A DNA stretch of 64,000 bases from Verrucomicrobiota bacterium. GTDB taxonomy: Bacteria > Verrucomicrobiota > Verrucomicrobiia > Verrucomicrobiales > DEV007. The first letter of the stretch is position 1. Every line of letters begins with the position of its first letter. The notes beneath the pieces were generated by a model. The model saw only the letters and a program-made list of their open reading frames with translations, had not been told where the DNA came from and did no database searches. The stretch covers positions 99,035-163,034 of the forward strand of contig JAGWVU010000003.1 in assembly GCA_018970725.1 (NCBI GenBank), read 5' to 3'. The position numbers and the translations under genes were made by a program. Shown here in pieces: positions 1 to 64,000 of the stretch.

Positions 1-667
1 GGTCCATTTGGTAGGTTTTTTTGTCGCCTGACTTGGGCGCGGAATCGAGCGCTCCACGGAAGGGACCGTAAAACGCGCTGGCGTATTTAGCGGTGTAGCT
101 GAGGATCGACACGTCGGTGAACCGTTCCCGGTCCAGTGCCCGGCGGATGGCGGCGACGCGACCGTCCATCATGTCACTGGGAGCGACGACATCCGCTCCG
201 GCGTTGGCGTGGCAGAGGGCCTGGCGGACGAGAACCTCGACGGTTTCATCGTTGAGGATGCGACCGCAGGGCCCCACGAGACCGTCATGGCCGTCGCTGT
301 TGTAGGGATCGAGGGCCACATCCGTGATGATGACGGCTTCAGGAAATCCGGCCTTGAGAAGGCGGATGGCCCGGGGCACCAGTCCATCCTCGTGCCAGGC
401 TTCCTCGGCGCCCTTGGTCTTGAGGAACGGGGCGATGGCCGGGAAAAGGACGAAAGCCTCGATCCCGACCGCGGAGGCCCGGGCGACTTCCCGGACCAAG
501 CCCTCGAGACTCCATCGGTGGCAACCGGGCATGGACGGTATGGGGATGTCCTCCGGCCCATCGTGAAGAAAGAGAGGATAAATCAGGTCTCCCGGGGAGA
601 GGGAGGTCTCACGGACGAGATGGCGGATGCCGGGGGATTTGCGGTTTCGCCTGGGGCGGGAAAGCAT
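1..667 (-). CDS. hemB: Delta-aminolevulinic acid dehydratase (porphobilinogen synthase), C-terminus cut by window edge
   Basis: Condenses two 5-aminolevulinate molecules to porphobilinogen in cytosolic tetrapyrrole synthesis. About 222 of the usual ~325 residues are visible; the C-terminal third lies beyond the left edge. Seen in the sequence: an N-terminus with the family pattern RPRR...LVRET...DLIYPLF, the metal-loop region DPYNSDGHDG (residues 120-129), and SYTAKYASAFYGPFR with Lys194, the first active-site lysine. The second, Schiff-base lysine is off the window. The loop carries Asp where zinc-type enzymes carry Cys, which indicates a magnesium-type, non-zinc HemB (family knowledge). The ATG at 667 is the only good start because an in-frame stop lies at 698-700. 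It sits 30 bp downstream of glgP on the same strand. Confidence 0.95.
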   Translation of the reverse strand, partial: MLSRPRRNRKSPGIRHLVRETSLSPGDLIYPLFLHDGPEDIPIPSMPGCHRWSLEGLVREVARASAVGIEAFVLFPAIAPFLKTKGAEEAWHEDGLVPRAIRLLKAGFPEAVIITDVALDPYNSDGHDGLVGPCGRILNDETVEVLVRQALCHANAGADVVAPSDMMDGRVAAIRRALDRERFTDVSILSYTAKYASAFYGPFRGALDSAPKSGDKKTYQMD

Positions 668-697
668 GAGTCGGTCGAAGGGGGCTAGCGAAAGACT

Positions 698-3190
698 TCA
701 GCGGGTATGGACGGCCGGCAAGCGCCAAATGTCCCGGGCGTATTCGGAGATGGTGCGGTCACTGGAGAATTTGCCGACGCGCGCAGTGTTGAGGATGGCT
801 TTCCGGGCCCAGGAAGATGGGTCCCGGAAGGCGGCATCGACGCGGGCCTGCGAGGCGGCATAGGCATCGAAATCGGCGAGGACGAGAAACGGGTCGCCAT
901 GGTTGAGAAGGCTGGCCTTGACGGCGGAGGTGGCCTCCCGGTTGGGGGTGAAGTAACCGGAATCGAGCCAATCGATGGCGTTGCGCAGTTCTTCATGGGC
1001 CCAGTAGATGTCGGAGGACCGGTATCCATTGGCGACGAGGGCCTCGGCCTCCTCGACGGTGAGGCCGAAGATGAAGATGTTGTCCTCGCCCACTTCCTCG
1101 AGGATCTCGACGTTGGCGCCGTCGAGCGTGCCGATGGTGAGAGCGCCGTTGAGGGCAAGCTTCATGTTCCCGGTGCCGCTGGCCTCCTTGCCGGCGGTGG
1201 AGATCTGCTCGGACAGATCCGCGGCGGGGATGATGCGTTCCGCCAGAGAAACGGAGTAGTTCGGGAGGAAAGCAACCTTGAGCTTCCCCTGAATCCGCTC
1301 ATCGCCGTTGATGGTGGCGGCGACGGCGTTGATGCAATGGATGATGTGCTTGGCGAGGAAATAGCCGGGAGCGGCCTTGGCGGCGAAGATGAAGACCCTG
1401 GGGACGATGTCGAGGGAGGGATCGTTGAGGAGGCGCCGGTAAAGCGCGAGGATGTGAAGGAGGTTGAGGTGCTGCCGTTTGTATTCGTGGAGCCGCTTGA
1501 TCTGGACGTCGAACAAGGCCGCCGGATCCACCGTGATGCCGCACAGGGAGGAAATGGTGGACGCCAAACGCACTTTGTTCGCCGCCTTGATGGCGAGGAA
1601 GCGCTCTTGGAAAGCGGGATCTCCGGCGTGGTGGGCCAGTTGCTGGAGTTGATCGAGATTCCGGACCCAATCGGGACCGATGGTGGCGTCGATCAGTCCG
1701 GCAAGGTCCGGGTTGCAGGCCTTGAGCCAGCGCCGGGGCGTGATCCCGTTGGTCTTGTTTTGGAAGCGACCGGGGAAGAGTTCGGCGAAGTCGGGAAACA
1801 GCCGTTCGGTGAGCAGCCGGGTGTGCAAGGCGGCGACGCCGTTGGTGGTGTGGCTGCCAAGGACACTAAGATGGGCCATCCGGACCATCTTGGGATTGGT
1901 CTCCTCGATGAGCGAGAGGGAGGCCATTTTCTCCGGGGCGTCCGGCCAGCGGACCTTGACCACCTCGTCGAGGAACTTCTGGTTGATCAGGAAGATCAAC
2001 TCCAAGTGGCGGGGGAGAACCTTGTGGAGCAGCTGCACGCTCCAGCGCTCCAGAGCCTCCGGAAGGAGGGTGTGGTTGGTGTAGGCAAAGGTTTTGCCGA
2101 CGATTTCCCAAGCCGCGTCGAAGGACATTTCCTCCTGATCCACAAGGATCCGGAGGAGTTCGACCACGGCAATCGCGGGGTGGGTGTCGTTCAGCTGGAT
2201 GGCCACCTTGTCTGCGAAATTGTGCCAATCATTACCGCCGGAACGGTGGCGCCGGATGATGTCCTGCAAGCTGCAGGCCACGAAGAAATACTCCTGGACG
2301 AGGCGGAGCTCGCGCCCTTGGGCGGTGTTGTCGTTCGGGTAGAGAACCTTGGAGATGGTCTCGCCCTCGGCCTTGTCCTTCATGGCCTCGATGTAGCCGC
2401 CCTCGTTGAAGATGCGGAGGTTGAACTCGGCGGAAGCATGGGATTCCCAAAGTCGAAGAAAATTGACCGTGGAGAGACCGTAGCCGGCGATCGGGATATC
2501 GCGCGGCACGCCGACGAGAGATCGGGTGGCGGTCCAGATGGAGCGACCGTTCCCGGAGTCGTCGAACTTCTGCTCGACCCGGCCGTAGAGGCTGACCGTG
2601 ACGGCGTAGTAGGGGCGGATGATTTCCCAGGGGTTGCCGAACACGTTCCAGGCGTCCGGCTTCTCGACCTGATTGAAGCTGTCGAACGTCTGCTTGAACA
2701 AGCCGAACTCGTAGAAAATTCCGTAGCCGACGCTCGGGAGGTCGAGGCTGGCCATGGAGTCGAGGAAACAGGCGGCGAGGCGGCCGAGACCGCCGTTGCC
2801 GAGCCCCATGTCCGGCTCGGTCTCGAGGAGCGGCCCCAGATCTTGGCCGAGTTCGGCGAGGGCGGCTTGGGTCGTGTGCCAGAGGCCGGAGTTGTGGAGG
2901 TTGTTGTCGAGCAACCGTCCCATGAGGTATTCGAGGGACAAGTAATAGACCCGCCGCACGTTGAGGGTCTGGTGGGCCGTCCGGGTCTGGCTGGAGCGAT
3001 CGAGAATCCGGTCCCGGACCGAGAGGCAGACGGCGTTCCACCAGTCTTGGGGGGGAGCGACGCTTGGTTCCTGGGCCAGGGTGTAACGAAGGTGGTTGAG
3101 GATGGATTGCTTCATGCCCTCGACCGAATTGTCGACGGGGAAACGGAAGTCGCGGGTGGTGGCGGAGGTCGGTGTGGCGAGATCGTTCAT
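698..3190 (-). CDS. glgP: Glycogen/alpha-glucan phosphorylase
   Basis: GT35 phosphorylase that releases glucose 1-phosphate from alpha-1,4-glucan in the cytosol, using pyridoxal phosphate. The 830 residues match the usual family length. The N-terminal block around residues 80-150 contains [11 protein letters not shown] and [15 protein letters not shown]. The PLP site [14 protein letters not shown] places the Schiff-base lysine at Lys677, followed by [10 protein letters not shown]. The protein appears intact. It lies 30 bp upstream of hemB and 90 bp downstream of the ChaN-like gene on the same strand. No other glycogen gene is visible, so its partners must be elsewhere. Confidence 0.97.
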
Positions 3191-3280
3191 GGACTTGTGG
3201 GCGGATGCATAAGCAGCATTCCTGCCAGCGGGGGAAATGGTCGCTGAGACGGGAAAGAATTCAACCGAACTCCAGTGAAC

Positions 3281-4228
3281 TCAGCGGCCCGGGGCCTGGG
3301 GATTCTGTTCCTTGACGTGAAGATAGTCCCCGACCGGACGCCCGATGAAGCGGATGTCCCGATGGTGGATTTGCACCGCGCGCCGCATCGCCTCCTCCAT
3401 GGGGGAGAGAACGAGGTCGCCGCTTTCGGTGCAGAGGACGATGCGTGGTTCGAGGTCCGGCCGGCGCCATTTGACACGGTCCGGAGTGCCAAGACCGAAT
3501 TGGATATGGCCAGACCCGGTCACGGTCATGGCGACGGGGCGGGGTTGGTCCTTGGCGGGAACCGGACCGAGAGCGGCGACCAGATGGGCCGCCATCGAGT
3601 CATCCCGGGCGACCTGGGCCTCGAAAACGTTTTTGAGGAACTTCGGGTCGAACGTGGAGTGCACGCTGAGGAGGAGATTGAGGAGGCGTTCGTAGACCGG
3701 GTCGTCGGTGTGGATCTTGTCAGGCAGCAGGGAGCGCTGGGCCGGTTCGAGGGCGGCGATCCCGACCTTGCCAGTCTGGTGGATGACCTCGCGCGGCCCG
3801 TTGAGACCGACCACCCGGCCGTTCCGTTCCCGGACTGTCTCGAGAAGGGCGCGGTAGTCCTCGTAATTATCCCATTCCGCTTTCCAATCGATCGTCTTCG
3901 CAAGTTCGTCGAAGTCGATCGCCCCCTTGGCATAGCGGTCCAACACGGCTTGATGCCGCGCTTCGATTTGCTCGAGGCCGAGGAGGAAGGGGCGCTTGGT
4001 GGCGAGTAACTTTTCCGCCACGACCACCTGGATCCGGTGGTGCCGTGCGAGCCGATGCGTCTCCCCGACAAAGACCACATCCGCGGTGGTTAGGTCGTCC
4101 CAGAGATCGGCTTCCTGTTCGACCGGCTCCCCCATGTGCAGGTCGAGCCAGAATTCGGCGCGCGGCTTTTCCTCCGCCAAGGTGGTCAGGGTGAGGAGGC
4201 CAAGAAACGGGGCGAGGGTGCGGATCAT
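3281..4228 (-). CDS. ChaN-family (DUF399) haem/iron-associated exported protein
   Basis: A 315-residue protein with a short hydrophobic N-terminus (residues 1-18) that looks like a signal peptide, then the family motif VVFVGETH (residues 51-58) and a downstream His pair. Later segments include EQIEARHQ, a histidine-containing TGSGHIQFGLG and a C-terminal VGDYLHVKEQ. ChaN-like proteins bind haem and are linked to iron acquisition in some bacteria; the substrate here is unknown. The ATG at 4228 is preferred over longer in-frame extensions because it starts the signal-like segment. It is divergent from the DUF5722 gene, and the shared upstream region holds a perfect 10-bp inverted repeat (4308-4342). 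Confidence 0.75.
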   Translation of the reverse strand: MIRTLAPFLGLLTLTTLAEEKPRAEFWLDLHMGEPVEQEADLWDDLTTADVVFVGETHRLARHHRIQVVVAEKLLATKRPFLLGLEQIEARHQAVLDRYAKGAIDFDELAKTIDWKAEWDNYEDYRALLETVRERNGRVVGLNGPREVIHQTGKVGIAALEPAQRSLLPDKIHTDDPVYERLLNLLLSVHSTFDPKFLKNVFEAQVARDDSMAAHLVAALGPVPAKDQPRPVAMTVTGSGHIQFGLGTPDRVKWRRPDLEPRIVLCTESGDLVLSPMEEAMRRAVQIHHRDIRFIGRPVGDYLHVKEQNPQAPGR

Positions 4229-4307
4229 GATGGAGATACGGAGAACGATGCCGGAACGGGTTCGCCGCTGCACGGAGAGTTTCGCGCAGGATTGCCATCC
4301 GACAAAA

Positions 4308-4342
4308 CAAATCTCCGGGGCAGTCGGATCGGCGGAGATTTG
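4308..4342. repeat. Perfect 10-bp inverted repeat between divergent genes
   Basis: CAAATCTCCG at 4308-4317 is matched exactly by CGGAGATTTG at 4333-4342 with a 15-bp spacer. It lies in the 158-bp divergent gap between the ChaN-like gene and the DUF5722 gene, where an operator or a 5' hairpin could act on either gene. No T-run follows, so it is unlikely to be a terminator. It does not resemble a Fur box. Confidence 0.5.
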
Positions 4343-4386
4343 CCTTGACCCCGATGGAACGGGGACGTTGGTGGGGGGATTCGAGC

Positions 4387-6381
4387 ATGATTCGCTGGAT
4401 TTGGATTCTCTTTGTGGTTGGTCCGATGAGCGCTCCGGCGGGATCCTTCCCCTTGCGGGTGGGGCCGCGGGCCGGACTTGAGGTGACGGAAGCGGACGGG
4501 GTTTGGACGATGAAGGTGACGGGGCCGAACCCGCATTTCTGGTTGAGCTCCATCCCGGCGGCGGCCACGCCCGGGTCCCACCCCATCCTCGGATTTGAAT
4601 ATTTTTCCACGGAACCGGTGCCGAAGCTCTTCGTGCGGGTGCCGCTGGCGGTTGGGGCGACCCATCTGCAGGCCGGAGCCCTGCCCATCGCGGAAGCATG
4701 GAAACCGTTTGCCATTGACCTGCGTCTTGCGAAGCAGCCCTTTGCGAGCGGTCCCGGAAAAGATCTGGCCATGATTCTGGGGCTGTCTCCCGGGGCCCGC
4801 CTCCACATCCGCAACCTGCAACTGCGGGCGGCCACCCCGGAGGAGGCCCGAGCTGAGGCGGAACGGGAGGTCATCCGGGAGGCCCGGGCGCGGGAAGCGA
4901 CCGAGTGGCTCGCCTCTTTGCGCCGGCCTTATCCGGGACGAATCCGCTCGGTGCGGGTCCGGGAAGCCACGATTGAAGTGGAGGCGGAGGTGAGCGGCCG
5001 GGTCCGCATCGATGGCGTCGTGGAGCCCGGAGGCGGGTTGATTCCCCGGTTCGCCGGGAAACGGGACCGGGCCGACGGGTGTTTTGAGATCGTCGATGCC
5101 TCCGGCCTTCCGCTCACGCCTCCGGCCTACGCGGAGGCTTGGGAAGGGCAGCGGAACCTGCCCGGACTGAAAGCCCGCGGGATCAAGGGACTGGGCGGGA
5201 TTCCGCTGAATCTGACGGAGAAGAGCGAAATCTTTGAGCTTGGGATCGAGCATGCCACGGTGAACATCGTGGTCAACAGCCTGCTGCAGCCTGAAGCGGC
5301 ACCGGGCTGGGAGGCCTGGGAGTTCGAGGGCAGGGTTCTGCATTTGCATACGGCCTATCTCCGGAGCCTTGACCACACGGTGCGCACGTTGTCCCGGAAG
5401 GGCGTGATCGTGAGTGCCATCCTGTTAGTCGGGAATCACCGGGATGCCGCGGGGAAACCGGACCGGCCCATGGTCCATCCGGAAGCGCTCGCGGAAGGGG
5501 TGTATTCCATGCCTGATCTGGTGAGTGCCGGAGGCACCGATCTTTACCGGGCAGTGATTCATCTTCTGGCGGAGCGTTATACCCGGGAGAACGGCGAATT
5601 CGGCCGGATTTCCAATTGGATCCTGCACAACGAAGTCGATCAGGCCGGCACATGGACGAACATGGGGGAGCAACCGCTGGCCCGTTACCTCCGGACCTAC
5701 CTCCGGTCCTGCCGTCTGGTGCACCAAACCACGCGCCGGTTCGACCCGCATGCCCGGGTCTTCATCTCCCTGACCCATCATTGGACCACGCCGGGGGATG
5801 GTCTCCAGACCTATCGAGTCCGGGATGTTCTGGAACTCTTTGCCGAGGCGGCCCGCTTCGAAGGGGATTTCGCTTGGGGCGTGGCGTATCACCCTTACCC
5901 CCAACCGATGACCCGTCCCGAAGTTTGGACCAACCCGGAGCGAACCGATTTCGAGGCCCCCCACATCACGCCGAGAAACATCGAGGTGTTGCCAGCCTAT
6001 CTGGCGCAGGAGAGGTTTCTTCATCGGGGCCGTCCGAGGGCGATTCTGCTTTCCGAGCAGGGGATCAACGCCGTCTCCCTCGAGCCCGGGGACCAGAGAA
6101 ACCAGGCGGCCGGTCTCGTCTACACGATGGAGCGGGTCCGCCGTTTGCCGGGGATCGAGGCCTTCCACTACCACGCCTATCGCGACGCTCCGGAGGCGGA
6201 GGGGGGACTGCTGCTCGGTTTGAGCAATCCGCAGTCCGGACACAAGCTGGCCTGGGAGGTCTATGCTGCGATCGGCACCGAACGGGAGCGGGAAGCTTGC
6301 GCCTTCGCGTGGCCGATCATCGGGATTTCCGGGCCGGGGGATGCGGCGTTGCAACTTCGACCGGTCAAACCCCGTCCTTAA
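4387..6381 (+). CDS. Secreted DUF5722-type, glycosidase-like protein
   Basis: A 664-residue exported protein. The ATG at 4387 begins a clear hydrophobic signal segment (MIRWIWILFVVG); the upstream in-frame ATG at 4345 would add a non-signal extension. Residues ~20-190 look like a beta-sandwich, carbohydrate-binding-like domain. The C-terminal ~440 residues look like a TIM barrel. Two glutamates are placed as in clan GH-A retaining glycosidases: ILHNEVDQ with Glu416 preceded by Asn, and ILLSEQG with Glu557. I assign DUF5722 from memory of the family pattern and infer polysaccharide hydrolysis; the substrate cannot be read. Its 3' end overlaps the convergent oxidoreductase gene by 17 bp. Confidence 0.65.
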   Translation: MIRWIWILFVVGPMSAPAGSFPLRVGPRAGLEVTEADGVWTMKVTGPNPHFWLSSIPAAATPGSHPILGFEYFSTEPVPKLFVRVPLAVGATHLQAGALPIAEAWKPFAIDLRLAKQPFASGPGKDLAMILGLSPGARLHIRNLQLRAATPEEARAEAEREVIREARAREATEWLASLRRPYPGRIRSVRVREATIEVEAEVSGRVRIDGVVEPGGGLIPRFAGKRDRADGCFEIVDASGLPLTPPAYAEAWEGQRNLPGLKARGIKGLGGIPLNLTEKSEIFELGIEHATVNIVVNSLLQPEAAPGWEAWEFEGRVLHLHTAYLRSLDHTVRTLSRKGVIVSAILLVGNHRDAAGKPDRPMVHPEALAEGVYSMPDLVSAGGTDLYRAVIHLLAERYTRENGEFGRISNWILHNEVDQAGTWTNMGEQPLARYLRTYLRSCRLVHQTTRRFDPHARVFISLTHHWTTPGDGLQTYRVRDVLELFAEAARFEGDFAWGVAYHPYPQPMTRPEVWTNPERTDFEAPHITPRNIEVLPAYLAQERFLHRGRPRAILLSEQGINAVSLEPGDQRNQAAGLVYTMERVRRLPGIEAFHYHAYRDAPEAEGGLLLGLSNPQSGHKLAWEVYAAIGTEREREACAFAWPIIGISGPGDAALQLRPVKPRP

Positions 6382-7432
6382 AGAGGCCGGCGGCACGCAG
6401 AACGGTCTCGTGGACGGCAATGTCGTGGGCGGCGTCCCATGCCAGCGTCTTTTCTCCCTTGGTCACGGCGGCAAGGTCGACGAATTCCCCGGCGTAACGG
6501 TCCTTGGAAACGTTCAATTGGAGCTTCTGGGTGCCCTTGACGAAATTCTCCCGGGGAGTGGTGAGGGAGAGGGTGACGAGTCCGGACTCGAGGGGGACGA
6601 TCTCCATTGCGCCGAGCGTGCCGGCCACACTGAAACGGCGCCGCGGCGTGCCAAAGGGATCGGCGTGGTTGCAGCGGATGGTGGCCGTCGCTTTGCCGTA
6701 GCCGAGCACAGCGAGTTGATTATCGGGAACGCCATCGCCGCCGGTTGGGGTGGAGAACCCGGTGACGTTGAGCGGTTTGCCGAGGATGGTCACCACCGCG
6801 TCGATCACGTGACAGGCGAGTTCGAACATCCCTCCGCCGGGCAACTCAGCCAGGGTCTTGCGCAGGTCTGGCGACGCCAGCTTGCCGATGGAGGCATCGA
6901 CCTCGGTGATTTCGCCGAGCCAACCCTCACGCACCGCGTGGAAGAGAAGCTCAAATGCGGGATTGTAGCGCAGCATGTAACCCATCTGCACCGTGAGATG
7001 GCGGGCCTCCGCGTCCAGACGCATCGCCTTGAACTCTGCATGGTGAATGGCTCCGGGCTTGTCGAGGTGCACGTGCTTTCCGGCCCTGACGCAACGAGCC
7101 GCCGTGGCGCAGGAATCGGCCAGGGTGGTCTCCACCGCCACCGCCTTGACGGTTGGGTCCCCGAGGAGCTGTGGCTCGGTGAGGACGGGAACGCCTGCGA
7201 ACGGTCCGCTGCGCCGGGCGGGATCCGGTTCCACCAGTCCGACCATCTCCCAGAGCTGCGGCAAGGAGCGGATCGAGGCCATCTTGCCGGCGGCGTGGGC
7301 ATGGCGGCTACCGATCTGCCCGATGCGAAGGGGCGGTGCTCCCGCAGCCCCGGAACTCCGGACGAGATGGGTAAGGAGAGCCGTGACGGAGAGTCGCGCG
7401 GCGGAGCGACGGGAGAGGGAGGAGACAGGCAT
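6365..7432 (-). CDS. Gfo/Idh/MocA family NAD(P)-dependent oxidoreductase, exported
   Basis: 355 residues. The N-terminus (RRSAARL followed by a hydrophobic stretch to ~residue 31) resembles a Tat or Sec signal. A Rossmann region follows with IGQIGSRHAH at ~37-46, and HVHLDKPGA near residue 120, the EKP-like motif of the family with Asp in place of Glu. The C-terminal half is the mixed alpha/beta substrate domain. Family members oxidise or epimerise sugars and cyclitols, and PVC bacteria encode many exported copies. The substrate is unknown. It is convergent with the DUF5722 gene and the two 3' ends overlap, which fits a carbohydrate role but does not prove one. Confidence 0.85.
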   Translation of the reverse strand: MPVSSLSRRSAARLSVTALLTHLVRSSGAAGAPPLRIGQIGSRHAHAAGKMASIRSLPQLWEMVGLVEPDPARRSGPFAGVPVLTEPQLLGDPTVKAVAVETTLADSCATAARCVRAGKHVHLDKPGAIHHAEFKAMRLDAEARHLTVQMGYMLRYNPAFELLFHAVREGWLGEITEVDASIGKLASPDLRKTLAELPGGGMFELACHVIDAVVTILGKPLNVTGFSTPTGGDGVPDNQLAVLGYGKATATIRCNHADPFGTPRRRFSVAGTLGAMEIVPLESGLVTLSLTTPRENFVKGTQKLQLNVSKDRYAGEFVDLAAVTKGEKTLAWDAAHDIAVHETVLRAAGLFKDGV

Positions 7433-7535
7433 GGCAGGATTGAGTATGGAATATCGGAGATGCAGGCAATCGTCTGGTAGTAATCGCTAACAAATATATT
7501 TTATAGAGATAAACGAGATAAGCTTTAGAAGTAAT

Positions 7536-7579
7536 GTGTCCGCAATATTCGGGAGGCCGTCGTTTGAGGCTACGGACAC
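7536..7579. repeat. 44-bp element bounded by 7-bp inverted repeats
   Basis: GTGTCCG at 7536-7542 is mirrored by CGGACAC at 7573-7579. It sits directly after the AT-rich core. The compact palindromic ends suggest a small intergenic repeat or a structured leader, but only one copy is present in the window. Confidence 0.35.
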
Positions 7580-7612
7580 GTCGAGGAATTGGAATCCGGA
7601 AAGGCTGATCCC

Positions 7613-7795
7613 ATGAAACTTGCACGTCAATCAATCCTGTCCTCCTTCCTTGCGGTCGCGATTTCTTCCGTTCGCACTCCTGGGAATGCCATCTGGCGGC
7701 CCCTCGCGACGCGAGCCTTCAGAAGTGCAGGCTGGGGATTTTGGCGCCGTGTGGCCTTGGAAAGCCCGCCTGAAAAGAGGATGCGGTGCAAGTGA
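7613..7795 (+). CDS. Doubtful 60-residue ORF with a signal-like N-terminus
   Basis: The ORF starts at the ATG at 7613 with MKLARQSILSSFLAVAISS, which looks like a Sec signal, then becomes a basic, tryptophan-containing tail ending at 7795. A purine-rich GGAAAGG lies about 10 bp upstream. It is in a different frame from the large cytochrome gene that follows. It may be a real small exported peptide, a decayed remnant of an older 5' end, or chance. I recognise no family. Confidence 0.2.
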   Translation: MKLARQSILSSFLAVAISSVRTPGNAIWRPLATRAFRSAGWGFWRRVALESPPEKRMRCK

Positions 7796-7823
7796 AGGCG
7801 GTTTGCGCGCGTGGAAGAACCGT

Positions 7824-10694
7824 ATGCTCCGTTCCCGCCCAGAACCGCCCGTTTGGACCGCGCTGCTGGTCCCGGCCATCACGCTTTTCCTTGGACCGGA
7901 AGGGGGTATGGCGGCGGGTGAACCGGAAGCGGTCCCGGAATCGTCCCATCGTCCGGTGGTGGTGAACCAGCGGGTGGAGAAAGTGGTTCCCCGGGCGGAT
8001 CTGCCGGACGGTTACCGGTTGGAGGTGGCGGCGTCCGCCCCGTTGGTCATGCATCCGATTATGGGGTGCCTCGACGATCGGGGGCGGCTCTTCATCGGGG
8101 ACGCGGTTGGGGTGAACTGGAACAAGGCGCAACTCGAGGCCAACCCGCCGAACCGGGTGTTGTTGTTGGAAGACGCGGACGGGGATGGCGCCTACGACAA
8201 GAGCACCGTCTTTGCGGACGGGATGACCTTTCCGCAAGGGGCCCAGTGGTTGGATGGAAGCCTTTACGTCGGGTCGCCACCCGGAATCTGGAAGTTGACA
8301 GACCGGGACGGTGACGGCGTGGCGGAGGAACGCAAGATGATCGTGTCCGGCTTCGATTACACCGGCAACGCAGCGGACGTGCACGGACCGTTCCTGCATC
8401 CCGGAGGCCGGCTCTATTGGTGTCACGGGAGGAAGGGATACCGCGTGGTGGACGCGACCGGCAAGGTGACCCACGAGGGAGCCAGTTCCGGGATTTGGAG
8501 TGCGCGGCCGGATGGCACGGAGGTGCAGTGGCACTCCCTGCTGGCGGGGGACAATCCAGTGGAAGTGGATTTCACGCCGGACGGAGAAGTGATTGGGGTG
8601 CAGAACATTTATTACAGCCAACCGAGGGGAGACACCTTGGTGCATTGGTTGGCCGGGGGAGTTTACGAACGGCCGGACATGATGAAAGTCCTCCAAGGCC
8701 TGCCCCGGACGATGGAGCGGATGCCGGTGATCCACAACTTCGGGCACGTGGCGGTGAGCGGGTGTTGCTTTTGGAAGAGCTTTCCGGAAACGGGGATGGA
8801 TGGCGTCCTGCCCTTTCTCGTCACCCATTTCAACACGCAACGATTGGTCCGCATGGACTTGATCCCGGAGGGATCGAGTTTCCGGACCCGGGAGAACGAA
8901 TTCCTCAAGATTCACGACCCGGACGTCCATCTCACCGATGTCATCGAGGCGGCCGACGGATCCCTGTTGGTGTTGGATACCGGGGGATGGTTCCGCATCG
9001 GGTGTCCCTCCAGTTTGATGGCCAAACCGGATCTGCTCGGAGCGGTTTACCGCATCCGTCCTTCGAAGCCGGTCAAGCCCGGATTCCGGGAGGCCTGGCG
9101 CGCCGCGTGGAAACCGCCAGGGGATTCACCGGGAAGCTGGCTGGCCGGATTGGCGGATGGAGAACCCCGGAGCAAGCTCCGGACCCTCGCCGCATTGGCC
9201 AGGAGCAACATCCGGGATGAGGCGGTTTCGCGCCGGATGCTGGCACTCTTCGCCGAGCCCTCCGACGCATCCCTCGAGCACGCCTTGATCTTCGCCGCCC
9301 GGCAGTGGCGCCTCGTGGACACGGTGGAGGAAGTGCAAGCGGGGGCGACTCCGCTGGCCTTGCGACGGCTCCTCACCGCATTCCAATCCGACGACCCGGC
9401 CCGGCAGGAAGCGGTCCGGGAAATCGCGCGGGGGAATCTGGAGTCGCCGGATGCGGCCTTGGCGCAAACCGCCTTGCGGGTGGCAGGCACCGATCCGGAA
9501 ACCGTGGGCCGGCTGTTGGGATGGCTTAGGGAGAGCGGCGTTTCTCCGGTCCGCTTGACCGCGATCCGCAGCCTCAGCGATGCCGGGACCGACGAACTGC
9601 TCACCGCGATGCTCTCGCATCCGGCGGCGGAGGTGCGCCGGTCCGGCTGGGAGTCCCTTGCCATGCGCCAGACCGTGTCGGCCCGGGAGGAGTGGATGGC
9701 GCCCTTGCGGCAGGCGTTGTCGGGTGCCGGTGCTCCTTCTCCGGTCCTTCTGGACGCGATCAAGAAGGTGAGATCGGCGGGTTTCGACCCCCGGCTCCAA
9801 GAGATTTCCAACGATCCGTCGCAGCCCACGGCGTTGCGTCTCAGGGCGTTGGACGCGATGCAAGCCCGGACGATGAGCCCGGCGATTTTCGATCTGCTGA
9901 CGCACGTCCTCTCTCGGGATCCATCGCCCTCCGCGCGGATTCAAGCGGCCACGATGTTGGGGAATGGCGGTCTCACGAGGGAGCAGTTGACCTCCCTGGC
10001 ACCGGCATTGGCCGGGGTCGGGCCGATTGAACTCAAGGAACTCGTGCGGTTGGTCCGCTCCGTGAAGGATCCGGGGATTGCCCGTTTGCTCGCGATCGAG
10101 ATGGCGCAAAACCCGGCGTTGGGCAGTCAGCAGGAAAGTGTCTACCGCACCCTCTTCAGCACCCAGGCGCCGGAGTTGATCGAGACCATCATCCTCCCTG
10201 CTTTGCGGCGGGCGGAGGACGGGACCGATCTCATGAAGCGTCGTTTGGGGCCTCTTGCCGACCGGGTGCGGGCCGTGGGGAATGCCGCGGCGGGGCGGCT
10301 TCATCTGGAGGCCGGCAAAGGGACTTGCACGGCTTGTCACAAGATCGGGTCCACTGGCCGGGCGATCGGGCCGGACCTTTCCAAAATCGGAGCCATCCGG
10401 ACCGAGCGTGACCTGCTGGAGAGCATTCTCTTCCCGAGCCACACCCTGGCCCGGGATTACGAGGCGCACGTGGTCGAAACCACCGGTGGGGAGACGCTCG
10501 CCGGAGTGATTCGCAGCCACACGGCCGAAGGTTTGCTCCTTGTGGACGCCTCGGGGCAGGAGCGAAACGTAAACCATGGTCAAATCCTCTCCAATACCGT
10601 CCTGCCCGTCAGCCTGATGCCGATGGGCCTCGATGCCACGATGAGCGAGCAAGAATTGATCGACATCGTGGCCGCCCTCCGATCCATGAAATGA
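7824..10694 (+). CDS. PVC-type propeller-HEAT-cytochrome c protein 1
   Basis: About 956 residues from the ATG at 7824, which begins just before a hydrophobic export segment; an in-frame extension back to 7620 lacks signal character. Residues ~45-410 form a beta-propeller of the membrane-bound dehydrogenase / L-sorbosone-dehydrogenase-like type, with repeated DGDGxxD motifs. Residues ~420-800 are alpha-helical HEAT-like repeats. The C-terminus is a c-type haem domain, CTACHK with Cys835, Cys838 and His839, and a downstream Met that may be the sixth ligand. Such proteins are confined mostly to Planctomycetota and Verrucomicrobiota and are thought to act in periplasmic oxidation during carbohydrate breakdown (inference). 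The stop overlaps the next start by ATGA, implying translational coupling. Confidence 0.85.
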   Translation: MLRSRPEPPVWTALLVPAITLFLGPEGGMAAGEPEAVPESSHRPVVVNQRVEKVVPRADLPDGYRLEVAASAPLVMHPIMGCLDDRGRLFIGDAVGVNWNKAQLEANPPNRVLLLEDADGDGAYDKSTVFADGMTFPQGAQWLDGSLYVGSPPGIWKLTDRDGDGVAEERKMIVSGFDYTGNAADVHGPFLHPGGRLYWCHGRKGYRVVDATGKVTHEGASSGIWSARPDGTEVQWHSLLAGDNPVEVDFTPDGEVIGVQNIYYSQPRGDTLVHWLAGGVYERPDMMKVLQGLPRTMERMPVIHNFGHVAVSGCCFWKSFPETGMDGVLPFLVTHFNTQRLVRMDLIPEGSSFRTRENEFLKIHDPDVHLTDVIEAADGSLLVLDTGGWFRIGCPSSLMAKPDLLGAVYRIRPSKPVKPGFREAWRAAWKPPGDSPGSWLAGLADGEPRSKLRTLAALARSNIRDEAVSRRMLALFAEPSDASLEHALIFAARQWRLVDTVEEVQAGATPLALRRLLTAFQSDDPARQEAVREIARGNLESPDAALAQTALRVAGTDPETVGRLLGWLRESGVSPVRLTAIRSLSDAGTDELLTAMLSHPAAEVRRSGWESLAMRQTVSAREEWMAPLRQALSGAGAPSPVLLDAIKKVRSAGFDPRLQEISNDPSQPTALRLRALDAMQARTMSPAIFDLLTHVLSRDPSPSARIQAATMLGNGGLTREQLTSLAPALAGVGPIELKELVRLVRSVKDPGIARLLAIEMAQNPALGSQQESVYRTLFSTQAPELIETIILPALRRAEDGTDLMKRRLGPLADRVRAVGNAAAGRLHLEAGKGTCTACHKIGSTGRAIGPDLSKIGAIRTERDLLESILFPSHTLARDYEAHVVETTGGETLAGVIRSHTAEGLLLVDASGQERNVNHGQILSNTVLPVSLMPMGLDATMSEQELIDIVAALRSMK

Positions 10695-13669
10695 AAGCGA
10701 TATCCCATCTCCTGATTTTGGTTGGAATCGGCGCCGCCCCGGCTGCCGACTCTTTGGTTTCGAAGACCACTTACTCCGAGGCCTATGGAAAAACCAAGCA
10801 TGACGTGACCGTTGATCCGGCCAAGGACCTCCCGCATTACCCGGCCGTGCCGGTGGCGGAAGCGGTCTCCACTTGGAAGGTCAAGCCGGGCTTCTTCCTG
10901 CAACTGGCCGCCAATGAACCGCAGGTCAGGGATCCCGTGGCCCTCTGTTTTGATGAACGGGGCCGGATGTTCGTCTGCGAGATGATCGATTATTCGGAGA
11001 TGCGCGATGTTTCGCCCCATCTCGGGCGGATTTCGGTGTTGGAGGATCGCGACGGAGATGGTGTGCACGAGACTTCGCAGGTCTTCGCCGATGATCTCCC
11101 CTGGCCGACCGGTCTGATTTGGGCCAATGGCGGGCTCTACGTGGGGGCCACGCCGGACATCTGGCGGCTAGAAGACAAGGACGGGGATGGCTGGGCCGAG
11201 GTGCGGACGCGGGCGTTCACCGGATTTGGAACCGGTCTCAAGCGGTTAAACGTGCAGGGCTTGCTCAACAGCTTTCAGTGGGGGCAGGACAACCGGGTTC
11301 ACGTGTTGGCCGGCGGAGGAAACCGGGGGCTGGTCACCTCCCCGCTGCGTCCCGAACTGCCCGGGCAGGAACTGGGAGGAAATGATTTTTGGTTCGATCC
11401 GCGAACCCATGAGTTCGGACTTGAGGCGGGCGGAGCCCAATATGGGATGAGCTTCGACGATTACGGCCGGAAGTTCGGTTGTTCCAATTCCGACCACTTG
11501 CAGTATTGGGTCCACCCGGGTGGTGGCTCCGGCCTGCCGTCGGCCCGGCAGAGCATCGCGGTGGATGGCGGGGCCGCGGAGGTCTTCCGGCTCAGTCCGG
11601 ATGAACCGTGGCGCATCATCCGGACCCGGTGGCGGATCGCCGGAACCGTGCCGGGAACGGTTGAGGGGGGCGGCCGGGTCAGCGGTTACTTCACCGGGGC
11701 CACGGGCACCACGATCTACCGTGGGGATGCGTATGGTCCCGGCTTCGTCAACAACAGCTTCACCGGGGATGCCGGAGGTCAGTTGATCCACCGCAAGATC
11801 ATCCGTCCCGCGGCGGACGGCGTCAGTCTTACGGGTGAACGGCCGGAGGATGAGCGTGGGATGGAATTTGCCGCGAGCCGGGATACCTGGGTGCGGGTGG
11901 TGAACTTCGCCAACGCGCCGGATGGCTGTCTCCATGTCTGCGATATGTATCGCGAAGTGATCGAGCATCCGTGGAGCATTCCGGATGAGATCAAGCGCCA
12001 TCTGGACCTCAATCACGGAAACGATCGCGGAAGGATTTACCGGATTGTCCCTGCCGGAGGGGCCCCGCGGATCGGTCAGTCCGTGAACCTGGCGGGCGCA
12101 ACTCCCGCCGAACTGGTGGCCCTTCTGGAACATCCCAATGGATGGCATCGCGACACCGCGCACCGGCTCTTGTTCGAGCGTCAGGATGCGACGGTGGTTC
12201 CCGCCTTGGAATCCCTCTTGGAGAAGGGCGGGCCGGCGGCCAAACTGCATGCGCTCGGGGTGTTGCATGGTCTCGGCGGTCTCCGGGAAACGGCGTTGCT
12301 TACTGCCCTCGGGGATGAGGAGCCGCTGGTCCGCGAACGTGCGATCGAGTTGGCCGCCCTCCTCCCGCAACCCGGGGAAGCGTTGCAGGCTCAATTGACT
12401 TCCCTCGCCGCCGATGCGTCCCCCCGGGTGCGCTTTCAACTGGTTCTCGCGCTTCGTTCCTGGCCGTCCCGCGAGGTCTTGCTGCAGCTGGCGCTTCGTG
12501 ACCACGCGCACCCGTGGATCGCTCCCGCGATTCTCAGCCATGACCCGGGAGACCTTTCGCGGCTTCTGTTGGATCCGTTCACCAAGGATCCTAGCCTGGC
12601 GGCGGAGGCCGCGCCGTTCGTCGCTCGTTTGTGCGAAGTTTGTGCCGCCACGGAACCGGAGAAGTTGATTTCCTTTCTCGCCCAAGGCGAACCCAACCCG
12701 CTCTGGATGAAAGGGTTTGGCGAGGGCTTGCGCCGGGCCAAGCGGTCCCTCAAGGAGGTGGATCGGAAGAAGAAACTGGCCGGGGTGTTCGCCGCCGCCG
12801 CCCAGCGGGCGCTCGATCCCAACGCCTCCGTCAGCATAAGGACGGGGGCTCTGGAGATTCTTGGGATGGCTCCCGACGAGGTCTGGCGCCAACCGGTGGA
12901 ATCGGCGTTGGCCGACCGCAAATGTCCGGAGATCCAGGGTGCGGCCTTGAATCTTCTGGCCAGCCGATCCGGTGGGGAAGCCGTCCGGATGGTCGTCGGG
13001 CACTGGGGGGATTACGAAGCCGCCGGGACCCGGGTTGCGGCAATCGATTGGTTGATGAGTCGGGCGGATCGCCTGCCGGCGCTGCTGGAGGCCGTGGAGA
13101 AGGGGGTGATCCCCGGTGAAGCCTTCAGCGCGGGCCAGTTGCAAGCCGTGTTGCGCCATGCGGATGCCAACTTGGCGGGCCGGGCCCGGCTGGCACTTGC
13201 GGCATGGATTCCTCCCTCGCGCGCGGAGGTCATCTCAAAGTATGGCGAGTCGGTCCTTGCCAAAGGGGATTTCGCCAAGGGCAAGGCGCACTTCCAACAG
13301 CGCTGCCTGACGTGTCATCGGGCGGCAGGAGAGGGGTTTCAGGTCGGGCCCGACCTGGTTACGGTGAAGACCAAGGGACGCGAGGCGTTGCTCACGGCCA
13401 TTTTGGATCCCGGCAAGGAAGTGGCCGCGCAGTATGTCTTTTACACCGTCAATACCAAGGAGGGGGAAACGGTCGCGGGATTGATCACGGAGGATCAAGC
13501 CAAGACCATGACCCTGCGGATGCCCGGTGGCTTGGAGCGAACCCTGGAGCGCTCGGCCATCAAAGGAAGTTCGTCGGTCGGCTCGAGCCTCATGCCGGAA
13601 GGGCTCGAAGCCGGGATGACGCCACAGGACATGGCGGATCTCCTCACGTTCATCGAACAGCTTCCATGA
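10691..13669 (+). CDS. PVC-type propeller-HEAT-cytochrome c protein 2
   Basis: 992 residues, with a short signal peptide (residues 1-19), a propeller domain (~60-450, including EDRDGDGVHE and EDKDGDGWAE), a HEAT-repeat middle (~455-840) and a C-terminal c-type haem domain, CLTCHR with Cys872, Cys875 and His876 followed by GPDL. Its architecture parallels its upstream neighbour, but local sequence is well diverged, so this looks like an old duplication or a functional pair. It begins inside the stop codon of the upstream gene (ATGA) and ends in the same way with the ceramidase-like gene, so three products are probably made from one message. The substrate is unknown. Confidence 0.85.
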   Translation: MKAISHLLILVGIGAAPAADSLVSKTTYSEAYGKTKHDVTVDPAKDLPHYPAVPVAEAVSTWKVKPGFFLQLAANEPQVRDPVALCFDERGRMFVCEMIDYSEMRDVSPHLGRISVLEDRDGDGVHETSQVFADDLPWPTGLIWANGGLYVGATPDIWRLEDKDGDGWAEVRTRAFTGFGTGLKRLNVQGLLNSFQWGQDNRVHVLAGGGNRGLVTSPLRPELPGQELGGNDFWFDPRTHEFGLEAGGAQYGMSFDDYGRKFGCSNSDHLQYWVHPGGGSGLPSARQSIAVDGGAAEVFRLSPDEPWRIIRTRWRIAGTVPGTVEGGGRVSGYFTGATGTTIYRGDAYGPGFVNNSFTGDAGGQLIHRKIIRPAADGVSLTGERPEDERGMEFAASRDTWVRVVNFANAPDGCLHVCDMYREVIEHPWSIPDEIKRHLDLNHGNDRGRIYRIVPAGGAPRIGQSVNLAGATPAELVALLEHPNGWHRDTAHRLLFERQDATVVPALESLLEKGGPAAKLHALGVLHGLGGLRETALLTALGDEEPLVRERAIELAALLPQPGEALQAQLTSLAADASPRVRFQLVLALRSWPSREVLLQLALRDHAHPWIAPAILSHDPGDLSRLLLDPFTKDPSLAAEAAPFVARLCEVCAATEPEKLISFLAQGEPNPLWMKGFGEGLRRAKRSLKEVDRKKKLAGVFAAAAQRALDPNASVSIRTGALEILGMAPDEVWRQPVESALADRKCPEIQGAALNLLASRSGGEAVRMVVGHWGDYEAAGTRVAAIDWLMSRADRLPALLEAVEKGVIPGEAFSAGQLQAVLRHADANLAGRARLALAAWIPPSRAEVISKYGESVLAKGDFAKGKAHFQQRCLTCHRAAGEGFQVGPDLVTVKTKGREALLTAILDPGKEVAAQYVFYTVNTKEGETVAGLITEDQAKTMTLRMPGGLERTLERSAIKGSSSVGSSLMPEGLEAGMTPQDMADLLTFIEQLP

Positions 13670-15057
13670 AACCGGGGCTCATGTGGCTCGCCTGCCTGCT
13701 CGCGGGAGTCCTGCTGACGGATACCCGGGCGGGTTGGCAGGTCGGGGTGGCCAAAGCGGATATCACGCCCACGGAGCCCGTGCCCCTGGCCGGTTACAGT
13801 GGCGCGGCGCGGATGCACGTCCGCACCGATCATCCCATCTGGCTCAAGGCCCTGGCGATCCGTCCGGACGATGGGCCGCTTGCCGTTCTGGTGACGGCGG
13901 ATCTGGTGGGGCTGAGCACGCGGATGGTGGAGCGGATCGTCAGGGACGCCGCCGCCCGGGGCGTTTCCCGCGCGGGCCTCGTGTTGAACTCCTCGCACAA
14001 CCACAGCTGCCCGGTGACGGAGGACGTCCTCTGGCTCTACTATGAATTCACCGCGGAGCAGACCGCCGCCTGTGAGCGCTACACGGAACGGGTTTACTCT
14101 CAATACGACGCCGTGATTGCCGGGGCCATCGCGGACCTGGGACCGGCGGAGCTGTCGTTTGGCCAGGGGCTGGCCGGGGTCGCGGTGAATCGGCGCCGTG
14201 CGCGGGGCCCGGGAACGCGCCAGTTCGGCGGGCAGGTGGATCAGGATGTCCCGGTCATTGTGGCGCGGTCAGGCGACAAGTTGAGGGCGGTGGTTTTCGG
14301 GTATTCCTGCCATACCACCGCCTTGGGTGGGTTGAGTGTCAATGGGGATTATGCGGGGTTCGCCCAGCTCGAACTGGAGGAACGGTATCCGGAAGCCGTG
14401 GCCTTGTTTGTGCAGAATTGTGGAGGGGACGCGAACCCGTTGCCACGGATCCGGGGGAACGATCCGGGGGCGGACGCGGCCGCCCTCGCCCTGGCAGCGA
14501 ACTACGGACGTATTCTGGCAGAGGCGGTGAGCCAGACCCTGACGGCACCGCTGCGTCCTCTCCCCGCCACGTTGAGTTTGGCGATGGGCGGCACGAAACT
14601 GGCCTTGGAGCCCGGGTTGCCTCTGGAGGAACTGAGGGAACGGGTCCCGCAAATGAGCGGTCTTCCCAAGCGGGCTTTCAACCACTTCATCCGGCAATAT
14701 GAGACGGAGGGAGGGTTGCCTGGGGAAGTGGAGTATCCAATCCAGGTCTGGCGCTTCGGGCCGGAACTTACGTTCATCGCCCTGACCGGGGAAACGGTGG
14801 TCGACTACAGCCTCCAGTTGAAGGCCCGGTATGGATGGGAATCGACCTGGGTCTGCGGTTACAACAACGACCTCCTGAGTTACATTCCGTCGCGGCGCGT
14901 CCTCCGGGAAGGTGGCTACGAAGGAATCACCGGGATGTATGAATACGGACACCGGGCGCCTTACACCGATGACGTGGAGCAGAGGATCCTCACCGAGGTG
15001 GACCGATTGATCAGGGGGCCCGCCCCGCCGTCGGGAGGCGGAGCGGGCGGTCAGTGA
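13666..15057 (+). CDS. Ceramidase-like (neutral/alkaline non-lysosomal ceramidase N-terminal fold) exported protein
   Basis: 463 residues. The ATG at 13666 overlaps the preceding stop and opens a signal peptide (LMWLACLLAGVLL). The family start GWQVGVAKADITP is clear, as is the zinc-ligand-like segment NSSHNHSCP. At the place where true neutral ceramidases have GDVSPN with the catalytic Ser, this protein has GGDANP, so the nucleophile appears to be missing. It is also shorter than ceramidases, which usually exceed 650 residues. It is common in PVC genomes; the reaction is unknown and the name should not be taken as activity. It is the third member of the coupled unit 7824-15057. Confidence 0.8.
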   Translation: MKPGLMWLACLLAGVLLTDTRAGWQVGVAKADITPTEPVPLAGYSGAARMHVRTDHPIWLKALAIRPDDGPLAVLVTADLVGLSTRMVERIVRDAAARGVSRAGLVLNSSHNHSCPVTEDVLWLYYEFTAEQTAACERYTERVYSQYDAVIAGAIADLGPAELSFGQGLAGVAVNRRRARGPGTRQFGGQVDQDVPVIVARSGDKLRAVVFGYSCHTTALGGLSVNGDYAGFAQLELEERYPEAVALFVQNCGGDANPLPRIRGNDPGADAAALALAANYGRILAEAVSQTLTAPLRPLPATLSLAMGGTKLALEPGLPLEELRERVPQMSGLPKRAFNHFIRQYETEGGLPGEVEYPIQVWRFGPELTFIALTGETVVDYSLQLKARYGWESTWVCGYNNDLLSYIPSRRVLREGGYEGITGMYEYGHRAPYTDDVEQRILTEVDRLIRGPAPPSGGGAGGQ

Positions 15058-15064
15058 TTGCCGA

Positions 15065-16093
15065 TCAGTTCCAGCCGGCGGTTTCCCGCACCTTGAGCAT
15101 GGTCGCCAGAATGGTGTTCCATGTCTGTTGGGTCTCAAGGGTGGCGTTGGGGAACATGCAGCCGTCCCAGCAAATGTGCCGGATGCCGCGGGCTGGGGCG
15201 TCCTTGAGCCAGTAGGATGAACATTTGACGATGTCCAGCTTCCCATTCGGATCGTCCGCCGGGCAATGTTTTCCGGTCTTGTCGTGGGACCCGGCGCCTT
15301 TGACCTGGCCATCGTTCTGGGCGACGTGGAAGTCGATCGTCCAAGGGCGGAGGGCGTCGGTCATTCGGGCGTAGGCATCCCAGAATTCGGCCTCGCTGTA
15401 GTTCGGGGAAAGCAGGGCCTGCTCGGGGGCGTTGTAACCCAGTAGGTAAAGGTAGGTGTGAGCCAGATCCGCCTGAAAGCCGACCGTCTGGGGACGACCG
15501 ACTTCCTCGAGGGTATTGAGCATGCTCTTCCAGCCGTGCATGCCTGCCCAGCAGATTTCGCCTTCAGCCGCGAGACGTTCGCCGAAGTCCTCGGCCACCT
15601 TTGCCGCTTCCCGGAAGGTGAGGGCGATCTTCTTGGTGTTGCCGGTGGGATTGCCGGCCCAATGGGCGGGGCTGTCCGCGGAGTCGATCCGGATGACGCC
15701 ATACTGCCGCACGCCGTGCTCGTTGAAGACCTTGGCAATGCGGCAGGCTTTCTTCACCGCCGCGATGAACTTGGTGCGTTGCTCGGCATTGCCCATGGCG
15801 GAATCACCGACCGTGCCGGGCCAAACCGGTGCGACGAGCGACCCGATCTTGAGACCCTTGGCCGCGACCATGTCGGCAATGCGGCGCAGTTCGGCGTCGC
15901 TCGCGTCCGGGTCGGTGTGGGGGAAGAACAGGAAGTAATCGATGCCATCGAATCGGGCTCCGTTGACAGTCGCATTGGCGGTGAGATCGAGCATGCGCTC
16001 GAGGCTGATCGGGGGTTCTTGACCCTCGCCGGTGCCCTTGCCGACGAGGCCGGGCCACATGGCATTGTGCAGTTGCGGTGCGGTGTGAGACAT
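15065..16093 (-). CDS. Sugar phosphate isomerase/epimerase-like TIM barrel protein
   Basis: 342 residues from the ATG at 16093, the start of a conserved-looking N-terminus ([12 protein letters not shown]). A GTG at 16207 would add a 38-residue Pro/Ala-rich extension and cannot be excluded. The fold is the xylose-isomerase-like AP-endonuclease-2 barrel: acidic and histidine residues suited to metal binding occur in [36 protein letters not shown] and DFHVAQND. Substrates of this family range widely (sugars, inosose, hydroxypyruvate). It lies downstream of the LsrF-like aldolase on the same strand, which suggests joint expression and a sugar or sugar-phosphate role. Confidence 0.75.
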
Positions 16094-16219
16094 GTTTGGA
16101 TTGGGGGTGGGGGATGAGTCAGGCGAGGCGCCAACCGGTTGGGCGGGAGCGGCCGCGGGGAGCGGCCGTCCCTTGCCAAACCATTTGCGCAGGGCGTCTT
16201 GGATCACCTCGTGATGGGG

Positions 16220-17194
16220 TCAGGAGGCGGCGCCCGCCTTGAGATCTTGATAGAGTTGGAAGGCTTCACCGGGTTTGAGACCTTCGTGGACCACGCCCCG
16301 GACGGCTTTCATCATGGCGACGGGTGCGTCCGACTGAAAAATGTTCCGGCCCATGTCGACCCCGGAAGCCCCTTGCTCACAGGCGTCGTAGGCCATCTTG
16401 AGGGCGTCGAGCTCGGGACGCTTTTTGCCTCCGGCGATCACGATGGGAACCGGACAACAGCTGGTGATGGTCTCAAAGTCCTCGTCCGTGTGGTAGCACT
16501 TCACGATGTGGGCCCCGAGTTCCGCCATGATGCGGGTGGCGAGGCGGAAATACTGGGCGTTGCGTGCCATGGCGCGCCCCACGGCGACCACGCCCATCAC
16601 GGCGATGCCGTAGCGGTTGGCGTGATCCACGAGGTCGGTGAGGTTCTTCAGGGATTGCCGCTCGTAGGCGCTGCCGATGAAGACCTGAACGGCGAGGACG
16701 CTGGCGTTGAGGCGGATCGCTTCCTCGATGCTGCAGGCGAGACTTTCGTTGGAGAGTGGTTCGAACCCGGGACGCTGGAGTTTGAAGGCGCGCTTGGACT
16801 CGCCTTCACCAACCTCACCCTCCCATTCTTCCATCGGGCTGACCATGGAAGTTCCGCCGGAAGCGCGCAAGGCGATGGCCTTTTGGGTCGAGGCCGGAAT
16901 GACGGAACGCTGGATGCCGCGGGTCAGCATCAGACAGTCACAGTAGGGCTCCAGGGGGAGGATGGTCTGGTCGACCCGCTCCAGACCGGTGGTGGGCCCC
17001 TGGAAATATCCGTGGTCGAACGCCAGCATGATGGTGCGGCCGTTCTTCGGGTTGAAAACCTTGGAAAGGCGGTTCTTCATACCCCAGTCGTATTGGTGGG
17101 ATCCCTTGAGGAAGAAGCCGGGAGCCTCCTGGGGGACGTGGGTGAAGTATTCTTTATCCTTCTTTTCCTGCTTGGTTCCGTCGATATCAGCCAT
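16220..17194 (-). CDS. Class I DeoC/LacD/LsrF-family aldolase or thiolase
   Basis: 324 residues from the ATG at 17194. The core motif LAFDHGYFQGP (residues 57-67) and the Schiff-base segment HIVKCYHT with Lys232 match LsrF/fructose-bisphosphate aldolase class I (archaeal type). The C-terminal half carries the phosphate-binding GGKK and the GVDMGRNIFQ motif. LsrF acts on phospho-AI-2, but no lsr transporter, kinase or regulator is near. A sugar-phosphate aldolase role is just as likely, given the isomerase downstream and the pentose-phosphate epimerase nearby. Divergent from the phosphodiesterase gene. Confidence 0.8.
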   Translation of the reverse strand: MADIDGTKQEKKDKEYFTHVPQEAPGFFLKGSHQYDWGMKNRLSKVFNPKNGRTIMLAFDHGYFQGPTTGLERVDQTILPLEPYCDCLMLTRGIQRSVIPASTQKAIALRASGGTSMVSPMEEWEGEVGEGESKRAFKLQRPGFEPLSNESLACSIEEAIRLNASVLAVQVFIGSAYERQSLKNLTDLVDHANRYGIAVMGVVAVGRAMARNAQYFRLATRIMAELGAHIVKCYHTDEDFETITSCCPVPIVIAGGKKRPELDALKMAYDACEQGASGVDMGRNIFQSDAPVAMMKAVRGVVHEGLKPGEAFQLYQDLKAGAAS

Positions 17195-17323
17195 GTCTGG
17201 GTATTCTGGGTTCGTGCTAAATTCCCCGCCACTCTTGACTCGTTCCGGGGGCCCGGTCAAGGACGCGTTGCGCCCACCGCACATTCGGGTTGCCTCCCGG
17301 GAGGTCGTGCTTCACGCTGCCCC

Positions 17324-18730
17324 ATGAATCCGAACGCCGCTCCTCCACGCCTCGCGGTTCTCAACGTCGTCGGGTTGACCCGCCGCTTCTGGCGCGGTGA
17401 CCGCCTGCCCCGGATCCGGGCGTTTGTGGAAAGGGCCGGGCACGGGCACCGGGTGCTCGAGCCGGTGCTTCCCGCCGTCACTTCCACCGTTCAGGCGACG
17501 TTCCTCACCGGACGGACCCCGGATCATCACGGCATTGTGGCCAATGGATGGTATGACCGGGAGCGATCCGAGACCCTCTTTTGGAAGCAGTCGGATCGCC
17601 TTGTCCGCGGGCCCAAGGTCTGGGAAGTGGTCCGGGAAACGAGACCGAATCTTCGGGTCGCCAGGCTGTTCTGGTGGAACAACATGTTCTCAAGCGTCGA
17701 TTACTCCATCACCCCGCGCCCTATTTACCGGGCGGATGGTGCGAAGATTTTTGACATCACCTCGTCCCCGTTGGAAATCCGGGACCGGGTCAAGGCGGAT
17801 CTGGGCCCGTTCCCGTTCCAGAATTTTTGGGGTCCCGCCTCAGGAATCGAGTCGAGCCGATGGATTGCCCGCTCCGCCCGCTGGACGGAGGAGCATTATG
17901 CGCCAGACCTCAGTCTCGTCTATCTGCCCCACCTCGATTACAACCTCCAGAAGCTGGGCCCCCGTCATGCAGCGATCGATGCCGATTTGGCCGCGATTGA
18001 CGAGGTCACCGGTGAGTTGATCGACTTTCTGGAAGGGCGTGGCGTCGAGGTTTTGCTGGTCTCGGAATACGGGATCACCCCCGTGGACCGGCCGATTCAT
18101 CTGAACCGTCTTTTCCGCAAGCAGGGCTGGTTGGAGATCAAGGATGAGGTCGGCACGGATACCCTTGAACTCGGTGGATGCTCGGCTTTCGCCATTGCGG
18201 ATCATCAGGTGGCGCACGTTTACGTGGCCAATCCGGAGCTGACGGATCAGGTGGCCGAGTTGCTCCGGGAGACCCGGGGAATCGCGCGGGTGCTGGACCA
18301 TGAAGGCAAGAAGGCCCATGGTCTCGACCATCCCCGGTCCGGCGACCTCATTGCCATCGCCGACGAGCGGAGTTGGTTCACCTACTATTTCTGGGAAGAC
18401 GACGAACGGGCGCCGGACTACGCGAGGACCGTGGATATCCACCGCAAGCCCGGGTATGACCCGGTCGAGCTGTTTCTCGAATCGCCGGCCTGGCTTGCGA
18501 AGGCGAAAATTCTCTTTGGGTTGGTGCGGAAGAAACTCGGGTTTCGCATGCTGATGGACGTGATTCCGCTCGATGCCTCGCTGGTGCGGGGCTCCCATGG
18601 GTGTCTTCCAGTGGAAGAAGATGACTGGCCGGTTCTGGCGGGGCGGCTCGCGGATTGGCCTGCCGGGGAGTCCCTCAAATCGCCCGACGTCTTTGAGGTC
18701 ATCCGGCGCAAGTTGACTGCGGACCGTTGA
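17324..18730 (+). CDS. Alkaline-phosphatase-fold nucleotide pyrophosphatase/phosphodiesterase family protein
   Basis: 468 residues starting at the ATG at 17324; longer in-frame reading upstream is antisense to the aldolase. The nucleophile region is VTSTVQATFLTG with a Thr in the expected position, followed by HHGIVANGWYD. Metal-site segments include PHLDYNLQ, SEYGITPV and GSHGCLP. The opening strand reads VLNVVGL, where many family members have an Asp as the first metal ligand. No signal peptide is evident, so it is probably cytosolic. The family hydrolyses phosphate diesters or monoesters; the substrate is unknown. Its stop lies 1 bp from the convergent araD stop. Confidence 0.75.
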   Translation: MNPNAAPPRLAVLNVVGLTRRFWRGDRLPRIRAFVERAGHGHRVLEPVLPAVTSTVQATFLTGRTPDHHGIVANGWYDRERSETLFWKQSDRLVRGPKVWEVVRETRPNLRVARLFWWNNMFSSVDYSITPRPIYRADGAKIFDITSSPLEIRDRVKADLGPFPFQNFWGPASGIESSRWIARSARWTEEHYAPDLSLVYLPHLDYNLQKLGPRHAAIDADLAAIDEVTGELIDFLEGRGVEVLLVSEYGITPVDRPIHLNRLFRKQGWLEIKDEVGTDTLELGGCSAFAIADHQVAHVYVANPELTDQVAELLRETRGIARVLDHEGKKAHGLDHPRSGDLIAIADERSWFTYYFWEDDERAPDYARTVDIHRKPGYDPVELFLESPAWLAKAKILFGLVRKKLGFRMLMDVIPLDASLVRGSHGCLPVEEDDWPVLAGRLADWPAGESLKSPDVFEVIRRKLTADR

Positions 18731-18731
18731 T

Positions 18732-19436
18732 TTAGTGGCCCCCTTGGCCGTAGTAGGCCCCCGGGCCGTGCTTGCGGAGGTAGTGCTTGCGCAGAAGATG
18801 GGCGGGCAGGGGGGAAGCCGCCGGGTTCAGGGCATGGGTGCCGAGGGCCATCTGGCAACAGACCTCCAGGGCGATGCTGTTGTTCACCGCGTCCAAGGCG
18901 TGCCGGCCCCAGGTGAAAGGCGCATGGTGCGCCTGGAGGGCGGCCGGCATTTCCTCGGGTGAGAGGCCGAGTTCGCGGAACCGGGAGGCAATGGCGAGCC
19001 CGGTGTTGCCCTCGTAATCCTCCGCCACTTCCGCTTCGGTCAATTCACGGACCACCGGGACGGTGCCGTGAAAGTGATCCGCGTGGGTCGTACCGAGACA
19101 GGGCAAGGCGCGCGCGGCCTGGCAGAACATGGTGGCATGAACGCTGTGGGTGTGGCAGATCCCCCCGATTTCCGAAAACTCGCGGTAAAGGATGCGATGG
19201 GTGGGGGTATCCGACGACGGATTGAGGTCTCCCTCGACCACCCTGCCTTCGAGGTCGACCACGACGAGATTTTCCGCGCGCAGGTCGGCGTAGGCCACCC
19301 CGCTGGGCTTGATCACAAAGAGGCCTGACGCCCGGTCGATACCGCTCACATTCCCCCAGGTCAGCTTTACCAATCCCTCGCTTTCCAACAGAAGATTGGC
19401 GGCAAGAACCTGACGGCGGAGTTCGGGTAGGAGCAT
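18732..19436 (-). CDS. araD: L-ribulose-5-phosphate 4-epimerase
   Basis: Interconverts L-ribulose 5-phosphate and D-xylulose 5-phosphate, feeding pentoses into the pentose phosphate pathway. 234 residues, about the E. coli AraD length. The zinc ligands His95, His97 and His171 and Asp76 are in place (SSDTPTH, CHTHSVH, HH170-171), as are the epimerase-specific acid/base residues Asp120 (THADHF) and Tyr229 (GAYYGQ). Those two residues separate it from class II aldolases of the same fold. No arabinose kinase or isomerase is adjacent. Upstream are two TTGCAAG copies 20 bp apart. Confidence 0.93.
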   Translation of the reverse strand: MLLPELRRQVLAANLLLESEGLVKLTWGNVSGIDRASGLFVIKPSGVAYADLRAENLVVVDLEGRVVEGDLNPSSDTPTHRILYREFSEIGGICHTHSVHATMFCQAARALPCLGTTHADHFHGTVPVVRELTEAEVAEDYEGNTGLAIASRFRELGLSPEEMPAALQAHHAPFTWGRHALDAVNNSIALEVCCQMALGTHALNPAASPLPAHLLRKHYLRKHGPGAYYGQGGH

Positions 19437-19450
19437 GGGAGACGGGGATA

Positions 19451-19477
19451 TTGCAAGAGGGAACGACAGGTTGCAAG
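19451..19477. promoter_or_regulatory. Two TTGCAAG direct repeats, 20 bp apart, between araD and the SDR gene
   Basis: TTGCAAG occurs at 19451-19457 and 19471-19477, a spacing close to two helical turns, inside the 115-bp divergent gap. Read on the minus strand each copy contains TTGCAA, which could also serve as a -35 box for araD. A paired operator is possible. Confidence 0.3.
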
Positions 19478-19515
19478 CAAGGGATCCGGGCTCCGCGGCG
19501 GAATGATTTTATTCC

Positions 19516-19543
19516 TTGGAAGCTATGGCTCCCTCTCTACACT
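19516..19543 (+). promoter_or_regulatory. Sigma70-like promoter for the short-chain dehydrogenase gene
   Basis: TTGGAA (19516-19521), a 16-bp spacer and TACACT (19538-19543). Only 8 bp separate the -10 box from the ATG at 19552, so transcription would begin at or next to the start codon and give a leaderless message. Confidence 0.45.
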
Positions 19544-19551
19544 GCGCTCTG

Positions 19552-20295
19552 ATGAGACGATTCGAGCAAAAGACAGTCCTGATCACCGGCGGTGGATCGG
19601 GAATCGGAGAGGCCATGGCCCGTGAATTTGCCGCCGAAGGGGCGGCGGTCTTGATTTTGGAGCGGGACCAGGCGGCAGGGGACCGGGTGGCGGGTGAAAT
19701 CGGTGGTCGGGTGATCGCGTGCGATGTTTCGGATCACCCGGCCGTTCAGGCGGCGATCGGCCAACTTCAGATCGATGTCCTTGTGAACAACGCCGGGATC
19801 GCCCACATCGGCACGGTGGAATCCACCTCCGAAGAGGATTTTGACCGGATTTTCCGAGTCAATGTGAAGGGGGTTTACAACTGCTTGCACGCGGTTCTTC
19901 CGGGGATGGTGACGCGCGGCGGCGGCGTGGTGTTGAATCTTTGTTCGATCGCGGCCCGGGTCGGGTTGGCGGACCGCTTTGCCTATTCGATGAGCAAGGG
20001 GGCCGTCCTGACGATGACCTTGAGCGTCGCCAAGGACTACCTCAGCAAAAACATCCGCTGCAACTGCATCAACCCGGCCCGGGTTCACACGCCGTTCGTC
20101 GATCAGTATCTGGCGCGGAATTATCCCGGACAGGAATCGGAGATGTTCGCCAGACTCTCCGCCGCACAGCCGATCGGTCGGATGGGAAGCCCCGCTGAAG
20201 TGGCCAAGCTGGCCACCTACCTCTGTTCCGACGATGCCTCGTTTGTCACGGGGGTCGCCTGGGACATTGATGGCGGCTATATGAACATCCGCTGA
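19552..20295 (+). CDS. Short-chain dehydrogenase/reductase
   Basis: 247 residues from the ATG at 19552. It is a classical SDR: TGGGSGIG at residues 12-19 for NAD(P), NNAG at 79-82, catalytic Ser132, Tyr145 and Lys149 (YSMSK). Glu37 after the second strand favours NAD over NADP. The overall pattern, with VHTPFVDQYL and a C-terminal GVAWDIDGGY, resembles dehydrogenases of sugar-acid catabolism such as 2-keto-3-deoxy-L-fuconate dehydrogenase, but that assignment is inference. It is transcribed divergently from araD, probably from its own promoter. Confidence 0.85.
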   Translation: MRRFEQKTVLITGGGSGIGEAMAREFAAEGAAVLILERDQAAGDRVAGEIGGRVIACDVSDHPAVQAAIGQLQIDVLVNNAGIAHIGTVESTSEEDFDRIFRVNVKGVYNCLHAVLPGMVTRGGGVVLNLCSIAARVGLADRFAYSMSKGAVLTMTLSVAKDYLSKNIRCNCINPARVHTPFVDQYLARNYPGQESEMFARLSAAQPIGRMGSPAEVAKLATYLCSDDASFVTGVAWDIDGGYMNIR

Positions 20296-20311
20296 AGCGC
20301 CGGAATCTTGG

Positions 20312-21415
20312 TCAGAAGGATGAGGCGGTGGCGCCTCGTTCCGGAAAGAGGCGGAGGATTCCCTCTTCGGTGGCGGGGCAACAGCCGCGCTCGGTGATCA
20401 AACCGCTGACGAGCCGGGACGGCGTGACATCAAAGGCGTGATTGACCGCCGGGGAAGTTTCCCCGAAGAGGCGGACCGAGACGAGGTTGCCGGCCTCGTC
20501 CTCGCCATCGATCCACCGGACCTCGCGATCGGACCGCTCTTCGATGGGAATCTCCGTCAACCCGTCCCGGGCCTGCCAATCGAAGGTGGACGACGGAAGG
20601 GCCACGTGGAACGGAACGCCGTTGTCCCTCGCGGCCAGTGCCTTGAGGTAGGTGCCGATCTTGTTCGCAACATCCCCGGTGCGGGTGGTCCGGTCGGAAC
20701 CGGTCAGAACCAGATCCACCCTGCCATGTTGCATGAGGTGGCCACCGGCATTGTCCGGGATGACGGTATGCGGCACGCCGTGACGTTCCAGCTCCCAGGC
20801 CGTAAGCCGGGCGCCCTGGTTGCGGGGCCGGGTCTCGTCGACCCAGACGTGGACGGGTATGCCGGAATCGTGGGCCGCATAGATGGGGGCGGTGGCGGAC
20901 CCGAAATCGACAAAGGCCAGCCAGCCGGCGTTGCAATGGGTCAGGATCTGGACGGGGAGGCGTCCGGGCTTCCGAGCCGCGATCTCCGCGATCAGAGGCA
21001 GTCCGTGTCCGCCGATCCGCCGGCAGGCTTCCGCATCCTCGTCGGCGATGGCCCGGGCCGTGGCGAAAGCAGTTTCCACCGGGTCCAGAGCCTGGCGGAT
21101 GGCGGTGAGCTGCCGATCGATGGCCCAGCGGAGGTTCACCGCGGTGGGGCGGGTTGCCGCCAGTTCATGGGCCAAGCGGAGCAAGGAAGCGGAATCGCCG
21201 CAGGACTCACGGGCCGCGAACCACATGCCCCAGGCTGCGGTGGCCCCGATGAGACCGGCCCCGCGCACCTGCATCTCCCGGATGGCAAAGGCAACGTCGG
21301 CGACGCCACGCAATTCCGCGATGACAAAACGAAACGGGAGGTGCCGCTGGTCGATGATCCGCACGCAGTCCCCGTCGGGCCAGATGGTGCGAAAGGATTG
21401 ACCGTCGACCCGCAT
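20312..21415 (-). CDS. mtnA: S-methyl-5-thioribose-1-phosphate isomerase family protein
   Basis: Isomerises 5-methylthioribose 1-phosphate to the ribulose phosphate in methionine salvage; relatives accept 5-deoxyribose 1-phosphate. 367 residues. The catalytic pair is present: Cys161 in ILTHCNAG and Asp241 in TGSDRTT, with the GDVANKIGTY signature following. The usual VRGAPAIG substrate loop reads VRGAGLIG. No other methionine-salvage gene is in the window, so either the pathway is dispersed or the enzyme serves a deoxypentose or sugar-phosphate route with the nearby aldolase-type genes. It overlaps nothing; the SDR gene converges on it with a 16-bp gap. Confidence 0.85.
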   Translation of the reverse strand: MRVDGQSFRTIWPDGDCVRIIDQRHLPFRFVIAELRGVADVAFAIREMQVRGAGLIGATAAWGMWFAARESCGDSASLLRLAHELAATRPTAVNLRWAIDRQLTAIRQALDPVETAFATARAIADEDAEACRRIGGHGLPLIAEIAARKPGRLPVQILTHCNAGWLAFVDFGSATAPIYAAHDSGIPVHVWVDETRPRNQGARLTAWELERHGVPHTVIPDNAGGHLMQHGRVDLVLTGSDRTTRTGDVANKIGTYLKALAARDNGVPFHVALPSSTFDWQARDGLTEIPIEERSDREVRWIDGEDEAGNLVSVRLFGETSPAVNHAFDVTPSRLVSGLITERGCCPATEEGILRLFPERGATASSF

Positions 21416-21422
21416 TGTGTTC

Positions 21423-22649
21423 TCAGCGGAGCCCGCAGGAGTGGAGATACCAGCGGATCAACTCCGGTCCGGTGAACAAATAGATCAGGGTGGCGAGGGC
21501 GAGGTAGGGGCCGAAGGGGATCGGCTTGGAATGGCGCCGGGCCGCGAGCCACTGCTGGGCCAACCCGCCGATCGCCCCAATGACGGAGCCGCCCATCAGA
21601 CAGAACACGGTGACAGGCCAGCCGAGAAAGGCGCCGATCATGCCGACGAACTTCACATCGCCCATTCCCATCGCCTCGCGCGGGCGTACGATCCGGCGGG
21701 TGACGCCCTGCAGCTTTTTGACGTCCTCCAGCGGGAGTTCCGAGCCATCGATGAGGGCCCGGTTGAAATGAAGCACGATGCCGCCGGGTGCGGGACGGAC
21801 CACGCCATCGACGGCGACCTCGGTGCACTCGATGACGAGCCGATCCTGCTCTGAACCGAACATCTCGCTCCAAAGGTGGGTGAACTCCCCCGCCTCGAGT
21901 TGAGGCTCGGCATCGGCCCCGGGTTCATGGATGACCCAGGTCGTATCCTCCGCGAACACGTGGGTGAACTTCCCGAATGCCAGTTTCCCCAATTTCACGA
22001 CCGACCAGAGCAAACCGTATCCGGAGGCGAATCCGAGGGCGGAAAGGAGCAGGGCCCGATGCCAAGGGGCGTTGGGCAGGGTCTGGGCGCCGAGGGCAGC
22101 GGTATTGAGGATGCCGGCCCACGGGAAACGGGCGTCCAGAGCGGGCAGGAGGGCCGCCAGAACGCCGCCGGCGATGGCCGCCTTCCACGTGAGGCCGTCT
22201 GGGATGATGAGATGCTCGGCGTCGATGAACGTGGCGGCGATGAGCAGGGAAACGAGAACCCAGTGGACCGCGGGGACGCCCCATCCGTCCGGAAGGAACC
22301 GCCACCAGACCGCGAGGAAAATCCCTGCGGTGAAGGCTTCGACCAAAAGGTAGCGGATCGAAATGGGAGCCTGACACTTCGCGCACTTGCCCCGGAGCAA
22401 AATCCAACTTAGGATCGGGAGGTTCTGCCAAGCGGGAATCTGCGTCTTGCATGAGGGACAGAAGGAACGCTTCGGATGCAACACCGAAAGATTCAGCGGC
22501 AACCGGTAGATGACCACGTTCAGGAAAGACCCGACACAGGCTCCGAAGGCCAGAACCATGGCCGTGATCAGCGGGTGGCGGAGAACCATTTCAAGTGGCG
22601 GGGGACCGATGTCCAGGGAGGCGGGAAGAGCGGAAGCAAGGTTGGACAT
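21423..22649 (-). CDS. pilD: Type IV prepilin peptidase with a large insert
   Basis: Membrane aspartyl protease that cleaves and methylates prepilins for type IV pili or type II secretion. 408 residues from the ATG at 22649, against ~290 usually. The zinc-type motif CPSC...CAKC (Cys64, 67, 89, 92) is present. The catalytic aspartates are in FIDAEHLIIPD (Asp143/151) and GMGD (Asp331). The second Asp lies ~180 residues after the first motif rather than ~65, because ~115 extra hydrophilic residues (~215-330, rich in acidic residues) are inserted. Several hydrophobic segments flank the insert. No pilus genes are adjacent. Confidence 0.9.
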   Translation of the reverse strand: MSNLASALPASLDIGPPPLEMVLRHPLITAMVLAFGACVGSFLNVVIYRLPLNLSVLHPKRSFCPSCKTQIPAWQNLPILSWILLRGKCAKCQAPISIRYLLVEAFTAGIFLAVWWRFLPDGWGVPAVHWVLVSLLIAATFIDAEHLIIPDGLTWKAAIAGGVLAALLPALDARFPWAGILNTAALGAQTLPNAPWHRALLLSALGFASGYGLLWSVVKLGKLAFGKFTHVFAEDTTWVIHEPGADAEPQLEAGEFTHLWSEMFGSEQDRLVIECTEVAVDGVVRPAPGGIVLHFNRALIDGSELPLEDVKKLQGVTRRIVRPREAMGMGDVKFVGMIGAFLGWPVTVFCLMGGSVIGAIGGLAQQWLAARRHSKPIPFGPYLALATLIYLFTGPELIRWYLHSCGLR

Positions 22650-22722
22650 GGATGGATGGGTGGAGACGGCGCCTTTGAAAAAATAGTGCAGGGATCCTGA
22701 ACCTCTGCTTACATAAAAGATC

Positions 22723-23430
22723 ATGGCCCCGAAATCAATCGCGACTTTGCCTTTGCTGCTCGTCGGCGCCCTTCTTTTCGTCCGCTGCCAGTCTCCCGCG
22801 CGCTCCGGACCCGGGTCCATCGTGGTCGCCGCCGCCCGTCACGGGTTGATCGACATCCGCACCGTTGTGCCGGACGTGGTGGTGGATCTCCGGTATGCGA
22901 CCGCTGGCAACGTGGCCCGGAGGGCGCTCTATCCTGCGGACATGCCCTGTCTGATTGAACGCCGGACCGGGAATCAACTGGCGCAAGCCGCCCGCGAGGT
23001 CGCTTCCCACGGATATCGGCTCAAGATCTGGGATGCTTACCGGCCTCCGCAGTCCCACCTCGCCCTGTGGCGCGCCGTGCCCAATGGAAACTATGTCTCC
23101 GCCCCGTCCAAGACTCTTTCAATGCATTGCGCCGGGGCGGCGGTGGACCTCACCTTGGTCGACGCCAATGGACGGGAGTTGAAAATGCCCACGGGATTTG
23201 ACCACTTTTCCCCAGCGGCCGCCGCCGAGTATCAGGGAGGCGATCCCGAGGTGGCACGCAACGTGGCGGTTTTGCAGCAGGCCATGAGAAGGGCGGGCTT
23301 CAGCACGATGAAGACCGAGTGGTGGCACTTTTGGAATCCCTCCGCCACCCCCCACGTCGCGGTTCCGGCCGACGCCCTCGGGATTGTCCTTCCCCCGCAT
23401 GTCCGCTCCATCCCACCAAGGTCCCGATAG
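22723..23430 (+). CDS. VanX/DdpX-type D-alanyl-D-alanine dipeptidase
   Basis: 235 residues, with a hydrophobic N-terminus to about residue 20 and a Cys22 that could be lipidated, although FVRC is a poor lipobox. The zinc-peptidase signature is complete: DAYRP with Arg107, SMHCAGAAVD with His135 and Asp142, and EWWHF with Glu199 and His202. Family members release D-Ala from D-Ala-D-Ala in the periplasm; without vanH or vanA nearby this is more likely cell-wall turnover or nutrient recovery than vancomycin resistance. Divergent from pilD across 73 bp. Its 3' end overlaps the CCA-enzyme gene by 32 bp. Confidence 0.88.
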   Translation: MAPKSIATLPLLLVGALLFVRCQSPARSGPGSIVVAAARHGLIDIRTVVPDVVVDLRYATAGNVARRALYPADMPCLIERRTGNQLAQAAREVASHGYRLKIWDAYRPPQSHLALWRAVPNGNYVSAPSKTLSMHCAGAAVDLTLVDANGRELKMPTGFDHFSPAAAAEYQGGDPEVARNVAVLQQAMRRAGFSTMKTEWWHFWNPSATPHVAVPADALGIVLPPHVRSIPPRSR

Positions 23431-24745
23431 CACCACCCTGCGCCAAGCCGCCACCCGGCTCGCCCGGCGCCTTCAGGAATCCGGTTTCGAGGCGTATTTT
23501 GCCGGAGGTTGCATTCGCGACACCCTGCTTGGTCGGGAGCCCAAGGATTTTGACATCGCCACCAGCGCGCAGCCCCGGGAGGTCCGTTCCCTGTTTCCCA
23601 ACTCGGGGATGGTCGGCGCCCATTTCGGCGTGGTGCTGGTCCATGAACCGGAAGGGGATTTTGAGATCGCCACGTTTCGGACGGACGGCGTCTATTTGGA
23701 TGGGCGGCGCCCCAAGGACGTGCGATTTTCCTCGGCCTCGGAGGATGCGTGGCGCCGTGATTTCACCATCAACGGTCTTTTTCAGGATCCGGTGAGCGGC
23801 GAGGTGATCGACTTCGTCGGTGGTCGGGCCGACCTCAGTGCCCACTTGATCCGGGCCATCGGGCAGCCCGGGGAGCGTTTTCGGGAAGATCACCTGCGCA
23901 TGCTCCGGGCGCTGCGCTTTGCTTCCGACCTCGGCTTCGAGATCGAGCCGCTGACCCTGGCGGCGATCAAACAAGAGGTGGCCAGCATCCATCACATCAG
24001 CGCCGAACGCGTCCGTGACGAGTTCGAAAGGATTCTGCTCAATCCGCGCCGCCTCCGGGGGTTCGATCTTCTGGTGGGCACCGGCCTGCTCTCGGAAATT
24101 TTGCCGGAAGTCATCGATCTCTGTTGGTGCGAGCCGCATGGCGCCGCCGCTGGGGTGGACGTCTTCGCCCGGTGCCGCCGGATGCTTGAGCTTCTCCCGG
24201 CGGAGGTGAGTTTGCCGTTGGTCCTGGCCGTGCTCCTGAAGGACGTCGCCAAACCGGTCATTGCGATGAGAGGACCGTCCGGGGAGCTGTTCTTTCCCAA
24301 CGCAGCCCGGGAGGGGGCCCGGATGACCGGGGAGATTTTGCGGCGGCTCAAGTTTCCCAACGACGTCATTGCGGCGACGGTGGAGGCCGTCGCGATGCAA
24401 CCGGCCTTTCACGAAGTCCGCGGGATGCGGATTGCCGAATTGAAGCGCTTCATGGCCCGGCCGACTTTCCCGGACGAGCTGGAGTTGCACCGGGTGGACT
24501 GCCTCGCCTCCGGGAGTTCACTGGTGACCCATGAATTCCTCTTGAATTCCCTCCGCTCGTTCGGTGCGGGACCGATCATTCCTCCGCGGCTCCTGACCGG
24601 GAAGGATCTTTTGGATCGCGGGTGGACTTCCGGGCCGCACCTCAAGGTGCTGCTTGATGCCGTTCAGGACGAGCAGTTGGAGGGACGGTTGGCCACGCCC
24701 GGTGAGGCGTTGGAGTGGGTTCTCGGACGCTTTACGCCTCAATAA
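23399..24745 (+). CDS. CCA tRNA nucleotidyltransferase / poly(A) polymerase family
   Basis: 448 residues from the ATG at 23399; a TTG at 23384 is possible. Class II nucleotidyltransferase: FAGGCIRD, then the metal-binding KDFDIAT, followed by EDAWRRDFTING and the RNA-binding ERFREDHLRMLRALRFA helix region. The C-terminal half resembles an HD domain, but the position of the first HD histidine reads LLKDVAKP with Lys281, so that metal site looks broken. It would add or repair CCA ends of tRNA, or add poly(A) tails; sequence alone cannot separate these. It overlaps both neighbours slightly (32 bp upstream, 7 bp convergent downstream). Confidence 0.88.
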   Translation: MSAPSHQGPDSTTLRQAATRLARRLQESGFEAYFAGGCIRDTLLGREPKDFDIATSAQPREVRSLFPNSGMVGAHFGVVLVHEPEGDFEIATFRTDGVYLDGRRPKDVRFSSASEDAWRRDFTINGLFQDPVSGEVIDFVGGRADLSAHLIRAIGQPGERFREDHLRMLRALRFASDLGFEIEPLTLAAIKQEVASIHHISAERVRDEFERILLNPRRLRGFDLLVGTGLLSEILPEVIDLCWCEPHGAAAGVDVFARCRRMLELLPAEVSLPLVLAVLLKDVAKPVIAMRGPSGELFFPNAAREGARMTGEILRRLKFPNDVIAATVEAVAMQPAFHEVRGMRIAELKRFMARPTFPDELELHRVDCLASGSSLVTHEFLLNSLRSFGAGPIIPPRLLTGKDLLDRGWTSGPHLKVLLDAVQDEQLEGRLATPGEALEWVLGRFTPQ

Positions 24746-25470
24746 CGCATCACCCGGGAAAAGAACCGTTGGCAAACCGGCGAGACCGGCGCGCCGAACA
24801 GGGTTTGAGGTGCGCCGCTCTCCTCGATTTTTCCGCTGCAGACGAAGGCCACCTCGTCCGCCACGGCCCGGGCAAAACCCATTTCGTGGGTGCTCAGGAT
24901 GATGTCCTGCCCGGCCTCGGCGAGTTCCTGGATCAGTTCCAGAACCTCGGCCGTCATTTCCGGGTCGAGCGCCGAAGTGGGTTCGTCGAGGAACAGCACC
25001 TCCGGGGAGAAGGCAATGGCGCGGGCGATGCCCACCCGTTGCTGTTGGCCGCCGGAGAGTTGTGAGGGCAATTTGTCCGCGTGATCGAGCAGGCCGAATC
25101 GCTCCAGGGACTGGTCCGCGAGGGAGCGGGCCGTCTCAGGCGGGTGACCGTGGACCTTTTCGAGCGGAAGCGTGATGTTGCGGCGCGCGTTGAGGTGGGG
25201 AAACAGATTGAACTGCTGGAAGACGAATCCATTGCGGCGGCGATACGCCTGCAGGGCGCGCGGGTCGCCCGTGAGGCGATGTTCGTTCAGGGTCACGGTG
25301 CCTTGTTCGGGGACCTCCAACCCCCCGAGGACGCGGAGCAAGGTGCTCTTGCCGCCTCCTGAGGGGCCGATGAGGACCATCACACGAGCCGCCGGAATCC
25401 GCAGGGAAAGGGCGTCGAGCGCCCGGGTCGCGCCGAAACATTTGGTGACGTTGTGGAGATCAAGTTTCAT
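24739..25470 (-). CDS. Polar amino-acid ABC transporter, ATP-binding protein (GlnQ/HisP type)
   Basis: 243 residues from the ATG at 25470. Walker A is GPSGGGKST (~34-42), the Q-loop is FVFQQFNLFPHL, the signature is LSGGQQQRVGIARA, Walker B is VLFLDEPTSALDPE, and the switch His is in STHEMGFA. The DPEMT and THEMGFA details are typical of glutamine/histidine-type importers. It overlaps the upstream permease gene by 11 bp and completes an operon with the binding protein. It converges with the CCA gene (7-bp overlap). Confidence 0.93.
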   Translation of the reverse strand: MKLDLHNVTKCFGATRALDALSLRIPAARVMVLIGPSGGGKSTLLRVLGGLEVPEQGTVTLNEHRLTGDPRALQAYRRRNGFVFQQFNLFPHLNARRNITLPLEKVHGHPPETARSLADQSLERFGLLDHADKLPSQLSGGQQQRVGIARAIAFSPEVLFLDEPTSALDPEMTAEVLELIQELAEAGQDIILSTHEMGFARAVADEVAFVCSGKIEESGAPQTLFGAPVSPVCQRFFSRVMRY

Positions 25471-26236
25471 CGCGGAAGCGGCGCTCCAGCCAGTGGGCCA
25501 GCCAGGCCACGGGAAGGGTGAGGACAAGGTAGCCCGCGGCCAGGGGAAGGTAGCCTTCCAAGCCGGCATACGAGCGGGAGATGAAGTTCTTGGTGTTGTA
25601 GAAGTATTCCGAAACGCCAATCACGTTGAGCAGGGAGGAATCCTTGATCAGGGAGACGAATAAACCGGCGATTGCGGGGAGGACGCGGCGCAAGGCCTGA
25701 GGGAAAATGACATGACGCCAGACCTGCCAGGGGCCGAAGCCAACCGCCCGGGCGGCATCCCATTGCGTCGCCGGAATGCTTTCGACTCCGCCCCGGAGGA
25801 TTTCCCCGAGATACGCCCCGGAGAAAACCGAGAGGAGGACGATGCCGATGATCACCTTGTCATCCCATCCCAGACCGGCCAGGGGACGGGACAACAGCGG
25901 GGCGAAAATCACGAAGTAACCGAACAAGAGATGGACCAGCAACGGAGTGTCCCGGACGAACTCGAGGAAGCCGCGGCAGGTCCAGCGCACGACCGGCAAC
26001 GTGGAGCGCTGACCCATGAGGAAGGCCAGACCGAAAACGATGCTGCCGAGCAAGGCGGCGAGGGAGAGACCCAGAGTCGTGGTCCAACCGCGCCAGAGGG
26101 ATTCCCGATAGGCCCAGGCACGCGACCAATCGACCGGCCGGTCCAATCCGCTCAGGACGAGGGTGCAGAACCCGGCGAAGACCGCGGCCAGAAGCACCGC
26201 GGCCACCGCATTGGCCATGAGCGGGGGGCGGGTCAC
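25460..26236 (-). CDS. Polar amino-acid ABC transporter permease
   Basis: 258 residues from a GTG at 26236 (an ATG at 26218 would give 252). Several hydrophobic segments are seen, with the ABC-permease EAA-like loop around residues ~165-195 (AARAVGFGPWQVWRHVIFPQ). The opening hydrophobic helix is followed by a periplasmic stretch and a conserved FLEFVRDTPLLVHL. It is the only permease gene here, so a homodimer in the membrane is likely. It lies 12 bp from the binding-protein stop and overlaps the ATPase gene by 11 bp. Confidence 0.92.
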   Translation of the reverse strand: MTRPPLMANAVAAVLLAAVFAGFCTLVLSGLDRPVDWSRAWAYRESLWRGWTTTLGLSLAALLGSIVFGLAFLMGQRSTLPVVRWTCRGFLEFVRDTPLLVHLLFGYFVIFAPLLSRPLAGLGWDDKVIIGIVLLSVFSGAYLGEILRGGVESIPATQWDAARAVGFGPWQVWRHVIFPQALRRVLPAIAGLFVSLIKDSSLLNVIGVSEYFYNTKNFISRSYAGLEGYLPLAAGYLVLTLPVAWLAHWLERRFRDET

Positions 26237-26248
26237 GCGGTTGTCGGG

Positions 26249-27082
26249 TCAACGGAGGATGAACGGAATGCCTTGAGCCTCGAGGAAACGCTTCTCCTCC
26301 TGGAGATACTGATCGCCCAATCCGGCAAAGCCGTTTCGCGCCCGGAACGTCTGGATGAAATCGTTGACCTGTCCGCGCAACCCGTCGTTTTCCTTCGCCA
26401 CGGCGATGGCCCAACTCTCCTCGACGAAGGGTTTGAGGAGGCCGCGCGTGGTGTCCGGGTTCTGTTTGGCGTAGTTGAAGATGCTGAGTTGATCATAGAT
26501 GAAGGCATCCGCGCGCCCCTGAACCACCTCCAGGACGCAGGCGCTTTGGTCCTCGAAGACAACCCGTCTGGCTTGCGGCAGATGATCGATGGCCCAGGTT
26601 TCCCCCGTGGTGGCCGCCTTGGCCGCGATGACCCGGCCCGGCTTCTTCAAATCGTCGGCCGACTGAATGTCCGAGTTTTTGGCCACCAGCAGGGACAGGC
26701 CGGTGAACGCGTATGGCTCGGAAAAGTCGATCGACTTCCGCCGCTCGTCGGTCGCGGTCATGGAGGAGAGGACCAAGTCGATGTTTCCGGTCTGCAGGGC
26801 CGGGATCAGGCCGGAAAACTCCATCGGGACGATCTGGAGTCTGCGGCCGAGATGCGCGGCCAATTCCCCGGCCATCCGCACCCCGGCGCCATCCGGTCGA
26901 CCGGAGGCGTCGAGCATTTCAAACGGCGGATAGGACAAGTCCATGCCGATGCGGAGCGGTGGCTGGGTTGTCGAGGCTTCCGGCCTTTCGCAGGAGATCA
27001 GCGAAAGACCGATCAATCCGGGAAGAGCGACGAGTCGAAACCTGTGCCGCAGGGTCCGGAGACATCGGTGCATCGTGGTCAT
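26249..27082 (-). CDS. Amino-acid ABC transporter substrate-binding lipoprotein
   Basis: 277 residues from the ATG at 27082 (another ATG at 27073). The signal ends in a lipobox LISC with Cys31, so it is probably a lipoprotein. The SBP family 3 fold is clear: RIGMDLSYPPFE, IDLVLSSMTATDERR and FSEPYAFTG in the N-terminal lobe and the Ala/Asp-rich C-terminal lobe. The segment FSEPY...SLLVAKNSD matches glutamine/cystine/arginine binders; the ligand cannot be fixed. First gene of the transporter operon (binding protein, permease, ATPase). Confidence 0.92.
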   Translation of the reverse strand: MTTMHRCLRTLRHRFRLVALPGLIGLSLISCERPEASTTQPPLRIGMDLSYPPFEMLDASGRPDGAGVRMAGELAAHLGRRLQIVPMEFSGLIPALQTGNIDLVLSSMTATDERRKSIDFSEPYAFTGLSLLVAKNSDIQSADDLKKPGRVIAAKAATTGETWAIDHLPQARRVVFEDQSACVLEVVQGRADAFIYDQLSIFNYAKQNPDTTRGLLKPFVEESWAIAVAKENDGLRGQVNDFIQTFRARNGFAGLGDQYLQEEKRFLEAQGIPFILR

Positions 27083-27165
27083 GGGGCCAAGTGTAGTCGG
27101 TCCGGCGCGCGGCGCATCACGGGACCTGCAATTTTTGAGGGACGGAGTGCAGCCAGGCCAACCGG

Positions 27166-27612
27166 TCAACCATAAGCATACTCCGCGAAGAGGACCATTT
27201 CGCCGGCCGCGGTGATCGCCAGGAAGAAAAACTCAAAGGCGGCTCCGTTCTTCAGTTTGAATTGCGCGGGTCGGTTCCAGGCGCCCCAGAGATCGGTGAC
27301 CGGACTGCTTCCTCCGAGTCGTGTCGTGGCGATGAACCACCGGGGATCGCTGGCCGGCACGGTCTCCAGCCCGAATGTCGAGACGATTTTCGCGGCAAGG
27401 GCAGGATCCGGATTCACGACGACGAATCCGGCACGCCCGGAAAGCGGTGCCTGCTCCCGGATGGGGCGGATCGCGATACCGCGGTCCGCAAGGTGGGTGC
27501 GAAGATCCCGCGGCAGTCCGTTGTTCACCCCACAGCCTGTGAGAAACAGGGGGAAGAGGACGACCGGAATCAGCGTTGGGAGGCGCAAGCGGCGGATGGG
27601 TGAGGATTTCAA
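27166..27612 (-). CDS. Small lipoprotein of unknown function
   Basis: 148 residues starting at a TTG (27612), which is preceded by GGAG six bases upstream within the 3' end of the DUF4174 gene. A hydrophobic signal leads to the lipobox LTGC with Cys27. The mature part contains RAGFVVVNPDP and a Trp-containing LWGAWNRPAQFKLK region and ends in a hydrophobic segment. I recognise no family. It abuts the DUF4174 gene exactly, so the two are probably translated together. Confidence 0.6.
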   Translation of the reverse strand: MKSSPIRRLRLPTLIPVVLFPLFLTGCGVNNGLPRDLRTHLADRGIAIRPIREQAPLSGRAGFVVVNPDPALAAKIVSTFGLETVPASDPRWFIATTRLGGSSPVTDLWGAWNRPAQFKLKNGAAFEFFFLAITAAGEMVLFAEYAYG

Positions 27613-28050
27613 TCAGCTCCGGGAACGCATCTCCTCCCGCCGCATCGGCATGGTGTCGATGAGGGCGAACAAGCGGCTCAAGTTCAGTTCGCCCGACTGG
27701 CGGGCCTTGAGGCCGCCGTCTTTCCCGACGAGGAGGAAAACGCAGCCGGATTCTCCGGTCAAACCATATCGGGAGCGCAAGGAATCGAGGTCCGCGGCGG
27801 CGGGTCGGATCGATTGGGGGATACGCTTGTCATGGAACGACAGATCGATCACGACCAAATCGCGGTCGAGAAGCCCGGACCGATGCTGGCGCAGGGCGGC
27901 GACCACCTTGCCATGCTGGTCCCGGGCCGTGTTCACGAGCAAAATCCGGTTCTTCCATCGATAGACGGAAAGATCCGCCGATACGGAGTCAGGGAGGAGA
28001 AAGGAGGCGGAAAGGGCGAGCAGATACAGGGCCGGGGTTCGTCTGGTCAT
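27613..28050 (-). CDS. DUF4174 domain exported protein
   Basis: 145 residues with a Sec signal (residues 1-25 ending SVSA). The mature part starts LSVYRWKNRILLV, with RDLVVIDLSF in the middle and FLLVGKDGGLKARQ near the end, which matches the thioredoxin-like DUF4174 pattern; no CxxC is present, so redox activity is unlikely. The stop is directly followed by the lipoprotein start. Role unknown. Divergent from the second ceramidase-like gene over 87 bp. Confidence 0.7.
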   Translation of the reverse strand: MTRRTPALYLLALSASFLLPDSVSADLSVYRWKNRILLVNTARDQHGKVVAALRQHRSGLLDRDLVVIDLSFHDKRIPQSIRPAAADLDSLRSRYGLTGESGCVFLLVGKDGGLKARQSGELNLSRLFALIDTMPMRREEMRSRS

Positions 28051-28137
28051 GGCAGAGGGAAAACGGCTGACGAAGACTTTTGGATTGGATTCGGCAGAAC
28101 GTCGACAAAAATGCGATTCCCGTGCGGTGTTGCTCCC

Positions 28138-29583
28138 ATGCGGATTTCATGGGTCGCGTCGCTTTCCATCCTCCTGCCCGGCGCGGGTGCCGGGGTCGTT
28201 TCGGCGGCAGAGGGCCCCGGGTTGCGGGCCGGTGCAGCGACGAGCAACATCACCCCGGATCTGGGGGGCGAGATCATCGGTGGTTTTGCACCGTATCCCT
28301 CCACAAACATCCACGATGAATTGCACGCCCGGTGTCTGGTGCTCGATGATGGCAGGACGAAACTGGCCCTCGTGGTCTGCGATTTGCTCGGCCTGCACCG
28401 GACGGTTTCCTTGGAAGCACGGGCCCGGATTGAGGAGGCAACGGGGATTCCCGCCGCGAATGTTCTGATCTCCGGGACGCACACCCACTCCGCGACCAGC
28501 GCGATCGGCGGTGCGGTGCGCCAATACGTCTCGGACCTCGAGCTGAACGATTACCAGAAATTTGTCGTCCGGCGGATCGCGGACGGCGTGCGCTGTGCCA
28601 TGAACCATCTGCGCCCAGCGGAAATCGCTTTTGGAAGCGTCGAAGCGCCGGAGCATGTGCATATCCGGCGCTGGTTTCTCAAAGAGGGGAGAATGCCGCC
28701 GAACCCGTTCGGGCAGATCGACCAGGTGAAGATGAATCCCGGGGCGGGGAATCCGGACCTTGTAAAACCTGCCGGGGAACCGGACACGACGCTCAGTTTC
28801 ATCGCGCTGCGGGAACCCGGAGGCCGGATGATTTCCATCTACTCCGCGTATTCGTTGCATTACGTGGGCGGGGTTAACGGGGCCGACGTTTCGGCGGATT
28901 ACTTCGGCTGTTACGCGGAGGCCCTGAAGCGGTTGCTGACGGATAGCCGGGAGGGACCGCCCTTTGTCGCCATGATGGCGAACGGGACCAGCGGGGATGC
29001 CAACAACATCAACTTCCGCAATCCGCAGCCGCGCAAGAAGCCCTACGAACAGATGCGTTTCGTGGCGGAAGATTTGGCGGCCAAGGTGCATGGGGCTTTG
29101 AACGGGGTGGAGTGGCGGAAGGAGGCCCAGCTCGGGGCCCGCTATCGCGAGTTGCCGATCGCTTGGCGCAAGATTCCCGCGGACTTGCTCCAGTGGGCCC
29201 GGGAAACCGAGGCCAAGTCCCTCCCGCTCCCAGGGGGCGGGGCCAACCTGCCGCTGGCTTACGCGGGCAGGGTGCAACGGCTTGCCCAAGCCAGCACGGA
29301 GACGAAAACTCCGGTGCAGGTGCTCCGGATTGGCGACATCTGCATCGGCACCACGCCCACGGAGACTTTTGCGGAGACGGGGGTGGAGTTCCGCGGGCGA
29401 AGTCCTTTTCCCCATTCGTTTATGGTGGAGCTGGCGCACGGCTACTATGGCTACATGCCGACGCCCCGGCACTTTGCCCTCGGTGGGTATGAGACCTGGC
29501 CCGGAACGAACAACCTTGAGCCGGAAGCCTCTGTCAAAATGATGACCGCGCTGCTGGAGATGGCGGCCGAATTGAAGCCATGA
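28138..29583 (+). CDS. Ceramidase-like exported protein 2
   Basis: 481 residues from the ATG at 28138, which opens a signal segment (VASLSILLPGAGAGVVSAA); an ATG at 28111 adds nine residues. The zinc-ligand-like motif is GTHTHSATS. Where true neutral ceramidases read GDVSPN, this protein reads SGDANN, so the catalytic Ser is absent as in the copy at 13666. Its C-terminal region (GEDE-type GTTPTETFAETG and GYYGYMPT) matches the same PVC family. Coupled by ATGA to the CocE-type hydrolase, so the two products likely act on one substrate. The reaction is unknown. Confidence 0.8.
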   Translation: MRISWVASLSILLPGAGAGVVSAAEGPGLRAGAATSNITPDLGGEIIGGFAPYPSTNIHDELHARCLVLDDGRTKLALVVCDLLGLHRTVSLEARARIEEATGIPAANVLISGTHTHSATSAIGGAVRQYVSDLELNDYQKFVVRRIADGVRCAMNHLRPAEIAFGSVEAPEHVHIRRWFLKEGRMPPNPFGQIDQVKMNPGAGNPDLVKPAGEPDTTLSFIALREPGGRMISIYSAYSLHYVGGVNGADVSADYFGCYAEALKRLLTDSREGPPFVAMMANGTSGDANNINFRNPQPRKKPYEQMRFVAEDLAAKVHGALNGVEWRKEAQLGARYRELPIAWRKIPADLLQWARETEAKSLPLPGGGANLPLAYAGRVQRLAQASTETKTPVQVLRIGDICIGTTPTETFAETGVEFRGRSPFPHSFMVELAHGYYGYMPTPRHFALGGYETWPGTNNLEPEASVKMMTALLEMAAELKP

Positions 29584-31235
29584 AATTCCCAGTGCTTGTT
29601 TTGTCCGTGCTGGTGGCGGTGGCGGCCCAAGCCAAGCCGCTTCCCCCGTTGGATCTTGGCGAGGTCAGCGAGGAGCAGGCCTGGATTCCGATGCGCGATG
29701 GCGTCCGGCTTTCCGCCTATCTTTACCGGCCGCGGGGCGATGGAAGATGGCCCGTGCTTTTCGAGCAGCGTTACGCGGACATCACCGGTTCCTCCACCCG
29801 GAAGAACGCGGCCACGCTCGCGGCCCGGGGTTACGCGGTGGCCATGGTCAGCTTTCGGGGGGCTCAGGAGAGTGAGGGGACTTACCAAGGTTACCGGGCC
29901 CTGGCTTGGGGGGAACAACAGGATGGCTACGACGTTTGTGAGTGGCTCGCCACACAGCCCTGGTGCACCGGCAAGGCGGGCACGTTCGGCAGCTCCCAGG
30001 GCGGCTTTGCCCAGAACTTTCTCGCCGTGACCCGCCCGCCCCATCTGGTCTGCCAGTATATGGTGGATACCGGACTCAGCCTTTTCCATGAGGGGTATCG
30101 CATCGGAGGCGTGACCCGGCCGGGCCGGTTCAAGGATTTCGCAGCCAATTGCCGTCGTCCGGCGGATAACGAGGCTCTCCTCGAAGAATGGGATCGCCAT
30201 CCGGATTATGACGATTATTGGCGGGCGGAGGATTGTGCCCTGCATCTGGAAGCGATGGATGTGCCCTGCTTCACCATCGGCAGTTGGTATGATTTCATGG
30301 TGCAGGGGAGCGTGGCCAGCTTTACCGGGCGCCAGCATCATGGCGGTCCGGGGGCGCGGGGACGGCAGTGGCTCCTCCTGGGACCGTGGTTGCACGGCCG
30401 GCTGAACAAGGGAAACAAGGTCGGGGAACTCCTTTACCCGGATCGGGCGGTCTGGCCGGAAGTGGATCACATGGTGCGCTGGTTCGACCACTGGCTTAAG
30501 GGAACCGACAACGGGATCGAGAGGGAACCCGCGGTGCGCTATTTCGTCATGGGGGCGGCGGGTGAGCCCGGTGCGCCCGGGAATGAATGGCGCGAGACGG
30601 TCGACTGGCCGTTGGCGCTGGCACCAAGTTCCTTCTATCTCCACCCGGACGGAGTTCTTTCCGATCAGCTCCCGGCTCCTGCCGCCGGAGGAACCCGGTT
30701 TGCGTCGGACCCCATGCACCCGATGGAAATCCCGGGCAGAGGATTCCCGGGGGCGGCGGATGCCCGGGCTTTCGAGGCCCAAAAGGAAGTTCGGACCTGG
30801 ACCACGGAGCCGTTGGAGGAGCCCATGGAGTGGACCGGAGAGGTTTCCGCCGACCTCTGGTTGACGTCGACAGCGCCGGACACCGACCTCATTGTGCGGG
30901 TCAGCGATGTCTATCCGGATGGACGGAGCCTCTTGCTGATGGATTATCCGATGCGGGCGCGCTACCGCAAAGGGTGGGAGCAACAGTCCCTTCTGGTTCC
31001 TGGGGAGGCGGCCCGGCTGCGCTGGCACGTGGGGTGGACCAGCATGATCTTTGCGCCGGGGCACCGGATCCGGGTGACGGTAGCTAGTAGCGGAGCGCCC
31101 CTCTACGAGCCCAACAATCAGACCGGTGGACCGCAAACCCGCGATTGGCTCAAGGAAAGCCGGACCGCTACCCATACGATCTGGCACGAGGCCGGGCGGG
31201 AATCGCGCCTCGTGGTCCCGTTGCGTCGTCCTTGA
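29580..31235 (+). CDS. CocE/NonD-type alpha/beta hydrolase (S15 peptidase family)
   Basis: 551 residues with a signal peptide (1-18). The alpha/beta hydrolase domain occupies ~30-300, with the nucleophile elbow GSSQGG (Ser139), MRDGVRLSAYLYRP near the start and FRGAQESEG. A C-terminal beta-sandwich (~320-551) is typical of X-Pro dipeptidyl-peptidase/CocE enzymes. These hydrolyse acyl esters, amides or proline dipeptides; the exported location and the coupled ceramidase-like gene suggest an ester or amide of a complex molecule. The start ATG overlaps the upstream stop. Confidence 0.88.
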   Translation: MKFPVLVLSVLVAVAAQAKPLPPLDLGEVSEEQAWIPMRDGVRLSAYLYRPRGDGRWPVLFEQRYADITGSSTRKNAATLAARGYAVAMVSFRGAQESEGTYQGYRALAWGEQQDGYDVCEWLATQPWCTGKAGTFGSSQGGFAQNFLAVTRPPHLVCQYMVDTGLSLFHEGYRIGGVTRPGRFKDFAANCRRPADNEALLEEWDRHPDYDDYWRAEDCALHLEAMDVPCFTIGSWYDFMVQGSVASFTGRQHHGGPGARGRQWLLLGPWLHGRLNKGNKVGELLYPDRAVWPEVDHMVRWFDHWLKGTDNGIEREPAVRYFVMGAAGEPGAPGNEWRETVDWPLALAPSSFYLHPDGVLSDQLPAPAAGGTRFASDPMHPMEIPGRGFPGAADARAFEAQKEVRTWTTEPLEEPMEWTGEVSADLWLTSTAPDTDLIVRVSDVYPDGRSLLLMDYPMRARYRKGWEQQSLLVPGEAARLRWHVGWTSMIFAPGHRIRVTVASSGAPLYEPNNQTGGPQTRDWLKESRTATHTIWHEAGRESRLVVPLRRP

Positions 31236-31260
31236 AACGGGGTGTCCAACGGGGCTCGCT

Positions 31261-32358
31261 TCAGCGAACCCTCTCAAGCTTGACCGGATAGGTTTGGAAG
31301 GCGTTCCACTGGCAGACGATCAGGTCGCCATTCTCCAGAACGCAAACGTCATGGCCGTGATCGATGATCCGCTCGGCCTGCATGAGGGGCTTGGGTTGGT
31401 CGTTCTCGTAGACCGGTTCCGTGCCTCCGGGAGCGCTGATGATCCGGTTTGCCCCGTCGAGGATCACCACGAAACCGCTCGGATTCTGGGGTAGTTTGTT
31501 GATCTCCGGCGTCTTGCTCCAGCAGACGCCCGCGTAAAGCTCCTGTCCCGAGATCACCGGCCGGCAGACCAGGGCGCCTGGGACTGCCAGGGTCTCAAGA
31601 TAATTGCCGTCCAGGGTGAAGCGGCGGAAGCAGTGGTCCGCGCGGGACGTCACCAAAACCGTCGCCTGATCCACGCCGCGCCGGGTATCGATCGCCACGC
31701 CGTGGGCGTTGTTCAGCCGTTGCGCCTCCGGGACGTTCTCCTTCCCTCCGAAGCGCTGGAGGAATTTGCCCCGGGCGTTGTAGCGGAGGACGAATTGGGA
31801 GCCGTAACCGTCCGCCACGTAGATGTCACCATTCGGCGCGATCGCGGTCTCCGTCGGGTTGAATGGCATCTCGGGCGTGTAGGCGCCGACGGACATGGGA
31901 TGGCTCAACGAGAAAATCTCCCGGCCGGTGAGGTCGATCTTGGTCACCCGACCGGTTTGGCGATAGGGCGACGGTCCGCTCTTCCACATGCCGCTGTCGG
32001 TCACGAAGAGGAATTCCTCGCCGTTCTCCTCGGTCCGGGTGAGCCCGTGTCCTCCGGGCCAGACGGCTCCCCAGGAGTCGAGAATGGTTCCATCCGGCTT
32101 GAAGATAAGCATCTGATGGTTCCAATGATCGCCAATCATGAAGAGACGCCCGTCCTTCACCTGGACCATTTCGTGGCAGTTCAGGATTGGGTGATGCCGT
32201 CCCTGACCTGGAGGCACCCAGTCCTTTTGCACCCGGTAGCGATGCGTGCCGTGACCCACGACCGGGTCGGAAGCGGAAGCGGCGGCGGACAGGTGCTGGC
32301 TCCAGAGGGAGGCGGAGGCGGTGGCAAGCCCGGCGAGGAAGTGGCGGCGCTGGTTCAT
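31261..32358 (-). CDS. Tat-exported NHL-repeat beta-propeller protein
   Basis: 365 residues from the ATG at 32358 (a 16-residue extension to 32406 is possible). The N-terminus NQRRHFLAGLATASASL fits a Tat signal. The mature part has successive NHL-like blades, for example VKDGRLFMIGDHWNH, GDIYVADGYGSQFVLRYN, and NNAHGVAIDT, consistent with a six-bladed propeller related to peptidyl-alpha-hydroxyglycine lyase-like proteins. Histidines in these blades could bind metal. The catalytic role is unclear. Convergent with the CocE gene, 25 bp apart. Confidence 0.75.
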   Translation of the reverse strand: MNQRRHFLAGLATASASLWSQHLSAAASASDPVVGHGTHRYRVQKDWVPPGQGRHHPILNCHEMVQVKDGRLFMIGDHWNHQMLIFKPDGTILDSWGAVWPGGHGLTRTEENGEEFLFVTDSGMWKSGPSPYRQTGRVTKIDLTGREIFSLSHPMSVGAYTPEMPFNPTETAIAPNGDIYVADGYGSQFVLRYNARGKFLQRFGGKENVPEAQRLNNAHGVAIDTRRGVDQATVLVTSRADHCFRRFTLDGNYLETLAVPGALVCRPVISGQELYAGVCWSKTPEINKLPQNPSGFVVILDGANRIISAPGGTEPVYENDQPKPLMQAERIIDHGHDVCVLENGDLIVCQWNAFQTYPVKLERVR

Positions 32359-32543
32359 GACAAGCGGAATCACCGGACTCTGCCACAGGAAGGGCGGCGG
32401 GCGCAAACTTGAAGACCAGAAGTCAGATGGCGCGGAATCTGCTACGTTGAGATGAACGCAGGGTGGAGTCGGAATTCAACAAATCGTTCAGGTCAAGGAA
32501 ACAGGGCATTTTCCGGGTCGGGCCCGGCGGCTCGATTGGGGAG

Positions 32544-32572
32544 TTGACGTGAGGGGAGCGATGACCTACTTC
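32544..32572 (+). promoter_or_regulatory. Sigma70-like promoter for gltB
   Basis: TTGACG (32544-32549), a 17-bp spacer, and TACTTC (32567-32572). The predicted start near 32579 falls inside the palindrome 32575-32593, and the ATG is at 32620. Confidence 0.5.
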
Positions 32573-32574
32573 AG

Positions 32575-32593
32575 TTGCCCCTTTCTGGGGCAA
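32575..32593 (+). promoter_or_regulatory. Palindrome overlapping the gltB transcription start
   Basis: TTGCCCC (32575-32581), TTTCT loop, GGGGCAA (32587-32593): a perfect 7-bp inverted repeat over the likely +1 site. It could be a repressor operator or a 5' hairpin affecting gltB expression. Confidence 0.4.
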
Positions 32594-32619
32594 AGTTTCG
32601 TATTAAGAATTGAGCCGGA

Positions 32620-35600
32620 ATGAACTCCCACTTCAACTTCCACTTTCCTGAGGTCACTGGATCGCTGCATCTGCCCGAACTGGAGCGTGATGCATGTGGC
32701 GTTGGTGCCGTCGCCCACGTGAGAGGGATCCGCAGTCACCGGATTTTGCAATACGGGTTGGGCAGTTGTTGCCGGGTCGTCCACCGGGGCGCCATGGAAG
32801 CGGATTTGAAAACCGGGGATGGAGCCGGGGTGCTGACCCAGATCCCTCACGGCCTTTTCCTCGAGGAGGTGGACCGGTTGGGGGGCAGGCTCGATGCCGA
32901 CTCCGATTTGGCGGTGGGGGTGTTCTTCCTGCCTTATGGGGACGCCGAGGGGATCGCCCGGGCCAAGGGCCTTGCCGAGGAAGTTGTGCAACGGCGTGGT
33001 TTGGGAGTGATCGGCTGGCGCAAAGTGCCGGTGCGGCCGGACGCCCTCGGTGAGAAGGCGAGGCAGTTCATGCCGGAGATCCAGCACTTTCTCGTGAAGA
33101 AAGGGGAGGAGATGAGCGCCGATCAGTTCGAGCGGTCCCTCTACATGAGCCGTCGTGAGATCGAGCTGCGGGCGAAGCAGAGCGGGGGCTGGCTCTATGT
33201 GAGTTCATTTTCGCACCGCACCATCTCTTACAAGGCGCTCGCTTTACCCGGTCCGTTGGTCGAGTTCTACGGGGACTTCCATAATCCGGCCTATGAAACC
33301 GCGATTTGCATGTTCCACCAGCGGTTCTCCACCAACACCTTTCCCTCGTGGACGCTGGCCCAGCCCTTTCGTATGCTGGCGCACAACGGGGAGATCAACA
33401 CGGTCAAGGGCAACCGGAACTGGCTCAACAGCAGTGAGCAGGATTTCCAAAGCGAGTTGTGGGGCGAGGACATCCGGCATCTCAAGGAAGTGGTCGACCC
33501 GACCGCCTCGGACTCCGCCAGTCTGGACTCCGCTCTCGAGTTGCTCGTGCTGTCAGGGCGTTCCGTGCCGCACGCCATGGCCATGCTCGTCCCGCCCGCG
33601 TGGCGGATCGATCCGGAGACGACCCAGGAGGAAAAGGAATTCTATCAATATCACCGGTGTTTCCAAGAACCATGGGATGGTCCGGCGGCTCTGGTTTTCA
33701 CCGATGGACGCACTTTGGCTGCTTGTCTCGACCGCAACGGCCTGCGTCCCTCCCGCTTCAAGCTCACGTCCGACGACATCTTCTTCATCGGATCCGAAGT
33801 CGGCACCGTGGAGTTGGACGATGCCACCGTGGTGAAGAAGGGACGGCTGGCCCCCGGCGAAATGATCGCCGTGGATACCGAGGCGGGCACGGTGACTTAC
33901 AACCGCGAGCTAAAGCAGCGTCTCGCCGCGAATCAGCCGTATGGGAAGTGGCTCGACGAGCACCGCATCGAATTCAGTGAACTTGTCAGTCCGAAGCCGG
34001 AAGCGGCCAAGGGGGAGCTCGACATCTTTTCCCTGACGCAGAAGCAGGTGATGTTCGACATCAACACTGAGGAGGTGAACGACATTCTCGCGCCGATGAT
34101 CCTAACCGGTCAGGAAGGCGTGTCCTCGATGGGGGATGATGCCGCCCTTTCCGTTCTCTCGACTCGGCCGCGCCTTCTGCCGAGCTATTTCAAGCAATTG
34201 TTCGCCCAGGTGACCAATCCTCCGATCGACCCGATCCGGGAACGTCTCGTGATGTCGGTGGGCGTCACGCTCGGGTGGCAGCGCAATCTCCTCGCGGAGA
34301 CCCCCGAACACGCCAAGGTGATCCACCTCAACCACCCGCTGCTCTACCAGCACCACCTTGACAAGCTCAACGATCTCGGTCCCGATTTTCCGGCGCGCAC
34401 CCTGTCGATGACTTGGGCCGCGAGCGAGGGAGAGGAGGGGCTGCAGACTGCCATCGACCGTCTGTGCCGCGACGCCGAGCGCGCCGCCGACGAGGGAATC
34501 CGGCTTTTGGTGTTGAGTGACCGGGAAGCGGGCATCGAACGGGTGGCCATCCCCGCTCTTTTGGCGGTCGGTGCCGTGCATGGACACCTCAACCATGTGC
34601 ACAAGCGGATGTGGCTTTCGATCATTGTCGATACCGGGGAAGTCCGGGACACCCACAGTGCCGCCACGGTGTTCGGTTTCGGGGCGCAGGCGCTCTGTCC
34701 CTACCTCGCCTATGAAACCATCCGCGAGGCGCTTGAGAACGATCCCAAGGGCAAGTTCACCGCCCTGAGCTATGAGGATGCCCTGAAAAACTACCGCTCC
34801 GCCTTGGAGAAGGGCGTGCTCAAGATCATGTCCAAAATGGGGATCAGCGTCCTTTCCAGCTACCAAGGTGCCCAGAATTTCGAGGCGGTGGGCATTCGTC
34901 AGGAGGTGATCCGCAAGTGTTTCGAAGGCACTCCCTCCCAGGTCGAGGGGGTCGGGTTCACCGATATCGCCCGCGACAGCATCGCGCGACACCGCAATGC
35001 CTTTGCCGCCGTTCCCGGGGGCGAGCCGCTGAAACTCGAGGATCCCGGTTACAATCGCTACCGCCGGGAAGGTGAGCGACACGCGGTTGGCGGCCCGGTG
35101 ATCAAAAATTTCCATACCTTCGTGCGCAACGGGGATCCAGAGCAGTATGAAGAGTATGTCCGCCAGCTCAAGGCGGTGCAGCCGGTCGCTCTCAAGGACC
35201 TCATGGAGTTCGTTCCGGCAGCGGGAGGACCGATCCCGGTTTCCGAGGTCGAGCCGATCGAAAACATCAGGCGCCGGTTCACCACCGCTGCGATGTCACT
35301 TGGCGCCCTGAGCCCTGAGGCGCACGAAATGCTGGCGATCGCCATGAACCGGATCGGCGGGAAGTCGGACTCCGGGGAAGGGGGCGAGGACGCGCGCCGC
35401 TTCCAGCCTTACGAGAATGGGGACTGGGCGAACTCCAAGATCAAGCAGGTGGCCTCCGGACGTTTCGGGGTTCACACGCACTATCTGGTCAACGCCGAGC
35501 AGTTGGAGATCAAGATGGCCCAGGGGGCCAAGCCGGGTGAGGGCGGGCAGTTGCCGGGGAGCAAGGTGAACGAGCTGATCGCAAAGCTGCGCCACACGCA

Positions 35601-37191
35601 ACCGGGGGTCACCCTCATCAGTCCGCCTCCGCACCATGACATCTATTCCATCGAGGATCTGGCCCAGCTGATTCACGATCTGAAGCAGGTGAATCCCGAG
35701 GCCACCGTGTGCGTCAAGCTGGTGGCGGAGAGTGGTGTAGGCACCGTGGCCGCCGGGGTGGCCAAGGCCAACGCGGATGTCATTTTGATCTCCGGCCACG
35801 ACGGTGGCACCGGGGCTTCACCCATCAGTTCCATCAAGCACGCCGGTCTCCCTTGGGAGCTTGGGCTTGCGGAAGCGCAACAGGTGCTCATGCTCAACGG
35901 GCTGCGCGGGAGGGTCACCCTGCGGACTGACGGCGGGCTGCGCTCGGGATCCGACATTGTGACGGCAGCGATTCTTGGCGCCGAGGAATTCAACTTCGGC
36001 ACCATCGCCATGATCGCGATGGGGTGCGTGTATGTGCGCCAATGTCACCTCAACAATTGTCCGGTCGGCATTGCCACCCAGGATCCGAAATACCGGGCCA
36101 AGTTTAAGGGGGAGGTTGAACACGTGGTCAACTTCTTCAACGCCGTTGCCTATGACGTCCGCAAGCACCTCGCCCAGATCGGCGTCCGCAGCCTGCAGGA
36201 GCTGATCGGTCGCCCCGAATTCCTCCGGCAGCGTGAGGTCCCGGGGCATCCAAAGGCCAACCGGATCGATCTCTCCCGTGTTTTGGTGGATGTGGCGAAG
36301 CGGGCGGGGCGGGACCTAGACCGCGTCTCCCGGCAGAGCCGCAACGACGGGATTCACGATGCCCCCTTGGACGACACCATCATCCGCGACGTCGCGGGGA
36401 CGATCGAGGATGGAAGAACCCCGGTGACCGTAAGCTATGACGTGGTCAACACGAACCGCAACATCGGGACGAGATTGTCCGGGCGGATCGCCAAACGACA
36501 CAACGGGAACCACGTCATCCCGGATGGGACCATCGATATCCGGTTGCGCGGCAGTGCCGGGCAGAGCCTCGGCACCTTCCTTTGTGGAGGCGTTCGCCTG
36601 ACCTTGACCGGTGAAGCCAACGACTACGTAGGCAAGGGCATGTGTGGCGGCGAGATCATCGTCCGGGCTCCCGAAGTGCGCGGCTTCCGGCCGGGGGAAA
36701 ACGCGATCATCGGAAACACCGTGATGTATGGAGCCACCGGCGGTCGTCTGTTCGCCAATGGCCGGGCCGGCGAACGGTTCTGCGTCCGGAACTCGGGCGG
36801 CGTCGCCGTGGTCGAGGGCGTGGGCGACCATGGCTGCGAATACATGACCGACGGGATGGTCGTGATTCTCGGACCGACCGGCAAGAATTTCGGGGCCGGG
36901 ATGAGCGGGGGAGCCGCCTACATCCACGACAATCTCGAGCACATGGAACTCATGCTCAATGACGAGATGGTGAACATCGTGCCGTTCGACGACGAGGAGG
37001 ACATCGCGAACATCCGTGCGCTTATCGAGCAGCACCTCCAACTCACGGGGAGCGAGGTGGCCGCCGCCGTGCTCGCCGATTGGCCGGCTGCCGTTGCCCG
37101 CTTTGTGAAGGTCGCTCCCAAAAAGGATGTTGCGGCCACCGCACGCCTTCAAGAGCAGGGGAAAATCCGCAAGCCGGTGGTGGCAAAGTGA
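32620..37191 (+). CDS. gltB: Glutamate synthase, large subunit
   Basis: Transfers the amide of glutamine to 2-oxoglutarate in ammonia assimilation. 1523 residues, full length. The class II amidotransferase nucleophile is Cys26 (RDACGVG). Middle and FMN-barrel domains follow, and the 3Fe-4S ligands are Cys1136, Cys1142 and Cys1147 (C-x5-C-x4-C). A glutamate-synthase C-terminal GxGxG beta-helix domain closes the protein (GGVRLTLTGEANDYVGKGM). The partner small subunit gltD is not adjacent, so electrons may come from a distant GltD or from ferredoxin. The upstream gap has a promoter and a palindrome. Confidence 0.96.
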   Translation: MNSHFNFHFPEVTGSLHLPELERDACGVGAVAHVRGIRSHRILQYGLGSCCRVVHRGAMEADLKTGDGAGVLTQIPHGLFLEEVDRLGGRLDADSDLAVGVFFLPYGDAEGIARAKGLAEEVVQRRGLGVIGWRKVPVRPDALGEKARQFMPEIQHFLVKKGEEMSADQFERSLYMSRREIELRAKQSGGWLYVSSFSHRTISYKALALPGPLVEFYGDFHNPAYETAICMFHQRFSTNTFPSWTLAQPFRMLAHNGEINTVKGNRNWLNSSEQDFQSELWGEDIRHLKEVVDPTASDSASLDSALELLVLSGRSVPHAMAMLVPPAWRIDPETTQEEKEFYQYHRCFQEPWDGPAALVFTDGRTLAACLDRNGLRPSRFKLTSDDIFFIGSEVGTVELDDATVVKKGRLAPGEMIAVDTEAGTVTYNRELKQRLAANQPYGKWLDEHRIEFSELVSPKPEAAKGELDIFSLTQKQVMFDINTEEVNDILAPMILTGQEGVSSMGDDAALSVLSTRPRLLPSYFKQLFAQVTNPPIDPIRERLVMSVGVTLGWQRNLLAETPEHAKVIHLNHPLLYQHHLDKLNDLGPDFPARTLSMTWAASEGEEGLQTAIDRLCRDAERAADEGIRLLVLSDREAGIERVAIPALLAVGAVHGHLNHVHKRMWLSIIVDTGEVRDTHSAATVFGFGAQALCPYLAYETIREALENDPKGKFTALSYEDALKNYRSALEKGVLKIMSKMGISVLSSYQGAQNFEAVGIRQEVIRKCFEGTPSQVEGVGFTDIARDSIARHRNAFAAVPGGEPLKLEDPGYNRYRREGERHAVGGPVIKNFHTFVRNGDPEQYEEYVRQLKAVQPVALKDLMEFVPAAGGPIPVSEVEPIENIRRRFTTAAMSLGALSPEAHEMLAIAMNRIGGKSDSGEGGEDARRFQPYENGDWANSKIKQVASGRFGVHTHYLVNAEQLEIKMAQGAKPGEGGQLPGSKVNELIAKLRHTQPGVTLISPPPHHDIYSIEDLAQLIHDLKQVNPEATVCVKLVAESGVGTVAAGVAKANADVILISGHDGGTGASPISSIKHAGLPWELGLAEAQQVLMLNGLRGRVTLRTDGGLRSGSDIVTAAILGAEEFNFGTIAMIAMGCVYVRQCHLNNCPVGIATQDPKYRAKFKGEVEHVVNFFNAVAYDVRKHLAQIGVRSLQELIGRPEFLRQREVPGHPKANRIDLSRVLVDVAKRAGRDLDRVSRQSRNDGIHDAPLDDTIIRDVAGTIEDGRTPVTVSYDVVNTNRNIGTRLSGRIAKRHNGNHVIPDGTIDIRLRGSAGQSLGTFLCGGVRLTLTGEANDYVGKGMCGGEIIVRAPEVRGFRPGENAIIGNTVMYGATGGRLFANGRAGERFCVRNSGGVAVVEGVGDHGCEYMTDGMVVILGPTGKNFGAGMSGGAAYIHDNLEHMELMLNDEMVNIVPFDDEEDIANIRALIEQHLQLTGSEVAAAVLADWPAAVARFVKVAPKKDVAATARLQEQGKIRKPVVAK

Positions 37192-37271
37192 ACGGGGTCG
37201 GCAAGGATTGGTCTTGACTTCACCTGTCTGCTCCGGCGAAAATGTTCTTTGATTTTCAACTCCCGCCCCTG

Positions 37272-37850
37272 ATGAAAGTAAAAGCAGTCACCGTCTCGGC
37301 CGCCTTTTTCTTGTCCGGTTCCTCGCTTCTTGCCGTGGACTTCAAGAAGGACGTGCTCCCGATTTTTGAGAGCAGCTGCGCCAAGTGCCACATGGGCGGC
37401 AACGCCAAGGGAGGGCTCGCCCTCGATGCCGACAAGATCATGGAGGCGATCGGTGAGGCGGGGTCGATTGTCCCGGCCAAGGCCGAGTCCAGCGATCTGA
37501 TCCGCAGGATTACGATGAAGGACGGCGGCGAGGACGTGATGCCTCCCAAGAGCAAAGGGTTGGGAAATTCCGATGTCAGGGCGATCAAGGAGTGGATCGA
37601 TGCCGGTGCGCCGCTCGAGGGCGAAGGAATGGTTGCGGGCAAAGCCCCGGCTCCCAAGGCTCCCCAGCCGTTGCGCGGTGACTGGACCAACGTTCAGGGA
37701 AAGACGATCACGGCCACCCTGCTCCGGGTGGAAGGGGACAAGGCGCTCCTCCAAATGCCCAACGGGGCCACCTATCCATATCCCATCGGACAGCTCTCCG
37801 CCGAAAGCCAGGCCAAGGTCAAGGCTTTCGCTGAGTCGGCGGCCCCTTGA
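37272..37850 (+). CDS. Secreted planctomycete-type cytochrome c with SHD1 domain
   Basis: 192 residues from the ATG at 37272 (the upstream in-frame ATG at 37242 adds 10 non-signal residues). The signal peptide ends near residue 21. CAKCH (Cys36, Cys39, His40) binds haem in a 'planctomycete cytochrome c' domain, followed by KGGLALD and EDVMPPKSKGL with the likely axial Met. The C-terminal ~55 residues (DWTNVQGKTITATLLRVEGD) match the SLA1 homology domain 1 (SHD1) pattern. The combination suggests a periplasmic electron carrier with a binding module. A possible promoter, TTGACT (37214-37219) with a weak -10 (GAAAAT, 37238-37243), lies upstream. Confidence 0.75.
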   Translation: MKVKAVTVSAAFFLSGSSLLAVDFKKDVLPIFESSCAKCHMGGNAKGGLALDADKIMEAIGEAGSIVPAKAESSDLIRRITMKDGGEDVMPPKSKGLGNSDVRAIKEWIDAGAPLEGEGMVAGKAPAPKAPQPLRGDWTNVQGKTITATLLRVEGDKALLQMPNGATYPYPIGQLSAESQAKVKAFAESAAP

Positions 37851-37886
37851 TTCTTCCTTGGATTGTTTGGTTGCGCATCATCTGCG

Positions 37887-37915
37887 TTGCCGGTTCGCTC
37901 CCTTCGGCTTATAGT
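37887..37915 (+). promoter_or_regulatory. Strong sigma70-like promoter, apparently leaderless
   Basis: TTGCCG (37887-37892), exactly 17 bp, and TATAGT (37910-37915). Only six bases separate the -10 box from the ATG at 37922, so transcription should begin at the start codon. This is the best promoter match in the window. Confidence 0.6.
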
Positions 37916-37921
37916 ATTTCC

Positions 37922-38299
37922 ATGAAAACCCTCTTGGCTCTTTTGACTTCCGTTTTCCTCGGTCTTTCCGCCACCGCCTCGGCCCATGACGGTTGTGATC
38001 ATGGGAAAAAGTCCTCTTGTTGCACCGCCAAGGCCGCGAAGTCATGCTGCCACGGGAAGCAGGTGCATTCCGGCCATTGCCGGGCTCGTTCGATCTTTGG
38101 GTTCAACGGTTTGGGGAATCCGGTGAGGTTGCGCCCGTCTTGTCCGAAATCCTCCTGCAAGATGCACGGAACCGGCGGCGGTTGTTGTGCCAGCCAGAAG
38201 AAGGCCATGTGCTGCAAGGCCAAAACGGCAAAAAGCGCGTGCCCCTACCTGAGGGCTCAAGCGCGGGCCATGAAGAAGTCCGGCTGCTGTTCGAACTGA
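37922..38299 (+). CDS. Small cysteine-rich exported protein, unknown function
   Basis: 125 residues: a clear signal peptide (MKTLLALLTSVFLGLSATASA), then a mature part of ~104 residues with 15 cysteines, many as CC pairs (SSCC, SCC, GGCC, MCC, GCC), plus several His and Lys. In the periplasm these would form several disulfides or bind metal (Cu, Zn or Ni). It is not a known metallothionein by any motif I recognise. The reading frame is open throughout and begins at the promoter-defined ATG. Adjacent are the haem protein (upstream) and a TauE-type permease (convergent). Role unknown. Confidence 0.55.
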   Translation: MKTLLALLTSVFLGLSATASAHDGCDHGKKSSCCTAKAAKSCCHGKQVHSGHCRARSIFGFNGLGNPVRLRPSCPKSSCKMHGTGGGCCASQKKAMCCKAKTAKSACPYLRAQARAMKKSGCCSN

Positions 38300-38344
38300 G
38301 TTCTCCAATCGCGCCCCACCCGTCGGCTGAAGACGTCGCCGCGT

Positions 38345-38719
38345 TCAACCTCGCGGTCCCGATAGCAGAAGCTTCGTTCCGACCACGATCAGTAGGACAG
38401 CGAAAATCCGTCTCAGGGTCTCGTTGCTCAGCGATTGCATCCAGCCGCTGGCCACCCAGGCGGTGATCGCCGCGCCGGCACTCGCTGCCAGAACGATTTG
38501 CCAGACCACCAACGGTGGGGCGCTGGTCGCATTCTTCACCGTCGCTACGATGGCGGTAGGGATGATCACGGCAAGGGACGTTGCCACGGCTTGTTTCTGG
38601 CTCAATCCGAGAAGTCCGTGGAAGAAGGGGACCATGATGACTCCGCCTCCCACGCCGCACAGGGCGGCGACGAGTCCGCTGACGACACCGACGAGAACGG
38701 AAAGGATGAGGGTTTTCAT
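38345..38719 (-). CDS. TauE/SafE-family permease, half-size
   Basis: 124 residues with four hydrophobic segments and the family motif GLVAALCGVGGGVIMVPFF at the N-terminus, then QKQAVATSLAVIIPTA. Full proteins have about eight segments, so this is one repeat and probably works as a homodimer. The family exports sulfite, sulfonates or related anions. Its ATG overlaps the holA stop by ATGA, so it is coupled to that DNA-replication gene, an odd pairing that may be just compaction. Confidence 0.8.
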   Translation of the reverse strand: MKTLILSVLVGVVSGLVAALCGVGGGVIMVPFFHGLLGLSQKQAVATSLAVIIPTAIVATVKNATSAPPLVVWQIVLAASAGAAITAWVASGWMQSLSNETLRRIFAVLLIVVGTKLLLSGPRG

Positions 38720-39834
38720 GCAGCGGCGGCGGGACGTTTCAGGAGATTGATCACGAGTTGGGAGAGGACGGTCCGCGGTTCCGTCTGGGTGGTCACCAGT
38801 TTGAGATTGGCGTCGAGGCAGGCGCGCAGTCCGGCTTTCAGCTCGGCAAGGCTGAACCGGTGGGCATGCTTCGCCGCCAGATAAAGCGGGTAAGCATTCG
38901 CGCTTCCATCCTTGTTCTTGGGCAGGTGACCGGTGGCCTGCGGCGGAAGCCGCTGCAAGCCGGTTTGGTAGGCGGGATAGGAGCCCGTGGCGCGCAAGCC
39001 GTGCAGGTCTTCAAGCTCCCGGGCGAGCAGCAGGCTCCTGACCCGGGGAACAATGGCGGCGAGGAGAATCTGAACCGCGTTGTTTTCCGTCCTCAATTGC
39101 TGGTCGATCAGCTCGAGCGTCCGGGGAAGCTGGCGCTGTGCCAGGGCATCGCCGATCTCAAAGATGACACCGGCCCGGGTTTGTGCCACGACGGCGCGGA
39201 CATCCGCTTCCGATGCGGTTCCTTTCGGGCCCGCGAAGGTGGCCAGTTTGTCGATCTCCATGTCGAGGGTCCGGCTGTTGTCCCCGGTCAAGGCCACAAA
39301 AAGATCGAGGGCTGCTGGATCGAACTTAAGGCCGCGTTGTCCGGCGCGGCGCTGGATGAGCCGGATGCATTCCTCGAGTCCGCCCTTTTTCGCGATGTCG
39401 GGAAGGTCATAAACGACCACCTTCCCGAGGGTGGAAAGTTTCTTGTAAAAGCCGCGGCGCTTGTCGATCTCGTTCGCCGTGAGAATGAAGGTGACACCCG
39501 GGGGCAATCCCGCCTCGAGCGTTTCCCCCAGACGCTCCACCGCGTTTTGCGCCGTCGCGGTTTTGCCGACGATGTTTTCGGCGAGGAATGAGGCGCCTTG
39601 GAGCCAGACCGTCTTGTCGCCCCCGAAAAACGGGAGGGTTTGGATGGCCTCAATGACCTGCCGGACAATGCTGGCGGCGTGTTCGGCTGATTCGGCCGCG
39701 CCGTGGATGACCTCCAGACCGAAGGTGAGGTTCTCCAGAGGGGTCAACTGCCGGGCGAGACGGAGGGCGTCCTCCTTGACCCTGGCTTCATCCGAGCCGA
39801 GGAAGGCGAAGATCTGGGAGTCGCTTTTGGCCAC
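38716..39834 (-). CDS. holA: DNA polymerase III delta subunit
   Basis: 372 residues from a GTG at 39834; longer reading upstream lacks family similarity. The clamp-loader delta pattern is visible: FAFLGSDEARVKEDALRLA at the start, LPFFGGDKTVWLQGASFL, ILTANEIDKR, and DPAALDLFVALTGDNSRTLDMEIDKLA. The delta subunit opens the sliding clamp at the replication fork. Its stop is shared with the TauE start. It is divergent from the small exported protein at 39937. Confidence 0.9.
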   Translation of the reverse strand: MAKSDSQIFAFLGSDEARVKEDALRLARQLTPLENLTFGLEVIHGAAESAEHAASIVRQVIEAIQTLPFFGGDKTVWLQGASFLAENIVGKTATAQNAVERLGETLEAGLPPGVTFILTANEIDKRRGFYKKLSTLGKVVVYDLPDIAKKGGLEECIRLIQRRAGQRGLKFDPAALDLFVALTGDNSRTLDMEIDKLATFAGPKGTASEADVRAVVAQTRAGVIFEIGDALAQRQLPRTLELIDQQLRTENNAVQILLAAIVPRVRSLLLARELEDLHGLRATGSYPAYQTGLQRLPPQATGHLPKNKDGSANAYPLYLAAKHAHRFSLAELKAGLRACLDANLKLVTTQTEPRTVLSQLVINLLKRPAAAA

Positions 39835-39902
39835 CCCCTTGCCTTGGTGCCAATTTCGGGGCGAGTCAACTGCGGTTGTGCACCGGAGCTTTGCGGAAAA
39901 TC

Positions 39903-39936
39903 CGGAAACAGGAGGGAAGATCTCCCCGTGTTTCCG
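39903..39936 (+). repeat. Nested hairpin ending at a start codon
   Basis: CGGAAACA (39903-39910) pairs with TGTTTCCG (39929-39936), and inside it GGGA-AGATC-TCCC can form a second stem. It contains an AGGAGG that could act as a ribosome site and ends next to the ATG at 39937. It could hide the ribosome site, or be a protein-binding palindrome. Confidence 0.35.
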
Positions 39937-40245
39937 ATGCGCATCATGAAGACAAACCCTGTTCCGCGGATCGGATCCGCTCTCGCGCTCGCCTTGTTCC
40001 CGACCGGAACGGGAGCGGCCGGGGAATGCCAGGTGGAGGTCAAGACCCCGGAGGGACGTCCGCGGCAGGGAGCGGAGGTCCAGGTGGCGATGGAGGACGG
40101 AGAGAAAACCGTGCCGGTGAAGACCAACCGGGCCGGCGTGGCGATCCTTGCCTGGAAGACCGATGTCAAGAAAGGCCGGATTTTGGTCGATGGGAGCGCC
40201 CGGTATGCGGGGCCGATGCCGATCCGCATCAGTTTCCGGCAATAG
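39937..40245 (+). CDS. Small exported protein with an Ig/carboxypeptidase-regulatory-like domain
   Basis: About 102 residues from the ATG at 39937 (or 99 from 39946). A signal peptide ends near residue 27. The mature ~75 residues read as one small beta-rich domain (VEVKTPEGRPRQGAEVQVAM, TNRAGVAILAWKTD), resembling carboxypeptidase regulatory-like folds that occur in PVC exported proteins. No function can be assigned. The start is next to the hairpin 39903-39936. Confidence 0.5.
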   Translation: MRIMKTNPVPRIGSALALALFPTGTGAAGECQVEVKTPEGRPRQGAEVQVAMEDGEKTVPVKTNRAGVAILAWKTDVKKGRILVDGSARYAGPMPIRISFRQ

Positions 40246-40359
40246 CGCTTCGGCAGCCAGAAAACCGCTCGCAGGTCAAGCTGGAAAGGGCTCCTCCGAA
40301 AAATTCAGGTTGCGGTTTTTTATCGCCTGCGGGCACGTGTTTTGCTACCTTCAGCGGTC

Positions 40360-40968
40360 ATGCAAACAGCGAATATCAATCTTCCCGTCCGCGTGACAGG
40401 CAGGCATGTGAGTATCACCGACGCGATGCGGGATCATGCCGAGCGAAAGGTTGCGTCCCTTCATCTGGACTACCCGCGCATCATCGAGGCCCGGGTCATT
40501 CTGGATGTGGAAAGCAACTTCCGGCACCGGGCGGAGATCGTGCTCCATTGCGCCAACCACATTACCATTGAAGCGCACTCGACCACGGCGGACATGTATG
40601 CATCGATTGATGAGACGATCGCGAAGGTGGCGCGCATGATGCGGAAGCACAAGACCGCGATGCTGAAGCGCAATCACCGGCCCGGGAAAGGCAGGAAGCG
40701 CGAGGGCGTCAAGTTCCTCGCGGACCGCTTGGGAGATGTCGCCGAGCCGATGGCGCCCGAAGCGGCTCCCCAAGGGCTCATCCTTCACAAGGAGGTTTCC
40801 CGGGTGAAACCGCTGCAAGAGCGGGAGGCCATCGAGGAGATGGAGATCCGGAAGTTGCCTTTCGTTCTTTTCAAACACCCGCAGACGGAGCGGCTCTCGA
40901 TTCTTTACCGCCGCCAGGACGGGGATTACGCCGTGGTCCATCCGGAATTGGAAGCCAAGGCGAGTTGA
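40360..40968 (+). CDS. hpf: Ribosome hibernation-promoting factor, long form
   Basis: 202 residues from the ATG at 40360. The N-terminal S30AE domain (residues 1-~105: VRVTGRHVSITDAMRDHAERK, HRAEIVLHCANHITIEAHS) is followed by a basic linker and a C-terminal dimerisation domain (~145-200, VLFKHPQTERLSILYRRQDGDYAVV). Long HPF makes 100S ribosome dimers in stationary phase. It starts the series hpf-hprK-ptsH-ptsI, the gene order seen beside nitrogen-PTS systems of many Gram-negatives. A weak -10 (TACCTT, 40346-40351) lies eight bases upstream. Confidence 0.93.
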   Translation: MQTANINLPVRVTGRHVSITDAMRDHAERKVASLHLDYPRIIEARVILDVESNFRHRAEIVLHCANHITIEAHSTTADMYASIDETIAKVARMMRKHKTAMLKRNHRPGKGRKREGVKFLADRLGDVAEPMAPEAAPQGLILHKEVSRVKPLQEREAIEEMEIRKLPFVLFKHPQTERLSILYRRQDGDYAVVHPELEAKAS

Positions 40969-41084
40969 TCAACCGCAGTTCAGGCCGGGTGGCGTCCGCT
41001 CTTTGTCGGGCCGTCGCCCGGCCTCTCCCGTGAGGCGCTTTCACCGGGGCTGGACTCGGGGCGGATTTCAGTGCAGAGTCAGGC

Positions 41085-42074
41085 ATGGGAAATTCCGACT
41101 CCAAGTCGACCGCCGGGCGCCCGAAGGTGATCGATTCGTTCAGTGTCCGGGAATTCTTCGAACGGCACGGGAAAGACCTCCGGATGCGTCTGGTGGGGGA
41201 CGATAGCGGGTTCGGCCGCCTGATCCGGGAGCCAACCATCAACCGGCCCGGTCTCGCTCTGGCCGGCTATTACAATTATTTCGCGTTCATGCGGGTGCAG
41301 GTCATCGGCAAGGCGGAGCGTTCCTTTTTGAAGAGTCTCGACCCGGAGGAGCGCTTGCGGCGATTCGAGGAGTTCTGTCGGCAGGAGATTCCGTGCATCG
41401 TCGTGAGCCGGGGAGAGACGCTTCCGGATGAAATGCTGGAGATCGCCAACCGGATGGGGATCTCCGTCTTCCGGACGACCATGGTGACAATGAATTTCAT
41501 CAATGCCGCGACCATCCAGTTGGAGTGGGATTTTGCGCCCACCCTCAGCGTGCACGGTTGCATGGTCGATGTGCTGGGCGTCGGCGTGTTGATCCGGGGA
41601 AGCAGCGGGAGCGGCAAAAGCGAGTGTGTGCTTTCCCTGTTGCGGCGCGGGGCCAGTCTGGTGGCGGACGACAAGGTGGACCTCCGCAACATCGAGAACC
41701 GGGAGATCATCGGGATGGCGCCCGAAATGGGGCGTTACCACATGGAAGTGAGGGGGTTGGGAATCATCAACGTCGCCGCGCTGTTCGGAATTGGTTCGAT
41801 CCGGCTGGAGAAGCGCTTGGAACTGGTCTGCACCTTGAGGGTGATGTCGGATGCCGACGAGATCGATCGCCATGGATTGGACCAGAAGTATTCCCACCTG
41901 CTCGGGCTGCGGATTCCGGAGGTCGAAATCCCGGTGGCTCCGGGGCGGGACGTGTCCCAGTTGGTGGAAGTGGCCGCTCTCGACCAGAAATTGCGCAGTT
42001 ATGGTTATAATGCGGCGGTGGAACTTGACAAAAAGCTAATCAAGATGATGCGGGAGCGTAGCGGCATCGGATGA
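41085..42074 (+). CDS. hprK: HPr kinase/phosphorylase
   Basis: 329 residues. The N-terminal domain (1-~150) is followed by the kinase core: SVHGCMVD with the catalytic His158, the P-loop GSSGSGKS (172-179), and the HPrK signature VRGLGIINVAALFG. Phosphorylates HPr on the regulatory Ser (Ser47 in this window's HPr) and reverses it. It sits between hpf and ptsH with a 116-bp gap upstream. Together with HPr and enzyme I it makes a regulatory phosphorelay; no EIIA, EIIB or EIIC is seen. Confidence 0.95.
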   Translation: MGNSDSKSTAGRPKVIDSFSVREFFERHGKDLRMRLVGDDSGFGRLIREPTINRPGLALAGYYNYFAFMRVQVIGKAERSFLKSLDPEERLRRFEEFCRQEIPCIVVSRGETLPDEMLEIANRMGISVFRTTMVTMNFINAATIQLEWDFAPTLSVHGCMVDVLGVGVLIRGSSGSGKSECVLSLLRRGASLVADDKVDLRNIENREIIGMAPEMGRYHMEVRGLGIINVAALFGIGSIRLEKRLELVCTLRVMSDADEIDRHGLDQKYSHLLGLRIPEVEIPVAPGRDVSQLVEVAALDQKLRSYGYNAAVELDKKLIKMMRERSGIG

Positions 42075-42206
42075 GCGTTTTTTCGGGAAGGGCGCCGCGC
42101 TTGTGGCCATAGGGGGAGGGGACTTCGAGAGCCGCCATCCGCTTCCCGCGAAAGAATTCCAAATCAACCCCCGCGAGGGAAACCCCAGTAGCCGGAGACC
42201 ATTGCC

Positions 42207-42476
42207 ATGGCAGTGAGCAAAAAATTCAAAATCACCAACAAGCAAGGGCTGCATGCGCGCCCGGCGGCCATGTTCGTGCGTGCGGCGGCCCGCTATTCGT
42301 CCGAGATTTGGGTGACCAAGGACGATGACGAGGTCAATGGAAAGAGCATCATGGGGCTCATGATGCTCGCCGCGGAATACGGTTCCGAAGTCGAGGTCCG
42401 TGCAGAAGGCGCGGATGAGCAGGCGGCCATCGAGGAGTTGGACCGGCTCTTTGCCGGTGGCTTCGGCAATGTCTGA
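42207..42476 (+). CDS. ptsH: Phosphocarrier protein HPr
   Basis: 89 residues. Active-site His16 (QGLHARPA) and the regulatory Ser47 (VNGKSIMG) are both present, so it can be phosphorylated by enzyme I and by HprK. The HprK-type Ser site supports a regulatory role. The gene is 132 bp after hprK and its stop is 27 bp before the chosen ptsI start. Confidence 0.95.
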   Translation: MAVSKKFKITNKQGLHARPAAMFVRAAARYSSEIWVTKDDDEVNGKSIMGLMMLAAEYGSEVEVRAEGADEQAAIEELDRLFAGGFGNV

Positions 42477-42503
42477 GTGGGTGTTGATGACGGAGTTGTG
42501 CTG

Positions 42504-44267
42504 ATGAACCGGGGCTCGGAGGAGGTGCGTCTCAAGGGCTTGGGTGTTTCACCCGGGATCGTCCGTGCCCGCGTGGTGGTGCGTGACAACTCGTTGATCG
42601 AGCCCGAGACGTATGCCATCCGGCCCTCCGACGTTCCGGGCGAGCATGCCCGGCTCGATGCCGCGTTGGCGGAGACCCGGCGCCAAATCGTTTCCCTGCA
42701 GAACCAGATTCGCGTCGCGGCCGGGGACGACGCCGACATCTTCGATTTCCATCTGCTCATGCTCGAGGACCAGATCGTGCTTGACCAGATCTTCGAGAAG
42801 GTCGGCAAGGAGCAGATCAACATCGAGTCCGCCCTCTACCAGGTCATCAATACATCGATCGAGGTGATGCGCAGGGTGCAGGATCCGTATCTCAAAGAGC
42901 GCGCCGTCGACCTGGGCGACGTGATGCGCCGGGTCCTCGCCAACCTCAAACCGGGGGCCGGCGAGTCCAATGCGGAGCATCGGGTCAAGCACCCCCACAT
43001 CCTCGCGGCCGCGGACTTCTCGCCGACGGAAATCGCCTCCATGGATCGCTCCCTCGTGCTGGCCTATGCCACGGAGACGGGGAACCAGACCTGCCATGCT
43101 GCCATCATCGCCCGATCCCTCGGGATTCCGGCAGTGGTCGGGCTCCACGAATTCGACGGTCATTTTCACACTGGCGACGAGGTTTTGCTCGACGGCTACG
43201 GCGGGGTAGTCATCACCAATCCGCGCCCGGAGACCATCGAGCATTACGCCCAAATCGAGGCGGAGCATGGAGCCATCCGGGAGCAGTTGAGTCACCTCGT
43301 TGGAGAGCGAGCCATTACGTCGGACGGGCAGGCGGTGGTTCTGTCCTCCAATCTCGAGTTTTCGCGGGAAATTGACCGGGTCCGCCAGGTTGGGGCGGAG
43401 GGGGTCGGTCTTTACCGGACCGAGTTTTTCTACCTCGACCGCACGTTTCTGCCGGAAGAGGATGCGCTGTTCGAGGACTACGGCAAAGTGGCCCGGGCGG
43501 CGAGTCCGCACGGGGTCATCATCCGGACCTTGGATGCGGGTGGCGACAAGCTACCCTCCTCGATCCAGCACGGCACCGAGCACAACCCTTTCCTCGGTTG
43601 GCGGGGGATCCGGGTTTGCCTCGAGGAGGCTGAGATGTTCCGGACCCAACTCCGGGCCATCCTGCGGGCCAGCGCCGAGGGGAAGGTGTCCATCATGTTC
43701 CCCCTCGTCTCCAGTCTCGAGGAGCTTCTCGAAGCGAAGTCCCGGCTGGAGGAGGCCAAGGCCTCGCTGCGTTCCGATGGGCTGCCCTTCGACGAGAAGA
43801 TTCAAGTCGGGGTGATGGTCGAGGTGCCCAGCGCGGTCATGATTGCCGATGTTCTCGCCCGGGAGGTCGATTTCTTCAGCATCGGGACCAACGATTTGGT
43901 GCAATACACCATCGCGGTCGACCGCGTGAACGAGCGGGTCGCCGGGCTCTATGCCCCGCATCATCCAGCCATCGTGCGGATGATCAAGCGGGTTGCGGAG
44001 GCTGCGGCCGCCTGCGGGATCTGGGTCGGTGTCTGCGGGGAGATGGCCGGAGACGTTCTTTCCACTCCGTTGCTCCTCGGGCTCGGGATTACCGAGTTGA
44101 GTGTCAGTCCGGGGCAAATCCTTCCCGTGAAGCGGGCCATCCGGGCGCTCCATCGTGCCGAATGCGAGCAATTCGTCACGGAGATCCTGCAACTTACCAC
44201 GGTGGAGGCGATCAACGTCCGCTGCCGGGAACTGGCCTTGAGCCGATATCCCGAGCTGCTCCGCTGA
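42504..44267 (+). CDS. ptsI: PTS enzyme I (phosphoenolpyruvate-protein phosphotransferase)
   Basis: 587 residues from the ATG at 42504, which has GGAG eight bases upstream; the GTG at 42477 lacks this. The phosphohistidine site is GNQTCHAAIIARSLG with His198 (the usual Ser before His reads Cys). The PEP-binding C-terminal barrel contains GLYRTEFFYLDR, FPLVSSLEELLE, SIGTNDLVQY and CGEMAGD. Transfers phosphate from PEP to HPr. No sugar-specific EII is present nearby. Confidence 0.95.
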   Translation: MNRGSEEVRLKGLGVSPGIVRARVVVRDNSLIEPETYAIRPSDVPGEHARLDAALAETRRQIVSLQNQIRVAAGDDADIFDFHLLMLEDQIVLDQIFEKVGKEQINIESALYQVINTSIEVMRRVQDPYLKERAVDLGDVMRRVLANLKPGAGESNAEHRVKHPHILAAADFSPTEIASMDRSLVLAYATETGNQTCHAAIIARSLGIPAVVGLHEFDGHFHTGDEVLLDGYGGVVITNPRPETIEHYAQIEAEHGAIREQLSHLVGERAITSDGQAVVLSSNLEFSREIDRVRQVGAEGVGLYRTEFFYLDRTFLPEEDALFEDYGKVARAASPHGVIIRTLDAGGDKLPSSIQHGTEHNPFLGWRGIRVCLEEAEMFRTQLRAILRASAEGKVSIMFPLVSSLEELLEAKSRLEEAKASLRSDGLPFDEKIQVGVMVEVPSAVMIADVLAREVDFFSIGTNDLVQYTIAVDRVNERVAGLYAPHHPAIVRMIKRVAEAAAACGIWVGVCGEMAGDVLSTPLLLGLGITELSVSPGQILPVKRAIRALHRAECEQFVTEILQLTTVEAINVRCRELALSRYPELLR

Positions 44268-44294
44268 GAATTCCCAGGAAGATGGCTCGGAAAG

Positions 44295-45314
44295 CTACAG
44301 GAGTTCCGGTTGCGGATTCTTCGGCAGCGGCGCTCCCAGCTTGGTGTAGGCTTTGGGCATCGATACCCGGCCGCGCGGAGTCCGCTTGATGTAGCCTTGC
44401 ATGATGAGGTAGGGTTCGTAAACCTCCTCGATGGTCGATTCATCCTCGCCGACGGAGACCGCGAGCGAGCTGAGACCGACCGGACCGCCTTCGAACTTGA
44501 AAACCAGGGCCTCCAGCAAACGGACGTCCATTTCGTCCAATCCCTCGGCATCGATCTCCAGCATCTTGAGGGCTTTGTCTGCCACTTCCCGGGTGATCAC
44601 GTTGTTCGCCCGGACCTGCGCGTAGTCCCGGACCCAGCGCAGCAGATTGTTCGCCACGCGGGGGGTTCCCCGGCTCCGGGCGGCCACTTCCCTCGCTCCC
44701 TCGGTCTCGATCTCCACTTCGAGAAGGTTCGCGGAGCGTTCCACGATGAGGCTGAGTTGGTCGATGGCATAGTAATCCAGGCGATTGATCGTCCCAAACC
44801 GGGACCGGAGTGGAGCGGTCAACATTCCCGAACGGGTGGTGGCGCCGACCAAGGTGAATTTGGGCAGGTTCAATTGGATCGTCCGGGCATTCGGCCCTTG
44901 GTCGATGATGATGTCGAGCTTGAAGTCCTCCATCGCGGGATAGAGGTATTCCTCGATGCTCGGATGGAGGCGGTGGATCTCGTCGATGAACAGGACATCC
45001 CCCGCGGCGAGTTTTGTGAGGATCCCCGCTAGGTCTCCGGCCTTGTCGATTTGCGGACCGCTCGTGATATGGATTTGCGCCTCGGCCGCCTGCGCGAGGA
45101 TGTTGGCCAGCGTTGTCTTGCCCAGGCCCGGAGGTCCACTGAGCAGGACGTGGCTGACGACATCGCCCCGCTGGCGGGCGGCCTCGACCATGAGAATGAG
45201 CCGTTCCGTGATCTTTTCCTGACCCACGAAGTCTTGGAACTGACTGGGGCGCAGGGAAAGATCGAAACTCGATTTGGGAGCGGCGACGGTGCGGGTGTAA
45301 AAGGGATCGCTCAC
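44295..45314 (-). CDS. ruvB: Holliday junction branch-migration ATPase RuvB
   Basis: 339 residues from a GTG at 45314. The Walker A motif is GPPGLGKT (60-67) and Walker B is [11 protein letters not shown]; arginine-finger segment SRFGTINRL and sensor [13 protein letters not shown] follow, with the C-terminal winged helix. RuvB drives branch migration with RuvA; ruvA and ruvC are not in the window. Convergent with ptsI, 27 bp apart. The next 314 bp up to bamA hold no gene. Confidence 0.96.
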
Positions 45315-45628
45315 GGTGCGATTTCAGAATTACTGGAGAAACCGGTGAAAGATAGGGGAGAAAATCGGATATTGGACCAAGGGGCGTGATTTTTGCTCAA
45401 TTTTGTTTTACATTCGTGAGTCTCAAATCAAATTAGGAATGGATTGATTTCGTCCTGAGTTGCCCCGTCGTCCGGGGCTGTCCGTAAAAGGCTACTGGAG
45501 TTGGAACGTGCTGAGTGGTCGGTGGTTCCAGATCTCCGGAGAATAACCTTGACCGGACGGTCCCTTTACGCAGAGTGGGCGCTGCTGGTGAGGTCGTCCA
45601 ACACCCTGCCACGCTCATTCCGTTTCTC
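45315..45628. other. 314-bp divergent gap between ruvB and bamA
   Basis: No coding region is supported. It contains a small hairpin GCCCCG-TCGTC-CGGGGC (45462-45478), and an AT-richer segment around 45389-45450. A TTGACC at about 45551 has no good -10 partner. The bamA promoter is likely here but I cannot place it securely. Confidence 0.4.
45462..45478 (+). repeat. Short GC-rich hairpin upstream of bamA
   Basis: GCCCCG (45462-45467) and CGGGGC (45473-45478) form a 6-bp stem with a 5-base loop in the probable bamA leader. No T-run follows, so it is not a terminator. Confidence 0.3.
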
Positions 45629-47914
45629 ATGAACATGTTCAATTTGTTGAAATCCGCGGTCTTGCTTGCCTTGCTTCTCGCGTGGGTCCCGGTCCTGCCG
45701 GTTGCGGCGCAGACGGTCGCGGGCAAGAACGTGACGGCGATCGATGTGGAATACGTTGGGCCGCAGAGTGTCGCGCCGGAGCGTCTGCTGTCGAACATGG
45801 CGACCAAGGTTGGGCATCCCTTCTCTCAATCGGTGGTCGAAGATGACATCAAGAATCTCTACGCGAGCGGGATGGTCGAGAGCATCCGGGTGCTCACTGA
45901 ACCGGCCGGAGCCGGTGTCAGGGTAATCGTGAAGGTTCAGACCCGGACTTCTCTTGGGAAAGTTTCGTTCGAGGGCAACACCGCGTTCTCCGAGGGCAAG
46001 CTGCGCAATAAAGTGGAGATGAATCCGGGTGGCGTGCTCGATGAAGGCAAGGTTCAGGAGGGGCAGCGCAAGATCCAGGAGCTCTACGAGAATTCCGGAT
46101 ACACTGGCACGACTGTTTCCTACGAGACGCGGGCTTCCGGCTCCAATGGGTTCTCCGAGGTGGTCTACAAGATCGCCGAGGGAACCAAGAGTGTCCTTCG
46201 GGATGTCGAGTTTGTCGGCAATACGGCCTTCAGCTCGAAGGAGTTGAGGAAGCAGATGAAGTCTAAGGAGGCGTCATTGCTTCCCGCGATCGGCAAGCGT
46301 GGCAAGGTCAACGAGGATCAGATCGATGATGATCTTGAGGCAATCGAGCGTTTCTACAAGGACCGGGGTTATCTGAATGCCAAGATTGTCGATACCCGTC
46401 GGATTCGGGTCGATGGAAAGAAGGTCGATCTTGTGGTGACGATCGACGAGGGCAAGGTCTACAACGTCCACAGCGTGCGTGTCAGCGGAGCCCGGGCATT
46501 CTCGATTGCCGACCTGACGCCCTATCTGAAGACCCGGGCCGCCCAAGTGTTCTCCGCTGCCAGCGTCGAGTCCGATCTCCAGGCGCTCCGGGACTACTAT
46601 GGCTCCCGAGGCTATGCCGATGCTTCCGTTGTCCCGGTTCTGGACAGTGCCGGCGGCACGGATGTGGACATTGTTTACGAAATCACCGAGGGCGCAAAGT
46701 TCTACCTCGGCAAGATCGATATCGAGGGCAACTCGAAGACAAAGGACAAGGTGATCCGCAACGAATTTCCCGGCCAGCCGGGGGAGGTGTTCAATGCGCC
46801 GAAGATGATGGCGGGCAAGAAACGTCTCGAGAACATCGGGTATTTCTCCAATGTCGATGTGAGCCCGACCGACTCGGCTCAGGAGGGTTACAAGGACGTG
46901 AACATCGATGTCGTGGAGAAGCCGACCGGTTCCTTGAACTTCGGGGCTGGATTCAGTTCGATCGACAACTTGGTCGGGTTCGTGGAAGTGACCCAGACCA
47001 ACTTCGACATCGGGAACTGGCCCAGTTTCACAGGGGCCGGCCAGCGGTTCCGTGCTGCGGCGCGAATCGGGACGCAGCGCCGGGACCTCATGTTGAACTT
47101 GACCGAGCCGTGGTTCCTTGACCGGCCCCTCGCGCTGGGTGGTGAAGTGTTTTACCGGAATCTGTCCTTCTTGAGCGACTACTTCGACCAGACCAATGCG
47201 GGTGGAGCGATCAATCTTCGCAAGCCTCTTGGCGAGCACAGCAACATCGCATTGGAATACAAGCTGCAGTCCACCAGCATTGACGTGACCGACGACGCAT
47301 CGGATCTTTTGAAGGCGGAGGACGGTGATTACTTGCAGAGCCTGCTCGGCGCGACCTACGCCCACGATACGAGGGATGACCTGTTCCTCACCCGCACCGG
47401 TCACCGGATTGATGGCGGCGTCTCCTATTCCGGGCTTGGTGGGGATGTGGAGGATTTCCATCTCGAGGGGGGGGCAGTGCAGTTCGTTCATCTGCCCTTT
47501 GACTCGATCCTCAGTGTTGAGGGGCATTTCCATGCGGTCTTCGGTGACAATGTCCCCATCTTCGACCGGGAGTTCCTCGGTGGGGCCAACAACCTTCGCG
47601 GCTTTAATTTCCGGGATGTCGGCCCGAAGGACAATCTGGGAGAGCCCATCGGTGGCCAAACCTCGACTTGGGCCAGTGTGGAATACACCGTCCCCATTAT
47701 GCCCCAGCTTCGCGGTGCGGTCTTTTACGACATGGGGATGGTCGCTGCTGATGCTGCTTCTTTCGATGGCGACTGGAACTCCGATGCCGGTATCGGTCTC
47801 CGGGTCTTCCTTCCTGTCGGTCCCCTTCGTCTCGACTACGCCATCCCCTTGGCGGCGGACGAGTTCAACGATTCGACCGGGCGCTTTCAGTTCAACATCG
47901 GTTATCGTTTCTAA
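45629..47914 (+). CDS. bamA: Outer-membrane protein assembly factor BamA
   Basis: Inserts beta-barrel proteins into the outer membrane. 761 residues from the ATG at 45629 (an ATG at 45635 is possible), with a signal peptide ending near AQTVAG. Five POTRA-like domains (~30-420; for example VSFEGNTAFSEGKL, VEFVGNTAFSSKEL, IDIEGNSKTKDKV) precede the 16-strand barrel, which has FDREFLGGANNLRGF and ends with a terminal phenylalanine (IGYRF). First of bamA-skp-lpxD. Its own promoter was not found with confidence. Confidence 0.95.
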   Translation: MNMFNLLKSAVLLALLLAWVPVLPVAAQTVAGKNVTAIDVEYVGPQSVAPERLLSNMATKVGHPFSQSVVEDDIKNLYASGMVESIRVLTEPAGAGVRVIVKVQTRTSLGKVSFEGNTAFSEGKLRNKVEMNPGGVLDEGKVQEGQRKIQELYENSGYTGTTVSYETRASGSNGFSEVVYKIAEGTKSVLRDVEFVGNTAFSSKELRKQMKSKEASLLPAIGKRGKVNEDQIDDDLEAIERFYKDRGYLNAKIVDTRRIRVDGKKVDLVVTIDEGKVYNVHSVRVSGARAFSIADLTPYLKTRAAQVFSAASVESDLQALRDYYGSRGYADASVVPVLDSAGGTDVDIVYEITEGAKFYLGKIDIEGNSKTKDKVIRNEFPGQPGEVFNAPKMMAGKKRLENIGYFSNVDVSPTDSAQEGYKDVNIDVVEKPTGSLNFGAGFSSIDNLVGFVEVTQTNFDIGNWPSFTGAGQRFRAAARIGTQRRDLMLNLTEPWFLDRPLALGGEVFYRNLSFLSDYFDQTNAGGAINLRKPLGEHSNIALEYKLQSTSIDVTDDASDLLKAEDGDYLQSLLGATYAHDTRDDLFLTRTGHRIDGGVSYSGLGGDVEDFHLEGGAVQFVHLPFDSILSVEGHFHAVFGDNVPIFDREFLGGANNLRGFNFRDVGPKDNLGEPIGGQTSTWASVEYTVPIMPQLRGAVFYDMGMVAADAASFDGDWNSDAGIGLRVFLPVGPLRLDYAIPLAADEFNDSTGRFQFNIGYRF

Positions 47915-47944
47915 GACGCGTGGGGGCTCTGGCCTTTTTCTGTG

Positions 47945-47986
47945 CCGCCGGAAAAACAGTGTTAGGAAGTTCTTGAAATCCGGCGG
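47945..47986 (+). repeat. 8-bp inverted repeat containing the skp -35 box
   Basis: CCGCCGGA (47945-47952) matches TCCGGCGG (47979-47986) with a 26-bp spacer. The skp -35 box (47973-47978) lies inside, just before the right arm. It may be a weak terminator of bamA or a regulatory site. Confidence 0.35.
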
Positions 47987-48000
47987 GTGCTTTTTACACT
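47973..48000 (+). promoter_or_regulatory. Sigma70-like promoter for skp
   Basis: TTGAAA (47973-47978), 16 bp, TACACT (47995-48000). A start near 48007 would give a ~36-base leader before the ATG at 48043. Confidence 0.55.
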
Positions 48001-48042
48001 CCTCACGCCCAACTCACCCAATTAATAGAAACCATTTGATCC

Positions 48043-48669
48043 ATGAAATTCAGGATTCTTACCACTTGCCTCCTTGCAGCGGCTGCATTCACTGCCGGAC
48101 AGGCTCAGGCTCAACAACCCGCCAAGATCGGTCTCGTAGATTTTGCGCGTCTGCAGCGTGAATTCTATCGTACCGACCTCGAGCGGAAATCGTTTCAAGC
48201 CAAACGGGATGAAGAGCGTAAGAAGGTTGAAGAACGTCGCCTGAAATTCAAGGAGTTGCTTGATCTTCAGGCCGGAGCCCAGAAGAAGCTCAAGGATCCC
48301 ACCCTGAGCGACGACGCCAAGAAGAAGGTGGTTGAAGAGGCTACCGAACGTCAGGGCCAACTCCAGAGCCTTCAGCAGGAGTTGCTCGAGCTGGAGGGCA
48401 AGATCAATGCCGAGTTGGCGGCCAAGGCCAACGATGTGCAAAAGAGCCTGACGGAAGAAATTTACAACACCATCGGTGAAGTGGCCAAGGCCAAGTCCTA
48501 CGATCTGGTGTTGAACCGCACCTTCGGCATCAACGGAGTCCCGACCGTCGCCTACAGCAGCACCACCAACCTGACTGACTTGACCGAGGAAGTGGGCAAG
48601 AAGCTCAATTCCAAAGCCCCGGCCGGATGGACGCCTCCCAAAGAGGGTGAAGCGGACATCAAGCCCTGA
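48043..48669 (+). CDS. skp: OmpH/Skp-family periplasmic chaperone
   Basis: 208 residues with a signal peptide ending at QAQA. After IGLVDFARLQREF, a long Lys/Glu/Gln-rich coiled-coil arm (residues ~45-130) and a C-terminal strand segment follow, as in Skp/OmpH chaperones that deliver unfolded outer-membrane proteins to BamA. It is slightly longer than the ~160 residues of E. coli Skp. It sits between bamA and lpxD with its own promoter and a terminator after it. Confidence 0.9.
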   Translation: MKFRILTTCLLAAAAFTAGQAQAQQPAKIGLVDFARLQREFYRTDLERKSFQAKRDEERKKVEERRLKFKELLDLQAGAQKKLKDPTLSDDAKKKVVEEATERQGQLQSLQQELLELEGKINAELAAKANDVQKSLTEEIYNTIGEVAKAKSYDLVLNRTFGINGVPTVAYSSTTNLTDLTEEVGKKLNSKAPAGWTPPKEGEADIKP

Positions 48670-48704
48670 TCGGCCCGCTGCTTCGTTCATAGCTGCTTGA
48701 TTTG

Positions 48705-48734
48705 GGGACGGTGGGTGCACACCGTCCCTTTTTT
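48705..48734 (+). terminator. Rho-independent terminator after skp
   Basis: GGGACGGTG (48705-48713) and CACCGTCCC (48720-48728) form a perfect 9-bp stem with a 6-base loop, followed directly by six T (48729-48734). It is the clearest intrinsic terminator in the window, so lpxD at 48763 needs its own promoter or read-through. Confidence 0.85.
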
Positions 48735-48762
48735 GTGGTAGGCGACCTCTTTCCTCCAAGTT

Positions 48763-49839
48763 ATGTCAATCAACATGGAACTCACGGTCTCAGATCTTGT
48801 CACCCTGGTTCATGGGCGTCTCATCCAGGGGGATCCGGACCTTGTGTTGCGCTCGTTCGATGCCCTCCGCGAGTGCGGGCCGGACGGCTTGAGCTTTTTC
48901 GGGAACGAGCTTTATCAAAAGGATTTCGAAGGAACCCGGGCCGGCGCGGTTCTCGTAGGGGGCAATGTAAAAAATGGTCCGTCATCCGCCGCTTTGGTGG
49001 AGGTCGATGACCCGGTCCTTGCCTTTGATCTGGTGGTGCGCCGTTTCGGGGCTCCGGAGATTCCCTTTCAACCAGGCGTTCACCCCACCGCAGTGATTGG
49101 TCAGGGGGTCCAATTCGATCCCGCCAAAGTCAGCATCGGGCCCTACGCCTGTCTCGCGGACGGGGTGGTGCTGGGGGAGGGAACCCGGTTGGGAGCCTTT
49201 GTCTCGCTCGGGCAATATGTTCATCTCGGGCGCGACTGTCGACTCCACGACCATGTTTCCGTTCGGGAGGGTTGTCGGTTGGGAAATCGGGTTGTGCTCC
49301 AAGGGGGCGCGGTGATCGGGGCGGACGGTTACGGCTACCAGTTCAAGGATGGGCGCCATCAGCCGATTCGGCAGGCGGGTATCGTGATTCTCGAAGACGA
49401 CGTCGAGGTGGGGGCGAATTCAACCATCGACCGCGCGCGTTTTGGAGCCACGGTGATCGGGGAAGGAACGAAAATCGATAATCTGGTCCAGGTCGGGCAC
49501 AATGTCGTGACAGGCAAACACTGTTTGATCGTGGCGTTGTGCGGGCTGAGCGGAAGTTCCAAGCTGGGCAACTACGTCACCATGGCCGCTCAGGGCGGTG
49601 TCGCGGGACACGTGTCGGTTGGCGACGGAGCGATCCTCGGGGGACGGGTCGGGGTCATCTCGAATCTGGACGGTGGGGAGACCTACTTCGGCTACCCGGC
49701 CAAGACGCTGAAGGAGTGGGGGCGTCAGCAGGTCTACGCGAAGAAAGTTCCCAAGTTGCTCCAACGGGTGGCAGAACTTGAGGCGAAACTCGAGTCACTC
49801 GAGGCCCGCTTGGCGGGGCGGGCCCAAAGCGGGGAATGA
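48763..49839 (+). CDS. lpxD: UDP-3-O-(3-hydroxyacyl)glucosamine N-acyltransferase
   Basis: Third step of lipid A synthesis in the cytosol. 358 residues: a uridine-binding N-terminal domain (~1-105), then the left-handed beta-helix of hexapeptide repeats (~108-300) and a coiled C-terminal helix. The catalytic His246 is in NLVQVGHNV, and GADGYGYQF is the acyl-pocket loop. It lies after skp in the usual bamA-skp-lpxD order, but the next gene is a NIPSNAP protein rather than fabZ/lpxA. Confidence 0.95.
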   Translation: MSINMELTVSDLVTLVHGRLIQGDPDLVLRSFDALRECGPDGLSFFGNELYQKDFEGTRAGAVLVGGNVKNGPSSAALVEVDDPVLAFDLVVRRFGAPEIPFQPGVHPTAVIGQGVQFDPAKVSIGPYACLADGVVLGEGTRLGAFVSLGQYVHLGRDCRLHDHVSVREGCRLGNRVVLQGGAVIGADGYGYQFKDGRHQPIRQAGIVILEDDVEVGANSTIDRARFGATVIGEGTKIDNLVQVGHNVVTGKHCLIVALCGLSGSSKLGNYVTMAAQGGVAGHVSVGDGAILGGRVGVISNLDGGETYFGYPAKTLKEWGRQQVYAKKVPKLLQRVAELEAKLESLEARLAGRAQSGE

Positions 49840-49906
49840 ACCTTGTCCGCGGTGAAGCACCGCTTTCCGGCTTGCTTCCGGGCCCGGCCTTTGCGACGAT
49901 GGAGCC

Positions 49907-50674
49907 ATGGTTGGATGGACGCGCGTTTTGGGCTTGGCTCTGCTTCTCCCGGGGGTGTTGAAGGCGGCGGACGACCGGGTTTTCGAACTCCGGACCTATG
50001 TCACGAATGAGGGAAAGCTCCCCGATCTGTTGACCCGATTTCGAGATCACACCTGTGCCCTGTTTGCCAAACATGGGATGGTCAATGTCGGTTACTGGGT
50101 TCCCATGGATGAAGCCGCGGGCTCCGCCAACACCCTGGTTTATCTGTTGGCTCATGAAAGCCGCGACGCAGCCAAGGTCAGTTGGAAGGGCTTCGGTGCC
50201 GACCCGGACTGGCAGAAGGCGAGGCAGGCCAGTGAGGAGAAAGGGAAGATTCTCGCCAAGGCCCCGGAGGCCGTCTTCCTGCGGATGAGCGACTTCAGTC
50301 CCGCCCTGCCGTCTCCGGGAGCGGGTGGTGACCGGGTTTTTGAACTGCGGACCTATCACACGCCTCCCGGAAAATTGGAGGCTTTGCATGCGCGTTTTCG
50401 TGACCATACCCTGGGCTTGTTTTCCAAGCATGGCATGACGCACATCGGCTACTGGAACCCAATGGCCGGAGAGAAGGGGGCGGGCGACACGCTGGTTTAT
50501 TTGCTGGCGCATGACTCAAGGGACGCGGCGGCCCGTTCGTTCGCCGCCTTCCGGTCCGACCCGGACTGGATCGCCGCCAAAACGGCTTCGGAGAAGGGCG
50601 GGTCGTTGACCAAACAACCGGGCGGCGTGGAGAGTCTTTTTCTCAAGGCAACCGACTTTTCGCCCCTTAAATAA
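49907..50674 (+). CDS. Exported double-NIPSNAP-domain protein
   Basis: 255 residues with a signal peptide ending near residue 21. Two NIPSNAP domains in tandem (~23-125 and ~140-250) share the pattern RVFELRTY, F.DHT..LF.KHGM, GYW.PM, and DPDW. Similar dimeric alpha/beta-barrel proteins occur often in PVC bacteria; the role is unclear (possible small-molecule binding). The 288 bp after it, up to the DUF1592 gene, contain no supported gene. Confidence 0.8.
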   Translation: MVGWTRVLGLALLLPGVLKAADDRVFELRTYVTNEGKLPDLLTRFRDHTCALFAKHGMVNVGYWVPMDEAAGSANTLVYLLAHESRDAAKVSWKGFGADPDWQKARQASEEKGKILAKAPEAVFLRMSDFSPALPSPGAGGDRVFELRTYHTPPGKLEALHARFRDHTLGLFSKHGMTHIGYWNPMAGEKGAGDTLVYLLAHDSRDAAARSFAAFRSDPDWIAAKTASEKGGSLTKQPGGVESLFLKATDFSPLK

Positions 50675-50962
50675 GGTGGGATGACGTGACCGCTCCGGGC
50701 CCAGATCCAGATTTTGTGCCGAGCCTCGTGCGAATTCTGGCCGACGCTGCTCCGTCTCCCTTTGGTTCCGGGCGGGGGGAGATTTTCGGCACGATTAAGG
50801 TGGCGGCTCTCGTAGTGCTCTTCGCGCTGATGCAATCGATGCGGAATAGCCGGCAGTGGGGCAAAGTGCACCGCAGGCCACCTCGCCGCACGGCCAGGTC
50901 CGGACGGGGAAGACCAAAGGTTAATTTGAGCGCCAACCGGTCGACGGGTTCTAAGCCGCAGG

Positions 50963-53323
50963 GTGGAAGATCGTGAAATCAAGGGAAGGCACTGGTTTGC
51001 CGTCGGCGTCATCGGACTCGCTTTCCTGGCGGGCGCCCTGACCCGTCGACCAGGCGGGGCGTTCCTCTCGGAGGTTCCGCCTGATTTTGGCCGGGAGATC
51101 GAGCCCGTCTTGGAGTCGCATTGTTACGATTGCCACGGGGACGGTGCTTCCAAGGGTGATCTGGCTCTTGACCAATTCGCCGGCCCAGCTGAACGCCTCC
51201 AGGCCCGGGCCCTTTGGGAGGGGGTGCACCACAATATCGAAGCGGGGCTCATGCCGCCTCCGGGAGATCCGCCGCTTCCGGAGGCTGCGAAAACCAGACT
51301 GCTGGCTTGGATTGAGCGGGAGGTGTTCCGTCTCGACCCTCGGAAACCGGATCCGGGAAAGGTGGTGATCCGGCGCCTCAACCGTCAGGAATATCGCAAC
51401 AGCATCACGGAGCTTTTCGGTGAGGTATCCTTTGATCCAGCGGCCAATTTGCCTCCGGACGATACCGGATACGGTTTCGACAACGTCGGCGCGGTGCTCT
51501 CGATGTCGCCGGAGCTGCTGGAGAAGTATGTTCTGGCGGCGGATCGGATTCTGTCGGAGGTCTTCCGGATCCGTCCGCCGGCTCCGGAAGTCTTGGGCTT
51601 CGAAGCGGAGGAGCATTTCCGTGGGGTGCAGCATGCCTCCCATGGAACGGGTAGCCTGGCCAGGACGGGAACGGTGGGGCTCAAGCTCCCGGTGAAGCGG
51701 GACGGGGAGTATCGGATCCGGATTTTGGCGGCGCAGGATCAGGCGGGGGACGAACCGGCGAAACTCGGGATCAAGATCGGGGATTCCACCCGGCATACGT
51801 TTGCGATTGAAGCCGAATCCTCCCGTCCCCGGATGGTGGAATTTCCAGTCGGGTTGCGCCGGGGCGAGCAATGGCTGGAGATGGCCTTCCTCAATGATCA
51901 TTATGATCCGAATTATCCGGATCCGAGGCGTCGGGACCGCAACCTGCACATCCACCGCGTGGATCTGGTGGGCCCCGTTGCGGTGGCGCCGCCGCCACCG
52001 GGTCCGGCGCACGAAGCGATTTTTTCGACCGGCGGTGCCGGCTCGGAGCGGCAGCGGGCGGAGCGGATTCTGGCCGCCTTCGGTCGGCGTGCCTGGAGGC
52101 GGACCCTGACGGCCGCGGAGGTCGCCCGGTTGATGGGGATTTATGAGATGGCCCGGGGGCGGCAGGAGGGCTTCGAGGTGGCGGTGGTTCTGGCCATCGA
52201 GGCCGCGTTGGTCTCACCGAAATTTCTCTTTCGCGGGGAGGGGATGGATGCTGAGCCGGGTGAATCCGGGGTGGTGGCCCTCGGGGAGGTGGAGTTGGCC
52301 GCCCGCCTTTCCTTTTTTCTCTGGAGCGGTCCTCCGGACGATCATTTGTTGAGGGTGGCGGAGGAAGGGCGGCTCCGGGCGCAATGGCGCACCGAAGTGA
52401 TCCGGATGCTGGAAGATCGGCGGGCCCGCGCCCTGACGGAGAATTTTGCAGGACAATGGCTGCAGTTGCGCAATCTCGATCTGGTTGCCCCGGATCGGAA
52501 GACCTTCCCGGCTTGGAACGATCGGTTGCGCGCCGCCATGCGGTCGGAGACCGAGGAGTTGTTCCAGTCGGTATTCGCGGGGAATCGGAGCGTCTTCGAG
52601 TTTCTCGACGGGGGTTTCACGTTCCTCAATGAAACGCTGGCCCTTCACTACGGGATCGACGGGGTCAAGGGCGACGCCTTCCGGAGGGTTGCGCTTCAGG
52701 GGGAAGCCCGCCGTCAACGGGGCGGACTGCTCACCCACGCCAGCATCCTGACCCTGACCTCCCACCCGACCCGGACCTCACCGGTGAACCGCGGAAACTG
52801 GGTTTTGGAAAACATTCTGGGGACGCCTCCGCCGCCTCCGCCGCCAAACGTGCCGTTGCTCGAGGCGAGCGCGAGGAAAGCGGTCAACGGCACCTTGCGA
52901 GCGCGTTTGGAGGCGCACCGGGATCTGCCGGCCTGTGCCAACTGCCATGCGCGGATGGATCCCATCGGGTTGGCGATGGAGAATTATGACGGCATTGGCG
53001 CCTGGCGGGAAACGGACGGGGCGGTGCGGATCGACCCGTCCGGGCAGTTGGCCGGGTCGGGCCGGTTTGAGAACATGGAAGGATTGAGGAGGTTGCTCTT
53101 GGAGAGCCACCAGGATGCTTTCGTGAAGTCCCTGTCCTCCTCGCTGCTCAGCTACGCTCTCGGTCGCGGCCTCGAGTATTTCGATAAGCCCGCCCTCACC
53201 GGAATTCAGGAAAGAGTCAACCGGAGCGGGGGGAGGGCCCATGAACTCATCTTTGCGATTGTCGACTCGATTCCCTTTCAATCGAGGCGTCCGGTAGGAA
53301 CCAGAGGTGCGGGTGGCCCCTGA
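50963..53323 (+). CDS. DUF1592-family planctomycete cytochrome c protein
   Basis: 786 residues from a GTG at 50963; a membrane-like segment (WFAVGVIGLAFLAGAL) follows the basic start. An N-terminal haem site CYDCHG (Cys54, Cys57, His58) is followed by domains matching DUF1587 (~115-180), DUF1595, DUF1592 (~430-560), DUF1588 with a second CANCH (~660) and DUF1585 at the C-terminus. These proteins are secreted and presumed to act in oxidation of complex substrates. They usually pair with a DUF1552 protein; none is adjacent here. Upstream is NIPSNAP; pyc begins 55 bp downstream. Confidence 0.85.
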   Translation: MEDREIKGRHWFAVGVIGLAFLAGALTRRPGGAFLSEVPPDFGREIEPVLESHCYDCHGDGASKGDLALDQFAGPAERLQARALWEGVHHNIEAGLMPPPGDPPLPEAAKTRLLAWIEREVFRLDPRKPDPGKVVIRRLNRQEYRNSITELFGEVSFDPAANLPPDDTGYGFDNVGAVLSMSPELLEKYVLAADRILSEVFRIRPPAPEVLGFEAEEHFRGVQHASHGTGSLARTGTVGLKLPVKRDGEYRIRILAAQDQAGDEPAKLGIKIGDSTRHTFAIEAESSRPRMVEFPVGLRRGEQWLEMAFLNDHYDPNYPDPRRRDRNLHIHRVDLVGPVAVAPPPPGPAHEAIFSTGGAGSERQRAERILAAFGRRAWRRTLTAAEVARLMGIYEMARGRQEGFEVAVVLAIEAALVSPKFLFRGEGMDAEPGESGVVALGEVELAARLSFFLWSGPPDDHLLRVAEEGRLRAQWRTEVIRMLEDRRARALTENFAGQWLQLRNLDLVAPDRKTFPAWNDRLRAAMRSETEELFQSVFAGNRSVFEFLDGGFTFLNETLALHYGIDGVKGDAFRRVALQGEARRQRGGLLTHASILTLTSHPTRTSPVNRGNWVLENILGTPPPPPPPNVPLLEASARKAVNGTLRARLEAHRDLPACANCHARMDPIGLAMENYDGIGAWRETDGAVRIDPSGQLAGSGRFENMEGLRRLLLESHQDAFVKSLSSSLLSYALGRGLEYFDKPALTGIQERVNRSGGRAHELIFAIVDSIPFQSRRPVGTRGAGGP

Positions 53324-53340
53324 TTCGCATTGAAGGGGAA

Positions 53341-53369
53341 TTGCGCGGCCCTCCAAATCACCCTAGGTT
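53341..53369 (+). promoter_or_regulatory. Sigma70-like promoter for pyc
   Basis: TTGCGC (53341-53346), 17 bp, TAGGTT (53364-53369). The ATG at 53379 is nine bases past the -10 box, suggesting a nearly leaderless message. Confidence 0.4.
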
Positions 53370-53378
53370 GCGCCGCTT

Positions 53379-56300
53379 ATGTCGACCCCTGTTACCCCGC
53401 ATCTCCATGATCCCAGAATTTCCGACGGGCGGCTGATGGCCGTTAACCGTGGGGAGATTGCCATCCGAATTTTTCGCGCGGCCAATGAGTTGGGGCTGCA
53501 GACGGTGGCGATTTTCGCCGAGGAGGATCGTTTTTCCCGGCATCGTTTCAAGGCGGACGAAGCCTACATGCTGCGGAGGGAGAAAGGGCCGGTGGGCGCT
53601 TATCTCGACATCGAAGGCATCGTGGCGCTGGCAAAGGAGAAGCGCGTCAGTCTGATTCACCCCGGCTATGGATTCCTCTCCGAAAACCCGGCTTTGGCCC
53701 GCGGATGCGCCGAAGCGGGGATCACCTTCGTGGGACCACGCCCGGAACTCTTGGAACAAATGGGGGACAAAGTGGCCGCGAGGGCGGTGGCCAAACGGGC
53801 GGGTGTCCCGACCCTGCCGGGAACCGAAGAGCCGGTGGCGGATCCGAAAAAGGCCTTGAAGATCGCCAAATCGATTGGTTTTCCCCTCATCATCAAGGCC
53901 GCGTTCGGTGGCGGGGGGCGGGGCATGAGGGTGGTCGAGAGGGCCGAGGATCTGGAACAACGCTTGGAAGAGGCGCAGAGCGAGGCGGAGCGGGCCTTCG
54001 GAAACAAAGCCGTTTTCCTGGAACGTTATATCGGCAGGGCCAAGCACATCGAGGTGCAGATCCTCGGCGATCATCATGGCAACGTGGTTCACCTTCATGA
54101 ACGGGATTGCTCCGTGCAAAGGCGCTACCAGAAGGTCATTGAGATTGCGCCAAGTGTCGGACTGGAGCCAGGTCTTATCAAGGAACTCTGTGATGCCGCG
54201 GTCGCGATTGCCCGCGAGGTGCGTTATGACAATGCGGGGACTGTCGAGTTCCTCTACGACATGGACGCCAGGGAGTGGTTCTTCATTGAGATGAACCCGC
54301 GGATTCAAGTTGAACACACCGTGACCGAGCAGATCACCGGGTTCGATCTGGTGCGTTCGCAAATTCTGATTGCCAGGGGTTTTCCGTTGCATGGCAAGGA
54401 AATCGACATCCCCGCCCAGGATCAAATCCCGCGCAACGGGTATGCCATTCAATGCCGGGTCACCAGTGAGGATCCGGAGAACAACTTCGCGCCGGATTAT
54501 GGACGCGTCGCCAACTACCGTTCCGCGGCAGGCTTCGGGATCCGGCTTGACGCGGGCAATGGGGACGCCGGCAGTATCATTACGCCTTACTATGATTCGC
54601 TCCTGGTCAAGGTCACGGCGAGTGGCCGGGACTTTTCCGGGGCGATCCAGCGGATGCATCGCGCGCTTCGCGAATTCCGCATCCGGGGCGTGAAGACGAA
54701 CATCCCGTTCCTCGAGAACGTCATCCTGCACGAGGACTTCCGCACCGGCGAGGTTCACACCAAGCTCATCGATACCGATCCCCGGCTCTTCTCCTTCCGC
54801 TCGCGCCGGGACCGCGCCAGCAAACTGTTGGCCTACCTCAGCGAAGTCACGGTCAACGGCAATCCCCACGCCAAGGGATGGAAGCCAAGCGAGATTTTGC
54901 CTCCCGCTCCCCGGCCCCACCATGATCCTGACGCAGCGATCCGCCCCGGGAGCCGCCAGAAATTGCTTGAACTGGGCCCGGAGAAATTCGCGCGCTGGAT
55001 CAGTGAGCAGAAGCGGTTGCTGGTGACCGACACCACACTTCGCGACGCCCATCAGTCGCTCATCGCCACTCGCATGCGAACTTATGACATGCTGGGCGTG
55101 GCGGACGCCATCGCGCGTCGGACACCCGGGTTGTTCAGTTTGGAGATGTGGGGTGGAGCCACGTTCGACACGGCGATGAGGTTCCTCCAGGACGATCCCT
55201 GGGAGCGCTTGAGTCTGTTGCGGGAGCGGATCCCCAACATCTGCTTCCAGATGCTTTTCCGCGGTTCGAATGCGGTTGGTTATTCAAACTATCCCGACAA
55301 TGTGGTTGAGTCCTTCGTGAAGCACTCCGCCGCCGCCGGGATGGATATTTTCCGGATCTTTGACAGCCTGAACTATCTTCCGAACCTGAAGGTTGCGATG
55401 GATGCCTGTCAGGGAACGGGTTCGGTCTGTGAGGCGGCCATCTGTTACACCGGTAATATCGACGATCCCAAGCGGGACAAGTATTCGCTGGCCTACTATG
55501 TGGACAAGGCCAGAGAGCTGGAACGAATGGGCGCCCATATTCTCGCTATCAAGGACATGGCCGGATTGTGCCGGCCTTTCGCCGCGCGGAAACTGGTGAA
55601 AGCCTTGAAAGAGGAGATCGGCATTCCGATCCACTTTCATACACACGACAGCTCCGGCATCAACGCGGCTTCCGTCCTTCAGGCGTGCGAGGCCGGGGTG
55701 GATATCGTCGATCTCGCCATCAGCAGCATGTCGGGTTCGACGAGTCAACCGAACTTGAACTCCATCGTCGCGGCCTTGCAGGGGCACAAGCGGGACACTG
55801 GGCTGGATCTCGATGCTCTCAATGAGATGAGTGACTATTGGGAAGAAGTTCTGGGCTATTATGTTCCCTTCATGAGCGCGCCCCGGGCCGGGAGCGCTGA
55901 GGTTTATGTCCATGAGATGCCGGGTGGACAATTCACCAACCTCAAGGAGCAGGCCGCAGCGCTGGGCCTGGGCCATCGCTGGCCCGAGGTCGCGCGCTGT
56001 TATGCCGAGGTTAACCAGCTTCTCGGGGACATTGTGAAGGTCACGCCTTCCTCCAAGGTGGTCGGAGATCTCGCGATTTTCCTCATCACCCGCGGCCTGC
56101 GCCCGGGCGACGTTCCCGGTCTGACCCCGGGCGTTCTCGATTTTCCGGAGTCGGTGATCGATATGCTTGCCGGTGGGTTGGGGCAGCCGGATGGCGGTTG
56201 GCCTGCGGAAGTGCAGAAGGTGATTTTGGGGAACCGCCGGGAGCCTACCACGAAACGACCGGGCGAGGTTGCGCCCGAAATGGATCTCGAGGCCACGCGT

Positions 56301-56864
56301 GAGGAAGTGCATCGGAAGCTGCGGCGCAAACCCACGGAGAACGATCTCTTCAGCTATATCATGTATCCACAGGTCTTCCTCGACTTCGAGAAATCCCGGA
56401 AGGCTTACGATTCTTTGAGCGGTCTTCCGACCACTGCATTCTTTTATGGACTTCGTGCCGGTGAGGAAATCTCCGTGGACATTGACGAGGGCAAGACCCT
56501 CTTCATCAAATTAGTCAGTGTGAGCGAGGCGGACCCGCAGGGGGTGCGCACGCTCTTTTACGAACTCAACGGAATGCCCCGGGAAGCCCAGGTCATCGAC
56601 TCCTCCAAGGCGGTCACCTCCCAAGCCCGGCCCAAGGGAGATCCGGACAACCCCGCCCATGTCGTCGCCCCGATGCCCGGAATGATCACCCACCTTGCCG
56701 TTGGAGTCGGTTCCTCGGTCAAGCAGGGCGACAAGCTCGTCACGCTGGAAGCCATGAAGATGCTGACCAGCGTCGGGGCGAGCCGCGACGGGGTGGTTTC
56801 CGAGTTGTTGGTGCACCAGGGAGATACCGTGGCCGCGAACGATCTGCTTTTGCGGCTTGAGTGA
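53379..56864 (+). CDS. pyc: Pyruvate carboxylase
   Basis: Carboxylates pyruvate to oxaloacetate using biotin and ATP (anaplerosis). 1161 residues: biotin carboxylase domain (~15-470, with GGGGRGMR and EMNPRIQVEHTVTE), carboxyltransferase (~550-830, DTTLRDAHQS and FMSAPRAGSAEVY), a conserved linker domain and a C-terminal biotinyl domain with EAMKM, biotinylated Lys1127. Single-chain architecture and length are normal. Has its own promoter. Transaldolase follows 78 bp downstream. Confidence 0.97.
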   Translation: MSTPVTPHLHDPRISDGRLMAVNRGEIAIRIFRAANELGLQTVAIFAEEDRFSRHRFKADEAYMLRREKGPVGAYLDIEGIVALAKEKRVSLIHPGYGFLSENPALARGCAEAGITFVGPRPELLEQMGDKVAARAVAKRAGVPTLPGTEEPVADPKKALKIAKSIGFPLIIKAAFGGGGRGMRVVERAEDLEQRLEEAQSEAERAFGNKAVFLERYIGRAKHIEVQILGDHHGNVVHLHERDCSVQRRYQKVIEIAPSVGLEPGLIKELCDAAVAIAREVRYDNAGTVEFLYDMDAREWFFIEMNPRIQVEHTVTEQITGFDLVRSQILIARGFPLHGKEIDIPAQDQIPRNGYAIQCRVTSEDPENNFAPDYGRVANYRSAAGFGIRLDAGNGDAGSIITPYYDSLLVKVTASGRDFSGAIQRMHRALREFRIRGVKTNIPFLENVILHEDFRTGEVHTKLIDTDPRLFSFRSRRDRASKLLAYLSEVTVNGNPHAKGWKPSEILPPAPRPHHDPDAAIRPGSRQKLLELGPEKFARWISEQKRLLVTDTTLRDAHQSLIATRMRTYDMLGVADAIARRTPGLFSLEMWGGATFDTAMRFLQDDPWERLSLLRERIPNICFQMLFRGSNAVGYSNYPDNVVESFVKHSAAAGMDIFRIFDSLNYLPNLKVAMDACQGTGSVCEAAICYTGNIDDPKRDKYSLAYYVDKARELERMGAHILAIKDMAGLCRPFAARKLVKALKEEIGIPIHFHTHDSSGINAASVLQACEAGVDIVDLAISSMSGSTSQPNLNSIVAALQGHKRDTGLDLDALNEMSDYWEEVLGYYVPFMSAPRAGSAEVYVHEMPGGQFTNLKEQAAALGLGHRWPEVARCYAEVNQLLGDIVKVTPSSKVVGDLAIFLITRGLRPGDVPGLTPGVLDFPESVIDMLAGGLGQPDGGWPAEVQKVILGNRREPTTKRPGEVAPEMDLEATREEVHRKLRRKPTENDLFSYIMYPQVFLDFEKSRKAYDSLSGLPTTAFFYGLRAGEEISVDIDEGKTLFIKLVSVSEADPQGVRTLFYELNGMPREAQVIDSSKAVTSQARPKGDPDNPAHVVAPMPGMITHLAVGVGSSVKQGDKLVTLEAMKMLTSVGASRDGVVSELLVHQGDTVAANDLLLRLE

Positions 56865-56942
56865 GTGGCAGATTCCTTTTCCGGCAGGTTCTGTGACGGT
56901 GTTGTCGGTTGCCCCCGGCGGGAACCCGGGTAAGGTCCGCTG

Positions 56943-57896
56943 ATGAATCAATTGGAGCAGCTCAAGCAGTTCACCACCGTCGTTGCCGACACCGGGGATT
57001 TTGAAACGATGCGTTCCTATGCTCCGCAGGACGCCACGACCAACCCTTCGCTCATTCTGAAGGCAGCCAAGCAGGAGGCTTATCGTCCCTTGATCGAGCG
57101 GGCGGTGACGGATTGCCGGGCTTCCGGTCTGTCCGGAGATGCGCTTGTCGAAGCCGTGCTCGACCGGATTCTGATTTTGTTTGGCCAAGCGATTCTCGAG
57201 ATCGTGCCCGGGAGGGTCTCCACCGAGGTGGATGCCCGTCTCTCATTTGATACCGCCGGGACCTTGCAAAAGGCGCAACGCCTCATTGCGCTTTATGAGC
57301 AGGAGGGGATCGACCGGGAGCGGGTTCTCATTAAAATCGCTTCGACGTGGGAAGGGATTCAGGCCGCACGACAGCTTGAGGACGAGGGGATTCATTGCAA
57401 TCTGACCCTCTTGTTCAGTTTGATTCAGGCGGTGGCGTGTGCGGAGGCGGGCGTGAAGTTGATCTCGCCCTTCGTGGGGCGCATCTACGATTGGTATAAG
57501 AAGAATACCGGGAAAGAATACCAAGGAGCGGACGACCCCGGCGTCCAATCCGTGCGGACGATTTACGCCTACTACAAAAAATTCGGTTACCCGACCGAAG
57601 TCATGGGGGCCAGCTTCCGCAACACAAGCCAGATTCTTGAGCTTGCGGGCTGCGATCTACTTACCATCAGTCCTGATCTGCTCGCCGAATTGCAGGCTTC
57701 CGATGGTCCGGTGGGTTGCCATCTCTCCGAGGAGTCGATCGCCGGTCAGACCTTGGAGCCAATTGCCGCCGACGAGAAAAGCTTCCGCTTTTTGTTGAAC
57801 GAGGATGCCATGGCCACGGAAAAGACCGCGGAGGGCATCCGGAAATTTGCCGCGGACATGAACGAGTTGGAGCGGATGGTGCGGGCCCTTGTTTGA
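56943..57896 (+). CDS. tal: Transaldolase
   Basis: Transfers dihydroxyacetone units in the pentose phosphate pathway. 317 residues, TalB type, with DATTNPSLI near residue 30 and the Schiff-base Lys131 in [11 protein letters not shown]. Other motifs include [17 protein letters not shown] and [11 protein letters not shown]. It is probably cotranscribed with pyc. Convergent with the DUF1501 gene. Confidence 0.96.
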
Positions 57897-57902
57897 GGGG
57901 CT

Positions 57903-59363
57903 TCAGGCCAGCAGATCCCGGACGACATGGCCGTGGACGTCGGTCAGGCGGAAATAGCGGCCTTGGAATCGGTAGGTCAGGCGTTCGTGATCGATGCCGA
58001 GGAGATGCAGAATGGTGGCTTGGAAGTCGTGGACGTGGACCGGACGGTCCACCGCATTGAATCCCAGATCGTCCGAGGCTCCGTAGGAGATTCCGGGTTT
58101 GACGCCGCCTCCTGCCATCCACACGGTGAACGCGTAAGGGTGGTGATCCCGCCCCCAGCGCGGGCGGTTTTCCAGATTGCCTTGGATGAACGGCGTGCGC
58201 CCGAACTCGCCGCCCCAGATCACGAGGGTCTCGTCCAAGAGCCCCCGCATCTTTAAGTCCTTGATCAAGGCGGCGCTCGGCTGGTCGGTGTCGCGGCACT
58301 GTGTATAAAGCTCGGTGGTGAGGCTGTTATGCTGGTCCCAACCGGCGTGCATGCACTGCACGAAGGGAACTCCGCGCTCGACGAGGCGTCTGGCCATGAG
58401 GCAGTTGTAGGCAAAGGTGCCCGGTTCCCGGACCTGAGGACCATACATCTCCAAAACATGCTCCGGTTCCGAGGAAAGGTCCGTCAGTTCCGGCACGGAC
58501 GATTGCATGCGATAGGCCAGCTCGTATTGCGCGATCCGGGTGAGGATCTCCGGGTCCCCGCTCGTTGCGAACTTCGCCTGATTCAGTTCGGCCAGGTCGT
58601 CGAGCATTCCGCGCCGCAAGGGGGCGCTGATGCCCTCCGGATTGGATAGGTAAAGCACCGGGTCCCGGCTTCCGCGGAATTTCGAGCCTTGGAAGCGGGA
58701 GGGAAGAAAGCCCGAGCCCCAGTAGAAATCATAGAAAATCTGACCGCAAGTGGTCCCCTTGCTCACGGAAGTCATGACGACGTAACCGGGAAGGTCCTCG
58801 TTGGGAGAACCAAGACCATAGTTCAGCCAGGCTCCGAGGGCGGGACGTCCCGGGAGTTGCGCACCGCTCAGCATGAAGGAGATGGCCGGCGCATGGTTCA
58901 CCGCGTCCGTGTGAAGGCTCTTCACGAAACACAGGTCGTCCGCCACGGCACCGAGGTGCGGCATCAACTCGCTCACCCAGGCCCCGGAGGACCCGTGTTG
59001 GTGGAACGGTTCGACCGGCTGCAGCATGAGCTTTCCGGAGGGGTCGCCGGTCATCGTGCTGAAGCGTTTGCCACCGAGATATTCCTTCGGCACCGGTTGG
59101 CCGTGGAGCCGGGTCAGCTCCGGTTTGTAGTCGAAGAGATCGACGTGTGTCGGGCCCCCGTTTTGGAAGAGATAGATGACCCGTTTGGCCCGTGCCGGAT
59201 GATGCGGCGCCGCACCGGATTCACGGCCCAGCAATCCGGACAGCGCGGCGATTCCGAGTCCGGTGGCGGACTTTCCGAAGAACTGGCGCCGGTTGACCGC
59301 AAGCTGGGCCTCGCGGATGGGGGATGGCGCATCGTCGCGCAGCAGTTGCCAGGCGGGCTTCAT
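57903..59363 (-). CDS. DUF1501 sulfatase-like Tat-exported protein
   Basis: 486 residues with a Tat motif (NRRQFFGKSATG) after ~24 residues. The fold is alkaline-phosphatase/sulfatase-like: YLFQNGGPTHVDLFDYKP near the start, HAGWDQHNSL, IWGGEFGRTP and a late GRDHHPYAF. The usual Cys/Ser nucleophile of sulfatases is not visible where expected, so activity is uncertain. It starts within the stop codon of the DUF1549/DUF1553 cytochrome gene (ATGA), the standard pairing for this PVC system. Confidence 0.88.
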   Translation of the reverse strand: MKPAWQLLRDDAPSPIREAQLAVNRRQFFGKSATGLGIAALSGLLGRESGAAPHHPARAKRVIYLFQNGGPTHVDLFDYKPELTRLHGQPVPKEYLGGKRFSTMTGDPSGKLMLQPVEPFHQHGSSGAWVSELMPHLGAVADDLCFVKSLHTDAVNHAPAISFMLSGAQLPGRPALGAWLNYGLGSPNEDLPGYVVMTSVSKGTTCGQIFYDFYWGSGFLPSRFQGSKFRGSRDPVLYLSNPEGISAPLRRGMLDDLAELNQAKFATSGDPEILTRIAQYELAYRMQSSVPELTDLSSEPEHVLEMYGPQVREPGTFAYNCLMARRLVERGVPFVQCMHAGWDQHNSLTTELYTQCRDTDQPSAALIKDLKMRGLLDETLVIWGGEFGRTPFIQGNLENRPRWGRDHHPYAFTVWMAGGGVKPGISYGASDDLGFNAVDRPVHVHDFQATILHLLGIDHERLTYRFQGRYFRLTDVHGHVVRDLLA

Positions 59364-61828
59364 TCCTTCGTCAGGGTTTCGTCAAGGTTCAACAGGGTGA
59401 GGCAGAGCGTGGTCCAGACGGCATGCTGCCGGGGATCCAACGTCGGGTCGCGTGGCGAAGTTCCCTGGGCCAGAAGCTGCTCCGCGGCTGTAATGTCGGC
59501 GGCGAACATGGCCCCTGCGCGATCCAGTGCCCGTTGCCAGATCGCAGTTTCGCCCGGGGTTACAGACCGGGCCCAGAGCAGATCCGCGGCGAGAGCGAAC
59601 CGGGCGCCATCGGTTGGCTCGGTGAGAAGGATGCGTTGTGCCAAGGCGCGCGCGGCCTCGACATAGGTCACGTCGTTCAATACCGTGAGGGCATGCATCG
59701 GGGTGTTCGTCCGCAACGGTTTCACCTGACAAACCTGCCGCTTCGCGGAGTCGAAGAAGAGCGTGGGACCGACAATCCGCCGCCAGAAGGTGTAGAGGCT
59801 CCGGCGATGCAGGTCCTCTCCGGACGACAAACTGTATTTCTTGTTTCCAAAGGTCGCCTCTTCCCAGACTCCCGGTGGCTGATACCCGTTCACCGCCGGA
59901 CCGCCATTGAGGGGACGCAACAGCCCGGAGGCGGCGAGGGCCTGGTCACGGATCATCCACGAGGGCAGGCGGAATCTGGCCCCTCTCGCGAGTAACCGGT
60001 TCTCCGGGTCCCGCTCGTGGATTTCCACCGAGGCGATCACCGAGGAGCGTCGGTAGGTCTCGCTGGTGACAATGGTGCGGATCAAGCCCTTGAGATTCCA
60101 GCCGGAATCCATCAACTCGGCGGCAAGCCAATCGAGCACCTCGGGCTGGGGAGGAGGCTCCGACTGAAGGCCGAAGTCCTCGGCGGTCTTGACCAGACCC
60201 ACCCCGAAAAACATCTGCCAAATGCGATTGACCGTGACCCGGGCGGTGAGTGGATGGTCGCGGCGGACCAGCCACTTGGCGAGTGCCAGACGATTGGCGG
60301 TCTCCCCGTCCGCCAAGGGAGGAAGGGCGGCGGGAACTCCCGCCTTGACCTCGTCCCGGGGCTGATCATAAAGGCCGTGATCGAGGAGATGGGTGGCACG
60401 CAGGGTCTTTAGGTCCTCCATCACCATCACCCGGGGGATGGCCGAGTTCGCACCATCCCGGGCATCGCGTTGCGTGGTCCATCTCCCTTGAACCCGGGCC
60501 CAATCGGGGTTTGCGTTGCCGAGTTGCACGCCGAGCGTCGTCCAGTCTTCCCGGGAGCGTGACCCCGGCTTCTTGGCCAGTGCGGCCAATGCCGGTCCGG
60601 AGAGCGCCTTCAGCGCCTCGGTCCCGGGGGGCCAGGATCGGGCCTCGAGTTGTTCAAGTTCCTTGGTGACGGCGTGGAATGCCTCCGTTTCACGGGCCAA
60701 TCGCGCGTCAAGCTCCGGGCTCGACCAATCCTGAACCGGCGCGGTCTGCGGACTACCCCCGCTTCCCGTGACCGGTGTCTGATTGAAGAAGGCGGTGAAC
60801 TGGTAGTATTCTTTCTGGGTCAGCGGATCGAATTTGTGGTCGTGGCATCGGCAGCAGTTCAGGGTCAGCCCGAGCCAGACCGTGCCCATCGTCTCGGTCA
60901 TGTCCATCACGTAGTCGACCCGGTTCTCTTCCGCGATGCGGCCTCCCTCGCCGTTGATCATGTGGTTGCGGTTGAAGGCGGTGGCGAGGACCTGCTCCCG
61001 GCTGGCCTCCGGGAGAAGATCCCCAGCGAGTTGCCAGATCGTGAACTGATCGTAGGGCAGGTTTTCGTTGAAGGCCTTGACCACCCAATCGCGCCAAGGC
61101 CACATCGTCCGTTCGTTGTCGCCCTGATAGCCGTTGGAGTCCGCGTAACGTGCCGCTTCCAACCAATCCCAAGCCATCCGTTCCCCAAAGGAAGGCTTGC
61201 GCAGCGTGCGGTCCACCAGCCGTTCCCACGCTCCGGGGGAGGAATCGAGGAGGAACATTTTCGTATCCTCCGGGGTCGGGGGAAGACCGGTCAGGTCCAG
61301 GCTGAGCCGCCGGACCAGTGTTTCCCGGTCCGCCAGCGGGTTCGGGGCGATTCCTTCCCCGGTGAGGCGGCGCTCGATCAGCGTGTCGATCGGATGCCGT
61401 GAGCCGTCGCCGGATTCCGGGCGTGTCACCGGGGCAAAGGCCCAGTGTTTTCCCCAGCGAGCCCCGTCCTCGAGCCATCGTCGGATGAGATCCCTCTGCG
61501 CGGTGGTCAATTCGCGGGAGAGCTTCGCCGGGGGCATGCGCTCTTCAGGATCATCCGTGGAAAGTCGGGCCCAAAGCTCGCTCGCCTCCGGACTCCCGGC
61601 TGCGATGACCCGGTGCCCGTCCGCGCGTTCCCGTTTGGCGTCGGTCTCGTCATCGAGCCGGAGATCACCCTTGCGGCCATTCCTCGCGTCCGGCCCGTGG
61701 CACTGGAAACAATGGTCCGAGAGGATCGGGAGAATGTCCCTCGTGAAATCCGGACTCCGCCCGGGGGCGGCCGAAGCCGCCGCTGTCGTCAGAAAAAGGA
61801 GCAGGGCGATGGTTCGCGGATGACGCAT
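59360..61828 (-). CDS. DUF1549/DUF1553 (PSD1) planctomycete cytochrome c protein
   Basis: 822 residues from the ATG at 61828 (a TTG at 61834 is possible). The signal peptide ends near residue 22. A haem domain with CFQCHG (Cys40, Cys43, His44) is followed by DUF1549 (~130-330, YADSNGYQGDNER and NCCRCHDHKFDP, a second CxxCH) and DUF1553 (~490-790, NRIWQMFFGVGLV, MHALTVLNDVTYVEAAR). Members are secreted, often associated with sulfated-polysaccharide breakdown. It shares an ATGA with the DUF1501 gene downstream. Confidence 0.9.
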   Translation of the reverse strand: MRHPRTIALLLFLTTAAASAAPGRSPDFTRDILPILSDHCFQCHGPDARNGRKGDLRLDDETDAKRERADGHRVIAAGSPEASELWARLSTDDPEERMPPAKLSRELTTAQRDLIRRWLEDGARWGKHWAFAPVTRPESGDGSRHPIDTLIERRLTGEGIAPNPLADRETLVRRLSLDLTGLPPTPEDTKMFLLDSSPGAWERLVDRTLRKPSFGERMAWDWLEAARYADSNGYQGDNERTMWPWRDWVVKAFNENLPYDQFTIWQLAGDLLPEASREQVLATAFNRNHMINGEGGRIAEENRVDYVMDMTETMGTVWLGLTLNCCRCHDHKFDPLTQKEYYQFTAFFNQTPVTGSGGSPQTAPVQDWSSPELDARLARETEAFHAVTKELEQLEARSWPPGTEALKALSGPALAALAKKPGSRSREDWTTLGVQLGNANPDWARVQGRWTTQRDARDGANSAIPRVMVMEDLKTLRATHLLDHGLYDQPRDEVKAGVPAALPPLADGETANRLALAKWLVRRDHPLTARVTVNRIWQMFFGVGLVKTAEDFGLQSEPPPQPEVLDWLAAELMDSGWNLKGLIRTIVTSETYRRSSVIASVEIHERDPENRLLARGARFRLPSWMIRDQALAASGLLRPLNGGPAVNGYQPPGVWEEATFGNKKYSLSSGEDLHRRSLYTFWRRIVGPTLFFDSAKRQVCQVKPLRTNTPMHALTVLNDVTYVEAARALAQRILLTEPTDGARFALAADLLWARSVTPGETAIWQRALDRAGAMFAADITAAEQLLAQGTSPRDPTLDPRQHAVWTTLCLTLLNLDETLTKE

Positions 61829-61902
61829 GGGCAAGTCACTTCAACCACGACGGCACCCCTCCGATTCTTGCGTGGAAGCCCATCGTGGTCTCCCGGGGCC
61901 GG

Positions 61903-63708
61903 TCAGCTGTGGAAATCGCGTCCGTCGAGCGTCGCCTTGACATGGCCGGCCCGGATGCAGAAGTCCCCGAAACGCTCGCCAGGGTTACGCTTGGCGGCAT
62001 ATTCAAGGATGAGGGGGCGGAGGATCGCGGTGACCTCCTCCGCCTTGGCCGAGTCCCGATAGAGTTTGCCGAGGCGCTGGCCGTGGAAGCCGGCTCCCAG
62101 ATAGAGGTTATAAGTGGCCGGGTTCCGACCCACCAGACCGATCTCGGCGATGTAGGGACGGGCGCAACCGTTGGGACAGCCCGTCATCCGAATGGTGATG
62201 GCGTCCTGACTCAGGCCTGCTTCCTCGAGAACGCCTTCGATTTCGCCCACCAGATCGGGAAGATAGCGCTCGCTCTCGGCCAGAGCGAGGCCGCAGGTTG
62301 GCAGGGCCACGCAGGCCATCGAATTGAGGCGTAGGGCGGACCGGTTGTGGCTGTCCGCGATCCCGTATTTTACAAGGAGTTCCTCGATCCGTCCACGGTT
62401 CTGCGGGGAGACGTTGGCGATGATCAGATTCTGGTTTGCGGTCAGCCGGAAATCGCCCTCGTGGATTTTCGCGATCTCCCGCAGCCCCGTGCGCATCGGA
62501 TAATCGGCGGTGTCGAGCACCCGGCCGTTTTGGATGAACAGGGTGAGGTGGCTGTTGCCGTTGGCATCCTTGACCCAGCCGTAACGGTCTCCGTTGTCCT
62601 CGAAATGGAAAGGGCGCGGCACCTCCATTTTGTAGCCGAGCCGCTCCTCGACGAGTTCGCGGAACCGATCGATCCCCAGATCATCCACCGTGTATTTGAG
62701 GCGCGAATGTTTGCGGTCGGAGCGATCGCCGTAATCGCGCTGCACGGTGACGACCTTTTCGGCCACATCGACCGCATCCTCCGGCTGGCAAAAACCCAGC
62801 ATCCGGGCCAACTGCGGGTAGGTCTGTTCGTTGCCGTGGGTCATCCCGAGGCCACCACCCACGGTGACATTGTAGCCGACGACTTTTCCGTTCTCCACGA
62901 TGGCGATAAATCCGAGGCAGTGCGCAAAGATGTCCACATCGTTGCTCGGGGGAATTGCCACCACGGTCTTGAATTTCCGTGGCAAATACTGCGACCCGTA
63001 GATCGGCTCTTCCTCGACCGGATCCTTGGTCACCTGGATTTTCTCCCCGGAACCGTTGTCAAGCCAGATCTCATGGTAGGCCCGGGTGCGGGGCGTGAGG
63101 TGGTCGCTGATCGCTTGTGCGACCCCGAGCACCTCCGCGTGAACCGTGGAGAGGTGCGGGTTCGGGTTGCACATCACGTTCCGGTTCACGTCACCGCAGG
63201 CCGCGATCGTGTCCAACAGCGCCTCGTTGATCTCACGGACCGTGGTTTTGAGGTTCGACTTGATGACGCCGTGAAACTGAAACGCCTGGCGCGTGGTCAG
63301 TTTGAGGGTCCCGTTCGCGTAGTCCGTGGCCAGGCGGTCCATGTCCAGCCACTGGCGCGGGGTGCAGACGCCGCCGGCCACCCGCACCCGAATCATGAAT
63401 GAGAAGGCCGGCTCCAGCTTCTGTTTGCGGCGCTCCCGGCGCACGTCCCGGTCGTCCTGCTGATAAATCCCGTGGAACTTCGTGAGTTGCGTGTCCGATT
63501 CCGCCAGCGCTCCGGTCGAAAGGTCCGCGAGACCGTCGAGTAGGGTCCCCCGCAGGTAGTCGCTCGCGACCTTGATCGATTCGTTGGCGTGCAACTTCTT
63601 CAGATCGGTCTCGTGCTGCGGACGCGGCGAGGGACGATGGTGCGCGCCGACGGCACCGGTCGGGCTCTTTGCGGGGGTGGACTTGCGTGGCTTGGCGGTA
63701 GAGGCCAT
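61903..63708 (-). CDS. cysI: Assimilatory sulfite reductase, hemoprotein subunit
   Basis: Reduces sulfite to sulfide on a coupled siroheme-4Fe4S centre. 601 residues from the ATG at 63708 (longer frame to 63915 looks non-coding). The cluster ligands are Cys466, Cys472, Cys511 and Cys515 (C-x5-C-x38-C-x3-C), the same spacing as E. coli CysI. The duplicated ferredoxin-like nitrite/sulfite reductase folds are seen ([13 protein letters not shown] and NQNLIIANV). A candidate promoter (63746-63773) lies upstream. No cysJ is adjacent, so electrons may come from ferredoxin or a remote flavoprotein. Confidence 0.93.
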
Positions 63709-63745
63709 GGGTAAATCGGAAGAGGGAATCTGCGAAAGAGGGGGG

Positions 63746-63773
63746 AACCTACGCGGGATCGCCGAGGTTGCAA
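63746..63773 (-). promoter_or_regulatory. Sigma70-like promoter for cysI
   Basis: On the minus strand, TTGCAA (63773-63768), a 16-bp spacer, and TAGGTT (63751-63746). A start near 63739 would give a ~31-base leader to the ATG at 63708. Confidence 0.45.
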
Positions 63774-63825
63774 ACAGACAGAAGCCGGTCCTGCTCTGCC
63801 CCAGATTCCTGCCCCCGATCCCGTA

Positions 63826-63868
63826 GCACAGCCGTCCCGGCTGTGCAGGCTTGCGGGCGTCCCGCCTG
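63826..63868. repeat. Paired-hairpin intergenic repeat element
   Basis: Two adjacent palindromes: GCACAGCC-GTCCC-GGCTGTGC (63826-63846) and GCGGG-CGT-CCCGC (63853-63865), the second framed by CAGG and CCTG. Each stem carries a CGTCCCG-like loop edge. This double-hairpin pattern fits a REP-like dispersed intergenic element of Verrucomicrobiota (from memory; only one copy is in the window). Confidence 0.5.
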
Positions 63869-64000
63869 GAACTTCCGCATGACTCCCCCCAAGCCGAAGG
63901 CATCAGACCTTTCACGACTTTCCCCTTTTTTTCCGGGGCCGTTCAAAAGCTCAACGCACCCCGGCGTCCGGGACCTTGGGGCGAACGGCCTAGGGATATC

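Follow-up and report, generated by a model that had tools for sequence, protein, structure and literature searches.

Organization of the P1-P2-P3 locus

Three genes, here called P1, P2 and P3, lie head to tail in the window, by which we mean the whole stretch of 64,000 nucleotides that was analysed. P1 and P2 encode predicted exported proteins in which a beta-propeller is followed by HEAT repeats and a CxxCH haem domain, and P3 encodes a predicted exported ceramidase-like protein. The genes are joined by two 4-base ATGA overlaps, for which the reading frames were checked. A Gfo/Idh/MocA oxidoreductase gene is a conserved neighbour of P1-P2 within the genus and lies outside the operon. In the following, G000 denotes the window's genome and G001 and G002 its congeners.

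6365 to 7432, minus strand: Gfo/Idh/MocA oxidoreductase gene, divergent from P1, kept in G001 and G002
7824 to 10694, plus strand: P1, propeller-HEAT-CxxCH protein, predicted exported, 956 aa (TIGR02604, TIGR02603, PF23500)
10691 to 10694, plus strand: P1 stop and P2 start overlapping in ATGA, as they also do in G001 and G002
10691 to 13669, plus strand: P2, propeller-HEAT-CxxCH protein, predicted exported, 992 aa (TIGR02604, TIGR02603; signal peptide MKAISHLLILVGIGAAPAADS assigned by eye)
13666 to 13669, plus strand: P2 stop and P3 start overlapping in ATGA; G002 has this overlap in front of its P3 remnant
13666 to 15057, plus strand: P3, ceramidase-like protein, predicted exported, 463 aa (Ceramidase_alk, 31.4 bits; match to 2zws)

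An earlier, sequence-only reading of this DNA had given these coordinates and frames and the ATGA motifs at 10691 and 13666, all of them exactly. It called P1 and P2 giant, which is generous for proteins of about 1000 aa; the domain order that it described holds. The start codon of P1 is taken to be the ATG at 7824, as in that reading, and is provisional, since P1 orthologues align from about residue 28 on. Overlaps of 4 bases occur at 4 of the 24 same-strand junctions in the window's gene call, two of them being the P1-P2 and P2-P3 junctions, and thus the ATGA overlaps by themselves are nothing unusual. The sequence-only reading had taken them to mean that the products are made in fixed proportion; such an overlap allows coupling and leaves the ratio of the products unfixed. 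Each of the three genomes sampled from the genus has the P1-P2 overlap, at a protein identity of 73-80%. A promoter scan 5' of P1, which has low information value for Verrucomicrobiota, gave nothing above chance, and Rfam and tRNA scans of the window gave no matches.

P1 and P2 have diverged within a named haem protein family

Both proteins exceed the curated cut-offs of TIGR02604 (147.1 bits for P1 and 359.8 bits for P2, cut-off 122.2) and TIGR02603 (107.3 and 143.7 bits, cut-off 68.15). Pfam searches add PF23500 (116 bits in P1, 345 bits in P2) and, in both proteins, a HEAT_2 match between the propeller and the haem domain. Each carries a single CxxCH motif, CTACH at residue 835 in P1 and CLTCH at residue 872 in P2. 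The sequence-only reading had suggested a complex with undescribed substrate and partners; TIGR02604/TIGR02603 proteins are, however, a named family with tens of copies per such genome, and the window's genome holds 39 TIGR02604 stretches in roughly thirty proteins. The domains are arranged as follows.

7998 to 9068, plus strand: P1 beta-propeller (DUF7133), residues ~59-415, with two DxDGDG calcium-type loops (residues 117 and 160)
10278 to 10685, plus strand: P1 haem domain (TIGR02603), CxxCH at residues 835-839, predicted axial Met932 (NCBIfam and Met alignment)
10856 to 12061, plus strand: P2 beta-propeller (DUF7133), residues 56-457 (PF23500, 345 bits; AlphaFold model)
12104 to 13255, plus strand: P2 HEAT/ARM-like alpha-solenoid, residues ~472-855 (HEAT_2; modelled helical repeats)
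13265 to 13660, plus strand: P2 haem domain (TIGR02603), CxxCH at residues 872-876, Met968 in SLMPEG (NCBIfam, motif)

The propellers of P1 and P2 are homologous (hhalign probability 99.8%) and the end domains share 31-38% identity, which together with the domain matches bears out the earlier description of two parallel but diverged proteins. In a tree the propellers form separate, long-diverged clades with their own invariant residues; nearly every sampled propeller shares structural residues and the two DxDGDG calcium-type loops. Both haem domains align with that of Kustd1711 (PDB 7ZS0). In P1, Met932 is paired with its C-terminal haem ligand, Met292, and Met968 of P2 lies in the matching SLMPEG motif; the haem of both proteins is predicted to be His/Met-ligated.

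The AlphaFold model of the P2 propeller reaches a pLDDT of 79 and finds weak propeller matches, for example the luciferin-regenerating enzyme 5d9b, and the helical repeats of the P2 solenoid are modelled mostly at pLDDT >85. The P1 propeller is modelled at moderate to low confidence (pLDDT 64) and the whole P1 model has a pTM of 0.43, thus we place little weight on its fold matches. Neither propeller profile matched a solved structure by sequence, and fold searches with the propeller models returned weak matches only, from which no active site was assigned.

P3 is related to neutral ceramidases

The Ceramidase_alk score of P3 (31.4 bits) is slightly under the Pfam gathering cut-off of 32.1, and P3 matches no NCBIfam model at all, hence also not the neutral ceramidase equivalog. 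A profile built from P3 and its relatives matches the neutral ceramidase 2ZWS with an E-value of 4.5e-18. The putative zinc ligands of P3 are His111, His113, His216, Glu376 and Tyr406, all invariant in eight aligned relatives. The zinc ligands His97, His204, Glu411 and Tyr448 of 2ZWS align with His111, His216, Glu376 and Tyr406 of P3. At the position of the GxxSPN serine P3 has Asn257, as do all eight rows of the alignment, and the C-terminal domain of neutral ceramidases is absent. We therefore call P3 ceramidase-like and not a ceramidase. With its intact zinc site and the 2ZWS profile match, the earlier assignment of P3 as ceramidase-like is upheld; its description as a hydrolase fold was loose, since P3 is kin to the zinc-dependent neutral ceramidases and not to the alpha/beta-hydrolase fold.

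P3 carries a signal peptide and its reading frame is intact. A plasmid search with P3 found only distant matches, haloarchaeal and other. The window's genome has three further P3-like coding places (E up to 1e-30). At 28138-31235 in the window, a second, distant ceramidase-like gene, which scores 45 bits, above the Pfam cut-off, shares an ATGA overlap with an S15/CocE-type peptidase or esterase gene.

The trio is private to one genome and P3 is decayed or absent in the sampled congeners

To survey conservation, 387 genomes of the order were searched with strict orthologue thresholds, one search each for P1, P2 and P3. Orthologues were found in 56 (P1), 62 (P2) and 48 (P3) genomes; P1 and P2 occur together in 48 genomes and all three genes in 26. 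P3 lies beside P2 in just one of these 26, the window's own genome, a count that rests on draft contigs, which may hide cases, although many of the contigs are long. The idea of a conserved three-gene operon is thus rejected, and the sequence-only reading, which had made its proposal depend on the trio being conserved outside its own genome, fails on this point.

One contig carries P1 and P2 within 4 kb of each other in G133 and in three genomes of the window's genus, four in all; in 44 of the 48 genomes holding both they are apart or on different contigs. Around P2 orthologues 80 loci of named genomes were inspected, and P1 adjoins P2 only in L091 (G002), L161 (G133) and L163 (G111), with gaps of 50-300 bases in the latter two. 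The only trace of a P3 orthologue beside P2 in these 80 loci is a remnant in L091.

Both congeners have the P1-P2 ATGA overlap of the window's genome. In G002 the P2 stop also overlaps an ATG; behind it lie a start that resembles a signal peptide and, dispersed, fragments of P3 (residues 170-181 and 385-460).

L078:4342-4744: P3 remnant in congener G002, with ATGA start, signal-peptide-like stretch and P3 pieces

In the sequence of this one metagenome-assembled genome P3 is decayed, apparently by internal deletions, and in G001 no P3 is left. The ATGA and the remnant in G002 place the arrival of P3 before the split of G000 and G002, and the decay in G002 together with the loss in G001 indicates that the genus is able to live without P3.

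Several observations concern the surroundings. The Gfo/Idh/MocA gene that neighbours P1 has counterparts, 63-64% identical, no more than 10 kb away from P2 orthologues of three Chthoniobacteraceae MAGs (L092, L093, L096). A gene named by eye as hemB (porphobilinogen synthase) often adjoins P2 orthologues (L084, L085, L087, L142, L155), and the left end of the window holds hemB and a glycogen phosphorylase-like gene. The recurrence of hemB near P2 orthologues and in the window suggests that the site of P2 may be ancestral.

Ceramidase-like and propeller-HEAT-haem proteins are repeatedly fused or paired

Several relatives of P3 sit in open frames whose length by far exceeds that of a ceramidase, and this clue led to a set of fusions in which a ceramidase-like domain, a DUF7133 propeller, HEAT repeats and a CxxCH haem domain follow each other in a single chain of 1300-1900 aa. 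At least 19 single-chain ceramidase-propeller ORFs occur in at least 17 Verrucomicrobiota genomes of the families f1, f2, f3, f4 and f9 (loci L175, L176, L203, L213-L223, L225 and L226, and L177, L180 and L224). The CxxCH is in view in 18 of the 19, among them a chain whose start is cut by the contig end (G022); the remaining chain (G181) leaves its contig before the motif. Pfam and NCBIfam models confirmed the composition in four chains. In one of these four, from G008, Cytochrom_C and not TIGR02603 is the model that the haem domain matches. G172 has a further ceramidase-cytochrome chain, split by a stop codon.

Ceramidase and cytochrome genes are also adjacent pairs in G008, G010, G039, G084, G531 and G623. 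Two pairs share an ATGA, in G010 with the cytochrome first, as in the window, and in G531 with the ceramidase first. In G010 a second haem protein is encoded upstream of the coupled pair, so that a trio-like arrangement is present there, built of other family members. In the cluster of G010 (L212:5935-15424), genes for a haem protein, for a secreted protein whose signal is TAT-like and which matches nothing in Pfam, and for a P2-like haem protein accompany the ATGA-coupled ceramidase-like gene.

A fully supported branch divides a tree of 52 ceramidase-like domains, and the 25 cytochrome-linked ones are all among the 33 rows on one side of it, a proportion that is not a rate because sampling favoured long frames. 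P3 is on the other side of this branch, with 18 standalone ceramidase-like domains, and its own branch is long (0.47 vs 0.11-0.33 in its clade). With the exception of the G010 partner, which joins P2's own side, the linked partners fall into two clades of the cytochrome tree, both inside a larger group that also holds P2; one of the two is placed next to the P2 clade with moderate support (86/76). Since the linked ceramidases found all belong to another clade than P3, the link in the window arose separately, and the fusions and pairs support the trio by analogy only. The recurrence of fusions and ATGA pairs is nevertheless good evidence for a joint action of the two protein types, and a ceramidase-cytochrome link specific to the window's genome is ruled out by the fusions in relatives. 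In the literature on the propeller-HEAT-haem family we found no description of a ceramidase-cytochrome fusion. Within the papers searched, the recurrent fusion thus appears to be undescribed, and it is a more interesting result than the trio.

Discussion

We tentatively propose, with a confidence that falls just short of even, that P1 and P2, two PVC-type haem proteins, form a lineage-specific export unit to which P3, a ceramidase-type zinc amidohydrolase, was attached later, and that the three would work jointly outside the cytoplasm. All three proteins would be made with signal peptides and act beyond the cytoplasm. The zinc site of P3 probably cleaves an amide bond in a lipid- or sugar-linked substrate, and the propellers of P1 and P2 would bind a ligand and process it, with a saccharide or the P3 product as the likeliest candidate. 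The HEAT solenoid would hold the C-terminal His/Met haem, which may take up electrons and pass them to the respiratory chain. This proposal draws on the families and ligands of the three proteins, on the retention of the P1-P2 overlap in the three genomes sampled from the genus, on the fusions in at least 17 genomes of at least five families together with the ATGA pairs in G010 and G531, and on the activity of Lac161_ORF7 (PMC5342196) and the haem potential of Kustd1711 (PMC11791136). Against it stand the otherwise standalone occurrence of P3's ceramidase clade among the sampled members, the decay of P3 in G002 and its absence in G001, the separation of P1 and P2 in 44 of 48 genomes, and propellers that lack a solved sequence relative and give weak fold matches. 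The sequence-only reading had envisaged an oxidation-hydrolysis complex; the same protein types are indeed fused or coupled elsewhere, but the exact trio is private, and we infer the oxidation only from the haem domain.

P3 might instead be a neutral passenger: having landed behind P2, this ceramidase-like gene would be read through without any shared function. A P2-P3 neighbourhood unique among the 26 genomes with all three orthologues, the loss or decay of P3 in both congeners, its long branch and the commonness of 4-base overlaps all fit such an origin. We consider it somewhat unlikely, as the zinc ligands and reading frame of P3 are intact, the overlap predates the split of G000 and G002, and the same protein types have been fused or coupled many times elsewhere.

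For P1 and P2 themselves, other readings concern the propeller. The propellers could be glycoside hydrolases and not oxidases, with the haem serving electron transfer to another step or sensing. Lac161_ORF7 from a Chthoniobacter-like organism, which has the same domain order, hydrolysed lactose with a Km of 1.8 mM when purified after heterologous expression (PMC5342196), and conserved Asp/Glu residues are present in P2-side propellers. The activity comes from a single report, Lac161_ORF7 is likened to P1 and P2 by domain order, no glycosidase motif was assigned in the propellers, and the invariant haem domain would be left unexplained; we therefore regard this as quite improbable. We give very little credence to PQQ-dependent sugar dehydrogenases of the soluble glucose dehydrogenase (GSDH) or AA12 type. 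The fungal AA12 pyranose dehydrogenase also joins a propeller to a haem domain (PMC6881789). Yet the propellers show no sequence match to GSDH or AA12 structures, none of these is among the top fold matches, and no PqqE scores above cut-off in the genome, although PQQ could be taken up from outside the cell. PQQ is thus an unlikely propeller cofactor. Equally far-fetched in our judgement is the idea that P1 and P2 are not enzymes and serve as scaffolds of the membrane-coat-like kind, in which a propeller likewise precedes a solenoid and which has been reported from PVC bacteria, including this phylum (PMC2799638); the likeness is one of architecture. The P2 model has the propeller-then-solenoid order, and fold matches include Vps18, IFT-A and adaptor proteins, but these are low-scoring (TM 0.12-0.26 of the query), and the signal peptides and covalent haem site speak for redox work in the periplasm.

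Beyond the export unit proposed for this locus, Verrucomicrobiota might generally possess an undescribed periplasmic enzyme for hydrolysis and oxidation, composed of a ceramidase-like zinc hydrolase and a PVC-type propeller-HEAT-haem protein and often made as one chain. It would cleave an amide and oxidise the group thus released, with the haem accepting the electrons; the trio would then be a second, independent assembly from other subfamilies. We offer this as speculation and regard it as rather unlikely. PVC bacteria encode tens of propeller-HEAT-haem proteins each, and a partner domain of known chemistry, fused to them in many genomes, makes their function testable, by an amide substrate and then by haem reduction with the product. 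A joint job, if true, would account for the many ceramidase-like genes kept in PVC bacteria.

Comparison with known systems

P1 and P2 share the full propeller-HEAT-haem order of the PVC-type heme-binding CxxCH proteins (TIGR02604 plus TIGR02603; DUF7133) and pass both family cut-offs. Differences are that P1 is diverged, with a weaker and split TIGR02604 match, and that a tandem ATGA pair is unusual, with P1 and P2 also adjacent in genus g37. The only member with a reported activity found in the literature searched is Lac161_ORF7, described as a beta-galactosidase and likened to P1 and P2 by the same three domains in the same order; unlike for P1 and P2, no ceramidase partner was reported (PMC5342196). 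For freshwater Verrucomicrobia, the authors of a survey used context to argue for a role of other planctomycete-type cytochromes in carbohydrate use; the propeller-HEAT-haem family is not treated there by name (PMC5615132). Planctomycete-type cytochromes also occur in the window, as a DUF1501 gene ATGA-coupled to PSCyt1/DUF1549/DUF1553 (57903-61834) and as a PSCyt1-PSD chain carrying a CBM60 domain (50963-53323).

The nearest solved haem domain is that of Kustd1711, a dihaem cytochrome of the anammox bacterium Kuenenia (PDB 7ZS0), whose His/Met haems have calcium-tuned potentials of about +350 mV and whose ligand Met matches P1 (PMC11791136). In contrast to P1 and P2, Kustd1711 has two haem domains and a "nose" domain, without propeller or HEAT repeats. 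With neutral ceramidase (PDB 2ZWS, 4WGK; PF04734) P3 shares the similarity of the N-terminal domain and the His/His/Glu/Tyr zinc ligands, but it has 463 instead of 646 aa, lies under the Pfam cut-off, lacks an equivalog match and has Asn257 in place of Ser. The single-chain ceramidase-DUF7133-HEAT-cytochrome proteins link the same two protein types as the locus described here, although in one chain, with the ceramidase first and drawn from the other ceramidase clade.
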